Source: a virus. From it: a stretch of DNA of 38,588 nucleotides. The notes under the pieces are model-generated. The model had not been told where the DNA came from, ran no database searches, and saw only the letters and a program-made list of their open reading frames with translations. This document shows, piece after piece, positions 1-38,588 of this stretch. The stretch spans positions 1-38,588 of the IMG/VR virus record IMGVR_UViG_3300031269_000035; one strand, 5' to 3'. The position numbers and the translations under genes are program-made. The first letter of the stretch is position 1, and every line of letters starts with the position of its first letter.

Positions 1-2
1 GT

Positions 3-884
3 TCAAGGGTCTTTTGGAATGTTCGTAAAAGGAACGTAGCAGTACTTACACCCAGAGGCGCACCCGAACATTTTGCCCTGACAGGGGTCTAGAGACAACT
101 GACAACCACATCCGTTTTCGTCAAGTTGCGGTGTCGCTAGGCCGAACACGTCGTCAAGCTTCCCCCTATCCAAGCAACGGGTCTCAAAGGCGTCCCCAGC
201 GTACTCGGTTCCAAGTTCGTTTAGGAGCCTCAGGTCATCTGCGCATACGCCCACCTTGATTCCGTGAGCAGAGGCTATCCCTACTAGGCGTAGCATTGCC
301 TCTTTACGCGCCTCCCGCTCGTCATTAGTAGTAGAGCTATGCTCGTAGCCTTTGTCCCAATGCGGAGAGGGCTGGAGAAAGCTCACATCCACCGTGGACA
401 TACCAATCGACGCCATCGTCTGGCAGATAGTGCCGAACTGCTCACGGCGAGCTTGACCCTCTTCATTGAGGTAGCCAAAGTCATTGGGAACAGGGGAATA
501 CCGCCACTGTACCAATTCAGGGCCAACCAGATGCACATGGGCTTTGAAGGCGTCAAGCTGCTCTACTAAAGGGGGTACACGAGTCTCTACCTCTTCCCAG
601 CCAGTAATAGTCACTGCGGTGAAAACCCGGTAGGGTGACAGCCACGTTTGCAACGCAGAGGTAAGTTTTGGGGGGTACTTGGTCCAGAAAAACAGAGAAT
701 GTATGTTGTCGGGGTCTGCTTTCCAGAAGGAAAGGGACAACATCTTAGGGTCGGTTGCCGGAATGATTCCCTTGATGGTCATCATGTCCTGTAGCCATGG
801 CATGTACCAGTGTGCCACATCGGTCCACCGGCTCAGTGAGATAGGTAGACCACGCTCTAGTGAGCTTTTCAAAGGGATAGGCAT
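3..884 (-). CDS. DUF1848-family protein with a C-terminal radical-SAM-like cysteine cluster
   Basis: This is a 293-residue protein with a strong GGAGGAACG-ATG start. Its N-terminus (ISLSRWTDVAHWYMPWL, residues 15-31) matches the SASRRTDIPA..W opening of DUF1848. The C-terminus holds Cys259, Cys261 and Cys268, then a canonical CX3CX2C (Cys275, Cys279, Cys282) followed by Tyr. DUF1848 has no known reaction; its C-terminal cysteines resemble the [4Fe-4S] site that radical-SAM enzymes carry at the N-terminus. A redox or nucleic-acid modification role is only inference. The stop is inside the window, so the gene is complete. It is the first gene after its own promoter-like site at 910-938 and is probably transcribed apart from the upstream gene. 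Family assignment is fairly sure; function is unknown. Confidence 0.75.
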   Translation of the reverse strand: MPIPLKSSLERGLPISLSRWTDVAHWYMPWLQDMMTIKGIIPATDPKMLSLSFWKADPDNIHSLFFWTKYPPKLTSALQTWLSPYRVFTAVTITGWEEVETRVPPLVEQLDAFKAHVHLVGPELVQWRYSPVPNDFGYLNEEGQARREQFGTICQTMASIGMSTVDVSFLQPSPHWDKGYEHSSTTNDEREARKEAMLRLVGIASAHGIKVGVCADDLRLLNELGTEYAGDAFETRCLDRGKLDDVFGLATPQLDENGCGCQLSLDPCQGKMFGCASGCKYCYVPFTNIPKDP

Positions 885-909
885 CGTTCCTCCAGTAGTA
901 GTAGCGGAG

Positions 910-938
910 ACGATACCCTAGCCCGTTGCATCGGTCAA
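910..938 (-). promoter_or_regulatory. Promoter-like site upstream of the DUF1848 gene
   Basis: Read on the minus strand: TTGACC at 938-933, a 17-base spacer ending in GGGCTAGGG, and TATCGT at 915-910. The predicted start of transcription is about 20 bases before the ATG at 884. The same CTAGGG-before-minus-10 layout recurs at 8768-8796 and 36703-36731. Recognition by host sigma70 or a phage factor is inferred. Confidence 0.45.
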
Positions 939-1228
939 TAACTTTCCTTCCAGAAATCGGTAAGGACGGTATTCTCCATCTCTTCGTCCTCTACCGAATC
1001 TTCATACCAACTCTCAGGGTCGGTAAGGGCAGAGTCCTCCGCATAAAGGAAGTCATCATCTCTCCCTTCATCCCACACAGGGCTTTGGAGGTACATCTCA
1101 TCGCCAGCCGACTTACAGCCGCAGTCTCCGCCGCAATTACCACCACAGCCGCAGTCTCCACCGCAGTCTCCGCCGCAGTTGGCTTGATACATACGGGCCA
1201 CCATCTTTGCCAGTCTTAACTTGCTCAT
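935..1228 (-). CDS. Possible nested start: Cys/Gly-rich 97-residue protein
   Basis: Within the 424-residue frame, TTGGAGGACGT stands directly before an in-frame ATG at 1228. This GGAGG at ideal spacing is better than the site of the long ORF itself. The product would start MSKLRLAKMVARMYQAN, an opening like MNKKRVAKMVAF of the small gene at 24217-24498, then a Cys-Gly-Gly-Asp repeat region with seven Cys, then an acidic tail. Either two genes have become fused by loss of a stop, or one mRNA makes both a long and a short form. Cys spacing suggests metal binding or disulphides, but no known family was recognised. Confidence 0.45.
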   Translation of the reverse strand: MSKLRLAKMVARMYQANCGGDCGGDCGCGGNCGGDCGCKSAGDEMYLQSPVWDEGRDDDFLYAEDSALTDPESWYEDSVEDEEMENTVLTDFWKESY

Positions 1229-2209
1229 ACGTCCTCCAAGGATTCGGGGTCTGTCCCGCTCCTGATCTCGGTCAATGTAGGGGATGACTTCACACTCCCC
1301 CGGTCTTGGGGTCTTAGGGTTAGGCGTGTTGGTCCACCATGTGGATACAAGTCTCCCTTTTCGATTTTCAACCACGAAAATAATCGTGACCCCGCTTCTT
1401 GAGGCTTCAAAACGAACGGGATCACCGTATCCGAGGTTGGTTAGAATCTTTTGCTGTTCGGGTCGAAGGCGCTTATTGCTATTCCGTCTGGCCTCATACC
1501 ACCGCTCAAACTCGTCCAAGCCTTTCTGGACATCCACAACCGTGACGCCTCTTTGGTCCATCCGATACTGAGCGTGTGCCGTAAGCTCCAAGGTCTTGAA
1601 CAGGTCAATCTTACTCGGTATAGATACCCTGTCATAGAGAAGGTCCGCATCCGAGTTGGAAAGATCTTTCCCCTTCTCTATGTCCTCGATAAGGTCTTCT
1701 TTGACTGTATCAGGTAGCTTGTGTTCCTCAATGTTGCGGATAACGTGGCAGGGGCCTCCGGGAAGTCCTAGAGGCATTCTGCGGGCATTAACAGCCCTGT
1801 CTACGGGAGCATCGTCTTTTCTAACCCACCTAGCCATGTCGTCCCGTCCAAATGTGTGTGTTGCCACGACCTCAGGATACTTCCAATCCAGAAGTTCAAA
1901 CTCGTTAAACATCGTCCGCCCAAACATTTCAATGGACTTGGACCGGCACGCATCAGTGAGCTTGACTTTGATGTCATACAGGGGCGAGAACGGGACTGAA
2001 ATCTGAATATCGTAGAGGTCGTCTCTCTGGACGATGACGCACTGAGCGCCTACCGCCTCCCAATTAGGTGCCGTACCGTAATCGGACTGGAGCTTTTCCA
2101 GATAGAGGGCGGCGGCATCCTCCACCCGACTTTCGGAGGTGGTAAGCAGTTCTATTTCCCCGTCGATGATGAGGAAATAGAGGAATGTGATATTGCCCGT
2201 GAGGAACAT
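935..2209 (-). CDS. Unknown protein with a DUF4258-like middle domain and a Cys/Gly-rich tail
   Basis: This is a 424-residue open frame. Residues 1-190 are not recognised. Residues about 210-300 read LTAHAQYRMDQRGVTVVDV followed by strand-rich sequence ending GRLVSTWW, which is the layout of DUF4258 (His-Ala-x-x-Arg-Met-x-x-Arg-Gly), a small domain found in toxin-like and phage proteins. From residue 328 the sequence changes: MSKLRLAKMVARM, then a run of CGGDC/CGGNC units (seven Cys, about residues 336-357), then an acidic Trp/Tyr tail. A strong ribosome binding site precedes Met328, so the last 97 residues may also be made on their own (see 935-1228). The start at 2209 has only a weak binding site. 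The gene follows the terminator at 2248-2284. Function is unknown; the domain call is tentative. Confidence 0.65.
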   Translation of the reverse strand: MFLTGNITFLYFLIIDGEIELLTTSESRVEDAAALYLEKLQSDYGTAPNWEAVGAQCVIVQRDDLYDIQISVPFSPLYDIKVKLTDACRSKSIEMFGRTMFNEFELLDWKYPEVVATHTFGRDDMARWVRKDDAPVDRAVNARRMPLGLPGGPCHVIRNIEEHKLPDTVKEDLIEDIEKGKDLSNSDADLLYDRVSIPSKIDLFKTLELTAHAQYRMDQRGVTVVDVQKGLDEFERWYEARRNSNKRLRPEQQKILTNLGYGDPVRFEASRSGVTIIFVVENRKGRLVSTWWTNTPNPKTPRPGECEVIPYIDRDQERDRPRILGGRMSKLRLAKMVARMYQANCGGDCGGDCGCGGNCGGDCGCKSAGDEMYLQSPVWDEGRDDDFLYAEDSALTDPESWYEDSVEDEEMENTVLTDFWKESY

Positions 2210-2247
2210 AAGACGAAACCCGTGTGATTACACTAGCCTCAGGTACA

Positions 2248-2284
2248 AATAGAAAAACGCCCCCGACGATAAGCCGGGGGCGTT
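2248..2284 (-). terminator. Rho-independent terminator after the HNH gene
   Basis: This is a perfect 10-bp stem (2256-2265 with 2275-2284, AACGCCCCCG/CGGGGGCGTT) with a 9-base loop. On the minus strand it runs into TTTTCTATTT. It lies between the HNH stop (2288) and the next start (2209). Confidence 0.85.
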
Positions 2285-2287
2285 GAT

Positions 2288-2827
2288 TCAACCGGTCAGT
2301 GCATATTGACCATCGGGGAGGTAAGCGTGCCACTCCTCCGGCACAGACTTACCAATGAGGCTGTACTCTACGTTGTTCAGATGGCGCGGCTCATGCGGCT
2401 TAGATAACAGCGCCATCCTTGCTTCTTTAGGTGTCTGGTCGCCCTTCCGCCTGTTGCAATCCGAACACGACGTAGTGATGTTCTCCCACGTCGTACCTCC
2501 GCCTCTGCTATGAGGAACCACATGGTCAAAGGTGAGGTCCCTCACATTCAAGCCACCATCCCCTGCGGATAGGCCACAGTACTGGCACGTAAAGTCGTCT
2601 CTTATGTAGATGTTGGTCCTGCTGAAAGAGACGGCCTTCCTGCGGTGGACATACTTTTGAAGCGCCAATACCGCTGGAACTACCAGAGTGACGGAAGGGC
2701 TGTGCACCTCCCATTCCTCATACTCCACTACTGTGAACACAACGTCACGAAGAACCATCTCGATAGCTTTCTGCCACGAAAGAACAGCCTTGGGCTTGTA
2801 GTCAGCATTGAGAAGCAACGTATCCAT
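2288..2827 (-). CDS. HNH endonuclease
   Basis: This 179-residue protein has a classical HNH site in its second half: CQYCG, then LTFDHVVPHSRGG, then WENITTSCSDCNRRKGD. The two CxxC pairs form the structural zinc site, the DH pair starts the beta-beta-alpha-metal catalytic motif, and Asn of WEN and the CNRRKG helix complete it. The N-terminal part (VLLNADYKPKAVLSWQKA-like opening) is the usual prefix of stand-alone bacterial and phage HNH proteins. It acts as a DNA nicking or cutting enzyme; whether it serves homing, packaging or host DNA breakdown is not visible. The start is supported by GGACGAG five bases upstream. A gap of 81 bases separates it from the upstream gene, and its transcript ends at the terminator at 2248-2284. 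Confidence 0.9.
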   Translation of the reverse strand: MDTLLLNADYKPKAVLSWQKAIEMVLRDVVFTVVEYEEWEVHSPSVTLVVPAVLALQKYVHRRKAVSFSRTNIYIRDDFTCQYCGLSAGDGGLNVRDLTFDHVVPHSRGGGTTWENITTSCSDCNRRKGDQTPKEARMALLSKPHEPRHLNNVEYSLIGKSVPEEWHAYLPDGQYALTG

Positions 2828-2908
2828 GTCTCGTCCGGTTCTGCCTCACGCTCTGTGAGGTTTGGTTAACGATCTGCCCTTTTAAGAGACGGGATACAAG
2901 CAGATTAC

Positions 2909-3688
2909 TTACAACTCAAAGGCTTGATGCCTCCGCACCACTTGCATCCCGTGTAGGTCTTTCGGGGCTGTCTCAATGTCCCCGTAGTGCATAAGGTATG
3001 TTTTCGACCTTACCACGGGAGGCAGAGAAATCAATTCCTCAAAGTGAGTGTGAACGGTAGCCGGGTAATGGTCCCTGAAAGAGCAGTCATGGAACACAAT
3101 ATCAAACTCCGGCAAGTGACGGAATGAAGTTGATGTCGTGTCCGCTGAGTAGAACACACGAGTACCTGTCTCTGATTCCAGCATCAATCCAAAAGAATGC
3201 ATGTCCGGCACGTGGTCTGTCTTGAAAAAGGCTATCTTCACACCACCTAGTTGGACAACAGCCTCTGGGTGAGGCACCGGGTGCACGTCAAAGTAGGTCG
3301 CTAGCGTGGCCTTAAGGGGGTTACCTTCCCTATCCTGTAAGGGCTCCATACCAGCCCGCAGCGAGTTGTCCCACAGGTCGATGCCTTCGCTCCCAACCTC
3401 AGAAGGTACAAGAAGTGCCGGAGCATATAGCTCAAAGCGTTTGTCCCCTACAAAGTAGCCTTGGTAGCCTAGCTCTTCAAGGCCACCAATGTGGTCGGCG
3501 TGATGGTGTGTGATAACGACGCCATCCAAGCTCATAATATCGTGCCCAAGCTCTCCAAGGCTCTCCAAGGCTGTCGTCCCGCAGTCAATGAGGTACTTCT
3601 TCCCCTCAGACTCAAGTAGAACGTTGTTGTGGTAGTTCTGACGGCGGCGGCTGAATGCCCCACCTGTACCTAAAAATGTCATCTTCAT
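2909..3688 (-). CDS. Metallo-beta-lactamase-fold hydrolase
   Basis: This is a 259-residue protein. It opens MTFLGTGGAF, the N-terminal strand of RNase Z/PhnP-like enzymes. The dinuclear metal motif HxHxDH is at residues 61-66 (HHHADH). A later Asp lies in FYSADTTS, VFHDCSF follows, and a His near the end (MHYGD) supplies the final ligand. All core ligands appear present, so the enzyme should be active. Family members cleave phosphodiesters (tRNA 3' ends, cyclic nucleotides, cyclic phosphonates) or thioesters. A nucleotide or cyclic-oligonucleotide substrate, as in anti-signalling enzymes, is possible but not shown. The start overlaps the upstream stop in ATGA style, indicating translational coupling. 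Confidence 0.85.
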   Translation of the reverse strand: MKMTFLGTGGAFSRRRQNYHNNVLLESEGKKYLIDCGTTALESLGELGHDIMSLDGVVITHHHADHIGGLEELGYQGYFVGDKRFELYAPALLVPSEVGSEGIDLWDNSLRAGMEPLQDREGNPLKATLATYFDVHPVPHPEAVVQLGGVKIAFFKTDHVPDMHSFGLMLESETGTRVFYSADTTSTSFRHLPEFDIVFHDCSFRDHYPATVHTHFEELISLPPVVRSKTYLMHYGDIETAPKDLHGMQVVRRHQAFEL

Positions 3689-4428
3689 ACTAAACTCTCT
3701 CGACTGAGGTATTCTTTGACGGTCGCTACAACAGAGGGGCGTTCCGGCTCATCCGAAATCAAAGCCCTCCAAAGGGGGTAGAAGGATCTTTGAGGTGAGT
3801 ACACAGTTACACCCTGAGTGTGATACTTACCAATCGCAGGAATGATGGTATGTTTTGAGAAGTGTTCAAGAAGCTTGTCCGGGTCCGTAAATTTGCCAAT
3901 TATCCCGGTCCTACCCCGAGACTCCTCTGGCGGACCTTTTCGGAGTATGAGATCACGATGGTAGACAGAAGTGGTGAGGTAAGAGTCCCACCACTTATCT
4001 GATTTTCTTGAAGATATTGCTTGGGGGTGGAGTTGGCGGAACCCCCAATGGCCACTGTAGACAGAATGAGCAGAAAAAGAAGTACAGTGGTCATTTGAAG
4101 ATGCCACATTGAAAACTCGCATGATTCTGAAAGCAGGAAAAGCCACTTCCGTAGTGGGATTCACGAAGCCGACCTTGGGCCTTGCTAGGTTCTCATACCG
4201 AAGCATAGCAGGTAACGTTAGTGTCTCATCTATCGTGTACGGGGAAGGGGACACGTATCTCGTACAACCCCTAAAAGAGGGTCTACGGTACTGTAAGAAG
4301 AAATCCCCTACCGCTACGTCTGTGTGGAAAGTCGTGTCTGTGATGTCCTCATAGGAGTACAGACTCAATCCTAGAGCGTCGGAAGCTGCCTTGTAGAAAA
4401 GGGCATCTTGGAATCGGTTAATAATCAT
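3685..4428 (-). CDS. Unknown 247-residue protein
   Basis: No family was recognised. The sequence is mixed alpha/beta and rich in Tyr, Phe and Ser, with no membrane segment or signal peptide. Conserved-looking stretches are VGDFFLQYRRPSFRGCTRY and HSVYSGHWGFRQLHP. It stands between the DHH phosphoesterase and the MBL-fold hydrolase, overlaps the latter's start by four bases, and probably belongs to the same operon. The ATG at 4428 lacks a clear ribosome binding site; it follows a 15-bp tandem repeat at 4436-4465. The long undisturbed frame and the coupling to the next gene support it as real. Confidence 0.7.
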   Translation of the reverse strand: MIINRFQDALFYKAASDALGLSLYSYEDITDTTFHTDVAVGDFFLQYRRPSFRGCTRYVSPSPYTIDETLTLPAMLRYENLARPKVGFVNPTTEVAFPAFRIMRVFNVASSNDHCTSFSAHSVYSGHWGFRQLHPQAISSRKSDKWWDSYLTTSVYHRDLILRKGPPEESRGRTGIIGKFTDPDKLLEHFSKHTIIPAIGKYHTQGVTVYSPQRSFYPLWRALISDEPERPSVVATVKEYLSRESLV

Positions 4429-4435
4429 AAGTGGT

Positions 4436-4465
4436 CGTGAACAGGGTCGTCGTGAACAGGGTCGT
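4436..4465. repeat. 15-bp tandem direct repeat
   Basis: CGTGAACAGGGTCGT occurs twice head to tail (4436-4450 and 4451-4465) in the 48-base gap between the DHH gene stop and the next gene. It is probably a slippage product; it may displace the ribosome binding site of the gene starting at 4428. Confidence 0.8.
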
Positions 4466-4476
4466 AAAGGATAGTG

Positions 4477-5592
4477 TTAAGCACCGGAAAGATGACGGAT
4501 GATTCGTTTGGTAATCGTAGCCTTGGCGAACTCAGATAGCTTCTGTTGGTCTTCCCCATCATCCTCCGGGGAGTAAAGAAAGCCAAGAGGAACCTTAGCC
4601 CCACCACTACCCGACTTGCCTCCAGAGGACTCAGGACCAAAGACCTTCTGGCAGAAATTGTGAACATTAACAGATGAGTTGCGGGAGCGCACAGAGGCGT
4701 GAATGAACCCGTCAATGAGGCAAAAGACTACCACAGTTTCAACACCCTCCATCCGAAGGAACTCGTCTGCGATAATAGGCAGAGCATCCCGCCTCTTGCT
4801 AGAGAGGATTCCGAGATAAGAGATGAGGATAGAAGCCTCATTGACCATGTTGGATGCTGCTAGTGCTCGCAACTCAAACAGGTAAGGAGGGAGGGGGTGG
4901 TGGACAATGCTGTGGAACTTCTTACGGTCGATGTAGGCTATCAAGTGGGAATGTGCGTCCAAGTCCAGCTTCGAGACATTCTCGTCGAGAAGGTTGTGCG
5001 TGTCGTTGACTACCCCAAACAGTAAGGCGGTCGCAACCAGTATACCCCGCTCCGTCTCAAAATCTAAATCAAAGTGGCAGATGTAGTCCCATATAATGGC
5101 CGAGCACGAGCCACAGGTGCGTATGTCTGTGACGGGCAAATCCATGTCGAACTGGTGGTGGTCGAAAACACAGTGCCACTCTTCAATCTCATCGAAGCCT
5201 GTATTCTGAGGCACAGAATCTACTGTAACAAACGTCGAGTAGTTCTCCACCTCAAAATCGTCTTTGTGCTTGAGGCGAACATCGAGGACGTTCACTTCGG
5301 TCTGGTTCTGCGGGTGTGAAATCTGGCCCGAGTAGAAGATATCACACTGGAGGCCATATTCAGCCTCTAGAATCCACTCCAATCCCAGAGCAGATCCGAT
5401 AGCGTCAGGGTCTGGGGTGTGTTGCAGTACGAGACAGACCTTCTTGTCTGTGGGTCTGTCTTTGAAAAAATCTTTGAAGCGCTCAAACACATCGTTCGGG
5501 CGGCGCTTGGTCGAAGGCATATCCGGCCCTTGTTCATAGGATGGTTTTGAGACTTCCGATATTGTTTCGGCGGGGCTTGGGTTCTTTTCCAT
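4477..5592 (-). CDS. DHH/DHHA1-family phosphoesterase (NrnA/RecJ-like)
   Basis: This 371-residue protein has the manganese-binding motifs of the DHH superfamily: HTPDPDAIGSALGLE at residues 58-72 (motif I), VTVDS at 122-126 (motif II), FDHHQ at 143-147 (motif III, the name-giving DHH), and GVVNDTHNLLDE further on (motif IV). The C-terminus carries a DHHA1-like segment with a Gly/Ser-rich loop (SSGGKSGSGG) in place of the usual GGGHxxAAG. Relatives hydrolyse short oligonucleotides, pAp or cyclic dinucleotides in the cytoplasm. An alternative start is Met25 (5520), which has AAGGG upstream and would avoid the 59-base overlap with the preceding gene. Trimming RNA fragments or destroying signalling nucleotides are both plausible; the sequence does not choose. 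Confidence 0.85.
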   Translation of the reverse strand: MEKNPSPAETISEVSKPSYEQGPDMPSTKRRPNDVFERFKDFFKDRPTDKKVCLVLQHTPDPDAIGSALGLEWILEAEYGLQCDIFYSGQISHPQNQTEVNVLDVRLKHKDDFEVENYSTFVTVDSVPQNTGFDEIEEWHCVFDHHQFDMDLPVTDIRTCGSCSAIIWDYICHFDLDFETERGILVATALLFGVVNDTHNLLDENVSKLDLDAHSHLIAYIDRKKFHSIVHHPLPPYLFELRALAASNMVNEASILISYLGILSSKRRDALPIIADEFLRMEGVETVVVFCLIDGFIHASVRSRNSSVNVHNFCQKVFGPESSGGKSGSGGAKVPLGFLYSPEDDGEDQQKLSEFAKATITKRIIRHLSGA

Positions 5593-5770
5593 CGTCCACT
5601 ACCTCTCGTTGGTTAAGCTGGTACACTACTTCACGAATTTTTTGCATGTTTGTGATCTGAGCCTTAGCGCCGTCCGGCTCAGACAGTCGTAGCTGTAGGA
5701 GTTCATCCACAAGCTCACCCAGCGGCTTCGCTGCTATTTCTTCTCTGTACTGGTCCATTTCTTCTGACAT
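5534..5770 (-). CDS. Small charged protein, 78 residues
   Basis: GAGGGAGACTG precedes the ATG, and the start overlaps the stop of the upstream gene, so expression is well supported. The protein is alpha-helical and rich in Glu, Gln and Leu (KPLGELVDELLQLRLSEP, then KIREVVYQLNQREV), with a basic tail. It resembles a small helical adaptor or coiled-coil protein, but no family was recognised. It overlaps the 5' end of the DHH gene unless the latter starts at 5520. Confidence 0.7.
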   Translation of the reverse strand: MSEEMDQYREEIAAKPLGELVDELLQLRLSEPDGAKAQITNMQKIREVVYQLNQREVVDDGKEPKPRRNNIGSLKTIL

Positions 5771-6150
5771 CAGTCTCCCTCTAACTCCATTGAGTCTTCT
5801 TCGTCATCATCTTCGTCATCATCTTCGTCATCATCTTCGTCATCTTCGTCGGGTTCATCGACGCCACGCTGGGGGAGGTTCTGTAGAGCGTTAGCTATCT
5901 GCCCAAAAATGAAGCCTGACTCGAACAGGTACTCAAAGTAAATCTCAGTAGTAGACTCCTCTTCCTTATGCACGTAGAAGATGACCTCTTTAGATTTGAC
6001 CTTGATCTTGACCTCCCGCCAATGCGTCCCGGCCTCGATTTTTCGGACCAGAAAACCCTCGTCCGTTGGCTCAAACTTAAAGAGAGTCACCACCTCACGA
6101 ACGGTGGCAGGTTGTGACCGATGGGGCGCTGTCCACTTTAGAACACTCAT
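5770..6150 (-). CDS. Unknown protein with a long Asp/Glu tail
   Basis: This is a 126-residue protein with a good ribosome binding site (GGAGACTGA-ATG) and ATGA coupling to the gene before it. The first 95 residues are strand-rich (VREVVTLFKFEPTDEGFLVRK; VKIKVKSKEVIFYVHKEEE) with no recognised family. The last 30 residues are almost pure Asp/Glu, encoded by repeats of a 12-base TCATCATCTTCG-like unit that can expand or contract by slippage. Acidic tails of this kind occur in DNA mimics, chaperones and phage proteins that bind basic partners. Function is unknown. Confidence 0.7.
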   Translation of the reverse strand: MSVLKWTAPHRSQPATVREVVTLFKFEPTDEGFLVRKIEAGTHWREVKIKVKSKEVIFYVHKEEESTTEIYFEYLFESGFIFGQIANALQNLPQRGVDEPDEDDEDDDEDDDEDDDEEDSMELEGD

Positions 6151-6449
6151 TCAGTCTCCAATAGCTCCGAGAATTGCGTGCCCATATACAGGCCCTGATA
6201 CGGTGCTTCATTGTCATACAAAAAAACCTTCAAGCCCTTAAAGGACTTCGACCGGAGCGTCACAAGGCACTCTTCCAGTACATCGAAGTACGTTATCGTA
6301 CCACAGGACTTTCCGAACTGTCCAAACAAGTTCGTCAGTGCCTCATTCGCACTCTCGCCTCTTCCGGGCAGGAAGAGGAGATTCAGATATTCCGCCCTAG
6401 TCTCTAAACGGATATAGTAGCAAGCCTCGCTTGCGTCAAACTCAATCAT
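6147..6449 (-). CDS. Unknown 100-residue protein
   Basis: A strong AGGAGG stands five bases before the ATG, and the stop overlaps the next start. The protein begins MIEFDASEACYYIRLETR, then has a helix and several strands (TYFDVLEECLVTLRSKS; LKVFLYDN). No family was recognised. It is the first gene of a tightly coupled set of six running down to the MBL-fold gene. Confidence 0.7.
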   Translation of the reverse strand: MIEFDASEACYYIRLETRAEYLNLLFLPGRGESANEALTNLFGQFGKSCGTITYFDVLEECLVTLRSKSFKGLKVFLYDNEAPYQGLYMGTQFSELLETE

Positions 6450-6482
6450 ACAAGCCTCCTACTGCCGGAGCCTACAAGTGGA

Positions 6483-8720
6483 TTAAGGGCACGTCACGCC
6501 ATTGCTCGCAAAGACCACTGAAGATAAAGCTACCAAGTCGCAGACTTGGGTTGGGGTCAGGGACGAATTCCCAATCTCCAAGGTGTTGACGTATGTTAGC
6601 GCCGGGAAGTCTGCAAAAAAACCATAAGGTTGCGTACCACCTGAGCCTACTCGAAAGATGCGCATCTTGGCATTCACAGTCTCCAAAGACTCCCAAGGAG
6701 CGTGGCCTGACGTCTGGAGACCATCGGCATTGTACAGATTGGTTGTGTTAGAGTCCAGAGTGATATAACCCACCTCTTTGACGTTGTGAAAATGGGAGGT
6801 ATCGTTGAGGTAGTTGTTGGACCCATCCCACCGGATACGTATACCATTAGGGATGTAGAGCAGGTTTTCTAGGCCGTCTACGGTACGCACAGCATCGGCC
6901 TGAATGAAGATGGTCCGAATGCTCTTAACCTTTAGAGGCGTGGACGAAAGACCATTGATAATAGGGGTAAGGTCACCCGACCGGCTTGTTCTAATGTCCA
7001 GTTGACCGTCAATGGAGCAATGCGTATCCAAGATTTGAACTCCGGTCTGAACACTGTTGTCCGGGATGTTGGGAACAGGAGTTGGCTCATCAACATAGAT
7101 GAGTACACGACCCACGTACTCTTTGCAGGGCGTTGTACACCCCACCTCAGGGTCACACACATAACCGCTCTCCAACTGACAAGTGGAAGAGCATCCATCG
7201 CCTGAAACGGCATTACCGTCGTCGCAGGCTTCCCCTACGGCTACCGCACCATCACCGCAGGGTTCACACGCATCACCGAACCCATTTTGATTAGAGTCCA
7301 ACTGAGAAGGGTTGGACACCGCTGGGCAGTTGTCGCCATATCCCGCAGCATAGCCCTGTGGTACAGAACACGACTCTACATTCAGTGCAGGGTCCTCTAC
7401 TCCGATAAGGTCACCATCCTCATCCCTGTAAAAAGTTTGAAGCAGACCTTCATCCGTTTGGCCGTCACAATCGTTATCCAACCCGTCGCAAGTCTCTGGC
7501 TGGCTAGTGTTCAAGGGTGCGCAAATGACTTGGCCCCCTAAGCACTCTTGGACTCCGACAGAACACAGCCCATCTTGACCTGTGCTGCAAGACAACCCCA
7601 CACCAAGACCTTCATCCGTTTGGCCGTCGCAGTCATTGTCAGCACCGTCGCAAACCTCAGTAGTGGGTGGGATGTAACCCTGAGAGCACGTACCCCAAGT
7701 CCCACTCAAGTCACATGTACGAATGCCGGAGACGCACGCACCTATATCAGACCCGCAAGATTCCGATGCCCCCGCAACACACGAACAGTTCTCATCCACA
7801 GTCCCGTCTTGGTTGTTATCGACCCCATCACAGGCTTCAGGAGCGCCGGGGTATACCGTGGCGTCCGTCTCATCAAGGTCACCTTGAGAAGTTACCCAAG
7901 TGCCCGAACACCGGGTCGGTGGCGTCGCAGGGCAAATGAGGGCGCTCTGTGTTGCCGTCCCGTAACCGTCCCCGTCCCTGTCGCAGTAGTGCCGTGTTGC
8001 CGGGTTTTCAACCCGATCATCAATACCGTTGCAGTCCCAATCGCCCACAGAACCACAAGAAACGGGTATGCCTTCATTTTTCCCAATCGCTGCTGGGTCT
8101 TCGTTGGGGTCATCAGCACAGTCCCCTGTCGTAGCGACGTAACCTTCCGGCTGAAAACAAGCAACTAGGGGTGAAGAGGCATCCCCATATCCGTCCCCGT
8201 CTAAATCCCTGTAGAACGTCTGTAGGTCTATTGCGTCGTCTTCCGACCCCGAACATGTGTTATCAACACCGTCACAAGTTTCTTCCTCAGAAGGGTTGAC
8301 ATCGGAGTTGGTATCATCACAGTCCCCTCCGACTACCACATAACCCTCGGGCTGGGTACAAGCGTCCCTTGGATACAAGGTAGTACCATAACCGTCCCCG
8401 TCATTATCAGGGTAGTAGGTAGTCTCTTCACAAGTTTCTGCGTCTGCTCCCAAGTCGGGGTCAGGAAAAGCCATATCCTCGGTAGCATCGGGGCCAGAGT
8501 CAGTCCCAGAGTCAGTCCCAACATCAATGCCGGAGTCGCCGTTTGTGCTGTTAAGCGCATCTGTACTGTTATCCGCATCAGGGCGCGATGGCTCGGGTAC
8601 CCCCGCATCTACGTCTATCCCTATGTCTTCTTTGGGAGGTGGGGAGTACCCTGTGGAAGGGGGTTCCTCCACACAAGCGGAAAGGGTCATGACAGCAGCG
8701 AGTATAATGATCTTCTTCAT
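6483..8720 (-). CDS. Surface lipoprotein with MopE-type and Myxococcus Cys-rich repeats
   Basis: This 745-residue protein has a type II signal peptide with lipobox LSAC (Cys16), then a Pro/Asp/Ser/Thr-rich linker to about residue 95. Next come repeated Asp-rich units of the MopE/putative metal-binding type: paired DGDGYG motifs and CDG.DN.CDG..DEG motifs, at least four of each. A thrombospondin-3-like segment (DNCPAVSNPSQLDSNQNG) and DUF4215-type Cys-rich units (GEACDDGN...GDGCSSTC) follow. The last 170 residues are strand/leucine-rich and resemble a receptor L-domain. Such architecture is common on the outer membrane of Myxococcota and relatives and unusual in a phage. The protein should be exported by the host, lipidated at Cys16 and calcium-binding. 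Val17 instead of Asp favours the outer membrane. A likely role is altering the infected cell's surface, for instance blocking superinfection; this is inference. Its own promoter-like site is at 8768-8796. Confidence 0.85.
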   Translation of the reverse strand: MKKIIILAAVMTLSACVEEPPSTGYSPPPKEDIGIDVDAGVPEPSRPDADNSTDALNSTNGDSGIDVGTDSGTDSGPDATEDMAFPDPDLGADAETCEETTYYPDNDGDGYGTTLYPRDACTQPEGYVVVGGDCDDTNSDVNPSEEETCDGVDNTCSGSEDDAIDLQTFYRDLDGDGYGDASSPLVACFQPEGYVATTGDCADDPNEDPAAIGKNEGIPVSCGSVGDWDCNGIDDRVENPATRHYCDRDGDGYGTATQSALICPATPPTRCSGTWVTSQGDLDETDATVYPGAPEACDGVDNNQDGTVDENCSCVAGASESCGSDIGACVSGIRTCDLSGTWGTCSQGYIPPTTEVCDGADNDCDGQTDEGLGVGLSCSTGQDGLCSVGVQECLGGQVICAPLNTSQPETCDGLDNDCDGQTDEGLLQTFYRDEDGDLIGVEDPALNVESCSVPQGYAAGYGDNCPAVSNPSQLDSNQNGFGDACEPCGDGAVAVGEACDDGNAVSGDGCSSTCQLESGYVCDPEVGCTTPCKEYVGRVLIYVDEPTPVPNIPDNSVQTGVQILDTHCSIDGQLDIRTSRSGDLTPIINGLSSTPLKVKSIRTIFIQADAVRTVDGLENLLYIPNGIRIRWDGSNNYLNDTSHFHNVKEVGYITLDSNTTNLYNADGLQTSGHAPWESLETVNAKMRIFRVGSGGTQPYGFFADFPALTYVNTLEIGNSSLTPTQVCDLVALSSVVFASNGVTCP

Positions 8721-8767
8721 GGGTATAGTCCCGTCTTTGGGGCCACCGATTGCGGCCCCTACAATAC

Positions 8768-8796
8768 TATATACCCCTAGTCAACAGAGTTATCAA
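8768..8796 (-). promoter_or_regulatory. Promoter-like site upstream of the lipoprotein gene
   Basis: On the minus strand: TTGATA (8796-8791), a 17-base spacer ending ACTAGGGG, and TATATA (8773-8768). A start of transcription near 8761 would leave a 40-base leader. Spacer end and spacing match those at 910-938 and 36703-36731. Confidence 0.55.
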
Positions 8797-8837
8797 AAAA
8801 ATCAAGCGAAGGCACGTCCCGTACCGCACGACAAGAA

Positions 8838-8870
8838 CGAAAAACCGCCTACCTCAAGGAGATAGGCGGT
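8838..8870 (-). terminator. Rho-independent terminator after groEL
   Basis: An 8-bp stem (8844-8851 with 8863-8870, ACCGCCTA/TAGGCGGT) is followed on the minus strand by TTTTTCG. It lies 20 bases past the groEL stop and upstream of the lipoprotein promoter, so it separates the two units. Confidence 0.8.
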
Positions 8871-8892
8871 GGTCATCCTCAAGCCCCGAGGA

Positions 8893-10539
8893 TTAGTTCT
8901 CGTCTTCGTCATCCTTGTTGGAATCAGACGAGAACCCGATAGCACATGATGTAGTCAGTAGCGTAGATGCAACCGAAACAGAGTTTGTAAAGCTCTGCTC
9001 CACTACCAATACCGGGTCAACAATACCGGCCTCAAAGCAAGGTCGGATTTCTTCCGCATTGACATCGTACACCAAGTCGTTCTGGCCTCGTTCTTCGGAG
9101 GCTGTGCGATACTGATGCAAGAGTACGTCTGCGGACAGTCCCGCATTTTTGACAATCTGGCGGAACGGAGCTTCAACCGCAGAAGCTACCAACAACCACC
9201 CCTCTCGCTCTTCAATAGAGGCAAAGACAGTGTTGGGGTCGGAAGCAATATCCTTAAGCAGGGCGCTGACCTCCAGTAGGGTGCAACCGCCACCGGGCAC
9301 AACTCCGCCAGCGACCGCTGCTTTGGTAGCTGACAGGGCATCTTCTACACGAGCCTTGTACTCTTTGAGTTCCACTTCCGAGTTGGCCCCAACACGAATC
9401 ACGGCCATACCTCCACCAAGCTGTGACAGGCGCTTCTGGAGGTGTTCTTGGTCATGAGGGGAACCGGCACTTTTAGCTTGCGACCGCAATGTCTTGATGC
9501 GGTCTTCAATGATTTCCAAATCAGCGTCACCACCCAGAAGAGTGGTGCGATTCTTGTCACAAGATACCGAATCGCACCCTCCAAGAAGCTGCTGCGGGTG
9601 GAGGCTTTGAAGCGTATTGCCGCGCTCTTTAGAGACGAGAGTTGCGCCGCTTAGGATAGCAAGGTCTTCAAGCAAGGCTGTCCGCTTGTCCCCGATGCGT
9701 GGGGCCTTGATTGCAAGGCTCTTGAGTGTCCCTTGGGCGTGGTTAGACAGAAGCATCATCATTGCTTCGCCTTCTACATCGTGGGCGATAACAACAAGAG
9801 GGCGACGCTGAGAAGCGGCGTACTCCATCACCGGGAGAAGGTCTTGTGCACTCGACACTCGCTCATCTGCAATGAGCAAAAGAGGGTTCTCGTAAGAGAG
9901 AGTACCACTCTCCTCGCCACGCACAAAGTCTGGGTGGATGTAGCCACGATCTAGTTGCATCCCCTCAGTGAACTCCAAGGTGGTTTCAGTGGAGCGGCCC
10001 TCTTCAACAGAAATGACGCCGCCCTTGCCTACCTTTTCCATCGCCTCTGCGATGAGTTCGCCCAGCGCATCATCGCCGTTTGATGAAATAGAGGCAACCC
10101 ATTTGATTTCCTCTGCCTTGGAGATAGGCTTGGCAAGATGGTGGAGGTAATTGACACCCTCCAACACAGCTTTATCCATGCCTCGCTTCAAGGGGATAGG
10201 AGACAAACCTGCGGTTACAAGCTTGCGTGTGTTGTTGAAGAGAGCTTGGGCAATAACCGTGGCAGTGGTGGTGCCGTCTCCAGCCTCTTCCGCTGTTCGG
10301 ATGGCAGCTTCCTTAATGACCTGAGCGCCCATGTTCTCAAAATGGTCCTCAAGATCAATGTCCCGTGCGACCGACACACCGTCTTTGGTTACGTTGGGAG
10401 ACCCGAAGTTCTTGTCCAAAGCCACATTCCGACCACGTGGGCCGAGTGTGACTTTGACCGCATCGGCCAAGGTATTCACGCCTGCGCCTAATCGGTTCAA
10501 GGCTTTGTCATCAAATAGAATCGTCTTTTTCTGAGCCAC
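8893..10539 (-). CDS. groEL: GroEL-type group I chaperonin
   Basis: The GTG at 10539 is preferred because GGAGAGCAAA precedes it and the product VAQKKTILFDDKAL... aligns with the usual GroEL start. It gives 548 residues, the normal family length. Present are VTLGPRGRNV and TKDGVSVA (equatorial domain), AGDGTTTAT (nucleotide-binding loop with its Asp), an apical domain, ARVEDALSATKAAV (with the catalytic Asp of the ATPase) and VVPGGG. It forms ATP-driven folding rings in the cytoplasm. Unusual points: the C-terminus is DDEDEN rather than a GGM repeat, and the apical/intermediate region holds a GGCDSVSCDKN cysteine pair. No GroES was recognised nearby, so it may use the host co-chaperonin, an unrecognised partner, or none. 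A TTGACA promoter is at 10578-10606 and a terminator at 8838-8870. It probably folds phage virion proteins. Confidence 0.95.
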   Translation of the reverse strand: MAQKKTILFDDKALNRLGAGVNTLADAVKVTLGPRGRNVALDKNFGSPNVTKDGVSVARDIDLEDHFENMGAQVIKEAAIRTAEEAGDGTTTATVIAQALFNNTRKLVTAGLSPIPLKRGMDKAVLEGVNYLHHLAKPISKAEEIKWVASISSNGDDALGELIAEAMEKVGKGGVISVEEGRSTETTLEFTEGMQLDRGYIHPDFVRGEESGTLSYENPLLLIADERVSSAQDLLPVMEYAASQRRPLVVIAHDVEGEAMMMLLSNHAQGTLKSLAIKAPRIGDKRTALLEDLAILSGATLVSKERGNTLQSLHPQQLLGGCDSVSCDKNRTTLLGGDADLEIIEDRIKTLRSQAKSAGSPHDQEHLQKRLSQLGGGMAVIRVGANSEVELKEYKARVEDALSATKAAVAGGVVPGGGCTLLEVSALLKDIASDPNTVFASIEEREGWLLVASAVEAPFRQIVKNAGLSADVLLHQYRTASEERGQNDLVYDVNAEEIRPCFEAGIVDPVLVVEQSFTNSVSVASTLLTTSCAIGFSSDSNKDDEDEN

Positions 10540-10577
10540 TTTGCTCTCCGTAAGGGTAATATCACCGGTAGGTCGCC

Positions 10578-10606
10578 ATATTGCAGACAACTGACCTGTC
10601 TGTCAA
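10578..10606 (-). promoter_or_regulatory. Sigma70-like promoter upstream of groEL
   Basis: On the minus strand there is a perfect TTGACA (10606-10601), 17 bases, then CAATAT (10583-10578), about 40 bases ahead of the GTG. The -10 is weak. Read-through from upstream genes is also possible. Confidence 0.4.
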
Positions 10607-10612
10607 GAGTGT

Positions 10613-10945
10613 CTAGTTGAGATAATGGGAAGCGTATTCCCCTACATAGGAGAGAATGCGCTCCCTTGATGTCTTAGCGTCTAGAGATTCGAGGTGTGCC
10701 CCGAGCCTATCTTCATCACGGAATCGGATCACGTAAGCATATCCAGATTCCGGTTCGGCAAAAAAAGCGCCGAGCGTCATGCGCTTGTTTACCAGTTCAT
10801 CATAGCAAGAGGTCGAAGCGCCCGCAGTTAGGTAAACACCTTCCTCTGTCTGAAAGCGTACCCAGATGCGCCCTTCATGGTCCTTCCCAACCTCCATCGA
10901 AGGGAGGTTGGTGGTGTAGAGGTCTTTCGTTTTCAGGTCAATCAT
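10613..10945 (-). CDS. Unknown 110-residue protein next to groEL
   Basis: AGGAG nine bases before the ATG supports the start, and the upstream gene ends four bases earlier. The N-terminal half is strand-rich (KDHEGRIWVRFQTEEGVYLTA) and the C-terminal half helical (RERILSYVGEYASHYLN). Its size (110 residues) and place just upstream of groEL invite the idea of a co-chaperonin, but the GroES opening (RPL.DRV.V) and mobile loop are not visible, so I do not call it that. Function is unknown. Confidence 0.65.
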   Translation of the reverse strand: MIDLKTKDLYTTNLPSMEVGKDHEGRIWVRFQTEEGVYLTAGASTSCYDELVNKRMTLGAFFAEPESGYAYVIRFRDEDRLGAHLESLDAKTSRERILSYVGEYASHYLN

Positions 10946-10949
10946 AGGG

Positions 10950-11510
10950 TTAGTCTCCTAGTAGTTGGTTCTCGACTTGTTGCATCCGGTGCACAGACGC
11001 ACCCTGAACTGCTTGTAATTTGAAGTGGCTAAATATCTCGTCTTTGAGTTCTCTATTACCTTCTACCGTGCCATAGATATACCACGAGTCCGGTTGAAGC
11101 TGTTCCACCCTGAGGTGTAGGATTACAGGGCACAGCATTTGCCTGTCCCGCCTAAACTCCCGGTAAAGAGTCATCTCAAACCTAGCATCTCCCACATCTA
11201 TAAAGGTGCTGAGAGCATCCGTGAAGTTCTTTTTTGAACTCTGACCTACTGAGGAAGCCTCACACCTATCCTCCTTGATGAGCCAATCTACTTTACCCTG
11301 AGCGGTGTTAAGAACTAACCACTCAACCCAACGGTTTAAGTGCCTTTTGGTGGTAGAGCTAATTTTTTCAACTGTTCGTACTTGGCTGGATACGTCAACA
11401 GAATGAGACTGTAGCATCTGGTCGAATAAGGCCAGAGCCTCTTCGTCTTCCGTAAGCCGAGCCTCTAGCTCACGCTCATCTGTTTCTAATAGCACAGGGG
11501 GGAGGGCCAT
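10950..11510 (-). CDS. Unknown 186-residue protein
   Basis: Helical N-terminal half (LEARLTEDEEALALFDQMLQ; KRHLNRWVEWLVLNTAQGK), then a strand-rich part with MTLYREFRRDRQMLCPVILH and WYIYGTVEGN. No family was recognised. There is no ribosome binding site before the ATG, but a small membrane-type ORF (11486-11620) overlaps the start by 25 bases, which would fit translational coupling. It precedes the 110-residue gene by four bases and likely shares its transcript. Confidence 0.65.
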   Translation of the reverse strand: MALPPVLLETDERELEARLTEDEEALALFDQMLQSHSVDVSSQVRTVEKISSTTKRHLNRWVEWLVLNTAQGKVDWLIKEDRCEASSVGQSSKKNFTDALSTFIDVGDARFEMTLYREFRRDRQMLCPVILHLRVEQLQPDSWYIYGTVEGNRELKDEIFSHFKLQAVQGASVHRMQQVENQLLGD

Positions 11511-11620
11511 TGCGGTAGAAGGCGGCGGAAAGGCGGGTACACCAGTAGACCTATAATGACGATGTAGGGTACCAAAAGCAGTATAAGGATAAAGGTTTCC
11601 ACAGAGGTGATAGTAACCAA
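11486..11620 (-). CDS. Possible small single-span membrane protein
   Basis: From a TTG at 11620 (or GTG at 11602) a frame encodes 44 (38) residues: a hydrophobic span TFILILLLVPYIVIIGLLVY, then PPFRRLLPQW with basic residues placed for a cytoplasmic C-terminus. The frame overlaps the start of the next gene. It fills most of the otherwise empty 208 bases after the sheath terminator. The start is poor: GAGGGG abuts the TTG. Holin-like or lysis-accessory roles are conceivable; there is no proof that it is translated. Confidence 0.35.
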   Translation of the reverse strand: MVTITSVETFILILLLVPYIVIIGLLVYPPFRRLLPQWPSPLCY

Positions 11621-11640
11621 CCCCTCGCTACGGGTCAACC

Positions 11641-11679
11641 AAAAGAAAGCCCCCGGAGCAAACAGGCTCCGGGGGCTTT
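11641..11679 (-). terminator. Strong rho-independent terminator after the tail sheath gene
   Basis: A perfect 14-bp stem (11646-11659 with 11666-11679) with a six-base loop runs into TTTCTTTTGG on the minus strand. It lies 40 bases past the sheath stop and closes the structural transcript. Confidence 0.9.
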
Positions 11680-11718
11680 ACCCACTATCCATTCAAGGCT
11701 TTAGTGTTTCCTATCCAT

Positions 11719-14700
11719 TCAAAGCGAACCGCTGACCCCAATCGTGTAGGTGACCGGGATGTACTTGAGCGGGAATACCGGTGCGTAGAAAGCACTCACC
11801 CGAAGTGTAGTCGGGTCAGTCTGATCCGGCTCTGCTCGAACACCTTGGAAGTCCACAATGATTTGCTGCTCCACAAGGGCGTTGAGAAGACCACTCAGTG
11901 CTGCCTCGACATCCTGCGACCTTGACGTGAGGAACTTAAGACCGATAAACCGGTCCAATGTTGCTCGTGTCTGTTGCTGTACGAAATCTTCGATTGCAAC
12001 AATGGAAGGCGTGGACGTGAAACGGTTGCTGACATTTGTTGTCAGACCATCACGCACCTGCAAGAAGGTTCCACGATCTTCAAGGACCGTGACACCCGCA
12101 ACAGCGAGACGGTTTTTCTCCACCTCGTCAAGGCTGCGGTTAAGGCGGCGGAAACCTGTAATGCGTCGTCGAGTCAGAGGTGTTGCCACGTCAAACTGAG
12201 GACTTACCAATACACCGGAAAGTGCTGCGGCGATGTAGGTTCCGTCGACAATGAAGTTCTCTTCATCACCAAGCTCGTTGGAGAGCGTGACAATCGCACT
12301 GTCGGGGTAGACTACGATAGCACGCTTAGAGTTAAGACCCTGAGCGATTGCTGCCGCGTCATCTGGGCGTGTGCCCGATGCTACACCGAAGATGCAGCGT
12401 CTTTCCTGTCGGAAGCGTTGTGACGACTGAATCTCAGCATGGCGGACATAAGCCCCCAACACTGAGGGATCTGTTGTAAGCGGTACCAGAAGGTCCGGTG
12501 TAGCTCCACCAGCCAGAGGGCGGGCAAGCTCTTGGAGAGCATCTAAGTACGCCTGAGAAGACGCCTGACCGAATCCAGTCTGCTTCTCCACCTGCTTGAT
12601 ACCTACAACGGCAGCGCCGTTAAGGAATGTCAGGAACGATGCCAGTGTCAGAGGATTCTCAGCCGACAGTGTACCGAAGTTGGACTGAATATCACGGAAG
12701 CGAGTGAATAGAGAAGCGGTGAAGTCTGTCTTCTCATACTCGTAGGTGATATAGTAGAAATCACCAATCCCCGGCTCCGAACCAGACTGATTGTACGTCT
12801 GGACGAGTGCCGTGTCCCCGACACCGATGTCAGTAGTATTCGAGACACTGATCTCGGCTCCCGGAACCGCCCGAACGACGTTAGATACGCCAGTCTCGAA
12901 CGTGTCCGATACCAAGAGCGTGAAACTCTGTGTATCGGTGTAGTCACCACCAGAGGCTTCGAGGATCGTGAAACGAAGCCCTGTAGTGTCATCGGTGTAT
13001 GTCTGGCCTACAATACCCGTACCTGCGGAACCTTCGGCTCCTCGGTCTGAGCTTACTGTGAAGCCGTCCATGACAGCGGTTCCTGCGGCAGTATCACCTG
13101 CCTCGATGCCGATGCCTGTATCATTAAGGGCCGAATCCGCTCCCGTCGAGAACGTGAAGGATTCTGTAGCGCCAGTGCCGAAGGTCGTGAGGCGGAGGTA
13201 GGTACCCTCACCTGTAACTTCGTAAGCTTCAGCGAAGGCCGAAGCGATGAAGTCTGTGCCTGAGGCCGGAGCATACCAGTCCGAAGCAGCTTCGCTGTTA
13301 AGAACAGCGACCACCTCTTCAACTGTAACCTGACGCTGAGAAGCGGCATCCCCGTTATCAAAGCCAACGTACTGGTTCGCAGAACCGTTGCGGACTTCAA
13401 TCCGAGAAGCGGTGGTGGAAACACTGGATGTGATACGAATCTTATCCGTGTCCTCCACTACTGCGGTCCCTGAAATAATACCGTCAATCTCTGTGGCAAT
13501 GTCGGCAACCGAAGAAACAGACACACCATCGTAAGGTACGGTGTACTCTACGCCATCAACTGCGACCACAAACGAATCTGAGGAAGCGTTAAGAGAGGCG
13601 ATGTCGGCGGAGCTAATTGCACCGCTGAGAAGTGTTGCAGGCTTGTTGACTGCGGCTTCTGTACCCGTTGCTGTCTGGAAGTTTGCGAACCCGATGAGGT
13701 CGTTAGCCGACCCGTCAAGCGTGCGTACCTCACTAACATCTCCCGGTCCGGCAGGTTCCACCTTGGAACGAAGCAGGAATCGGTTGTTGGAGTACAGTGC
13801 GACTTTGGTGTTGACCTGTTGTGTATCAAGAGGTGAAAACCCGATGATCGTATCAAGCTCATCACCACCATTGACCGTCGTGTTTACCGTCACCGAGTCC
13901 GTAGCCTGTATGCTCACAGTACCATCGGCATTGGCGACGACATTAAAGTCGTTACCTACTACGCTCAGATCACCGGCGGTCAGGCCAGAGGCAGTAGCGA
14001 GAGCCGTTTCAATGGCGCTTGCGGCTGCGGCTGCGTCGTATGTGCCACCGACCAGTGCTGTATCAGCTTCTGTGTACGTCGTGCCGTTAAGTTCAACACT
14101 GTATGTTGTAGGGCCTGCAATCACAAAGTCTGCGCCGCCGTTAGCAGTATCCTGAGCCGTACCATCAACCACAGCCGTGGTCGGTACCGTTCTCCAGATT
14201 TCTTCTGCAAGTGTAGCACCTGCAATGCCTGCACCAGCCGTGAAGGTCGTGGTGTAAGCAGTGCCGTCTACTTCAAACTCAAAGCTGTCGTTTGTGCCCG
14301 TAGCTACAGTGTAAAGGCCGTCTGCATCGGAATCCGAGACAATGACAGCAAAGGCGCTCTGATTGAGGTCCACAGTAAGGTCGTTACTGCTGACGTTCAC
14401 ATAGAGAGTGTCCGAGGCATTAGCGTACAAGGAGTACGGGTCGGTCTCGAAGTTCGTATACACGGCTGGGGTAGCACCCTCAGAGGTGAACGTGATGGTC
14501 ACCACTTCACTAACCCCCGAAGCTCCCGTAAGGAAAGCATCAGGGTTGGACTCTACTCCAGAAGGCCACTGGATAGTCTCAGATACGCCTGTAGTGCCGA
14601 AGCTTACGCCGAGCATCTGCTCACCCAAGCGGGAAGACAGAATGCTGTACTGGCCTGCTACGCCCGGTATAGACTGCGAGAGCACTTCAAAAGTGAGTTC

Positions 14701-16299
14701 GTCGTCTGCGAGGCGGTTGTACCAGTAAGTGGCCCATACGTTATGGTCAGGCGGGATTGCGTCTGCAACCGTAACCTGACGGTTAACCGGGTTCACGTCT
14801 ACAACTTCAACCGGACCCTCAGCCATAGCCTCAGAAAGATTGGAGCCGTGATAGACGAGTACCAGATCCGCGCGGTGAGTCCCCAGACTCACTCTATCAT
14901 TTGATAGAGATGCGAACAGAGCCGAATCCAGAGGCGTGTTGCTTCCGTTTCCTACTGTCGGCACGTTACCGAGAACGACAGTGGTATCCGATTCTTGTGC
15001 TGGAGACACCGACCGTTCGACGAGCTTTTCAACCGCCTCAAAGAAGATGCGGTCATCACGAAGCGAAGCAGTGATCTGTGTGTCATCGAAGAATTCGGTA
15101 CCAGCGGTATGCTGGGCCGACTCTACAGTGACAGCGTTGCCCCAGATAATACGACCATTCGAGTCAACAACGTAATCGTTGCCCTCGATGTAGTCAGTTC
15201 GACCGGGGCTAATTCCCACACGCTGGACGCTTTCGATACCGGTATTAGGCAGGTAGTCGAACGTATTTTGCCATGTGTTGTGGAAGTAAGTAACAACAAC
15301 TTCCGATCCTACGAGAGGAGCCTGTGCGAGGAGAACCGATCCGTTGGTACCATCCACTTCTTCAACGGTGGCTTCGGTACCATCAACAGTTACCGTCACA
15401 TCGGCGGGGTTCGTCGTGGTGATACCGCCGTTGTCTCCCGTTACAATAGGAGCTTGGTAAGTGAAGAACCGTCGTCTTCTATTTGAGGTCTGACCCGCTG
15501 CAAAGCCAAGCGCAGCGTTGGCAGTACCGGAAAGGACCGTAAGCGACCCGTCCGAAGCCAACTGAATGCGATTCTGTCCTTGATTATCAGCGTCCACAGA
15601 GGCGGTAAGTCCCACCACAGCGGCAGCGTTGATATCGTTGGCCACGTTATTGGCTGTCCGAGCAGCGCCCGTATTAAGGGTAATGCTCACGTCGGAACCG
15701 TCCACATTGAGCGAAAGAACATTCGCCCCTGAGACAATCTCGTAGGTCTCCACCTGCGTCGAAAGCAGGATAGCCTGCTCATCAGTGACCTGATCCGAAA
15801 CGTCATCGGTGAAAGACGTGTCCGTGCGATTGAAGAAATAGGTGATGCGAACGTCCGCACCTTCCTCAGGAGCAACTTGCAACGTGATAACACCCCGTGC
15901 ACCATCAACAGCGGCGGGGGATACCAGATCGCCATCAACAGTTACCGTCACATCATTCAGGTCGGTAGTCGTCTGACCACGACCGTCACCTGCGACGATG
16001 GGGAAGTTCTGAACACGGAACCGAGCTTCCGCACCGGTCTTTGTACCCAGAATAGGGTTATCAGGGTTCGAGTTGTCGAGGATGAACCTATCGTTCATGT
16101 CCTCATTAACAATTCGTTGATCCACTGAGGATGAAGATCCCCGGACTAGCTCAGAGTCCTCTTGTGCAAGAGTCTCCCGACCTACTCCAACCAGAACCGG
16201 GATACGGTTTCCAGTAGGAGGTCCAGAAGTGTCCTGACGGACTTTAGTTTTTGTGTATGCTCCGGGGGGAGCGTAACTATCAAATGGTCCAAATGCCAC
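11719..16299 (-). CDS. Giant contractile-tail sheath protein
   Basis: This is a 1526-residue protein starting at GTG with GAGG at good spacing. The N-terminus has the sheath signature PPGAYTKTKV (residues 11-20). The C-terminal 200 residues read as a sheath end: RRITGFRRLNRSLDEVEKNRL, VTVLEDRGTFLQVRDGLTT, FVQQQTRATLDRFIGLKFL and a final strand VFPLKYIPVTYTIGV. Ordinary sheaths have about 400-700 residues, so some 800-1000 are inserted. The insert is built of repeated beta modules: a PIV.GD.G..TT..DVTVTVDG module at about 93-158 and 278-341, and several hook-like modules of V-x-V-D/N-G with a following IN/IE helix (about 187-270 and repeatedly to 1150). The protein forms the outer tube that contracts to drive the tail through the envelope. 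Inserts probably decorate the tail surface. Confidence 0.88.
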   Translation of the reverse strand: MAFGPFDSYAPPGAYTKTKVRQDTSGPPTGNRIPVLVGVGRETLAQEDSELVRGSSSSVDQRIVNEDMNDRFILDNSNPDNPILGTKTGAEARFRVQNFPIVAGDGRGQTTTDLNDVTVTVDGDLVSPAAVDGARGVITLQVAPEEGADVRITYFFNRTDTSFTDDVSDQVTDEQAILLSTQVETYEIVSGANVLSLNVDGSDVSITLNTGAARTANNVANDINAAAVVGLTASVDADNQGQNRIQLASDGSLTVLSGTANAALGFAAGQTSNRRRRFFTYQAPIVTGDNGGITTTNPADVTVTVDGTEATVEEVDGTNGSVLLAQAPLVGSEVVVTYFHNTWQNTFDYLPNTGIESVQRVGISPGRTDYIEGNDYVVDSNGRIIWGNAVTVESAQHTAGTEFFDDTQITASLRDDRIFFEAVEKLVERSVSPAQESDTTVVLGNVPTVGNGSNTPLDSALFASLSNDRVSLGTHRADLVLVYHGSNLSEAMAEGPVEVVDVNPVNRQVTVADAIPPDHNVWATYWYNRLADDELTFEVLSQSIPGVAGQYSILSSRLGEQMLGVSFGTTGVSETIQWPSGVESNPDAFLTGASGVSEVVTITFTSEGATPAVYTNFETDPYSLYANASDTLYVNVSSNDLTVDLNQSAFAVIVSDSDADGLYTVATGTNDSFEFEVDGTAYTTTFTAGAGIAGATLAEEIWRTVPTTAVVDGTAQDTANGGADFVIAGPTTYSVELNGTTYTEADTALVGGTYDAAAAASAIETALATASGLTAGDLSVVGNDFNVVANADGTVSIQATDSVTVNTTVNGGDELDTIIGFSPLDTQQVNTKVALYSNNRFLLRSKVEPAGPGDVSEVRTLDGSANDLIGFANFQTATGTEAAVNKPATLLSGAISSADIASLNASSDSFVVAVDGVEYTVPYDGVSVSSVADIATEIDGIISGTAVVEDTDKIRITSSVSTTASRIEVRNGSANQYVGFDNGDAASQRQVTVEEVVAVLNSEAASDWYAPASGTDFIASAFAEAYEVTGEGTYLRLTTFGTGATESFTFSTGADSALNDTGIGIEAGDTAAGTAVMDGFTVSSDRGAEGSAGTGIVGQTYTDDTTGLRFTILEASGGDYTDTQSFTLLVSDTFETGVSNVVRAVPGAEISVSNTTDIGVGDTALVQTYNQSGSEPGIGDFYYITYEYEKTDFTASLFTRFRDIQSNFGTLSAENPLTLASFLTFLNGAAVVGIKQVEKQTGFGQASSQAYLDALQELARPLAGGATPDLLVPLTTDPSVLGAYVRHAEIQSSQRFRQERRCIFGVASGTRPDDAAAIAQGLNSKRAIVVYPDSAIVTLSNELGDEENFIVDGTYIAAALSGVLVSPQFDVATPLTRRRITGFRRLNRSLDEVEKNRLAVAGVTVLEDRGTFLQVRDGLTTNVSNRFTSTPSIVAIEDFVQQQTRATLDRFIGLKFLTSRSQDVEAALSGLLNALVEQQIIVDFQGVRAEPDQTDPTTLRVSAFYAPVFPLKYIPVTYTIGVSGSL

Positions 16300-16360
16300 G
16301 ACGAACCTCGCGTTTTATCGCTGCTATGAATGCGATCAGTCAATGAAGACGAATATCAAT

Positions 16361-16370
16361 GAATTACCGA
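16361..16370 (-). promoter_or_regulatory. GGTAAT-type element upstream of the sheath gene
   Basis: On the minus strand TCGGTAATTC is followed by ATTGATATTCG, 62 bases before the sheath start. It is one of eight related elements in short gaps of this window and a possible late promoter. A TTGACT-like hexamer at 16338-16343 is also present but too close to the start for a usual promoter. Confidence 0.4.
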
Positions 16371-16371
16371 A

Positions 16372-16794
16372 TCAATCTTCGGATGCTTCTGTTTGCGCAA
16401 TCGCCTCAGCGTTTTGCTGATGGAGCCTGCGGAACCTCTGCACATCTTCTTTTGGCATTGGTTCATATTCGCCTTCTTTGTTGAGACGCAACGGCACCTT
16501 GCCGACGTCCCCATGATCTTGCTGAACTTGTCTCTTACGACTGTTTCGGTCTTTGATGTACTCCCAGCGACTCTGAGCGTCACGACCGATTCGTTTATCA
16601 TGATCCTTATCAAGTGAGTCTACACCTGTGTTTCCCGGTACCTTTCCGTCCGCAAATACGAAGCCGAAATCTGAAATCATCTTCGGGGCTTCCTTACCAC
16701 ATGCGGGGCACGAAATAGATGGCGGGGCTTCTTTGCGGTACAGCTTCTCCTCTTGAAGACCACATGCACTACAGCCATATACGTGTACTGCCAT
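16372..16794 (-). CDS. FmdB-like zinc-ribbon protein
   Basis: This is a 140-residue protein with GAGGTTTAGGC before the ATG. The N-terminus is a zinc ribbon: YGCSACG at 7-13 and CPACGKEAPKM at 34-44, spaced like the FmdB/CxxC_CxxC_SSSS family. A conserved-looking SDFGFVFADGKVPGNTG follows, then a long charged helix. A related arrangement is found in the protein at 31920-32318. It stands between the sheath and the 593-residue tail protein, so a virion or assembly role is likely. A promoter-like GGTTAAG-N3-TTATAT element lies just upstream at 16819-16834. Confidence 0.7.
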   Translation of the reverse strand: MAVHVYGCSACGLQEEKLYRKEAPPSISCPACGKEAPKMISDFGFVFADGKVPGNTGVDSLDKDHDKRIGRDAQSRWEYIKDRNSRKRQVQQDHGDVGKVPLRLNKEGEYEPMPKEDVQRFRRLHQQNAEAIAQTEASED

Positions 16795-16818
16795 GCCTAA
16801 ACCTCTACTTCCAATTCG

Positions 16819-16834
16819 ATATAAACACTTAACC
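16819..16834 (-). promoter_or_regulatory. GGTTAAG-N3-TTATAT element upstream of the zinc-ribbon gene
   Basis: The minus strand reads CGGTTAAGTGTTTATATCG, 25 bases before the ATG at 16794, in the only gap (51 bases) between two structural genes. It is nearly the same as the element at 25936-25948 (GGTTATC-N3-TTATAT). Confidence 0.4.
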
Positions 16835-16845
16835 GAGATGCCAAA

Positions 16846-18627
16846 TTATCTCAGCTTCTCAAAACCACCTAACGGGTCAACCCGGTAGATGGTAGCTGCG
16901 TCACTAAACTCAAACCCGTCTGGGCTATCCAAAAGGATGCCATCCTGCGCTGCGGCCACCTGTGCATCTTGGTCGAAGCTGTACGGCGTTACCCTTGTGA
17001 TATAGAGAGGCCGGGCAATCAATATCTCCCAATCAGTTAGAAGCGTCAGCGACACGTTGCCCATATAGTAATAGTCGTCTCCAGTCTCGTCGTATGGTTC
17101 CTCGGACTCGCCGCCGAAGGATGCGTCCTCGATGATGATACCCTCTTCTGCCAGTCTCTCTCTACGCCACTGCCAGAGGTACATCACAATGAGGTCCGCC
17201 ATCTCGCTACGAGTCATCGAATCCCGTGCAATGATGTCAATGTCTAAGGAAACGTTGAACTTGCCTCCATAGGCATCTGCTACCTCCGAACGGGTACCCT
17301 CTACTACCACCGCCATAACGTCTTGGTCTTCCAGTTCCTTTCCGAAAGCGAGGACAGCGCCGGGGATGGCTTCATTGTTAGCGACCTCCCCTACTCCGAT
17401 AGGATAAGGTCCACGGGTAGCTACGGGATAACGGTAGTCTGCAAGAACTTGCGTGCCCGGAACAAATGTCCGAAGCCACGTTATCTCTCCAGTCTGCGGG
17501 TCAAAGGAGTAATCGCCTGCGTCGCCGGTCGATACGCCCAGAGAAGTAGTGGAAAAGCCAGTCAATATCTGGTTAGCAATTTCTGTGACCGCCTGATTGC
17601 CTTCTAAAAGAGCTATTTCCCGGTCTACCCCGTCCACCACAGCCTTAAAGGTTGCGCTAGAGGGGACAGTCGGCTCTACTATAAGGCCCGTCACGGACAC
17701 CGGCACAAAGCCTTCCGTAAAGCCTAGCAGTGGGTTGGCCGTCGAGGTTAGGTCAGCGTCAAAAGACAAAGAAACATCGGCATCTATCGACACAGCACCA
17801 CTGGACACACCTACCGAATAGGTCAGCCCATCCACTCCGGCAGCGATAATCGCGGCTTCAATTTCCAAAGCGATGTCGTCTGCCAGAATCCCTGTCCCTG
17901 CCGTGAAGGTCACGGACACTGCCGTGCCGTTAAGCTCAAAAGATAGAACATCATCTGTCCCGCTGGTCACCGTGAAGGGCTGAGTATTCGACCCTGTGAC
18001 GGTTACAGGTATCTGCCCCGTAGGAAGACCAAGTGCCACATGCGTACCAGAGCCGCCTAGTTCCAAAGACTCATCGGCTGTTAATGTGATAGCGGTCCCC
18101 GTGAATAAAGGCTGGTTGGGGTACTCGTAGAGCCTTACACTGTTTTCCAGCACCGGGGCGTGAGTCAGAATAGCATTCTGTTCGGTGCCCGTCTGGAATT
18201 GAATGATTGGCTCTTGCCGGATAGTGAGAAGGGGGTCAACATAGAACTGAAACTCATTCACCTCACCGGCTAGCTCCACCTCTTCTACTTGGACGTAATA
18301 GACGCCCGGCTCCGAGGGAAACACGTTACCGTTGGCCCGTATAGCAGTATCATCCTCCCGTACCCACTCAAGTGCTGTCCCCCGGTAGTCGTCTACCTTG
18401 GCTAGCATCAAATAGGAGTAAAGTGACCCGATATAGTTGTCGGAGGACAGAGACTGTGGGGAGGCCGAAGCACCTTGAATGACAATACCCTTCTGCGGCC
18501 TTTCGTCGAAGCTGTACTTCTCACGAATATGGTCAACCACATCCCTGTGCTGAGGATTGGCGTCGAAGCAGAATCGTAGAGTCTCCATGATCCGCTTCTT
18601 GACTGCTCTGGTTAGGTATTTGTACAT
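16846..18627 (-). CDS. Large beta-repeat virion protein, probably tail or tail-neck
   Basis: This is a 593-residue protein. A helical N-terminus (residues 1-40) is followed by a segment with SLYSYLMLAKVDDYRGTALEW, then beta-repeat modules at about 225-320 (VLSFELNGTAVSVTFTAG...DIALEIEAAI) that match the hook-like modules inside the sheath, then a third copy near 330-375 (FKAVVDGVDREIALLEGNQ). The C-terminal third has a helix MADLIVMYLWQWRRERLAEEG and an acidic/Tyr patch. Shared modules and position next to the sheath make a virion role likely. The exact function (tube-associated, baseplate or neck) cannot be told. It overlaps the upstream gene's end by 16 bases. Confidence 0.75.
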   Translation of the reverse strand: MYKYLTRAVKKRIMETLRFCFDANPQHRDVVDHIREKYSFDERPQKGIVIQGASASPQSLSSDNYIGSLYSYLMLAKVDDYRGTALEWVREDDTAIRANGNVFPSEPGVYYVQVEEVELAGEVNEFQFYVDPLLTIRQEPIIQFQTGTEQNAILTHAPVLENSVRLYEYPNQPLFTGTAITLTADESLELGGSGTHVALGLPTGQIPVTVTGSNTQPFTVTSGTDDVLSFELNGTAVSVTFTAGTGILADDIALEIEAAIIAAGVDGLTYSVGVSSGAVSIDADVSLSFDADLTSTANPLLGFTEGFVPVSVTGLIVEPTVPSSATFKAVVDGVDREIALLEGNQAVTEIANQILTGFSTTSLGVSTGDAGDYSFDPQTGEITWLRTFVPGTQVLADYRYPVATRGPYPIGVGEVANNEAIPGAVLAFGKELEDQDVMAVVVEGTRSEVADAYGGKFNVSLDIDIIARDSMTRSEMADLIVMYLWQWRRERLAEEGIIIEDASFGGESEEPYDETGDDYYYMGNVSLTLLTDWEILIARPLYITRVTPYSFDQDAQVAAAQDGILLDSPDGFEFSDAATIYRVDPLGGFEKLR

Positions 18628-19058
18628 ACATGATCATTCAAGGTGCGGCTGGATACCCGAATGTCGTAATGGCGGGCAATATCTTTGATTGCCCCACCAA
18701 TAAGGCGGTCTTCCATGCCTTGGACAAATTCGTCTGCGAGCTTTTCCATGTTTCGGAAATACGGCTCGAAGTCATCAATCAGGTCGCCGGGGCGGGAACG
18801 GCGGGTAACTTCCACCGGAATGTCCCACATGCGAGCCATGTACTCAAACTGGTCGCGTACCTTATTGTCCCCAGCATAGCCCATGACGTTGATCAGGGCT
18901 TCCTCTGGTCCGAGCATGTCCCGTACCTGCTCCCACTGGTCCCAATGCTTAAGACCAGCCGTGCGGGTCTGCATCTTCTCCAGTAAGGGGCGGATATGGG
19001 GGCGTAAGTCTTTGCGGACTGAGCCGAGCCGGATAAGTTCTTGTTTTAGATCAGACAT
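18612..19058 (-). CDS. Leader-tagged protein, 148 residues
   Basis: AAGG eight bases before the ATG supports the start. Residues 4-28 hold a divergent copy of the window's N-terminal leader: LIRLGSVRKDLRPHIRPLL. The rest is helical: a Trp-rich part (HWDQWEQVRDMLG), a hydrophobic MARMWDIPVEV segment, and GGAIKDIARHYDIRV. No family was recognised. It stands between the actin-family gene and the 593-residue virion protein. The shared leader with genes at 20391, 27971, 28382 and 28730 suggests a common destination, most simply the prohead; this is inference. Confidence 0.75.
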   Translation of the reverse strand: MSDLKQELIRLGSVRKDLRPHIRPLLEKMQTRTAGLKHWDQWEQVRDMLGPEEALINVMGYAGDNKVRDQFEYMARMWDIPVEVTRRSRPGDLIDDFEPYFRNMEKLADEFVQGMEDRLIGGAIKDIARHYDIRVSSRTLNDHVCTNT

Positions 19059-19073
19059 GATATGGGCCTTTTG

Positions 19074-20249
19074 TTAGATGTACTCTTGCATGGCCTGCAC
19101 TAAAAGGCCCTGAGCCACAGAGGTCATAGGGTCTTCGGCTTGCCGGATTTCACTAATTTCGATTGGGAAACGATTCCGCTGCTTCTCAAATACTTCCTTG
19201 AACAGATCGAGGAAGCCTCCTGCTAGGGAGGTACCCCCGCTGACGACAATGGGAATCGATTTCTGCAATTCCGTGTCATTCTGAGTCTCTTTGAACTTCT
19301 TGGAGATGTTGTCTAGTGCATACTTGATGAGGCTCTTGTAGTATACGACCAGTGCTTCCTCTTCCCGACTATTTGGCTGCGTCAGGTCTAGCCCTTTCTC
19401 TTTGATGGAGCAAAGGCGGCTGGCAGTTGAACCCACTGCATTCGCAGCGTTACGGTCAATCCAGTCACCGCCACGGGCAAGTGAGAACTCCATGATAGGC
19501 ATCGTCATGTACGAGAGGGCACAGTTGACCATGCCGCTACCGAATGAGATACCGATGCCGCTGAATTGATCTGCGGCACACTCTGAGTAAACAATAGCCA
19601 TCGCCTCATTACCTGAGATAGCGTCGTACCCAAGCTCTTCTAGAATCTTGGCGAAGACCGCCTCATGGTAGAGAACATCTTGGCCCGGCATATCGAGTGG
19701 GGCGGCTGGGATAGAGTAATAGCAGACTTCATTGTCTTCCTGAGGCTCACCCACCACATTCTCAATCAAGATAGAAAGCACCTCAAGGGCGTCAATCTCA
19801 GAAGCTGAGATAAGACCCTGTGACAAGGGGCGGCGCGCCTCTCGCTTGAAGAGGTTTGCAGTCTCAATAGCGGGGTCTCCCAGAATGAGGATTTTGTCCT
19901 CGTACTCGATGTAAGACACACCACTCATATTGAGCATCTTCTTTGCCTCTGCTTCTAAGTCGAGGAACGCATCACGGATGCGCTTCGTCTCTACGCTAGA
20001 ATCTACCTTCCGGGCAGCGACGATGTTCATCGTGCCGATGTCGAGGCCCACTCCTAATGCTGCTTTCTTGTCTTCACTCATTTTACTTCCCTCACTGTCA
20101 GAAGCCTCGGCTTCCAGTCCATACTCTTTGACTCGTTTTGCAATCGTTGAAGCAGAGCACCCGTAGGTCTCTGCAATCTCGTCATAGGTGGCCCCGGTCG
20201 AAAGAGCATCTGCCAGATCGCCGGGGTCTATGTCGATTCGTTTCGGCAA
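19074..20249 (-). CDS. Actin/Hsp70-fold ATPase with an N-terminal HTH
   Basis: The C-terminal 335 residues are an actin-superfamily ATPase: GLDIGTMNIVAA (phosphate 1, Asp70), GIGISFGSGMVNCALS (phosphate 2) and VVSGGTSLAGGF (adenosine site). It resembles ParM/MreB/Alp-type filament formers. Residues 1-56 add a resolvase-like helix-turn-helix (YDEIAETYGCSASTIAKRV). Two starts are possible: TTG at 20249 without a ribosome binding site, giving the HTH fusion, and ATG at 20081 after GAGGGAAGTAAA, giving the bare ATPase. A DNA-binding end plus a filament former recalls plasmid and jumbo-phage segregation or centring systems. The frame upstream of the TTG continues, across one TAA, into a 32-codon leader ORF (20253-20351). 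Both forms may be made. Confidence 0.85.
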   Translation of the reverse strand: MPKRIDIDPGDLADALSTGATYDEIAETYGCSASTIAKRVKEYGLEAEASDSEGSKMSEDKKAALGVGLDIGTMNIVAARKVDSSVETKRIRDAFLDLEAEAKKMLNMSGVSYIEYEDKILILGDPAIETANLFKREARRPLSQGLISASEIDALEVLSILIENVVGEPQEDNEVCYYSIPAAPLDMPGQDVLYHEAVFAKILEELGYDAISGNEAMAIVYSECAADQFSGIGISFGSGMVNCALSYMTMPIMEFSLARGGDWIDRNAANAVGSTASRLCSIKEKGLDLTQPNSREEEALVVYYKSLIKYALDNISKKFKETQNDTELQKSIPIVVSGGTSLAGGFLDLFKEVFEKQRNRFPIEISEIRQAEDPMTSVAQGLLVQAMQEYI

Positions 20250-20252
20250 GGC

Positions 20253-20351
20253 TTAATCCCACCCCATAAAAAGAGGGAGCAGATCAGCCCGAAGCTCGGG
20301 ATTTTCGTAGGCGAGTTTGATGAGGCTGGCTCTTAGTTTCCGGTCTGACAT
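20253..20351 (-). CDS. 32-residue leader mini-ORF in frame with the HTH-actin gene
   Basis: Too short for usual gene calling. It has AAGGA before the ATG and encodes MSDRKLRASLIKLAYENP and ELRADLLPLFMGWD, then TAA, GCC and the TTG start of the HTH-actin frame: same frame, one codon apart. The first 27 residues equal those of the protein at 20391-20843 and are encoded by an identical 59-bp stretch. Options: a duplicated remnant, a nonsense mutation that split a leader-HTH-actin protein, a TAA that is sometimes read through, or an upstream ORF coupling translation to the TTG. The sequence alone does not decide. Confidence 0.6.
   Translation of the reverse strand: MSDRKLRASLIKLAYENPELRADLLPLFMGWD
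20278..20336. repeat. 59-bp direct repeat, copy 1 (leader-coding)
   Basis: Identical over 59 bases to 20770-20828; mismatches begin at once on both sides. It codes for the leader core of the mini-ORF at 20253-20351. Identity at silent positions means recent duplication or gene conversion. Confidence 0.9.
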
Positions 20352-20390
20352 GATTTTTTCCTTAGGTCTTTAGACATTGATCGATCTTCC

Positions 20391-20843
20391 TTAGAAGCTG
20401 AGAGGGGTTTTAAGGCCGAGTTGATTAGCCGCTTTCGCGAGTTGGTTTCGGATGTCGTCGGGACGACGTGTGTGCCCCCCGACAACGTTCATAAGGCGAT
20501 GCAGGGCCTCTAGGGTTCCTCTATCAACACTGATACGCTCCCGAAGCTCATCGTAGACGTCCATAAGCAGTCGCCGGTTCCCTTCGTCCAGTTTGTAAGC
20601 CGCATCCATGACGTCGGCGCTAGGCATAACCATGTCCGCTAGGTCACTACCAGAGGATTTCTTGACCTTCTTTTTGCACTTGACGCAATAGGAGGTTTGC
20701 TCCAGTACCTTCGAGTCGCACTTCGGGCACTTGAAAGTGGAGTTGTCTCCGCCCTCTTTGATAAGGGGAAGCAGATCAGCCCGAAGCTCGGGATTTTCGT
20801 AGGCGAGTTTGATGAGGCTGGCTCTTAGCTTTCTGTCTGACAT
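20391..20843 (-). CDS. Leader-tagged zinc-ribbon protein
   Basis: This is a 150-residue protein. Residues 1-30 are the leader (MSDRKLRASLIKLAYENP then ELRADLLPLIKEG). A zinc ribbon follows at about 38-57: CPKC and CVKC, 14 residues apart. The rest is helical, with RRLLMDVYDELRERISVDRG and a basic GGHTRRPDDIRNQLAKAANQ end. No enzyme motif was seen. The modular build, a cleavable-looking tag plus a small zinc domain, fits a protein carried to the prohead, which is inference. Two GGTAATC elements lie 54 bases upstream at 20897-20923. Confidence 0.75.
   Translation of the reverse strand: MSDRKLRASLIKLAYENPELRADLLPLIKEGGDNSTFKCPKCDSKVLEQTSYCVKCKKKVKKSSGSDLADMVMPSADVMDAAYKLDEGNRRLLMDVYDELRERISVDRGTLEALHRLMNVVGGHTRRPDDIRNQLAKAANQLGLKTPLSF
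20770..20828. repeat. 59-bp direct repeat, copy 2 (leader-coding)
   Basis: Perfect match to 20278-20336, here inside the 5' end of the zinc-ribbon gene at 20391-20843. The copies are 492 bases apart. Confidence 0.9.
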
Positions 20844-20896
20844 TTTTTAAAACCATTTAGGTAAAAAGGGTTGTTGGTAACAATCACGCTCATCAC

Positions 20897-20923
20897 AAAA
20901 GGATTACCGAAAACGATTACCGA
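20897..20923 (-). promoter_or_regulatory. Two abutting GGTAATC elements
   Basis: On the minus strand TCGGTAATCGTTTT is followed directly by TCGGTAATCCTTTTGTGAT. The first copy overlaps the end of the nucleotidyltransferase gene and supplies its TAA stop. The next gene starts 54 bases on, at 20843. This is the strongest example of the element shared with 34520-34533 and 35644-35656. Confidence 0.5.
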
Positions 20924-22310
20924 CCGCGTCGGTGAGCTTGCGGGTGTTCTTCCGCAGTGCTGGATTATCTAGAAGAACGTCTCGGGCGGTGTCCATAAGG
21001 TCTGCAACCTGCCGACCTTTGAGGTCAAATTCTTTAATAAGCTGGGCGGTGTCCATGACCTTGCCCGGCTGTTTGAGCATATCCACGAACGCAGACGCAT
21101 CTCTCTCATCCATCTCCAGAGCTATCTGACGTAGGACCGCCATCTGAGCGTCGTCGAGGAAGTGTAAGCGGTTGTAGAGAGGAAGGCCCACATCCATCAT
21201 ATCAAACAGGAAGACGACCTTAGCATTGCCCCTAGCCCAATTTGCAAGCGTGGCCCGGAAAGCTTTGTCTTGTTCCAGAAGGTCCGAAATCTCGGCCAGA
21301 AGGCCAAGGTCACCTAGCACTTTGAGCACTTTCTTAGACTGGCTCATCTCCAAGATGTCATTAACCAAAATGTCAGCGATAGCGTTCTGAGGAGCTTTCT
21401 TGATTTTACGGGCGTTGCGGCGGATAGCCTGCGCCACTTCGGGATGAATCTTGAAGCCGTACTTGACCAAGAATTTCACAGCCCGAAGCATACGGGTAGG
21501 GTCGTCACTAAATGTCTTATCAGGGTTCGAGGGGCACTTCATAACACCCTCCTCTAAATCCCGGAGACCACAGCCAGTGAGGTCGATAATCTCAGCCTTA
21601 TCTGGCCCTTGTGCTAGTTCCGATAACTGCCAGAGTAGCGTATTAAAAGTAAACTCACGTCGACCTATGTCCTCTTCTATCGTGGACGGCTCAACCATGT
21701 GGGGTTTGTACCCCTTGCCGCCCTCTCCCCCATAAGACTCTTTGCGTGCGTTCGCTATCTCAATGACCTCCCCCTGCAATTCTTCCCCATCAACAACCCA
21801 CGACTCATTTACGGCTAAGATGGCCACCCCGTATTGGTTGGTCTTTAGAGAGGTTTTAGCAGGAATAGCCTGTTGAAGCTTCTTAGCAAACCAATCAGAA
21901 TCCTTACCTCTAAGGGCCACAGAATCAATGACAACATCGATGTCTTTGATAGGTCGGTCGATGACGAAGTTTCGGACTGCGCCGCCTACCACGTAGACGT
22001 GCTCCCCAACGCCGAGGCGTTTTGATTCTTTAGCTAGAAAGCGCATCAGCGCAATAGATTGGTCGTGTTTTGTCTCAGCACTCACGTGACGTGCCTCTCG
22101 GTAATGGAGTGCACCATCTTGGTACGACAGATACCCCATAGAAGCAAGGCTCTCTAGAACCTGACCCATAAGCTCGGGTTCCTCTTCCATTGCATCCACG
22201 AGGCTGTCGTAGTCTTGGAGTGCCGCTGATGCAACACGCTGACCCCACCTTCCTGTTCCCGCCAAGCGGATGAGGTGCTGATAAGCAACCTTTTGACTTA
22301 GATCAGTCAT
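20904..22310 (-). CDS. tRNA nucleotidyltransferase / poly(A) polymerase family protein
   Basis: This class II nucleotidyltransferase has about 468 residues. The active site is VYVVGGAVRNFVIDRPIKD then IDVVID: GG for nucleotide contact and DxD for metal. Further family features are REFTFNTLLWQLS, DDPTRMLRAVKFLVKYGF and a helical C-terminal half. Relatives add CCA to tRNA 3' ends or poly(A) tails. The phage form could repair tRNAs cut by host defences or tail phage RNA; the sequence does not choose. The second ATG (22310) is preferred to 22316 for spacing from GGGG. The first 20 residues (SQKVAYQHLIRLAG) resemble a degenerate copy of the leader seen in neighbouring genes. The N-terminal 100 residues before the catalytic domain are unknown. 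Confidence 0.85.
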   Translation of the reverse strand: MTDLSQKVAYQHLIRLAGTGRWGQRVASAALQDYDSLVDAMEEEPELMGQVLESLASMGYLSYQDGALHYREARHVSAETKHDQSIALMRFLAKESKRLGVGEHVYVVGGAVRNFVIDRPIKDIDVVIDSVALRGKDSDWFAKKLQQAIPAKTSLKTNQYGVAILAVNESWVVDGEELQGEVIEIANARKESYGGEGGKGYKPHMVEPSTIEEDIGRREFTFNTLLWQLSELAQGPDKAEIIDLTGCGLRDLEEGVMKCPSNPDKTFSDDPTRMLRAVKFLVKYGFKIHPEVAQAIRRNARKIKKAPQNAIADILVNDILEMSQSKKVLKVLGDLGLLAEISDLLEQDKAFRATLANWARGNAKVVFLFDMMDVGLPLYNRLHFLDDAQMAVLRQIALEMDERDASAFVDMLKQPGKVMDTAQLIKEFDLKGRQVADLMDTARDVLLDNPALRKNTRKLTDAVGNRFR

Positions 22311-23001
22311 CCTCATCCCCTTTTTTACGCAGGGCTGCTAGAGCGTTTGCGGCGTCGTCAAAGCTGGAGCCTTTACTTGATTCTGACGACACACCCACAC
22401 CCTTGCTGGTTTTCGCCCGCCCTGTCCTAATCTTTGACGGGATAAAGGCCGGAGCATCCCCATCAACTGCATCCGAAGATTTAGAAGGCGTAGTATGGGG
22501 ATTTTTTGGCGGAGGCGAGGCTGCTACATGCGCGGGCCGCTCCATGTATTCCGAAAACTGGTCCCCAAACTTCTCTTGCTGATTGATGAGTTGATTGATG
22601 GCACCCATCAGGTCGGAGTTCATCTTACGCAATTTCTCATTCTCTTCCAGAGACTTCTCTAACAGGGCTTCACTCTTGGCGAAGCTGCCTTCTCCCAGCC
22701 CCTCACCCTCTTCTGGGATGTCAGGCAGGTCATCGGTAAGAGGTGCTTTAGTCGTGTGCTTAGGCTTAGGCTGCACCCTCTTCACACGGCGCTTAGGGGG
22801 AGTCACAGGCGAGGCTTCCGTGCCTGTGATCACCTTGACCTTCTCCACTTGCTTTTGCTGGATAGCATGGTTCAAGTCACGGGACCACGCTGCCCGGCCA
22901 GCCTCTATGGTTATCGACTGTTGGTACGGTACCGTGATGCCTAAGTCTCGAATGGTATGACCCCCAATCACCTTACCCATAATGACGATGAACTTGTTCA
23001 T
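22303..23001 (-). CDS. Virion-module protein with coiled coil and disordered tail
   Basis: This is a 232-residue protein. A compact N-terminus (VIMGKVIGGHTIRDLGITVP, then a strand) resembles small phage structural proteins. A basic Pro/Lys/Arg linker (PPKRRVKRVQPKPK) and an acidic stretch follow, then a coiled coil at about 105-150 (EALLEKSLEENEKLRKMN), then a Ser/Pro-rich low-complexity end. GGGTGGTAA precedes the ATG, and the start overlaps the upstream stop. The exact role is unknown; a scaffold- or neck-associated protein is possible. Confidence 0.65.
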   Translation of the reverse strand: MNKFIVIMGKVIGGHTIRDLGITVPYQQSITIEAGRAAWSRDLNHAIQQKQVEKVKVITGTEASPVTPPKRRVKRVQPKPKHTTKAPLTDDLPDIPEEGEGLGEGSFAKSEALLEKSLEENEKLRKMNSDLMGAINQLINQQEKFGDQFSEYMERPAHVAASPPPKNPHTTPSKSSDAVDGDAPAFIPSKIRTGRAKTSKGVGVSSESSKGSSFDDAANALAALRKKGDEDD

Positions 23002-23507
23002 TTACCACCCATCAGTCGTTTCTTAACTTCGTCCTTTATCTGGCCCGAAATCTTTTCCTTGACCTTATCTCTGGCCTTTTCGATACCACGCTCTAAGAAA
23101 TGCTTGCCTTTGAAACCGGGGTGCTGCCACTTGCCTTCCTGCATAGACTTCGGCGTGGCGTTACGAAAGACTAGCTCGCCATTGTCCTTTACAATAGGGA
23201 TAGGACGGTTAGCCTTCGTCAAATGGGTCATCTGGTAAGCCTTAACGCCCGAGTTGAGGTACTTCGCTGCGGGGTGATCTGACTCAATAACGAGGGTGGA
23301 CTTACCTATAACCTTGAACGAAAAAGAGTTGAGCAGTTCTGTCGGCTGGCCCTTAAAAGACATACGCCGTATCTCTTTCTGGATCTCCATGATAGCTTCT
23401 CGGCCTACCTCTTCCAAGAGTTTCGTACGGTCATGCTGATCTTCTAGGGGGGTGTTCTTGGCTATAGGCTTACCGTAAACGCCCTTAAGTCTGAATTTAT
23501 TAGCCAT
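22998..23507 (-). CDS. HK97-gp10-like tail/neck completion protein
   Basis: This is a 169-residue protein with a perfect AGGAGG five bases before the ATG. The mid-part holds DHPAAKYLNSGVKAYQM and the C-terminal part HPGFKGKHFLERGIEKARDK, the typical HPG-x-x-G-x-x-F-L helix of the HK97 gp10/minor tail family. Such proteins sit at the head-tail junction or cap the tail tube during assembly. Neighbours are structural. Reasonably confident by motif and context. Confidence 0.7.
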   Translation of the reverse strand: MANKFRLKGVYGKPIAKNTPLEDQHDRTKLLEEVGREAIMEIQKEIRRMSFKGQPTELLNSFSFKVIGKSTLVIESDHPAAKYLNSGVKAYQMTHLTKANRPIPIVKDNGELVFRNATPKSMQEGKWQHPGFKGKHFLERGIEKARDKVKEKISGQIKDEVKKRLMGGK

Positions 23508-23697
23508 GCTTGCCTCCTATCTGCTTTGCAATCTCTTTCCGAAGTGCTGAGATATCTGCAACACTACCCACGACCACGGTGCCCTGCCTCTGGTCTTTGA
23601 TGAACATACGGTACAGAGGTACCGAATCACGTGACGCCCGTATGTTAAGACGGCTGGTAATTCTCTTTTCGGTACTTCGATTCAATGTCATATCCAT
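23500..23697 (-). CDS. Small protein, 65 residues
   Basis: ATG at 23697 has AGGA four bases upstream; GTG at 23700 and ATG at 23691 are also possible. The product has a basic first half (RSTEKRITSRLNIRASRD) and a hydrophobic VVVGSVADIS core, ending GGKHG. It overlaps the end of the upstream gene by about 50 bases and the next start by eight. No family was recognised. Confidence 0.55.
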   Translation of the reverse strand: MDMTLNRSTEKRITSRLNIRASRDSVPLYRMFIKDQRQGTVVVGSVADISALRKEIAKQIGGKHG

Positions 23698-24220
23698 CAC
23701 ATCCTAGTTGCGTGAGCACTGAAAGTGGCCCCCCGACTTCGACCAACACGGGGTCTTTCCAGTTGTGTGTCTCCAGACCGTCACTTACCGTCGTAATGAC
23801 CTTAACCCCGTAGTCCCTAAAGGGTGCTAGGGCGGTGGTGATAGCTGAAAGGTAATCCATAAAGGAGCGGTATCCTACATCCACAAAAATGACATCGGGA
23901 CTGCGACCTCTCAGAAAATCAAGCATCTTCAAAGACACAAAATTGCGCAGGTTCCTTGTGTGGAGAAAGTTGGCGCGGTCTGAAATCACGACACACTCGG
24001 TGTCCGGGTGCTGCTCAATGTACCGCTTGATAGCGGTAGAGTGCCCCGACCTCCTACCAAAAGATATATTCAAGAACCCGTGTGCGGAATGCAACACGTC
24101 GCGGGCGCTGTGGACAGGATAATCCCCCACATAAGCCTTAAAGCACGCAACCATCAAGTCCGTGGCATATGTGTTGGGGTGCCACAAAAACTTACCCACG
24201 AGTCCCTTCTGTATGATCAC
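23645..24220 (-). CDS. P-loop-like protein with His in place of the Walker A lysine
   Basis: This is a 191-residue protein. LNISFGRRSGHSTAIKRYI resembles Walker A (G-x-x-x-G-K-S/T) but has His where Lys belongs. CVVISDRANFLH and DVIFVDVGYRSFMDYLSAI follow as candidate beta-strand 2 and Walker B. The fold may be that of terminase- or helicase-type ATPases, cut to a minimal size; activity is doubtful without the lysine. The start is GTG coupled to the upstream stop (GTGAAGTGATC). Phage P-loop proteins with Gly-His at this place may be a distinct group; I could not check. Confidence 0.5.
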   Translation of the reverse strand: MIIQKGLVGKFLWHPNTYATDLMVACFKAYVGDYPVHSARDVLHSAHGFLNISFGRRSGHSTAIKRYIEQHPDTECVVISDRANFLHTRNLRNFVSLKMLDFLRGRSPDVIFVDVGYRSFMDYLSAITTALAPFRDYGVKVITTVSDGLETHNWKDPVLVEVGGPLSVLTQLGCDGYDIESKYRKENYQPS

Positions 24221-24498
24221 TTCACAAGACCCATCTCGTCGGCAGTCTCCATGACAGCACGATGGAGGTAAGGGTACACGTCGTCATCCTTGAGGTCCAT
24301 ATCCACACCCGCCTCTTCCAAAGCCTTGTCCAGCTTCTTCTTAGCCGTGTCAAAGAATTCTTTCTTGGCGTCTGAGACTCCGAGTTGCTGTGTGAGCATT
24401 TCGCCCATCATCTTCTCGACGTCGCCTTTAGCCTTGTACGAAAGCCTCTGCCCGAAAGCACGAAAGGCCACCATTTTTGCTACTCGCTTCTTGTTCAT
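24217..24498 (-). CDS. Small helical protein, 93 residues
   Basis: AGGAG at ideal spacing. It starts MNKKRVAKMVAFRAFGQRLS, like the nested protein at 935-1228 (MSKLRLAKMVARM), then is helical and acidic (DVEKMMGEMLTQQLG; KKKLDKALEEAGVDMDLK). The basic amphipathic first helix followed by unrelated sequence again looks like a tag. Function is unknown. Confidence 0.65.
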   Translation of the reverse strand: MNKKRVAKMVAFRAFGQRLSYKAKGDVEKMMGEMLTQQLGVSDAKKEFFDTAKKKLDKALEEAGVDMDLKDDDVYPYLHRAVMETADEMGLVK

Positions 24499-24522
24499 TG
24501 TATTCTCCTGTGGGGCGGGCGA

Positions 24523-25863
24523 TTACTGTCCGCCTCCGCTTATGTTCTCCCAAACGGGAGTACGTCCTTGCTCTTCAATGTCGTTCGACACTGCTGAGTC
24601 ATCTGTGATTTGAGGGTACCGAACTTCATCTTTCTCATCATCCCAATCAATAGTACGGGTCTCTGGGAAAGCCAGAGCATCCGTACCCGTCACAGGCACA
24701 TCGTAGCGAATGTCCCTCTTATCGAGGATGTCCACATTGAAGTGTTGCTGTAAGACATTTCCTCGGTTGGTCGGCATACGCACCGAACCAATCGAATAGC
24801 GGTCACCGTTCATTTTAACCATGAAGTCTCTCTGTGAGAGCAATGGCTGGGGTCCAGTCCAGACATCGTAGACCATCTCTTCTACCCTACCTCTTTCGGT
24901 CTGACGGATAATGCGCTCGGCGTCGGGCGGAGCCATTAGAATATTGTAAGGGCCTTCGTAGCCACCACGGATTCCAGTACCGAAACACGAACCACAATCA
25001 TTACGGGGGTGAGGGTCATCTGGACGCTTACACTTACATGTAACACCCCGGTACTTGTGAAGAAAAACCTTCACCCGCTCTCCACCTTGATCCAATATCC
25101 ACCTGTTACGGCGGATAGCCTCACGCCATATGTAGTCTAGGTTCTCCATCTGCTGGATATGGCGAGATTCTGTCCACTCCATTGGAGTCTCTTTGAGCAC
25201 ACCATCCCACTTATCGTAAGCCACGGTTGTGACCCGGTAAAATGTGCGCTTGTACAGGTCATTCTCGATGAGGTTGGCATTGTACCGGTAGGAGCACGTA
25301 ACCACTGAGTTTGGACCCGGCAATGCAGGGTCTATGCGCTCATTGGTTGCAGTATCATACTGGTAGGCCGTTTGAAGCTCTACCTCACCTGTCTCCCCAT
25401 AGACACGAGCGGGATTGATCTCCACTCCGTCTATGAAGACTTGTACGTCAGCCGAACTGTTTGCCACAACGTCAGGATTGTCTGGGGTCGTGATGGGGTA
25501 GTTCCGAACTCGGAAGATCCACCGGCCCTGTTCATCACCTTGTGCGACGAAGCGAGCACTAACGTCCTCTTGGACCACCGCTTCACTGGTCGTCTCGTCA
25601 CGGTAAAAGGTAGCACCTAATGGATTCGTATTGAGTCGGGTGAAAGGGCCAAACTCTGAGTCGAAAGAGCGGTAGACATTGACTCCGAGGATGTCGAAGC
25701 CAGTGTTGTTCGGCAACAAGGCCGGGTCTGTCCAGTGGATATCCACGCCCGTAAAGGTACTGGAAAAAGCCCATTGGACATTCGTGTTCAACGGCGGAAG
25801 GGGGTGCGTCGGGTTCTGACGCTCCTTTGTCGTTGTCTTTCTATCACGAGGTCCAGCAGCCAT
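24523..25863 (-). CDS. Virion structural protein with FN3-like and sheath-type modules
   Basis: This is a 446-residue protein. Residues 25-85 have an FN3-like run (VDIHWTDP...FDILGVNVYRS..GPFTRLN). At about 115-205 comes a module also seen twice in the sheath: FRVRNYPITTPDN, DVQVFIDGVEINPARVYG, ...VVTCSYRYN. Then comes a helix and a Cys-rich knuckle (CKCKRPDDPHPRNDCGSCFG, about 272-291) that may bind zinc. The C-terminal part is strand-rich. The build and neighbours indicate a virion protein near the tail or neck. GGTGAGGC stands before the ATG. Confidence 0.7.
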   Translation of the reverse strand: MAAGPRDRKTTTKERQNPTHPLPPLNTNVQWAFSSTFTGVDIHWTDPALLPNNTGFDILGVNVYRSFDSEFGPFTRLNTNPLGATFYRDETTSEAVVQEDVSARFVAQGDEQGRWIFRVRNYPITTPDNPDVVANSSADVQVFIDGVEINPARVYGETGEVELQTAYQYDTATNERIDPALPGPNSVVTCSYRYNANLIENDLYKRTFYRVTTVAYDKWDGVLKETPMEWTESRHIQQMENLDYIWREAIRRNRWILDQGGERVKVFLHKYRGVTCKCKRPDDPHPRNDCGSCFGTGIRGGYEGPYNILMAPPDAERIIRQTERGRVEEMVYDVWTGPQPLLSQRDFMVKMNGDRYSIGSVRMPTNRGNVLQQHFNVDILDKRDIRYDVPVTGTDALAFPETRTIDWDDEKDEVRYPQITDDSAVSNDIEEQGRTPVWENISGGGQ

Positions 25864-25892
25864 GCCTCACCGTCCTAGCAGAAGCCCCCTAC

Positions 25893-25933
25893 GAAAAATG
25901 CGGGGCACAAGGTATCTCTACCGTACCCCGCAT
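25893..25933 (-). terminator. Probable terminator with a two-part hairpin
   Basis: An 8-bp stem ATGCGGGG/CCCCGCAT (25898-25905 with 25926-25933) encloses a second small stem (GGTA/TACC). On the minus strand it is followed by TTTTTCG. It lies between the stop at 25962 and the start at 25863. Confidence 0.65.
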
Positions 25934-25935
25934 AT

Positions 25936-25948
25936 AAGCGGATAACCG
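25936..25948 (-). promoter_or_regulatory. GGTTATC-N3-TTATAT element
   Basis: The minus strand reads ACGGTTATCCGCTTATATGCG, partly running into the hairpin at 25893-25933. Because the terminator lies between it and the next gene, its role as a promoter is less clear than at other sites. Confidence 0.25.
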
Positions 25949-25961
25949 TTTCAGGTTAGGC

Positions 25962-26342
25962 TCAGGTCATTGCATTCTGCTTTAAGTGCTCTGCAATACG
26001 CATAAGGAATACCTCTGCCTCTTCATCTTCGGCGCGCATCCAACCGAGGATCACGGCCCCTAACTCGAATACTAGTTCTTTGGGGAGGCGCTTAATGAGG
26101 TGGTTCTGTATCTCGGGGTCAACGGGCCACTCGTAAGGGTAAACGTTCCCTTCAACCTCTTCCTCCATCAAGAGGATACGATCTCTTAGCAGGTCAGACA
26201 TGAATTGATACGGGTCTACGAACCGGTCGTAACTCTGGCGAAGCCTCTTCTGGTGGAACTTAGGGAGAGGCAAGTAGTAGAATTCAAACTCTGAATGTGA
26301 TGGGGAACAGTAACGGTAAAGGGAATTGGGCTGAGTCCACAT
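25962..26342 (-). CDS. Unknown 126-residue protein
   Basis: GAGGGGCCT precedes the ATG. The protein is aromatic-rich at the start (MWTQPNSLYRYCSPSHSEFE) and helical after, with ELVFELGAVILGWMRAEDEE. No family was recognised. It appears transcribed from an element 51 bases upstream (26393-26407) and ended by the hairpin at 25893-25933, so it may be a single-gene unit. Confidence 0.65.
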   Translation of the reverse strand: MWTQPNSLYRYCSPSHSEFEFYYLPLPKFHQKRLRQSYDRFVDPYQFMSDLLRDRILLMEEEVEGNVYPYEWPVDPEIQNHLIKRLPKELVFELGAVILGWMRAEDEEAEVFLMRIAEHLKQNAMT

Positions 26343-26392
26343 AGGCCCCTCGTTGGCTAAGTGTTGAACGAAATGCTACCTACAAGGGGGAT

Positions 26393-26407
26393 AAACAGAT
26401 TACCCGA
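26393..26407 (-). promoter_or_regulatory. GGTAATC-type element upstream of the 126-residue gene
   Basis: The minus strand reads TCGGGTAATCTGTTTATCC, 51 bases before the ATG at 26342. It shows the same GGTAATC-N3-TT core as the other structural-region elements. Confidence 0.35.
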
Positions 26408-26421
26408 ACGGCCTCGCTAGA

Positions 26422-26761
26422 TCACCGTAACAGGACCCGTCTTATAAGGGTTTGGGCGCGTTTACTTGGCTTGGATGTCAGGAATCCCGCACAACGACCA
26501 TGCTCGTAAGGAGGCTCAGTACCTTGGAACTCATACTGGTCGGAAGTCATATCCAAAATCTCACCATCCCGTACTAGCCACCAATGTACGACGCCCTTCT
26601 TGACAGGGCTTCCAACCAGACGACGTTCCGCCTAGTAAGTGCCACGCCGCTTCTGACGCCACATAACAATGGCCATAGAGGGGAATGTTTGAGCCTCGGA
26701 ATTTGGGCTTTAAGAGATCATCGGTCAAGGATGACCGAATGGCTAAACGCAATGCTATCAT
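26422..26761 (-). pseudogene. Frameshifted gene of a phage family with GHCYVASEA and HWWL motifs
   Basis: From ATG 26761 the frame gives LKPKFRGSNIPLYGHCYVA, then SEAAWHLLGG...GWKP, and then leaves the expected sequence and stops at 26561. In the frame one base on (dropping T 26605 in CCC-T-GTC), the text resumes VKKGVVHWWLVRDGEILD, MTSDQYEFQG, ...GRCAGFL, to a stop at 26422. Joined, they make a product of about 112 residues resembling a phage family with GHCYVASEA, HWFL and ILD.TA.Q motifs; a Cys-His-Asp set might be catalytic, which is inference. A true mutation, a +1 recoding site (CCC-U) and an assembly error are all open. No strong ribosome binding site precedes the ATG. Confidence 0.7.
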
Positions 26762-26800
26762 GAGGACACCGTAGCCTTTAAGAGGCCCGTAATCAAGTCC

Positions 26801-27691
26801 TCAGATTCCGATGAATTTTCGAGGGGTCAGGACGCCCTTACCGGTAACAGGACCAAACGCACTGCGCACGCCCAAGCCGTACCTGCTCTGTCGGAGACCT
26901 CTCATAATCTTCACGGTACGAGTCTTATTCTCCATGAACTTGTCGAAGCGGCCCTCTGCATTCTGCTTGATGGACTCGTACTTCGAGGACTTCTCAATGG
27001 ACAAAGACACACCCCCAATGGAGTAGTCAAACTCATCTGCTATCCAGTTCAAACTCAGCGCAATGCAAGCGTGAACCATAGCACCTGTCATGACCCACGG
27101 AATCCAGTCCCGCTTTGCTCTCACCAGATCATCAATAGATCGGAAATGAGTTTCAGGTGGGGAGGCGTTAATCGAGAAGACAGCCTGCTCCATATACTCA
27201 ATGAGTTCGATGTCCTCCCAGATGTACGCAAACACCCTGTTGAACTCGTTGATTGTCCCTGACGACGTTGGAGGCCGGAAATGGTAGTTTCGGTCGGGAT
27301 TGTTGTCTCTCAGGAGACGGCGAAGCCTCGCAATCATGTCCGCTTGTATGGTGGTGTACAACTGAGCTTGGAACTGTAAGGCATCCACAATCTCAAACTC
27401 CTCCATGACCGTTACTTGCGGTGACGAAGAAGTCTCTTGGATTGTCCACCGAATACGGTAGAGGCCGTAAGCGGCATTCTCTGGGACTTGGAAGTGTGCA
27501 TAGTACGAACCAAGTTCGATGCGCACAGGGTCACGCTGAGAAGGTCCGATAAGGACTTCCGTGCCTGTGGTCACATCGAAAAGGGCGTACTTGATGTAGA
27601 AGGGGTCAATCGGAGCATTGCCAGAATCTACCACTTCGATGGAGAGGTCATCGGGGCAGGTGATGTATCCTCTCTCGTACTGTTCTGGCAT
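26801..27691 (-). CDS. Virion structural protein of large myoviruses
   Basis: This is a 296-residue protein with GGAG five bases before the ATG. The N-terminal 105 residues form a beta domain (IELGSYYAHFQVPENAAYG; YRIRWTIQE). The central part carries ARLRRLLRDNNPDRNYHFRP, INEFNRVFAYIWEDIELIEY and WVMTGAMVHACIALSLNWIA, then FDYSIGGVSLSIEKSSKY. I recall similar strings in structural proteins of large myoviruses but cannot name the T4 equivalent. Position beside the gp10-like and FN3-like genes fits a neck or tail-completion protein. Confidence 0.7.
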   Translation of the reverse strand: MPEQYERGYITCPDDLSIEVVDSGNAPIDPFYIKYALFDVTTGTEVLIGPSQRDPVRIELGSYYAHFQVPENAAYGLYRIRWTIQETSSSPQVTVMEEFEIVDALQFQAQLYTTIQADMIARLRRLLRDNNPDRNYHFRPPTSSGTINEFNRVFAYIWEDIELIEYMEQAVFSINASPPETHFRSIDDLVRAKRDWIPWVMTGAMVHACIALSLNWIADEFDYSIGGVSLSIEKSSKYESIKQNAEGRFDKFMENKTRTVKIMRGLRQSRYGLGVRSAFGPVTGKGVLTPRKFIGI

Positions 27692-27709
27692 GACGGCTCC
27701 AGCTTGGGG

Positions 27710-27946
27710 TTACATGTGGCAGAGACGCTTTAGGTTGCGAATCTCATTGGCGTGGGACAGGGCCGAAACCTGAGCAGTACCTGCGAAGTAGCTATCTCGC
27801 ATCTCCCGCATGTTATCTATTTCGGCGAAAATGAAATAGGTCTTACGGCCTACTTTAGCCGAACCCTTAAACTCTACACCTGAGCTTTTGAGGTACGCAG
27901 CGAAATATAGGTCGCTGGTCCTAAAATCCTTCTCAACGCTTTCCAT
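27710..27946 (-). CDS. DUF5659-like small protein
   Basis: ATG at 27946 gives 78 residues; a TTG at 27964 would add six. The sequence DFRTSDLYFAAYLKSSG followed by a strand with GRKTYFIFAE matches the small DUF5659 family (phage and bacterial, unknown function). A helical Arg/Asn-rich end follows. It ends 19 bases before the next gene. Confidence 0.55.
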   Translation of the reverse strand: MESVEKDFRTSDLYFAAYLKSSGVEFKGSAKVGRKTYFIFAEIDNMREMRDSYFAGTAQVSALSHANEIRNLKRLCHM

Positions 27947-27970
27947 TCTACTCACTTGACTCAAGCAACA

Positions 27971-28366
27971 TTAACGCGGGAACATCTTAGCACTCTGCTC
28001 TGTTGCGTAATCGTCAGGCTCACCATGCTCACGAACCCACTTAGCTTCCTCATCGGTGAGCTTACCAAGTTGCTTCATGGAGATGTCCTCAAGTGACTTG
28101 ACAACATCTTCAATCATCTTGATCATTTTCTCGGCACCCTTCTTACCGGGGCCGTCAGAGTAAGAGGCGGCATGGTCATATTCCCGTGCCACATCCTTTA
28201 GCTCGCGCTCCATGTCATGTACTGTGTTCCAGTACTTATGCAGAACCCCCATAACAGGTCCCTGAGCACGAGCTTGCTTCATAGCAGCCAGTACAGGGCG
28301 GATATGCGGGCGAAGCTCCGGGTGTTCGGTACCGAGCTTGATAAGTTGCTGTGCTGTCTTGTTCAT
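27971..28366 (-). CDS. Leader-tagged helical protein, 131 residues
   Basis: AAGGAAAACCC precedes the ATG. Residues 1-30 (MNKTAQQLIKLGTEHP, ELRPHIRPVLAAMK) are identical to the start of the next upstream gene at 28382-28720 and lie in a 100-bp DNA repeat. The body is helical and charged (VHDMERELKDVAREYDHAAS; MIKMIEDVVKSLEDISMKQL). Same start plus different body looks like tag swapping. A scaffold or internal-head protein is possible; unproven. Confidence 0.75.
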   Translation of the reverse strand: MNKTAQQLIKLGTEHPELRPHIRPVLAAMKQARAQGPVMGVLHKYWNTVHDMERELKDVAREYDHAASYSDGPGKKGAEKMIKMIEDVVKSLEDISMKQLGKLTDEEAKWVREHGEPDDYATEQSAKMFPR

Positions 28367-28376
28367 GGGTTTTCCT
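28277..28376. repeat. 100-bp direct repeat, copy 1
   Basis: It matches 28631-28730 at 99 of 100 positions (the one difference is 28340/28694), covering the leader codons, the ATG and the ribosome binding site. The copies lie 354 bases apart, and the match stops sharply at the end of the leader. Confidence 0.95.
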
Positions 28377-28381
28377 TACGC

Positions 28382-28720
28382 TTAGAGTGACCGGCGAGCA
28401 GCGCCTTGAAGCTTAGAGATTTCCTTATCGGAATCCTTTACAAGCTTTCGGGCCTTTCGGAGGTTTTCTTCTGCCACCATTAGTGCATCGTACAAAGCTG
28501 TGGTGGCGCGCAAAGACCCTCTAGGAGCAATATCCATCCACCGTTCTCGGATACTAACAATCTCATCCACAGCTTCGACCACTTCATCGAGGGCTGTGTT
28601 GACGGGAATCTCCACCTCACGGCTAGAGGTCTTCATAGCAGCCAGTACAGGGCGGATATGCGGGCGAAGCTCCGGGTGTTCGGTACCGAGCTTAATAAGT
28701 TGCTGTGCTGTCTTGTTCAT
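28382..28720 (-). CDS. Leader-tagged helical protein, 112 residues
   Basis: GAGGAAAACCC precedes the ATG. The first 30 residues equal those of the protein at 27971-28366. The body has IPVNTALDEVVEAVDEIVSI and a long helix KARKLVKDSDKEISKLQGAA, suggesting a coiled coil. No family was recognised. It ends 15 bases before the next leader-tagged gene. Confidence 0.75.
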   Translation of the reverse strand: MNKTAQQLIKLGTEHPELRPHIRPVLAAMKTSSREVEIPVNTALDEVVEAVDEIVSIRERWMDIAPRGSLRATTALYDALMVAEENLRKARKLVKDSDKEISKLQGAARRSL

Positions 28721-28730
28721 GGGTTTTCCT
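28631..28730. repeat. 100-bp direct repeat, copy 2
   Basis: Partner of 28277-28376. Because the repeat includes the ribosome binding site, the duplication carries a complete translation start plus tag. Confidence 0.95.
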
Positions 28731-29329
28731 CACTTTTGGATGGGTACTAAAAGGGTCACGTTGTCTTGTACCTTAATATCAAAGTCTCTTCCAAGAGCCT
28801 TACCGAGGGAGCGCCAAAGATTATCCACGTTGTAATTAGGATGATCTCTAATGTAGACCTGCCATGCTTTGTTGCTACCGTGGTACATCATGCCCTTGTC
28901 AGCACGAACTCCCGCATAGCTGCTCCAATCATTACCGATGATAGCCTTGAGAGCCGATTCAATGTCTTTACCCACTTTCGGGTCAGGTGGCTCTAGGTTG
29001 TAAGGGTCGTTCTCATCTTGGTACATGTGCATCTCTACAATGTACTTGATGTCTTGCTTTCCAAACGACTCAATCACGTCACGGTAACGCTCTTGAGCGT
29101 AATCCTTGATGGCCTTCTTGACGAGGGCCTCGGCCTCAGCGGTACTCCTCCACGGGCCGTAGTTAGTGGTGGCAAGCATCGCAATCTCATCTTCGTACTG
29201 TTCTGCATGATTCGAAAGATTGAAGTGGGTCTTTTTTGCCGTCTTAAGCATAGGCAAGATGTCCTTACGAAGCTCAGGCTTGGCGTGAGCTAGACGGATA
29301 AGTGCATCTCTGAGTTTTTGATCAGACAT
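28730..29329 (-). CDS. Leader-tagged protein, 199 residues
   Basis: GGAGG four bases before the ATG. Leader at 1-30: MSDQKLRDALIRLAHAKP, ELRKDILPMLKTAKK, a diverged version. The body is mixed: a helical part (AEALVKKAIKDYAQERYRDV), an acidic loop (YQDENDPYNLEPPDPKVG), and a C-terminal WRSLGKALGRDFDIKVQ. No known motif. It is first of three consecutive leader-tagged genes. Confidence 0.75.
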   Translation of the reverse strand: MSDQKLRDALIRLAHAKPELRKDILPMLKTAKKTHFNLSNHAEQYEDEIAMLATTNYGPWRSTAEAEALVKKAIKDYAQERYRDVIESFGKQDIKYIVEMHMYQDENDPYNLEPPDPKVGKDIESALKAIIGNDWSSYAGVRADKGMMYHGSNKAWQVYIRDHPNYNVDNLWRSLGKALGRDFDIKVQDNVTLLVPIQK

Positions 29330-29359
29330 TAGTCCTCCGGTGTGTGACGTGACAAGAGA

Positions 29360-29806
29360 TTAGAGCGTGAAGAGAGCCGTACCGTCTGCAACAAAGACCT
29401 TGATCCAACCAAGCTCATTGAGCTTGGCCAGAACGCCATCATTGAAGCTGAGAAGGAACTTGCCAGTCTCTACGAAATCGTAGGAGATGAGGGCTTGAAT
29501 AGCCTCAGCTTCACCTGAGGTAGTTCCAGTGACGCCGGCAAGGGCATCTGCTTGTGTAATGATAGTGGCGACCGAAATGTTATCCGCACCAATGGTGTTG
29601 GCGATGAATGTAGCAAGTTCCGAGTCGAGGGCAGTTGCGCCCAGACCTTCGAGGTTAGCGGTCAACTCACCATCGTCATCGACGGGGTGGATATAACGCT
29701 CCTGTCCGGGAGGATTGATTGTATGCTCTCGAAGGCTCTGCTTCTTTGTGAGGTCCTGTAGAAGGACTTTACCAAAGGGTGAGCCTACTACGCTGATAAG
29801 TGCCAT
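29360..29806 (-). CDS. Unknown virion-module protein, 148 residues
   Basis: GGAG seven bases before the ATG. It starts MALISVVGSPFGKVLLQDLT, then Ala/Gly/Thr-rich sequence (ADALAGVTGTTSGEAEAIQA), ending in strands (GKFLLSFNDGVLAKLNELGW). The composition resembles small virion or decoration proteins. No family was recognised. Confidence 0.65.
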   Translation of the reverse strand: MALISVVGSPFGKVLLQDLTKKQSLREHTINPPGQERYIHPVDDDGELTANLEGLGATALDSELATFIANTIGADNISVATIITQADALAGVTGTTSGEAEAIQALISYDFVETGKFLLSFNDGVLAKLNELGWIKVFVADGTALFTL

Positions 29807-29807
29807 G

Positions 29808-30182
29808 TTATTTCTCCAATGAGAGTTCCGGGTCCAGAAGACCCATGCGTTCTAGCCTAGCCAGTTCTTCAAAAATGACTCCAACCTTGTCGAAGATGAC
29901 TCCAACTTGGCCGAAAAAATCTGCCTGATTGTACAAGCGGTTTCGCTTAACCTTCTCCCACGCTACATCAATGTCATGCTGCAACCTTAGCAGCTTAGAC
30001 GACGTGGGCAGGTCTTCAAGCGGCAACCCTTCTACTTCCGTTACAAGTGCTCCTACGACCTCCATAATCAGAGCCACCGTGTTCGTCTGTACGAGACGAC
30101 GCGGTTGCCACAAGATGCCTCGAAAATCGAAGCTGTGGCGCTCCAGAGCATCCCGGAGCTTCTTGGCCTGAATATCTTCCAT
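29808..30182 (-). CDS. Unknown helical protein, 124 residues
   Basis: It begins MEDIQAKKLRDALERHSFDF and is helical throughout, with VALIMEVVGALVTEVEGLPL and a short internal repeat near residues 92-105 (QVGVIFDKVGVIFEEL). The AAGATGA before the ATG is a weak ribosome binding site. It lies between two structural genes with gaps of one and five bases. No family was recognised. Confidence 0.65.
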   Translation of the reverse strand: MEDIQAKKLRDALERHSFDFRGILWQPRRLVQTNTVALIMEVVGALVTEVEGLPLEDLPTSSKLLRLQHDIDVAWEKVKRNRLYNQADFFGQVGVIFDKVGVIFEELARLERMGLLDPELSLEK

Positions 30183-30187
30183 TCATC

Positions 30188-30793
30188 TTAAACGATAGTA
30201 GGTGCGTCAGTGACCGACTGCGTATTTGCAGTGACGGTAACAGAAGTGATGTCCTCAGTTCCGCCTGTAGCAAACCCGTGTGCGGCAGCGGTGACTTCAA
30301 TTGAAGTAGCCGTTACCGTAACACCAGCATCCCCGTCTGCCACAGTCACCGTGGTAACTCCATCTGTAATCTCAATAGACGTTGTGTCTGGCGAGTAAGA
30401 CAGAAGGTTGGTGCCCGTGATAGTGAGCAAACCGTCGTCGGTTGCGGAAGTAGCCGAAGTCGCCGTATCGTGCGTTGAAGCAGAAACCGTAGGTGCTGCT
30501 GTAGCACCCGCTGGAATCTCTACAACAGTCAAAAGCGTGTTGTCAGCAAGGCCCTTGATAACCCCTCTATCCTGAGACAAGAGAACCTTGTCCGTAGGGG
30601 CCAGATCAATGAAGCCCGGCTTGGTTTCATCTACCTCCACCAGACCATCACCGTTAAAGAAGGTGCGGTAGTAGGGCAGGTAAACCGGCTGTTTGTAATA
30701 GATACCGAAGGCTTCGTTGGGAAGCCCGGAATCAATGTCTGAAACCAGAAGCACACCTTGTGAGTTCTGGCTATGTACAAGTCGAATGAGCAT
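30188..30793 (-). CDS. Virion protein with an Ig-like (IPT/TIG-type) end
   Basis: This is a 201-residue protein with GGAGG before the ATG; the GGAGG belongs to a 123-bp duplicated segment. The N-terminal half is compact (NEAFGIYYKQPVYLPYYRTF; IDLAPTDKVLLSQ). A Ser/Thr/Ala linker leads to a beta-sandwich run: TITGTNLLSYSPDTTSIEI, VTTVTVADG, ...ITSVTVTAN. Such Ig-like ends on phage structural proteins usually face outward and bind surfaces. A head decoration or tail protein is a fair guess. Confidence 0.65.
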   Translation of the reverse strand: MLIRLVHSQNSQGVLLVSDIDSGLPNEAFGIYYKQPVYLPYYRTFFNGDGLVEVDETKPGFIDLAPTDKVLLSQDRGVIKGLADNTLLTVVEIPAGATAAPTVSASTHDTATSATSATDDGLLTITGTNLLSYSPDTTSIEITDGVTTVTVADGDAGVTVTATSIEVTAAAHGFATGGTEDITSVTVTANTQSVTDAPTIV

Positions 30794-30797
30794 TTAG

Positions 30798-31043
30798 AAG
30801 CCTCCGAAGCGTAAGTGAATCACCTAATCCTAGATATTAACACTTTATTGACTCAAAGACCGGGGTCGGGGGACAAGACGGCGTAAATCTCGACCGTCGT
30901 TGGCGAACCACTAGCCCTCAAAGCCTCCGAAGCGTGAGTGAATCACCTAATCCTAGATATTAACACTTTATTGACTCAAAGACCGGGGTCGGGGGACAAG
31001 ACGGCGTAAATCTCGACCGTCGTTGGCGAACCACTAGCCCTCA
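30798..31043. repeat. 123-bp tandem duplication
   Basis: 30798-30920 and 30921-31043 match except at one position (30813/30936). The right copy holds the last codons and stop of the 314-residue gene; the left copy is a non-coding relic lying before the gene at 30188-30793, with one GGAGGCTT in each copy. This explains the 182 bases between the two genes; I see no gene there. Confidence 0.95.
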
Positions 31044-31920
31044 AATTGAGGTACCCGGTCGAAAGACGGTTGTCCACAAAAACCCCTGATGCCGCCAATG
31101 ACCATTCTGCCGAGCCGGTTCCAAAAGCGAAGAACAAGGGATTTCCGCCTGAGTTTTTGATCTCAATGGATACCGTTTGCCGGGGAAGTCGTAGCTCTAG
31201 AGAACTATCGAAGTCCGCAGCGACTGGAACCGTACCAGTGAGGATAAGAGGAGGCCTCTGGTCTGTGTATTGACGGGAAGCCATCACAATCTCAATAGGG
31301 CCATCGAATACCTCAGTGGCGTCAATAACAGGTGTCTCTTGGAAAAAGAGTACGTCGTTATCGTCCAGTGAGTAATCATTTGGATCGAACAAAAAACGTG
31401 TACGGTGGCGCAATTGATTAGCGTTCACCTGTGCCGCTACTTGCTCGGAAGACTTGCGGAACCGGTCTGATACTGCGCCCGTATTTGAGACTGCCTGCAT
31501 GGTTGTAAAAGACCCATCCCAATTCGATGCGTTCTTAACGTTGTAAGAGGGGCGGACCTCACGGGCCGTGATCTGACCGTCGTCGTCGGTTGTCGACACC
31601 GAGTAATTGAAATTCTGGTTGTAGACGTCTACCGGGCTGTACCCGAACTGGTCGTAACGTAAGAGAATTTCATTAGCGGCAGCGCCCGCATAAGCCGTCA
31701 CCGGCTCGGACGAGGCATTGATGTCAACGATAAGAGATGCAGCAAGGGCAGCGGAATCATCAATACCGGCTGAACTATCTGTAGCCGTGAAGACGGAGCT
31801 ACCCAAAACCACCCTGTAGTCTCCGGTTGAAGACGTACCGTCCGTGACAGTTATCTTCAACCAGAAATGGTCCTCGATATGTGCGTCAATCAGGTTGTCG
31901 GAGCGTCGGTAGATGTACAT
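30976..31920 (-). CDS. Beta-rich virion structural protein, 314 residues
   Basis: GAGAGGTGACTG precedes the ATG, with coupling to the upstream stop. Residues 20-110 hold a hook-like module (DYRVVLGSSVFTATDSSAG then DINASS and EILLRYDQFG) like those in the sheath. The middle lists VSDRFRKSSEQVAAQVNANQ, and the end is all strands (SLELRLPRQTVSIEIKNSGG; VEIYAVLSPDPGL). The last codons fall in a 123-bp tandem duplication. A virion protein, probably head surface or tail. Confidence 0.7.
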   Translation of the reverse strand: MYIYRRSDNLIDAHIEDHFWLKITVTDGTSSTGDYRVVLGSSVFTATDSSAGIDDSAALAASLIVDINASSEPVTAYAGAAANEILLRYDQFGYSPVDVYNQNFNYSVSTTDDDGQITAREVRPSYNVKNASNWDGSFTTMQAVSNTGAVSDRFRKSSEQVAAQVNANQLRHRTRFLFDPNDYSLDDNDVLFFQETPVIDATEVFDGPIEIVMASRQYTDQRPPLILTGTVPVAADFDSSLELRLPRQTVSIEIKNSGGNPLFFAFGTGSAEWSLAASGVFVDNRLSTGYLNLRASGSPTTVEIYAVLSPDPGL

Positions 31921-32318
31921 CAGTCACCTCTCTTTTGGGCGCGTTCCTTATGGATCAAAGGCTCATAGGAGGCGACGTTTTTCCCGTCATCTCTAGCGGC
32001 ATCACGAGCTTCTACCCACGTGTCTGCCTCTTCACCCTTGTAATTAGGCTTGAGGGTCGGTCTTATGTGGCTCTTTGCCTGCCGGTCGGACATATAGCTC
32101 GCTCGGCGCTTTCGATACTTCTTCTCACGGTAGTTTTTGTCCGCCCACGCATCACCTGCGAACGAGAAGATAACGCCTTTGGTGTTGAACTGATACTCAG
32201 CCGTACCCTCACACTTCGTACAAGGGACACCAGTAGCTTTCTTCTCCTCAAATGCAGACACCGCCACACTAACAGTTTGGACGGAACCACAGGACGTACA
32301 CGCAAAGTCGTATTTCAT
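31920..32318 (-). CDS. Second FmdB-like zinc-ribbon protein
   Basis: This is a 132-residue protein with GAGGAAGAC before the ATG. Its zinc ribbon has CTSCG at 8-12 and CTKCEG about 25 residues later, like the protein at 16372-16794. After it comes GVIFSFAGDAWADKNYREKK, which parallels SDFGFVFADGK of the other copy. A basic run KKYRKRRASYMSDRQAKSHI and a charged end follow. The SDRQAKSHIRPTLK string weakly recalls the leader. A structural-region paralogue with unknown function; perhaps nucleic-acid binding during assembly. Confidence 0.65.
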   Translation of the reverse strand: MKYDFACTSCGSVQTVSVAVSAFEEKKATGVPCTKCEGTAEYQFNTKGVIFSFAGDAWADKNYREKKYRKRRASYMSDRQAKSHIRPTLKPNYKGEEADTWVEARDAARDDGKNVASYEPLIHKERAQKRGD

Positions 32319-32385
32319 GTCTTCCTCAACTCTAAAAACAGGGGGACAGGCGTACTGCCCTTACTTGGAGATTCGTAATAGCGCA

Positions 32386-32898
32386 TTATCGAAACTTGGG
32401 CTTGTAGTCAAAGTAAATGCGCTTCGATTCCTGTAATGCTTTGTAAATGTGCTTGCACACGTAGTTGTTGTTATCAGGATCCCGTATAGACGGTACCGCC
32501 AACGTACCTCGGGGGTATTCCTCGGCATAGAGGTAATCCAAACGGTTCGCATGGTGCTCACAGCCGCCATACCGCCAGAAAGGACAAGAGCAGGACAGTA
32601 GCAAGTCAGCTTCCCAATAGTGGCGCTGGTTCTCCCCTTCCGCAGGTACGGCTTGTATTTTGACCGTATACGTCTTTGCCCCGCTCGTCGCATTATAGGT
32701 CAGGGTATTGAAGAGCTTATTGTGATCGCTCTGTGTGAGCCGAACCCCAGAAGCTCTCTCCACGATACCCTTATCTAGGTCTTGCAGAATGCCCTTGGCC
32801 TTTAACGCCTGCTTACTACGCCGTGCCCATACTTGGACCGGATGATAGCGAAGCATGTAAGAGGCGATAACCTCCTGTACGAGAGCGTCTTGAGTCAT
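32386..32898 (-). CDS. SWIM-zinc-finger-like protein
   Basis: This is a 170-residue protein with ATGA coupling to the preceding gene. The middle has LLLSCSCPFWRYGGCEHHAN and later YVCKHIYKALQES; CxC...CxH is the SWIM pattern, with a second Cys/His pair between. SWIM domains bind DNA or proteins in transposases, helicases and bacterial regulators. The N-terminus is helical and basic (VWARRSKQALKAKG). In this place an assembly-linked DNA-binding role is plausible. The call rests on the Cys/His spacing only. Confidence 0.6.
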   Translation of the reverse strand: MTQDALVQEVIASYMLRYHPVQVWARRSKQALKAKGILQDLDKGIVERASGVRLTQSDHNKLFNTLTYNATSGAKTYTVKIQAVPAEGENQRHYWEADLLLSCSCPFWRYGGCEHHANRLDYLYAEEYPRGTLAVPSIRDPDNNNYVCKHIYKALQESKRIYFDYKPKFR

Positions 32899-33443
32899 GG
32901 TACCATATCGTCCGTAACATTAGGACGTGCGAAGTCTGTCTTGAAGCCTGACCAATCTGTCTCAGCGGGCTTCGGAACATTCTTGTTCAAGCCTTCGTCC
33001 TCGTCCTTTAGAGCCGGAGGAGTTTCGTCGATATAGGTCGGGAAGCCCTGTTGCTCTTCAATGTCTGTACGAGGCATTAGCTTGGCCCTGAGAGCGTTCA
33101 TAGCAGCAGTTGCCTTTGCACCACCCTGTAAAGCCTTGTCCAATTCCACTCGAACGGAAGGGTTGAGGTCGTCAGCGGCGCTGGTAAGGGCCATCTTTTC
33201 AATGACGTAGGACAAAACAGCCAACTGATCCTGCATCCCTTCCAAGTTGGCTTGGAAGAGGAAAATCATGTCGCCTGCTTCTTTGTAAATATGGTCTTTG
33301 TGCGTGGAATCTTCCACAAGGGAAAGGGCACGCTCCGTAAGGTCGTCCAGCTTGGAGTAGTGAATCCTAGCCTTTGCTACCGCCTCTTGAAGGTGGTCGC
33401 AAAGCAACCGGGATAGGTATTTCTTGGCGACCTTACGGTGCAT
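32895..33443 (-). CDS. Helical protein, 182 residues
   Basis: GAGGACACCAC precedes the ATG. The start MHRKVAKKYLSRLLCDHLQE is basic and amphipathic. Long helices follow (AGDMIFLFQANLEGMQDQLA; VELDKALQGGAKATAAMNAL), then an acidic Pro-rich end with YIDETPPALKDEDEG. The pattern fits a scaffold-like or coiled-coil protein but no family was recognised. Confidence 0.65.
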   Translation of the reverse strand: MHRKVAKKYLSRLLCDHLQEAVAKARIHYSKLDDLTERALSLVEDSTHKDHIYKEAGDMIFLFQANLEGMQDQLAVLSYVIEKMALTSAADDLNPSVRVELDKALQGGAKATAAMNALRAKLMPRTDIEEQQGFPTYIDETPPALKDEDEGLNKNVPKPAETDWSGFKTDFARPNVTDDMVP

Positions 33444-33456
33444 GTGGTGTCCTCAA

Positions 33457-34446
33457 TCATCCCAAATTGTAGTCTGGGAATGCCTTCGCAATGTGCTTCT
33501 TCATGGCTTCTGTCTCCACGGCATAGACCATGCTGACATATACCGGGTTGGTACTCTCTTCCAACGACTTGAGCTTGGTCTTCCAGTGTGTGCTGAAATC
33601 CCAATCGAAGTTAGGAACCACCTGCCGGGCAAATGCCAGACGGGATTCCTTGTCCGACACATCCAGAGAGTCCGAAGCCTCTTCTGACGATGACGATACC
33701 TTGACTGCCGTTCCCACTACCTCAGCTTCCTCACCATCCCACGTACCTTCGGGAAAGTCACTAGCCGTAGAAGCCTGCGTGGTGTCCGAAGCAGACTGAG
33801 AGAGACCTTCGTTTTCAAAGGTGATACCCTCACGAACTTGCTTTTTAGGCTTGTTCCCAGCAAGTTGCTTTTTCAATGCCGCGATCTCTCGCTCCATCTT
33901 GATGCGTTCCATGTCTGCGAAGTGGGCCGCCTTGCCTTGATCGCCGGACTCTTCCATCCGACGAATATCTGTCTGGCTGAGGGTGTCCACGCGGGTAGCT
34001 TCCATCTGCGAAGCCGAACCAGCCTTCGTTGCAAATCGAACGCCTTGTACTTCCTCGCCTTCCTGAGAAGAAACGACTTGGTTACTTCCCCGGTTACGGT
34101 GATTCCCATCACGGAAATCTTGAAGAGAGCTAACTTCTCGCTCTTCATCTGCCATCGTAGCGGTGGACGCTATCTGGTCTTCACCCTGAGGGGTCGGGGC
34201 ACGCATCTTAATCCCAGCCGAAGTAGGCTTGAACTCGCTAGAACCGAGGCCCAACTCTTCTGGTGTAACCAGCCAACGGGCTTTGATTGCCGACTTAAGG
34301 CGGGGGAATTTGTATTCCTTACCCCCGATCTTAGCAGTCGTACCGTCATACTCGACGATCTCCCCTTTGCTGACGACAATGTTGGTTTCTTTGTCTTCAC
34401 CGATGTTGAACTTCGTAGCTGCAATATACTCTGTAAACTGACTCAT
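33457..34446 (-). CDS. Structural-module protein with coiled coil, 329 residues
   Basis: AGGAG nine bases before the ATG. The first 60 residues form a compact start (ATKFNIGEDKETNIVVSKGE, ...GGKEYKFPRLKSAIKARWLV) that I recall from proteins of other large phages. A Ser/Gln/Glu-rich part, a coiled coil (MERIKMEREIAALKKQL) and a Ser/Asp-rich linker follow. A helical end VVPNFDWDFSTHWKTKLK closes it. Disordered plus coiled build suggests a head-scaffold or core component. A GGTAATC element lies 74 bases upstream. Confidence 0.65.
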   Translation of the reverse strand: MSQFTEYIAATKFNIGEDKETNIVVSKGEIVEYDGTTAKIGGKEYKFPRLKSAIKARWLVTPEELGLGSSEFKPTSAGIKMRAPTPQGEDQIASTATMADEEREVSSLQDFRDGNHRNRGSNQVVSSQEGEEVQGVRFATKAGSASQMEATRVDTLSQTDIRRMEESGDQGKAAHFADMERIKMEREIAALKKQLAGNKPKKQVREGITFENEGLSQSASDTTQASTASDFPEGTWDGEEAEVVGTAVKVSSSSEEASDSLDVSDKESRLAFARQVVPNFDWDFSTHWKTKLKSLEESTNPVYVSMVYAVETEAMKKHIAKAFPDYNLG

Positions 34447-34519
34447 GTGATTTGACTCCTATAACTGGTCAAGGTGCTTTTGCGGTCACAGACCCGCGCG
34501 GTTACCCTAACCATTCTAC

Positions 34520-34533
34520 AAAACGATTACCGA
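34520..34533 (-). promoter_or_regulatory. GGTAATC element upstream of the 329-residue gene
   Basis: The minus strand reads TCGGTAATCGTTTTGTAGAAT, with TAGAAT placed where a -10 could be. It sits in a 98-base gap, one of the few in this region, which otherwise holds no gene. Confidence 0.5.
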
Positions 34534-34544
34534 AAAGGTGGACC

Positions 34545-35150
34545 TCAGTCCTTGGTACCCATGTCCATCTTACCATCCCCAAAGGGCCGAACCAGTCGTC
34601 TGGCCTTTAGGAAGTCACCTTCAAGGTATTCAATCCAACCAAAAACGTCAGCTGGGTTTTCTAGCTTGGCTTCACTGAAGTCATCTTGGGTGAATTTAGT
34701 GTGCTGCATACCGATGGCGTTGATGAATCCCGCATTAAGGGTGATGGAAATCTGGTCCTCAAACTCACCCTCTTTCGGGACGATGCGCAGATCAACGTAG
34801 AAACGTGGAGCCAATGGCTCTGACGTATCCTTCTGGACGAGGTATTTAGCGACGACGTTATACTGAGCGCCCTCGCTGGACTCTAGTTTGGTCTCCTCAA
34901 AGTCCACCTTCCGCCCAATAGCTTGATAAAGGTAGGCCTCGTACTCACGACGCTTACCCCTTACGAGCTTTCTAATGCGCTCGGCGTCCTTCTGTAAGGC
35001 TTTGCGACGCTTGTTAGCATCACCTTTCGCCCCGAAGTCCGTTAAGAGGGCTTTGCGTACTGAGGTGCCCAGAGCTTTAGCCACAGGGTCAGTGCTGCCC
35101 GTCTTTAAGCGGAGGTAAGCTTGCAGGGAGATGTCATCGAAATCGGACAT
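34545..35150 (-). CDS. Unknown protein, 201 residues
   Basis: The ATG follows the Dps-like gene's stop at once (GCTTGAATG), so it is coupled to it. The N-terminal half is helical and basic (KRRKALQKDAERIRKLVRGK). The second half is strand-rich (ARFYVDLRIVPKEGEFE-type; ISITLNAGFINAIG) and ends MDMGTKD. No family was recognised. Confidence 0.65.
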   Translation of the reverse strand: MSDFDDISLQAYLRLKTGSTDPVAKALGTSVRKALLTDFGAKGDANKRRKALQKDAERIRKLVRGKRREYEAYLYQAIGRKVDFEETKLESSEGAQYNVVAKYLVQKDTSEPLAPRFYVDLRIVPKEGEFEDQISITLNAGFINAIGMQHTKFTQDDFSEAKLENPADVFGWIEYLEGDFLKARRLVRPFGDGKMDMGTKD

Positions 35151-35597
35151 TCAAGCGACCCGTTGCTGTAGGAGGTAAATAGCTGTCTCATGGGCATTCG
35201 CTGCCGCCATAAGGAAGTCGTCCATACCAAGGGATAAGGTGCCACATTCATCTAAGAAGTCGTACGCTTCTTTGAAGATGATCTGAAGCTGCTTCTCAGC
35301 ATAAAGGGACCGGGTAACGTAGCACGGATAGGTGTGTTCCCAATCAGACACGAAGCTCTCTATTCTAGAAGCTTGGTCAGAAGAGCTTACACAGTAGCTA
35401 CCAAACATGGCTGTGATCTTCTCAGCCAGTGTGTCAATCTCAGCACCTACGGCTTCGTAAAGTCGCTGAAACAGAAGGTGATCCCCGTAGTAGGTTTCGC
35501 CCTTCACGTTCCAGTGGGCATTCTGGTGGATAACCTGTACGGCCCTAAGAAGGGCTAGTAGGTCAAGAAGGCAGTCTGATGTTTCATCTAGGTACAT
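35151..35597 (-). CDS. dps: Dps/ferritin-like protein
   Basis: This is a 148-residue protein, slightly shorter than typical Dps. HQNAHWNVKGETYYGDHLLF, then YEAVGAEIDTLAEKI, gives the Dps ferroxidase layout: His28, His40, Asp55 and Glu59 have the spacing of Listeria Dps His31, His43, Asp58 and Glu62. The extra ligand at Asp47 is Gln44 here. Dps dodecamers oxidise and store iron and shield DNA from peroxide. In a phage this could protect the replicating or packaged genome or host cell during infection. AGAGGAACCC stands before the ATG, with a GGTAATC element 47 bases upstream. Confidence 0.8.
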   Translation of the reverse strand: MYLDETSDCLLDLLALLRAVQVIHQNAHWNVKGETYYGDHLLFQRLYEAVGAEIDTLAEKITAMFGSYCVSSSDQASRIESFVSDWEHTYPCYVTRSLYAEKQLQIIFKEAYDFLDECGTLSLGMDDFLMAAANAHETAIYLLQQRVA

Positions 35598-35643
35598 GGG
35601 TTCCTCTCTAGAGTAGGCGGGTATTTGTGGGTACCCGAATCAC

Positions 35644-35656
35644 AAAAGGATTACCG
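35644..35656 (-). promoter_or_regulatory. GGTAATC element upstream of the Dps-like gene
   Basis: The minus strand reads ACGGTAATCCTTTTGTGATTC, 47 bases before the ATG. It overlaps the end of the preceding gene. A small hairpin (CGGGTA/TACCCG) lies between it and the ribosome binding site. Confidence 0.5.
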
Positions 35657-35947
35657 TAGCCCCTTTAGATATTTATGACCTGCCCCTATACGTCTCTCTA
35701 CATAGTCCAGAAGTGGTCCCCACTGAGACAAGCATCCTCGGACGGGTCCAGCAGTGCGAAGCGCCCCAATCAAAAGTAGAGGTGAGAGGTTTGGCCCGCA
35801 CACTAGTAGTTCTCTCAGTAGCGCGTCACATGCGGTAAAGGCTTGGTCACCTAAGAGAGCGTGAAGAGGCGTGAAGACAACCTCCATCGCACGCTGGCTA
35901 CGGCCTGTGGCTTCCAGCGTAACAGCCTCTTGGACACAATCCGTCAT
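35651..35947 (-). CDS. Unknown protein, 98 residues
   Basis: The start at 35947 is chosen over the longer open frame because it overlaps the methyltransferase-like gene's stop in ATGA style. The product MTDCVQEAVTLEATGRSQRA is followed by helices rich in Leu and Ala (TACDALLRELLVCGPNLSPL; LIGALRTAGPVRGCLSQW) and a basic end KYLKGLR. No family was recognised. Confidence 0.6.
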   Translation of the reverse strand: MTDCVQEAVTLEATGRSQRAMEVVFTPLHALLGDQAFTACDALLRELLVCGPNLSPLLLIGALRTAGPVRGCLSQWGPLLDYVERRIGAGHKYLKGLR

Positions 35948-36461
35948 GACCTGATCCTGTAGTAGATACGAGACATATCCAACCCGGCTTTCTCTACCAG
36001 ATGTAATTCGTCTTCCTGCCTCGGCTTTTCCAACTTGCGGCCCCACACGAGCATATCATTAGGGAGGCCGGTGCATACGTCCTGTAGCTGCCGGTTCCTC
36101 ATAGCCCCCCAAAAGCTTTCTGAGGCACACATGGAGCCGTCTGTGGTAAGTCCCAAGAAGACCACTCTGTCCGCCCTTTTAAGAAGTGTGGGCCAGTCTA
36201 GTGGGTGGTTTATTGGCCACGACAAGAAAGCCACGGACATCTTTGGGCTTCCCAAATCAGCGAATAGAGATTGTCTCCATTCTATGGGCCTGCCGCATTT
36301 AGGGGGTGGAGACTTAGTGTCCACAGCCACTACCGAAGAAGCCCCTAGCACATATAACTGCGCTGCGAGATGTCCGTCGCCAGCACCTAAGTCCCAAACC
36401 CTCTGACCTCAACATATAAAGACAGTACGTCTGCCTGTTTATCACTCAGCCGACCAAACAT
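35944..36461 (-). pseudogene. SAM-dependent methyltransferase-like gene with a frame break
   Basis: ATG at 36461 opens MFGRLSDKQADVLSLYVEV, then hits a stop at 36387. The adjacent frame, without its own good start, continues QRVWDLGAGDGHLAAQL, YVLGASSVVAVDTK, which is motif I of Rossmann-fold methyltransferases (D-L-G-A-G-D-G) and the acidic end of strand 2, and runs to 35944. The break lies between about 36396 and 36412 (a one-base shift). Joined, it would give about 170 residues, with WPINHP at the usual place of motif IV. Either the gene is decayed, a -1 frameshift is used, or the assembly has lost a base. A GTG at 36351 would give only the downstream part. Confidence 0.65.
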
Positions 36462-36495
36462 GTTTGCCCTTTTTTGAGGCGCATTCTTATCCCCC

Positions 36496-36666
36496 TCAGA
36501 AAGGTAAGTCGGGATCGTTGAACTGGCGGTCTTCCGAAGGCTCGTTCACGGAAAGGACAGACTCTTGAAACTCAGCCTCAAAGTCACACTCATCGAAGGG
36601 TTCCCCTTCATCTGGCGGCGAGTAATTGGTAGGGCAAGAAGCTCTCTCAACTTGGTAAGTGTTCAT
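36496..36666 (-). CDS. Small acidic protein, 56 residues
   Basis: ATG at 36666 with GAGGAACACGC before it is preferred to the in-frame ATG at 36699. The product is acidic and disordered: MNTYQVERASCPTNYSPPDE, then FDECDFEAEFQESV. No family was recognised. A promoter-like site is at 36703-36731. Confidence 0.6.
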   Translation of the reverse strand: MNTYQVERASCPTNYSPPDEGEPFDECDFEAEFQESVLSVNEPSEDRQFNDPDLPF

Positions 36667-36702
36667 GCGTGTTCCTCGTGGTTTGTGTGTCGTCTTCATA
36701 GG

Positions 36703-36731
36703 TATAGACCCCTAGTGGCATACGCTCTCAA
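36703..36731 (-). promoter_or_regulatory. Promoter-like site upstream of the small acidic gene
   Basis: On the minus strand: TTGAGA (36731-36726), a 17-base spacer ending CCACTAGGGG, then TCTATA (36708-36703). A start near 36696 leaves about 30 bases to the ATG at 36666. It shares ACTAGGGG and the spacing with 8768-8796. Confidence 0.5.
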
Positions 36732-36739
36732 AAACTTTT

Positions 36740-36880
36740 TCAAGTATCCCACTTCTCCGCAGTCCAATCATGGAACCGGTAGGCCCATTCTGTGCGAGTC
36801 ACGAGAAGAGGGTGAGCTTTGCGTTGTGTATGAAATTCCAAAACAAGTCGTGCATAGAGTCTCCTAAAGAGTGGGATCAC
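36740..36880 (-). CDS. Possible small protein, 46 residues
   Basis: From GTG 36880 an open frame reads VIPLFRRLYARLVLEFHTQR, KAHPLLVTRTEWAYRFHDW, TAEKWDT. Its Trp/Tyr/Arg composition looks protein-like, and it fills most of the gap between the methyltransferase fusion and the next gene. No good ribosome binding site precedes the GTG. An alternative ATG at 36855 with AGGAG gives only 18 residues in another frame. Confidence 0.3.
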   Translation of the reverse strand: MIPLFRRLYARLVLEFHTQRKAHPLLVTRTEWAYRFHDWTAEKWDT

Positions 36881-36910
36881 GGGTACTCTAGCGCCTCTGG
36901 GAGACTAAAG

Positions 36911-38588
36911 TCAAACCTTTCGGAAAATCAGAACAGGTTCGTGGTCTCTGGGGCTTAAGTTGGACAAGGGCATTTTAAGGGTGTGCAGGTGCTGAAACCC
37001 TGCCGAAATAGCAGCCTCTATGGTCATATCAACCAAAGGAGTTACGTTCCCTCTCCTATCCCGCAAGTCATTGATGTTCAGCGCGAAGGTGCCGCCAGCT
37101 ACTAGGCTGCGATATGCCTCCCTGATTACAGGCTTCAAAAAGCTGTCTACCCACTCCGCCGCACTATCACCATACTTCTTCCAAGACTGCCCCTTCTTGT
37201 CCGAATACTTCTCCCGGTCAAAGTACGGTGGAGAGGTGAATACCAGAGAAACGTCATCAGGCACCTTAAAGGTCTCTGCCGGGTGACAATAAAGTTCTGC
37301 CTCAAGTCCTAAGTTGGAGGCAAGCTTCTGATTACCTTCCACCGTCTCAGGCTCGATGTCTGTACCGATGTAATGCACACCGGAAGCAAGGGCTGCGAGC
37401 ATACGACCCCCATACCCTGCACACGGATCCCAGACTTTATCTCCCGGCTTTGCGTACGTCTGATAGATATACTTGGCGACTCCCGGCCTGAAAATAGTAG
37501 GGGTACGCACCTGATACTGTATTGCCTTCCTGACTCTGTAAGGGATAACCGGGTCGCCCCCTTTCAACTGTATCTGAATAGCCCTCCGCAAAAGCTTCGG
37601 ATCAAACCACGCTTCGTAGGCTGACATCTGGTCACGATAGCGTGCCTTGAATCGGTTCGGGAAGTAGCTATCACATAAGCGTACCCCAAACAGCGTACGG
37701 GGCCTAATCTCAGACTCTTCTGTAAGGAAGACCTCTTTGTCTTCAAGCTTCTGAAAGCGTACCCCTACGTCGCTCAAGGGTTTCGGGAAGGGGAAAGGGG
37801 TCTTCACCAGTATCGAGTAGATCTCCTCTACCCATTGCCCCTGCTCCCCCTCAGGTAGATGCTTCCACAGAGAACTGTCATAGTTCTCAAGGGAAACTTT
37901 TGCGGCACGTCGTGAATACGAACTTCTGGGTCGGCCCATACGAGTAGGCGAACCTTCCTTATGTATCCTGCGGTGCACGGTAGACGATGACACGTCGTAC
38001 AAGTCTGCAATAGCAGTGCAGGACATGCCGCCATCATAAAGCGTCCTAGCTGTGTCTGGAGTAAGCTCCCGACCTTTTTCGTAGGAGAGCTTTCTATCTG
38101 AAGGTTCGGGAATCTTGTAGGACATACAGTCGGGCACATACCCCCCAATCAACTCGAAGAACTGCATATCCTGACCGGGGAAGCAGATTGTCACAGTCCC
38201 GTCTGGGTTCTCTAGGATAGTAGGGCTAAAACCTAAATGACGTAAACCCTTGAGAGCATACCGCAAGCTTTGGTCGTCTAAACCAAACGTTATCTGGGGG
38301 TGGTGACCACTATGCAAGCTCCCGTCATCAAGGTACCATACCGCCAAGGAAAGAGGTGTAATACCCTTTGTTAGCACCTTAGGGAACTTTCGCACATGTG
38401 CAGGCGGGGGGTAGAACAGGTCGTAAAGGTGTCTTAGCTGCAAGCAGCTTTGTGTGGTCACCCCCCACCCTGTGTAGGTCTTAGACCCTACCACTTTGGA
38501 TGTGGGGTAGATAGTGGATGTGAAAGGCTGTAGCACCTCCGCTTTCCACTCAAGGTATGGCTTCTGGTCTTCTGAATGGGTCTCGCAA
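36911..38588 (-). CDS. LAGLIDADG-HTH-DNA methyltransferase fusion, 5' end beyond the window
   Basis: The frame is open to the right edge, so the N-terminus is missing; a GTG at 38536 is probably internal, since in-frame upstream text (HSEDQKPYLEWKAEVLQP) fits a LAGLIDADG homing endonuclease. The visible second motif is TPLSLAVWYLDDGSL (about 38310-38355). Next comes a helix-turn-helix (CTAIADLYDVSSSTVHRRIH), then a methyltransferase: VWDPCAGYGGRMLAAL (SAM motif I, about 37385-37432) and VFTSPPYFDREKY (motif IV, near 37225); T/SPPY is typical of N4-cytosine and some N6-adenine enzymes. No intein splice block at the C-terminal side of the endonuclease part was seen. It may modify phage DNA against restriction, with the endonuclease part giving mobility; roles are inferred. 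Confidence 0.85.
   Translation of the reverse strand, partial: CETHSEDQKPYLEWKAEVLQPFTSTIYPTSKVVGSKTYTGWGVTTQSCLQLRHLYDLFYPPPAHVRKFPKVLTKGITPLSLAVWYLDDGSLHSGHHPQITFGLDDQSLRYALKGLRHLGFSPTILENPDGTVTICFPGQDMQFFELIGGYVPDCMSYKIPEPSDRKLSYEKGRELTPDTARTLYDGGMSCTAIADLYDVSSSTVHRRIHKEGSPTRMGRPRSSYSRRAAKVSLENYDSSLWKHLPEGEQGQWVEEIYSILVKTPFPFPKPLSDVGVRFQKLEDKEVFLTEESEIRPRTLFGVRLCDSYFPNRFKARYRDQMSAYEAWFDPKLLRRAIQIQLKGGDPVIPYRVRKAIQYQVRTPTIFRPGVAKYIYQTYAKPGDKVWDPCAGYGGRMLAALASGVHYIGTDIEPETVEGNQKLASNLGLEAELYCHPAETFKVPDDVSLVFTSPPYFDREKYSDKKGQSWKKYGDSAAEWVDSFLKPVIREAYRSLVAGGTFALNINDLRDRRGNVTPLVDMTIEAAISAGFQHLHTLKMPLSNLSPRDHEPVLIFRKV

What the first reader, a model, noticed from the sequence alone, without database searches (positions are those of the whole stretch)
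18612..29329. A shared N-terminal leader starts at least five unrelated proteins
Genes ending at 19058, 20843, 28366, 28720 and 29329, plus the mini-ORF at 20351, begin with the same about 28-residue segment (LIKLAYENPELRADLLPL and variants LIKLGTEHPELRPHIRPVL, LIRLAHAKPELRKDILPML, LIRLGSVRKDLRPHIRPLL), followed by bodies that share nothing obvious. The nucleotidyltransferase has a faint copy. Known parallel: T4 internal proteins carry a cleaved capsid-targeting sequence. Inference: this is a modular tag delivering proteins into the prohead and perhaps removed by the prohead protease. If so, the tagged set is the cargo list of the capsid, including a nucleotidyltransferase and possibly an actin-like ATPase.
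Basis: partly seen in the sequence, partly recalled or inferred. Interest (0 to 1): 0.8.

Follow-up and report, generated by a model that had tools for sequence, protein, structure and literature searches.

The report
Portable packaging tag of huge phages
Many unrelated proteins of a group of very large, uncultured bacterial viruses carry the same short tag, followed by what looks like a cutting site of the virus's own head-maturation protease, so the tag probably loads them into the virus head.

Summary
In detail: five genes and a mini-ORF share a ~28-residue leader with unrelated bodies. It is not peculiar to this window: the same tag occurs in 24 other records scanned (phage contigs up to 485 kb and one bacterial MAG), and 119 tagged proteins called in 17 records fall into 84 body groups. 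The tag is portable: mostly N-terminal, sometimes internal or C-terminal; one body family has it N-terminally in two phages, C-terminally in a third, and another tag type in a fourth. Right after the tag lies [KR]-x-A-[AGS] (44 of 79; background 3%; held-out 15 of 45). The same motif is 2.3-4-fold over-represented in the putative scaffold, the maturation protease and two other head-module proteins, sits near residue 25 of capsid protein and protease in 10 of 10 records, and is not enriched in terminase, portal or sheath. Best reading: a prohead-targeting propeptide removed by the maturation protease; it works like T4's capsid-targeting sequence but is not a member. The actin-like protein is not tagged (8 of 8 relatives; TAA stop here); the nucleotidyltransferase has a different N-terminal motif. 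Cleavage and virion location are inferred, not shown.

The parts
18612..19058 (-). tagged gene, 148 aa, unknown body
   Evidence: leader; no Pfam family and only a chance-level PHROG (E 0.18) on the body
18975..19058 (-). tag copy (LIRLGSVRKDLRPHIRPLL)
   Evidence: profile E 6e-17
18954..18965 (-). RTAG, candidate cleavage site after the tag
19074..20249 (-). actin-like protein (Pfam Volactin) with an N-terminal HTH-like stretch; NOT tagged
   Evidence: PF25216 E 4.6e-80; homologs in 8 relatives lack the tag
20253..20351 (-). mini-ORF: tag copy without body, TAA stop, in frame with the actin gene
20391..20843 (-). tagged gene, 150 aa; Cys cluster at about residues 35-60 with weak zinc-ribbon matches (below Pfam cut-off); body residues 56-147 match the tagged G014_154947
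20754..20843 (-). tag copy (LIKLAYENPELRADLLPL)
20904..22316 (-). tRNA nucleotidyltransferase-like; N-terminus carries a KVAYQHL motif (second tag type), not the leader
   Evidence: phrog_2244 E 6.9e-33; its N-terminal ~80 aa resemble a stand-alone gene in G020 (by eye)
27971..28366 (-). tagged gene, 131 aa, unknown body
28283..28366 (-). tag copy (LIKLGTEHPELRPHIRPVL), followed by KQA
28382..28720 (-). tagged gene, 112 aa, unknown body
28637..28720 (-). tag copy, DNA nearly identical to the copy at 28366
28730..29329 (-). tagged gene, 199 aa, unknown body
29240..29329 (-). tag copy (LIRLAHAKPELRKDILPML), followed by KTA
24523..25863 (-). virion protein of the head-tail block (context)
   Evidence: phrog_1004 E 0.003; homologs in relatives, Tunturi_5 and phage G
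22998..23507 (-). neck / tail completion protein (context)
   Evidence: phrog_5 E 3.4e-6
11719..16299 (-). tail sheath (context)
   Evidence: phrog_2839 E 4e-31

Best explanation
The leader is a portable, helix-kink-helix prohead-targeting propeptide of a group of huge tailed phages. Late in infection the tag docks diverse cargo proteins onto the growing prohead core. The phage's head maturation protease then cuts at [KR]-x-A (preferably before A, G or S), right after an N-terminal tag and often also before an internal or C-terminal one, the same kind of site it would use in the scaffold, in itself and in the major capsid protein. The freed cargo (for example an ADP-ribosyltransferase of the 'polyvalent' type and many unknown proteins) stays in the head and would be ejected with the DNA. 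Tags spread by duplication of a short ribosome-binding-site-plus-tag cassette onto new genes. Shown here: shared tag, portability, following motif, the same motif in head-module proteins, cassette duplication in the window. Inferred: that the motif is the cleavage site, that the tag targets the prohead, that cargo is ejected.
For: Portability: 119 tagged proteins, 84 body groups. Position: after removal of duplicates 65 N-terminal, 12 internal, 2 C-terminal in the first set of 14 records. Same body with N-tag (G010, G021), C-tag (G014) or another tag type (G001), with K.A invariant at the start of the body. Motif after tag: [KR].A[AGS] 44 of 79 against 1113 of 36381 background 16-mers, 17 of the 44 at offsets of 1-5 residues; held-out records 15 of 45 non-C-terminal tags against 530 of 15526. 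Looser [KR].A within 10 residues: 63 of 76 and, held-out, 31 of 46 against 6402 of 84140. Same motif, observed/expected by shuffling: putative scaffold 51/13.2, h298704 51/12.6, h313122 22/6.2, protease 20/8.6, MCP 9/4.2; sheath 3/17.1, portal 1/4.1, terminase 6/7.7. None of 8 control motifs reaches the ratio of the target motif in scaffold, h298704 or h313122, though several are raised. Held-out scaffolds 13/3.1, 8/1.8, 7/1.3, 11/1.2. Motif at residues 24-27 of MCP and 23-28 of the protease in 10 of 10 records, two of them (G012, G013) nearly identical. Maturation protease, portal, TerL and MCP identified in G006; a tagged gene lies between the putative scaffold gene and the MCP gene. In the nearest relative, G020, 11 of 15 tagged proteins lie between TerL and sheath, expected 1.5. 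One tagged body is ART-PolyVal, E 4e-12; T4 Alt, an ART, is packaged and injected (passages of PMC5512222).
Against: No virion proteomics was found for any tagged phage. Clustering of tagged genes in the head-tail block is significant only in G020; in five other records it is not (P 0.098 to 0.9). The motif before internal/C-terminal tags is clear in the first set (9 of 14) but weak in the held-out set (4 of 18, P 0.013; two of the 18 are probably N-terminal tags with a misplaced start). Only 1 of 5 window tags has the strict motif and 3 of 5 the loose one; the window's own scaffold, protease and capsid genes are not in the record. A K at the end of the tag helix makes offset-0 hits partly part of the tag consensus. 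In the protease family the control motif [KR].A[KRDE] is raised as much as the target (23/8.8 against 20/8.1), and held-out proteases are mixed (9/1.6, 1/1.6, 6/1.8, 3/1.7). The neck protein, not a head-core protein, is also somewhat raised (5/2.3). Some homologs of tagged bodies show no recognised tag, for example G016_12169 (ART), G008_98588, G014_74258, G021_24801, G020_266596. Pfam prohead proteases S77, S78 and S78_2: none over cut-off in 13 records, one S77 match below it (E 0.006) in G007; the protease call rests on phrog_18299, E 2e-10.
Confidence: 0.7

Rival explanations
1. Targeting without removal: the tag is a docking helix that holds proteins to the prohead core or inner capsid surface, and the following [KR]-x-A is a helix end rather than a cut site.
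For: The tag is predicted as two helices (mean pLDDT 85); most loose-motif hits are at offset 0, directly at the helix end (42 of 63 and 16 of 31).
Against: The motif also sits at variable offsets (17 of 79 strict), is enriched in scaffold and protease and sits near residue 25 of MCP and protease in 10 of 10 records.
Confidence: 0.12
2. The tag targets another structure: tail or baseplate, a phage-made nucleus or replication compartment, or filaments of the actin-like protein encoded beside it.
For: Tagged genes are scattered over the genome in most records tested; the actin-like gene is present in 9 of 17 records searched for it and in a conserved gene block.
Against: The post-tag motif is enriched in head-module proteins and not in sheath, the putative tape measure or the actin itself. 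A nucleus-forming shell protein was not searched for.
Confidence: 0.1
3. Pro-domain: the tag keeps harmful effectors inactive inside the producing cell until it is cut off in the prohead.
For: Fits cleavage and an ADP-ribosyltransferase body.
Against: One short helix pair on 84 body groups, at N-terminus, C-terminus or inside, is unlikely to inhibit them all.
Confidence: 0.04
4. Mere spread of a DNA cassette without function.
For: Recent cassette duplications in the window; in six of ten records identical tag residues share codons more often than codon usage predicts, most in the window (0.67 vs 0.32), G002 (0.54 vs 0.32), G006 and G012 (0.47 vs 0.30).
Against: In four of the ten records codon sharing is at or near expectation while the residues are kept (G001 0.40 vs 0.39, G003 0.50 vs 0.45, G005 0.44 vs 0.50, G008 0.34 vs 0.31), which points to selection on the amino acids.
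Confidence: 0.02

Closest known systems
Capsid targeting sequence (CTS) of phage T4 internal proteins and Alt
   Same: short segment on several proteins that steers them into the prohead and is cut off by the maturation protease; T4 Alt is an ART, as is one tagged body (passages of PMC5694885, and PMC5512222)
   Different: here about 28 residues instead of 10-20, also internal and C-terminal, apparently several tag types, predicted site [KR]-x-A, no S77 protease found
Propeptides of inner head / ejection proteins of SPN3US and phiKZ
   Same: huge phages with many inner head proteins, several with removed N-terminal propeptides thought to target the prohead (passages of PMC5694885)
   Different: those named in the passages are mostly over 100 residues and cut after motifs such as ALE or SQE; no shared portable tag is described in the passages seen
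Polyvalent proteins (Iyer et al. 2017)
   Same: ART-PolyVal domain; phage members predicted to be packaged and injected (passages of PMC5512222)
   Different: here each body has its own tag, with some tag-body-tag polyproteins; the other body families were not shown to belong to that set (DUF5710 is not named in that paper)
Encapsulation peptides of bacterial microcompartments (recalled, not tested)
   Same: short amphipathic helix at N-terminus, C-terminus or between domains that loads cargo into a shell
   Different: no shell proteins of that kind were looked for; here a tailed phage with predicted removal of the tag

Membership tests
T4-type capsid targeting sequence | on otherwise unrelated proteins | tested here: met
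   84 body groups among 119 tagged proteins
T4-type capsid targeting sequence | N-terminal, 10-20 residues | tested here: not met
   about 28 residues; 12 internal and 2 C-terminal of 79
T4-type capsid targeting sequence | removed by an S77 (gp21-type; assignment recalled) protease | tested here: not met
   PF03420: no match over cut-off in 13 records, one below it; another head maturation protease family is present
T4-type capsid targeting sequence | cleavage site just after the segment | tested here: inconclusive
   a motif is present and shared with head-module proteins; cutting itself not testable here
T4-type capsid targeting sequence | tagged proteins are in the virion | not testable with these tools
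   no proteomics of these uncultured phages at hand
SPN3US/phiKZ-type propeptide | cut after an acidic residue (x-x-E) | tested here: inconclusive
   a different motif, [KR]-x-A, stands out after the tags; x-x-E itself was not counted
SPN3US/phiKZ-type propeptide | S80-family prohead protease | not tested
   no S80 model was searched
Polyvalent proteins | several effector domains in one polypeptide | tested here: inconclusive
   one ART-PolyVal body; domain counts per tagged protein were not made

The most novel reading that the evidence does not exclude
Huge phages of this group use an interchangeable packaging code: at least three tag types (LRSKxIRLAHxNPxLRPHLLPLL; RVAxRxL; LIRxAASLPxGxPERRAIL), placed at either end or between bodies and bounded by one protease site, so that any gene becomes capsid cargo by acquiring a ~100-nt cassette, polyproteins are cut into separate cargo, and the injected arsenal can be read from the genome alone.
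Probability: 0.5. Interest if true: 0.9.

Novelty: new variant of a known kind. Interest (0 to 1): 0.77.

Why it matters
It would give a sequence rule that predicts which of the hundreds of unknown proteins of uncultured huge phages are carried in the head and injected at infection, a set that is otherwise found by proteomics of cultured phages. It also predicts the cleavage specificity of a maturation protease, and a short portable signal that could load foreign proteins into very large capsids.

Tried and rejected
Tag in named phages: by tblastn with two leader queries only LR745208.1 of 50,697 records; no match by profile in Tunturiibacter phage Tunturi_5, Bacillus phage G or LR756511.1, though the first two share the virion gene and the third the actin-like gene. 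Tag 3 in named phages: no match. A tag-2 N-terminus found only its own record.

Pfam prohead proteases: none over cut-off. Family scans: in the per-protein tables (and the first member in 41, 42) only chance-level matches touch the tag (for example phrog_23192, E 0.16); the tallies give no positions. PDB by sequence: best E 0.15.

Idea that the tag's 'IRLA' helix copies an element of scaffold and protease: 13 of 29 hits of the pattern in untagged proteins lie in 25 head-module proteins of the first set, but these are few families; in held-out records it is in 1 of 4 proteases and 3 of 4 scaffolds, and the tag profile does not rank them. Left as a suggestion.

Tags 1 and 3 as homologs: profile comparison probability 22.5%, E 9e-4, over 14 columns: not shown. 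The KVAxRxL motif is only modestly N-terminal: 22 of 2379 proteins in residues 1-40, against 9 of 1930, 5 of 1476 and 2 of 1158 further in.

Papers: PMC5512222, PMC7824862 and PMC5694885 were seen as passages only; no other paper was opened. Searches bearing on the tag or on capsid targeting listed no title or abstract describing this tag; some searches were on Tunturi phages, polyvalent proteins and volactin. This covers the open-licence library only.
Full report
OBSERVATION. The window is a 38,588-base virus record. Six places on its minus strand start with the leader: genes 18612-19058, 20391-20843, 27971-28366, 28382-28720, 28730-29329 and a mini-ORF 20253-20351. With the leader masked the bodies do not match each other. 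The mini-ORF ends in TAA one codon before the TTG start of the actin-like gene, so it is a bodiless copy. Copies 28720/28366 share about 100 nt from the ribosome-binding site to the tag's end with one mismatch; 20843/20351 share about 80 nt. So the unit that moves is 'ribosome-binding site plus tag'.

SPREAD. By tblastn one named phage record carries the leader, LR745208.1, a 485-kb uncultured phage, with 11 copies by profile on different ORFs. Two degenerate patterns over IMG/VR brought further contigs. A profile then matched in 14 of 14 records of the first set including the window, and in 11 of 14 of the second set, where the three without a match had been picked for another tag type. One of the matching records is a MAG labelled Actinomycetota, probably with a phage contig in it (inference).

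MODULE. I read 13 records plus the window and later four held-out records. In the first set 81 tags lie in 75 called genes. After adding window gene 18612-19058, removing three exact duplicates and correcting one start: 65 N-terminal, 12 internal, 2 C-terminal. Over both sets 119 tagged proteins, from 17 of the 18 records, fall into 84 body groups; 70 are singletons and the largest has 15 members. Single proteins can hold up to three tags (G010_10685, G016_28271). Bodies swap tags: the ART body of G009 (tag 1) has in G006 a KVAFRHL start (tag 2); a repeat protein of G003 and G011 (tag 1) has in G007 a LIRKAASLPVGHPERRAIL start (tag 3). One family carries tag 1 at the N-terminus in G010 and G021, at the C-terminus in G014, and tag 3 in G001, and in all four the body begins after an invariant K.A. 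The body of tagged G003_134523 follows a Dps-like domain (by eye) and RIASRTAA in G001. Other body homologs show no recognised tag, for example the ART homolog G016_12169. AlphaFold gives the tag as helices 3-16 and 18-29, mean pLDDT 85.

THE SITE. Reading on from the tag, [KR].A[AGS] occurs within 16 residues in 44 of 79 cases, against 19 of 627 body 16-mers and 1113 of 36381 16-mers of untagged proteins. Seventeen of the 44 are displaced by 1-5 residues, which speaks for an element of its own. Held-out records: 15 of 45 non-C-terminal tags against 530 of 15526; with the looser [KR].A within ten residues 63 of 76 and 31 of 46 against 6402 of 84140. Before internal or C-terminal tags it is present in 9 of 14 (background 1140 of 23887), but only in 4 of 18 of the held-out set.

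THE LINK TO THE HEAD. In G006 the head genes were identified: terminase (phrog_2), portal (phrog_16240), head maturation protease (phrog_18299, E 2e-10), major head protein (phrog_2522). The Lys/Glu-rich protein between protease and capsid genes is called scaffold here by position and composition. A tagged gene lies between it and the MCP gene. The motif found behind the tags is over-represented in the scaffold (51 seen, 13.2 expected by shuffling, five records), in h298704 (51/12.6), h313122 (22/6.2), the protease (20/8.6) and MCP (9/4.2); it is 1/4.1 in portal, 6/7.7 in terminase, 3/17.1 in sheath, 22/28.3 in the putative tape measure, and somewhat raised in the neck protein, 5/2.3. Eight control motifs do not reach these ratios in scaffold, h298704 and h313122, although several are raised, and in the protease [KR].A[KRDE] is raised equally. 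Ranked over the called proteins of at least 60 aa with two or more hits, 11 of the top 15 are scaffold or h298704 orthologs (first set). The four held-out scaffolds give 13/3.1, 8/1.8, 7/1.3 and 11/1.2, held-out h298704 10/3.0, 7/2.9, 12/2.3 and 10/3.9; held-out proteases are mixed, 9/1.6, 1/1.6, 6/1.8, 3/1.7. In 10 of 10 records the motif stands at residue 24-27 of the MCP and 23-28 of the protease. Chance figures treat sites as independent; orthologs are not, so the evidence is weaker than the P-values look.

READING. A tag that can sit at either end or inside, on dozens of unrelated bodies, bounded by a motif that also marks scaffold, protease and capsid protein, is best explained as a prohead-targeting propeptide. 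The ART-PolyVal body fits an injected effector; T4 Alt is the known case (PMC5512222, passages). Other named bodies (DUF5710, a RelA_SpoT match just under its cut-off, DUF2958, pentapeptide repeats) say little about function, and many bodies match no family.

WHAT DOES NOT FIT. Clustering with head-tail genes is strong only in G020 (11 of 15 tagged proteins, expected 1.5), the window's nearest relative by two virion proteins (67 and 69% identity); in five other records it is not significant. In the window the tagged genes are interleaved with virion genes, but its own capsid, scaffold and protease genes are not in the record. Only one of five window tags has the strict motif and three of five the loose one.

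The actin-like protein (Pfam Volactin, E 4.6e-80) is a conserved neighbour of neck, tail-terminator-like and sheath genes and is untagged in 8 of 8 relatives. The nucleotidyltransferase carries the second motif type; of its homologs the one in G008 has it too. The tail-terminator name rests on gene order in Tunturi_5.

MEMBERSHIP AND NOVELTY. It works like T4's CTS but fails two of its defining features (N-terminal 10-20 residues; S77 protease). I therefore rate it a new variant of a known kind. The paper searches on the tag and on capsid targeting listed nothing that describes such a tag.

Noticed in passing
19074-20249 and relatives G001, G003, G006, G008, G012, G014, G020, G021: A volactin-type actin (family named after a Haloferax protein, recalled) is a conserved gene of the neck-tail block in these huge phages, near the sheath gene in the nine records that have it; a distant one is in the 595-kb phage LR756511.1.
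   Followed up: partly
G003:C1:130480-132690: The volactin gene of G003 has an in-frame stretch of about 390 codons between its two profile halves, possibly an intein.
   Followed up: no
G007_5488, G007_56864, G001_106959, L170, L173, L174: Third tag type, LIRxAASLPxGxPERRAIL, at the N-terminus or inside proteins of further large phages.
   Followed up: partly
G009_5975, G009_6800, G010_10685, G016_28271, G021_55732, L162, L176: A second short module, EFxTxxAxxKYLxxHPxADxxxH, often follows the tag and recurs in unrelated proteins.
   Followed up: no
G006_281935, G003_20015, G021_89487: After the tag a short motif GD[VL]IPF[PA]G recurs (a similar GPW motif in G010).
   Followed up: no
35151-35597; G001_22233, G003_21146, G021_55732: Dps-like gene (by eye); in relatives it is fused, via [KR]xA[AGS] sites or tags, to other bodies, so it may itself be head cargo.
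   Followed up: partly
8893-10590: Phage-encoded GroEL (phrog_5725, E 6e-149), only 26-31% identical to those of five related records.
   Followed up: no
24217-24498 and 32895-33443: Further window proteins starting with RVA/KVA motifs (MNKKRVAKMVAFRAF, MHRKVAKKYL), possible second tag type; similar starts in G020.
   Followed up: partly
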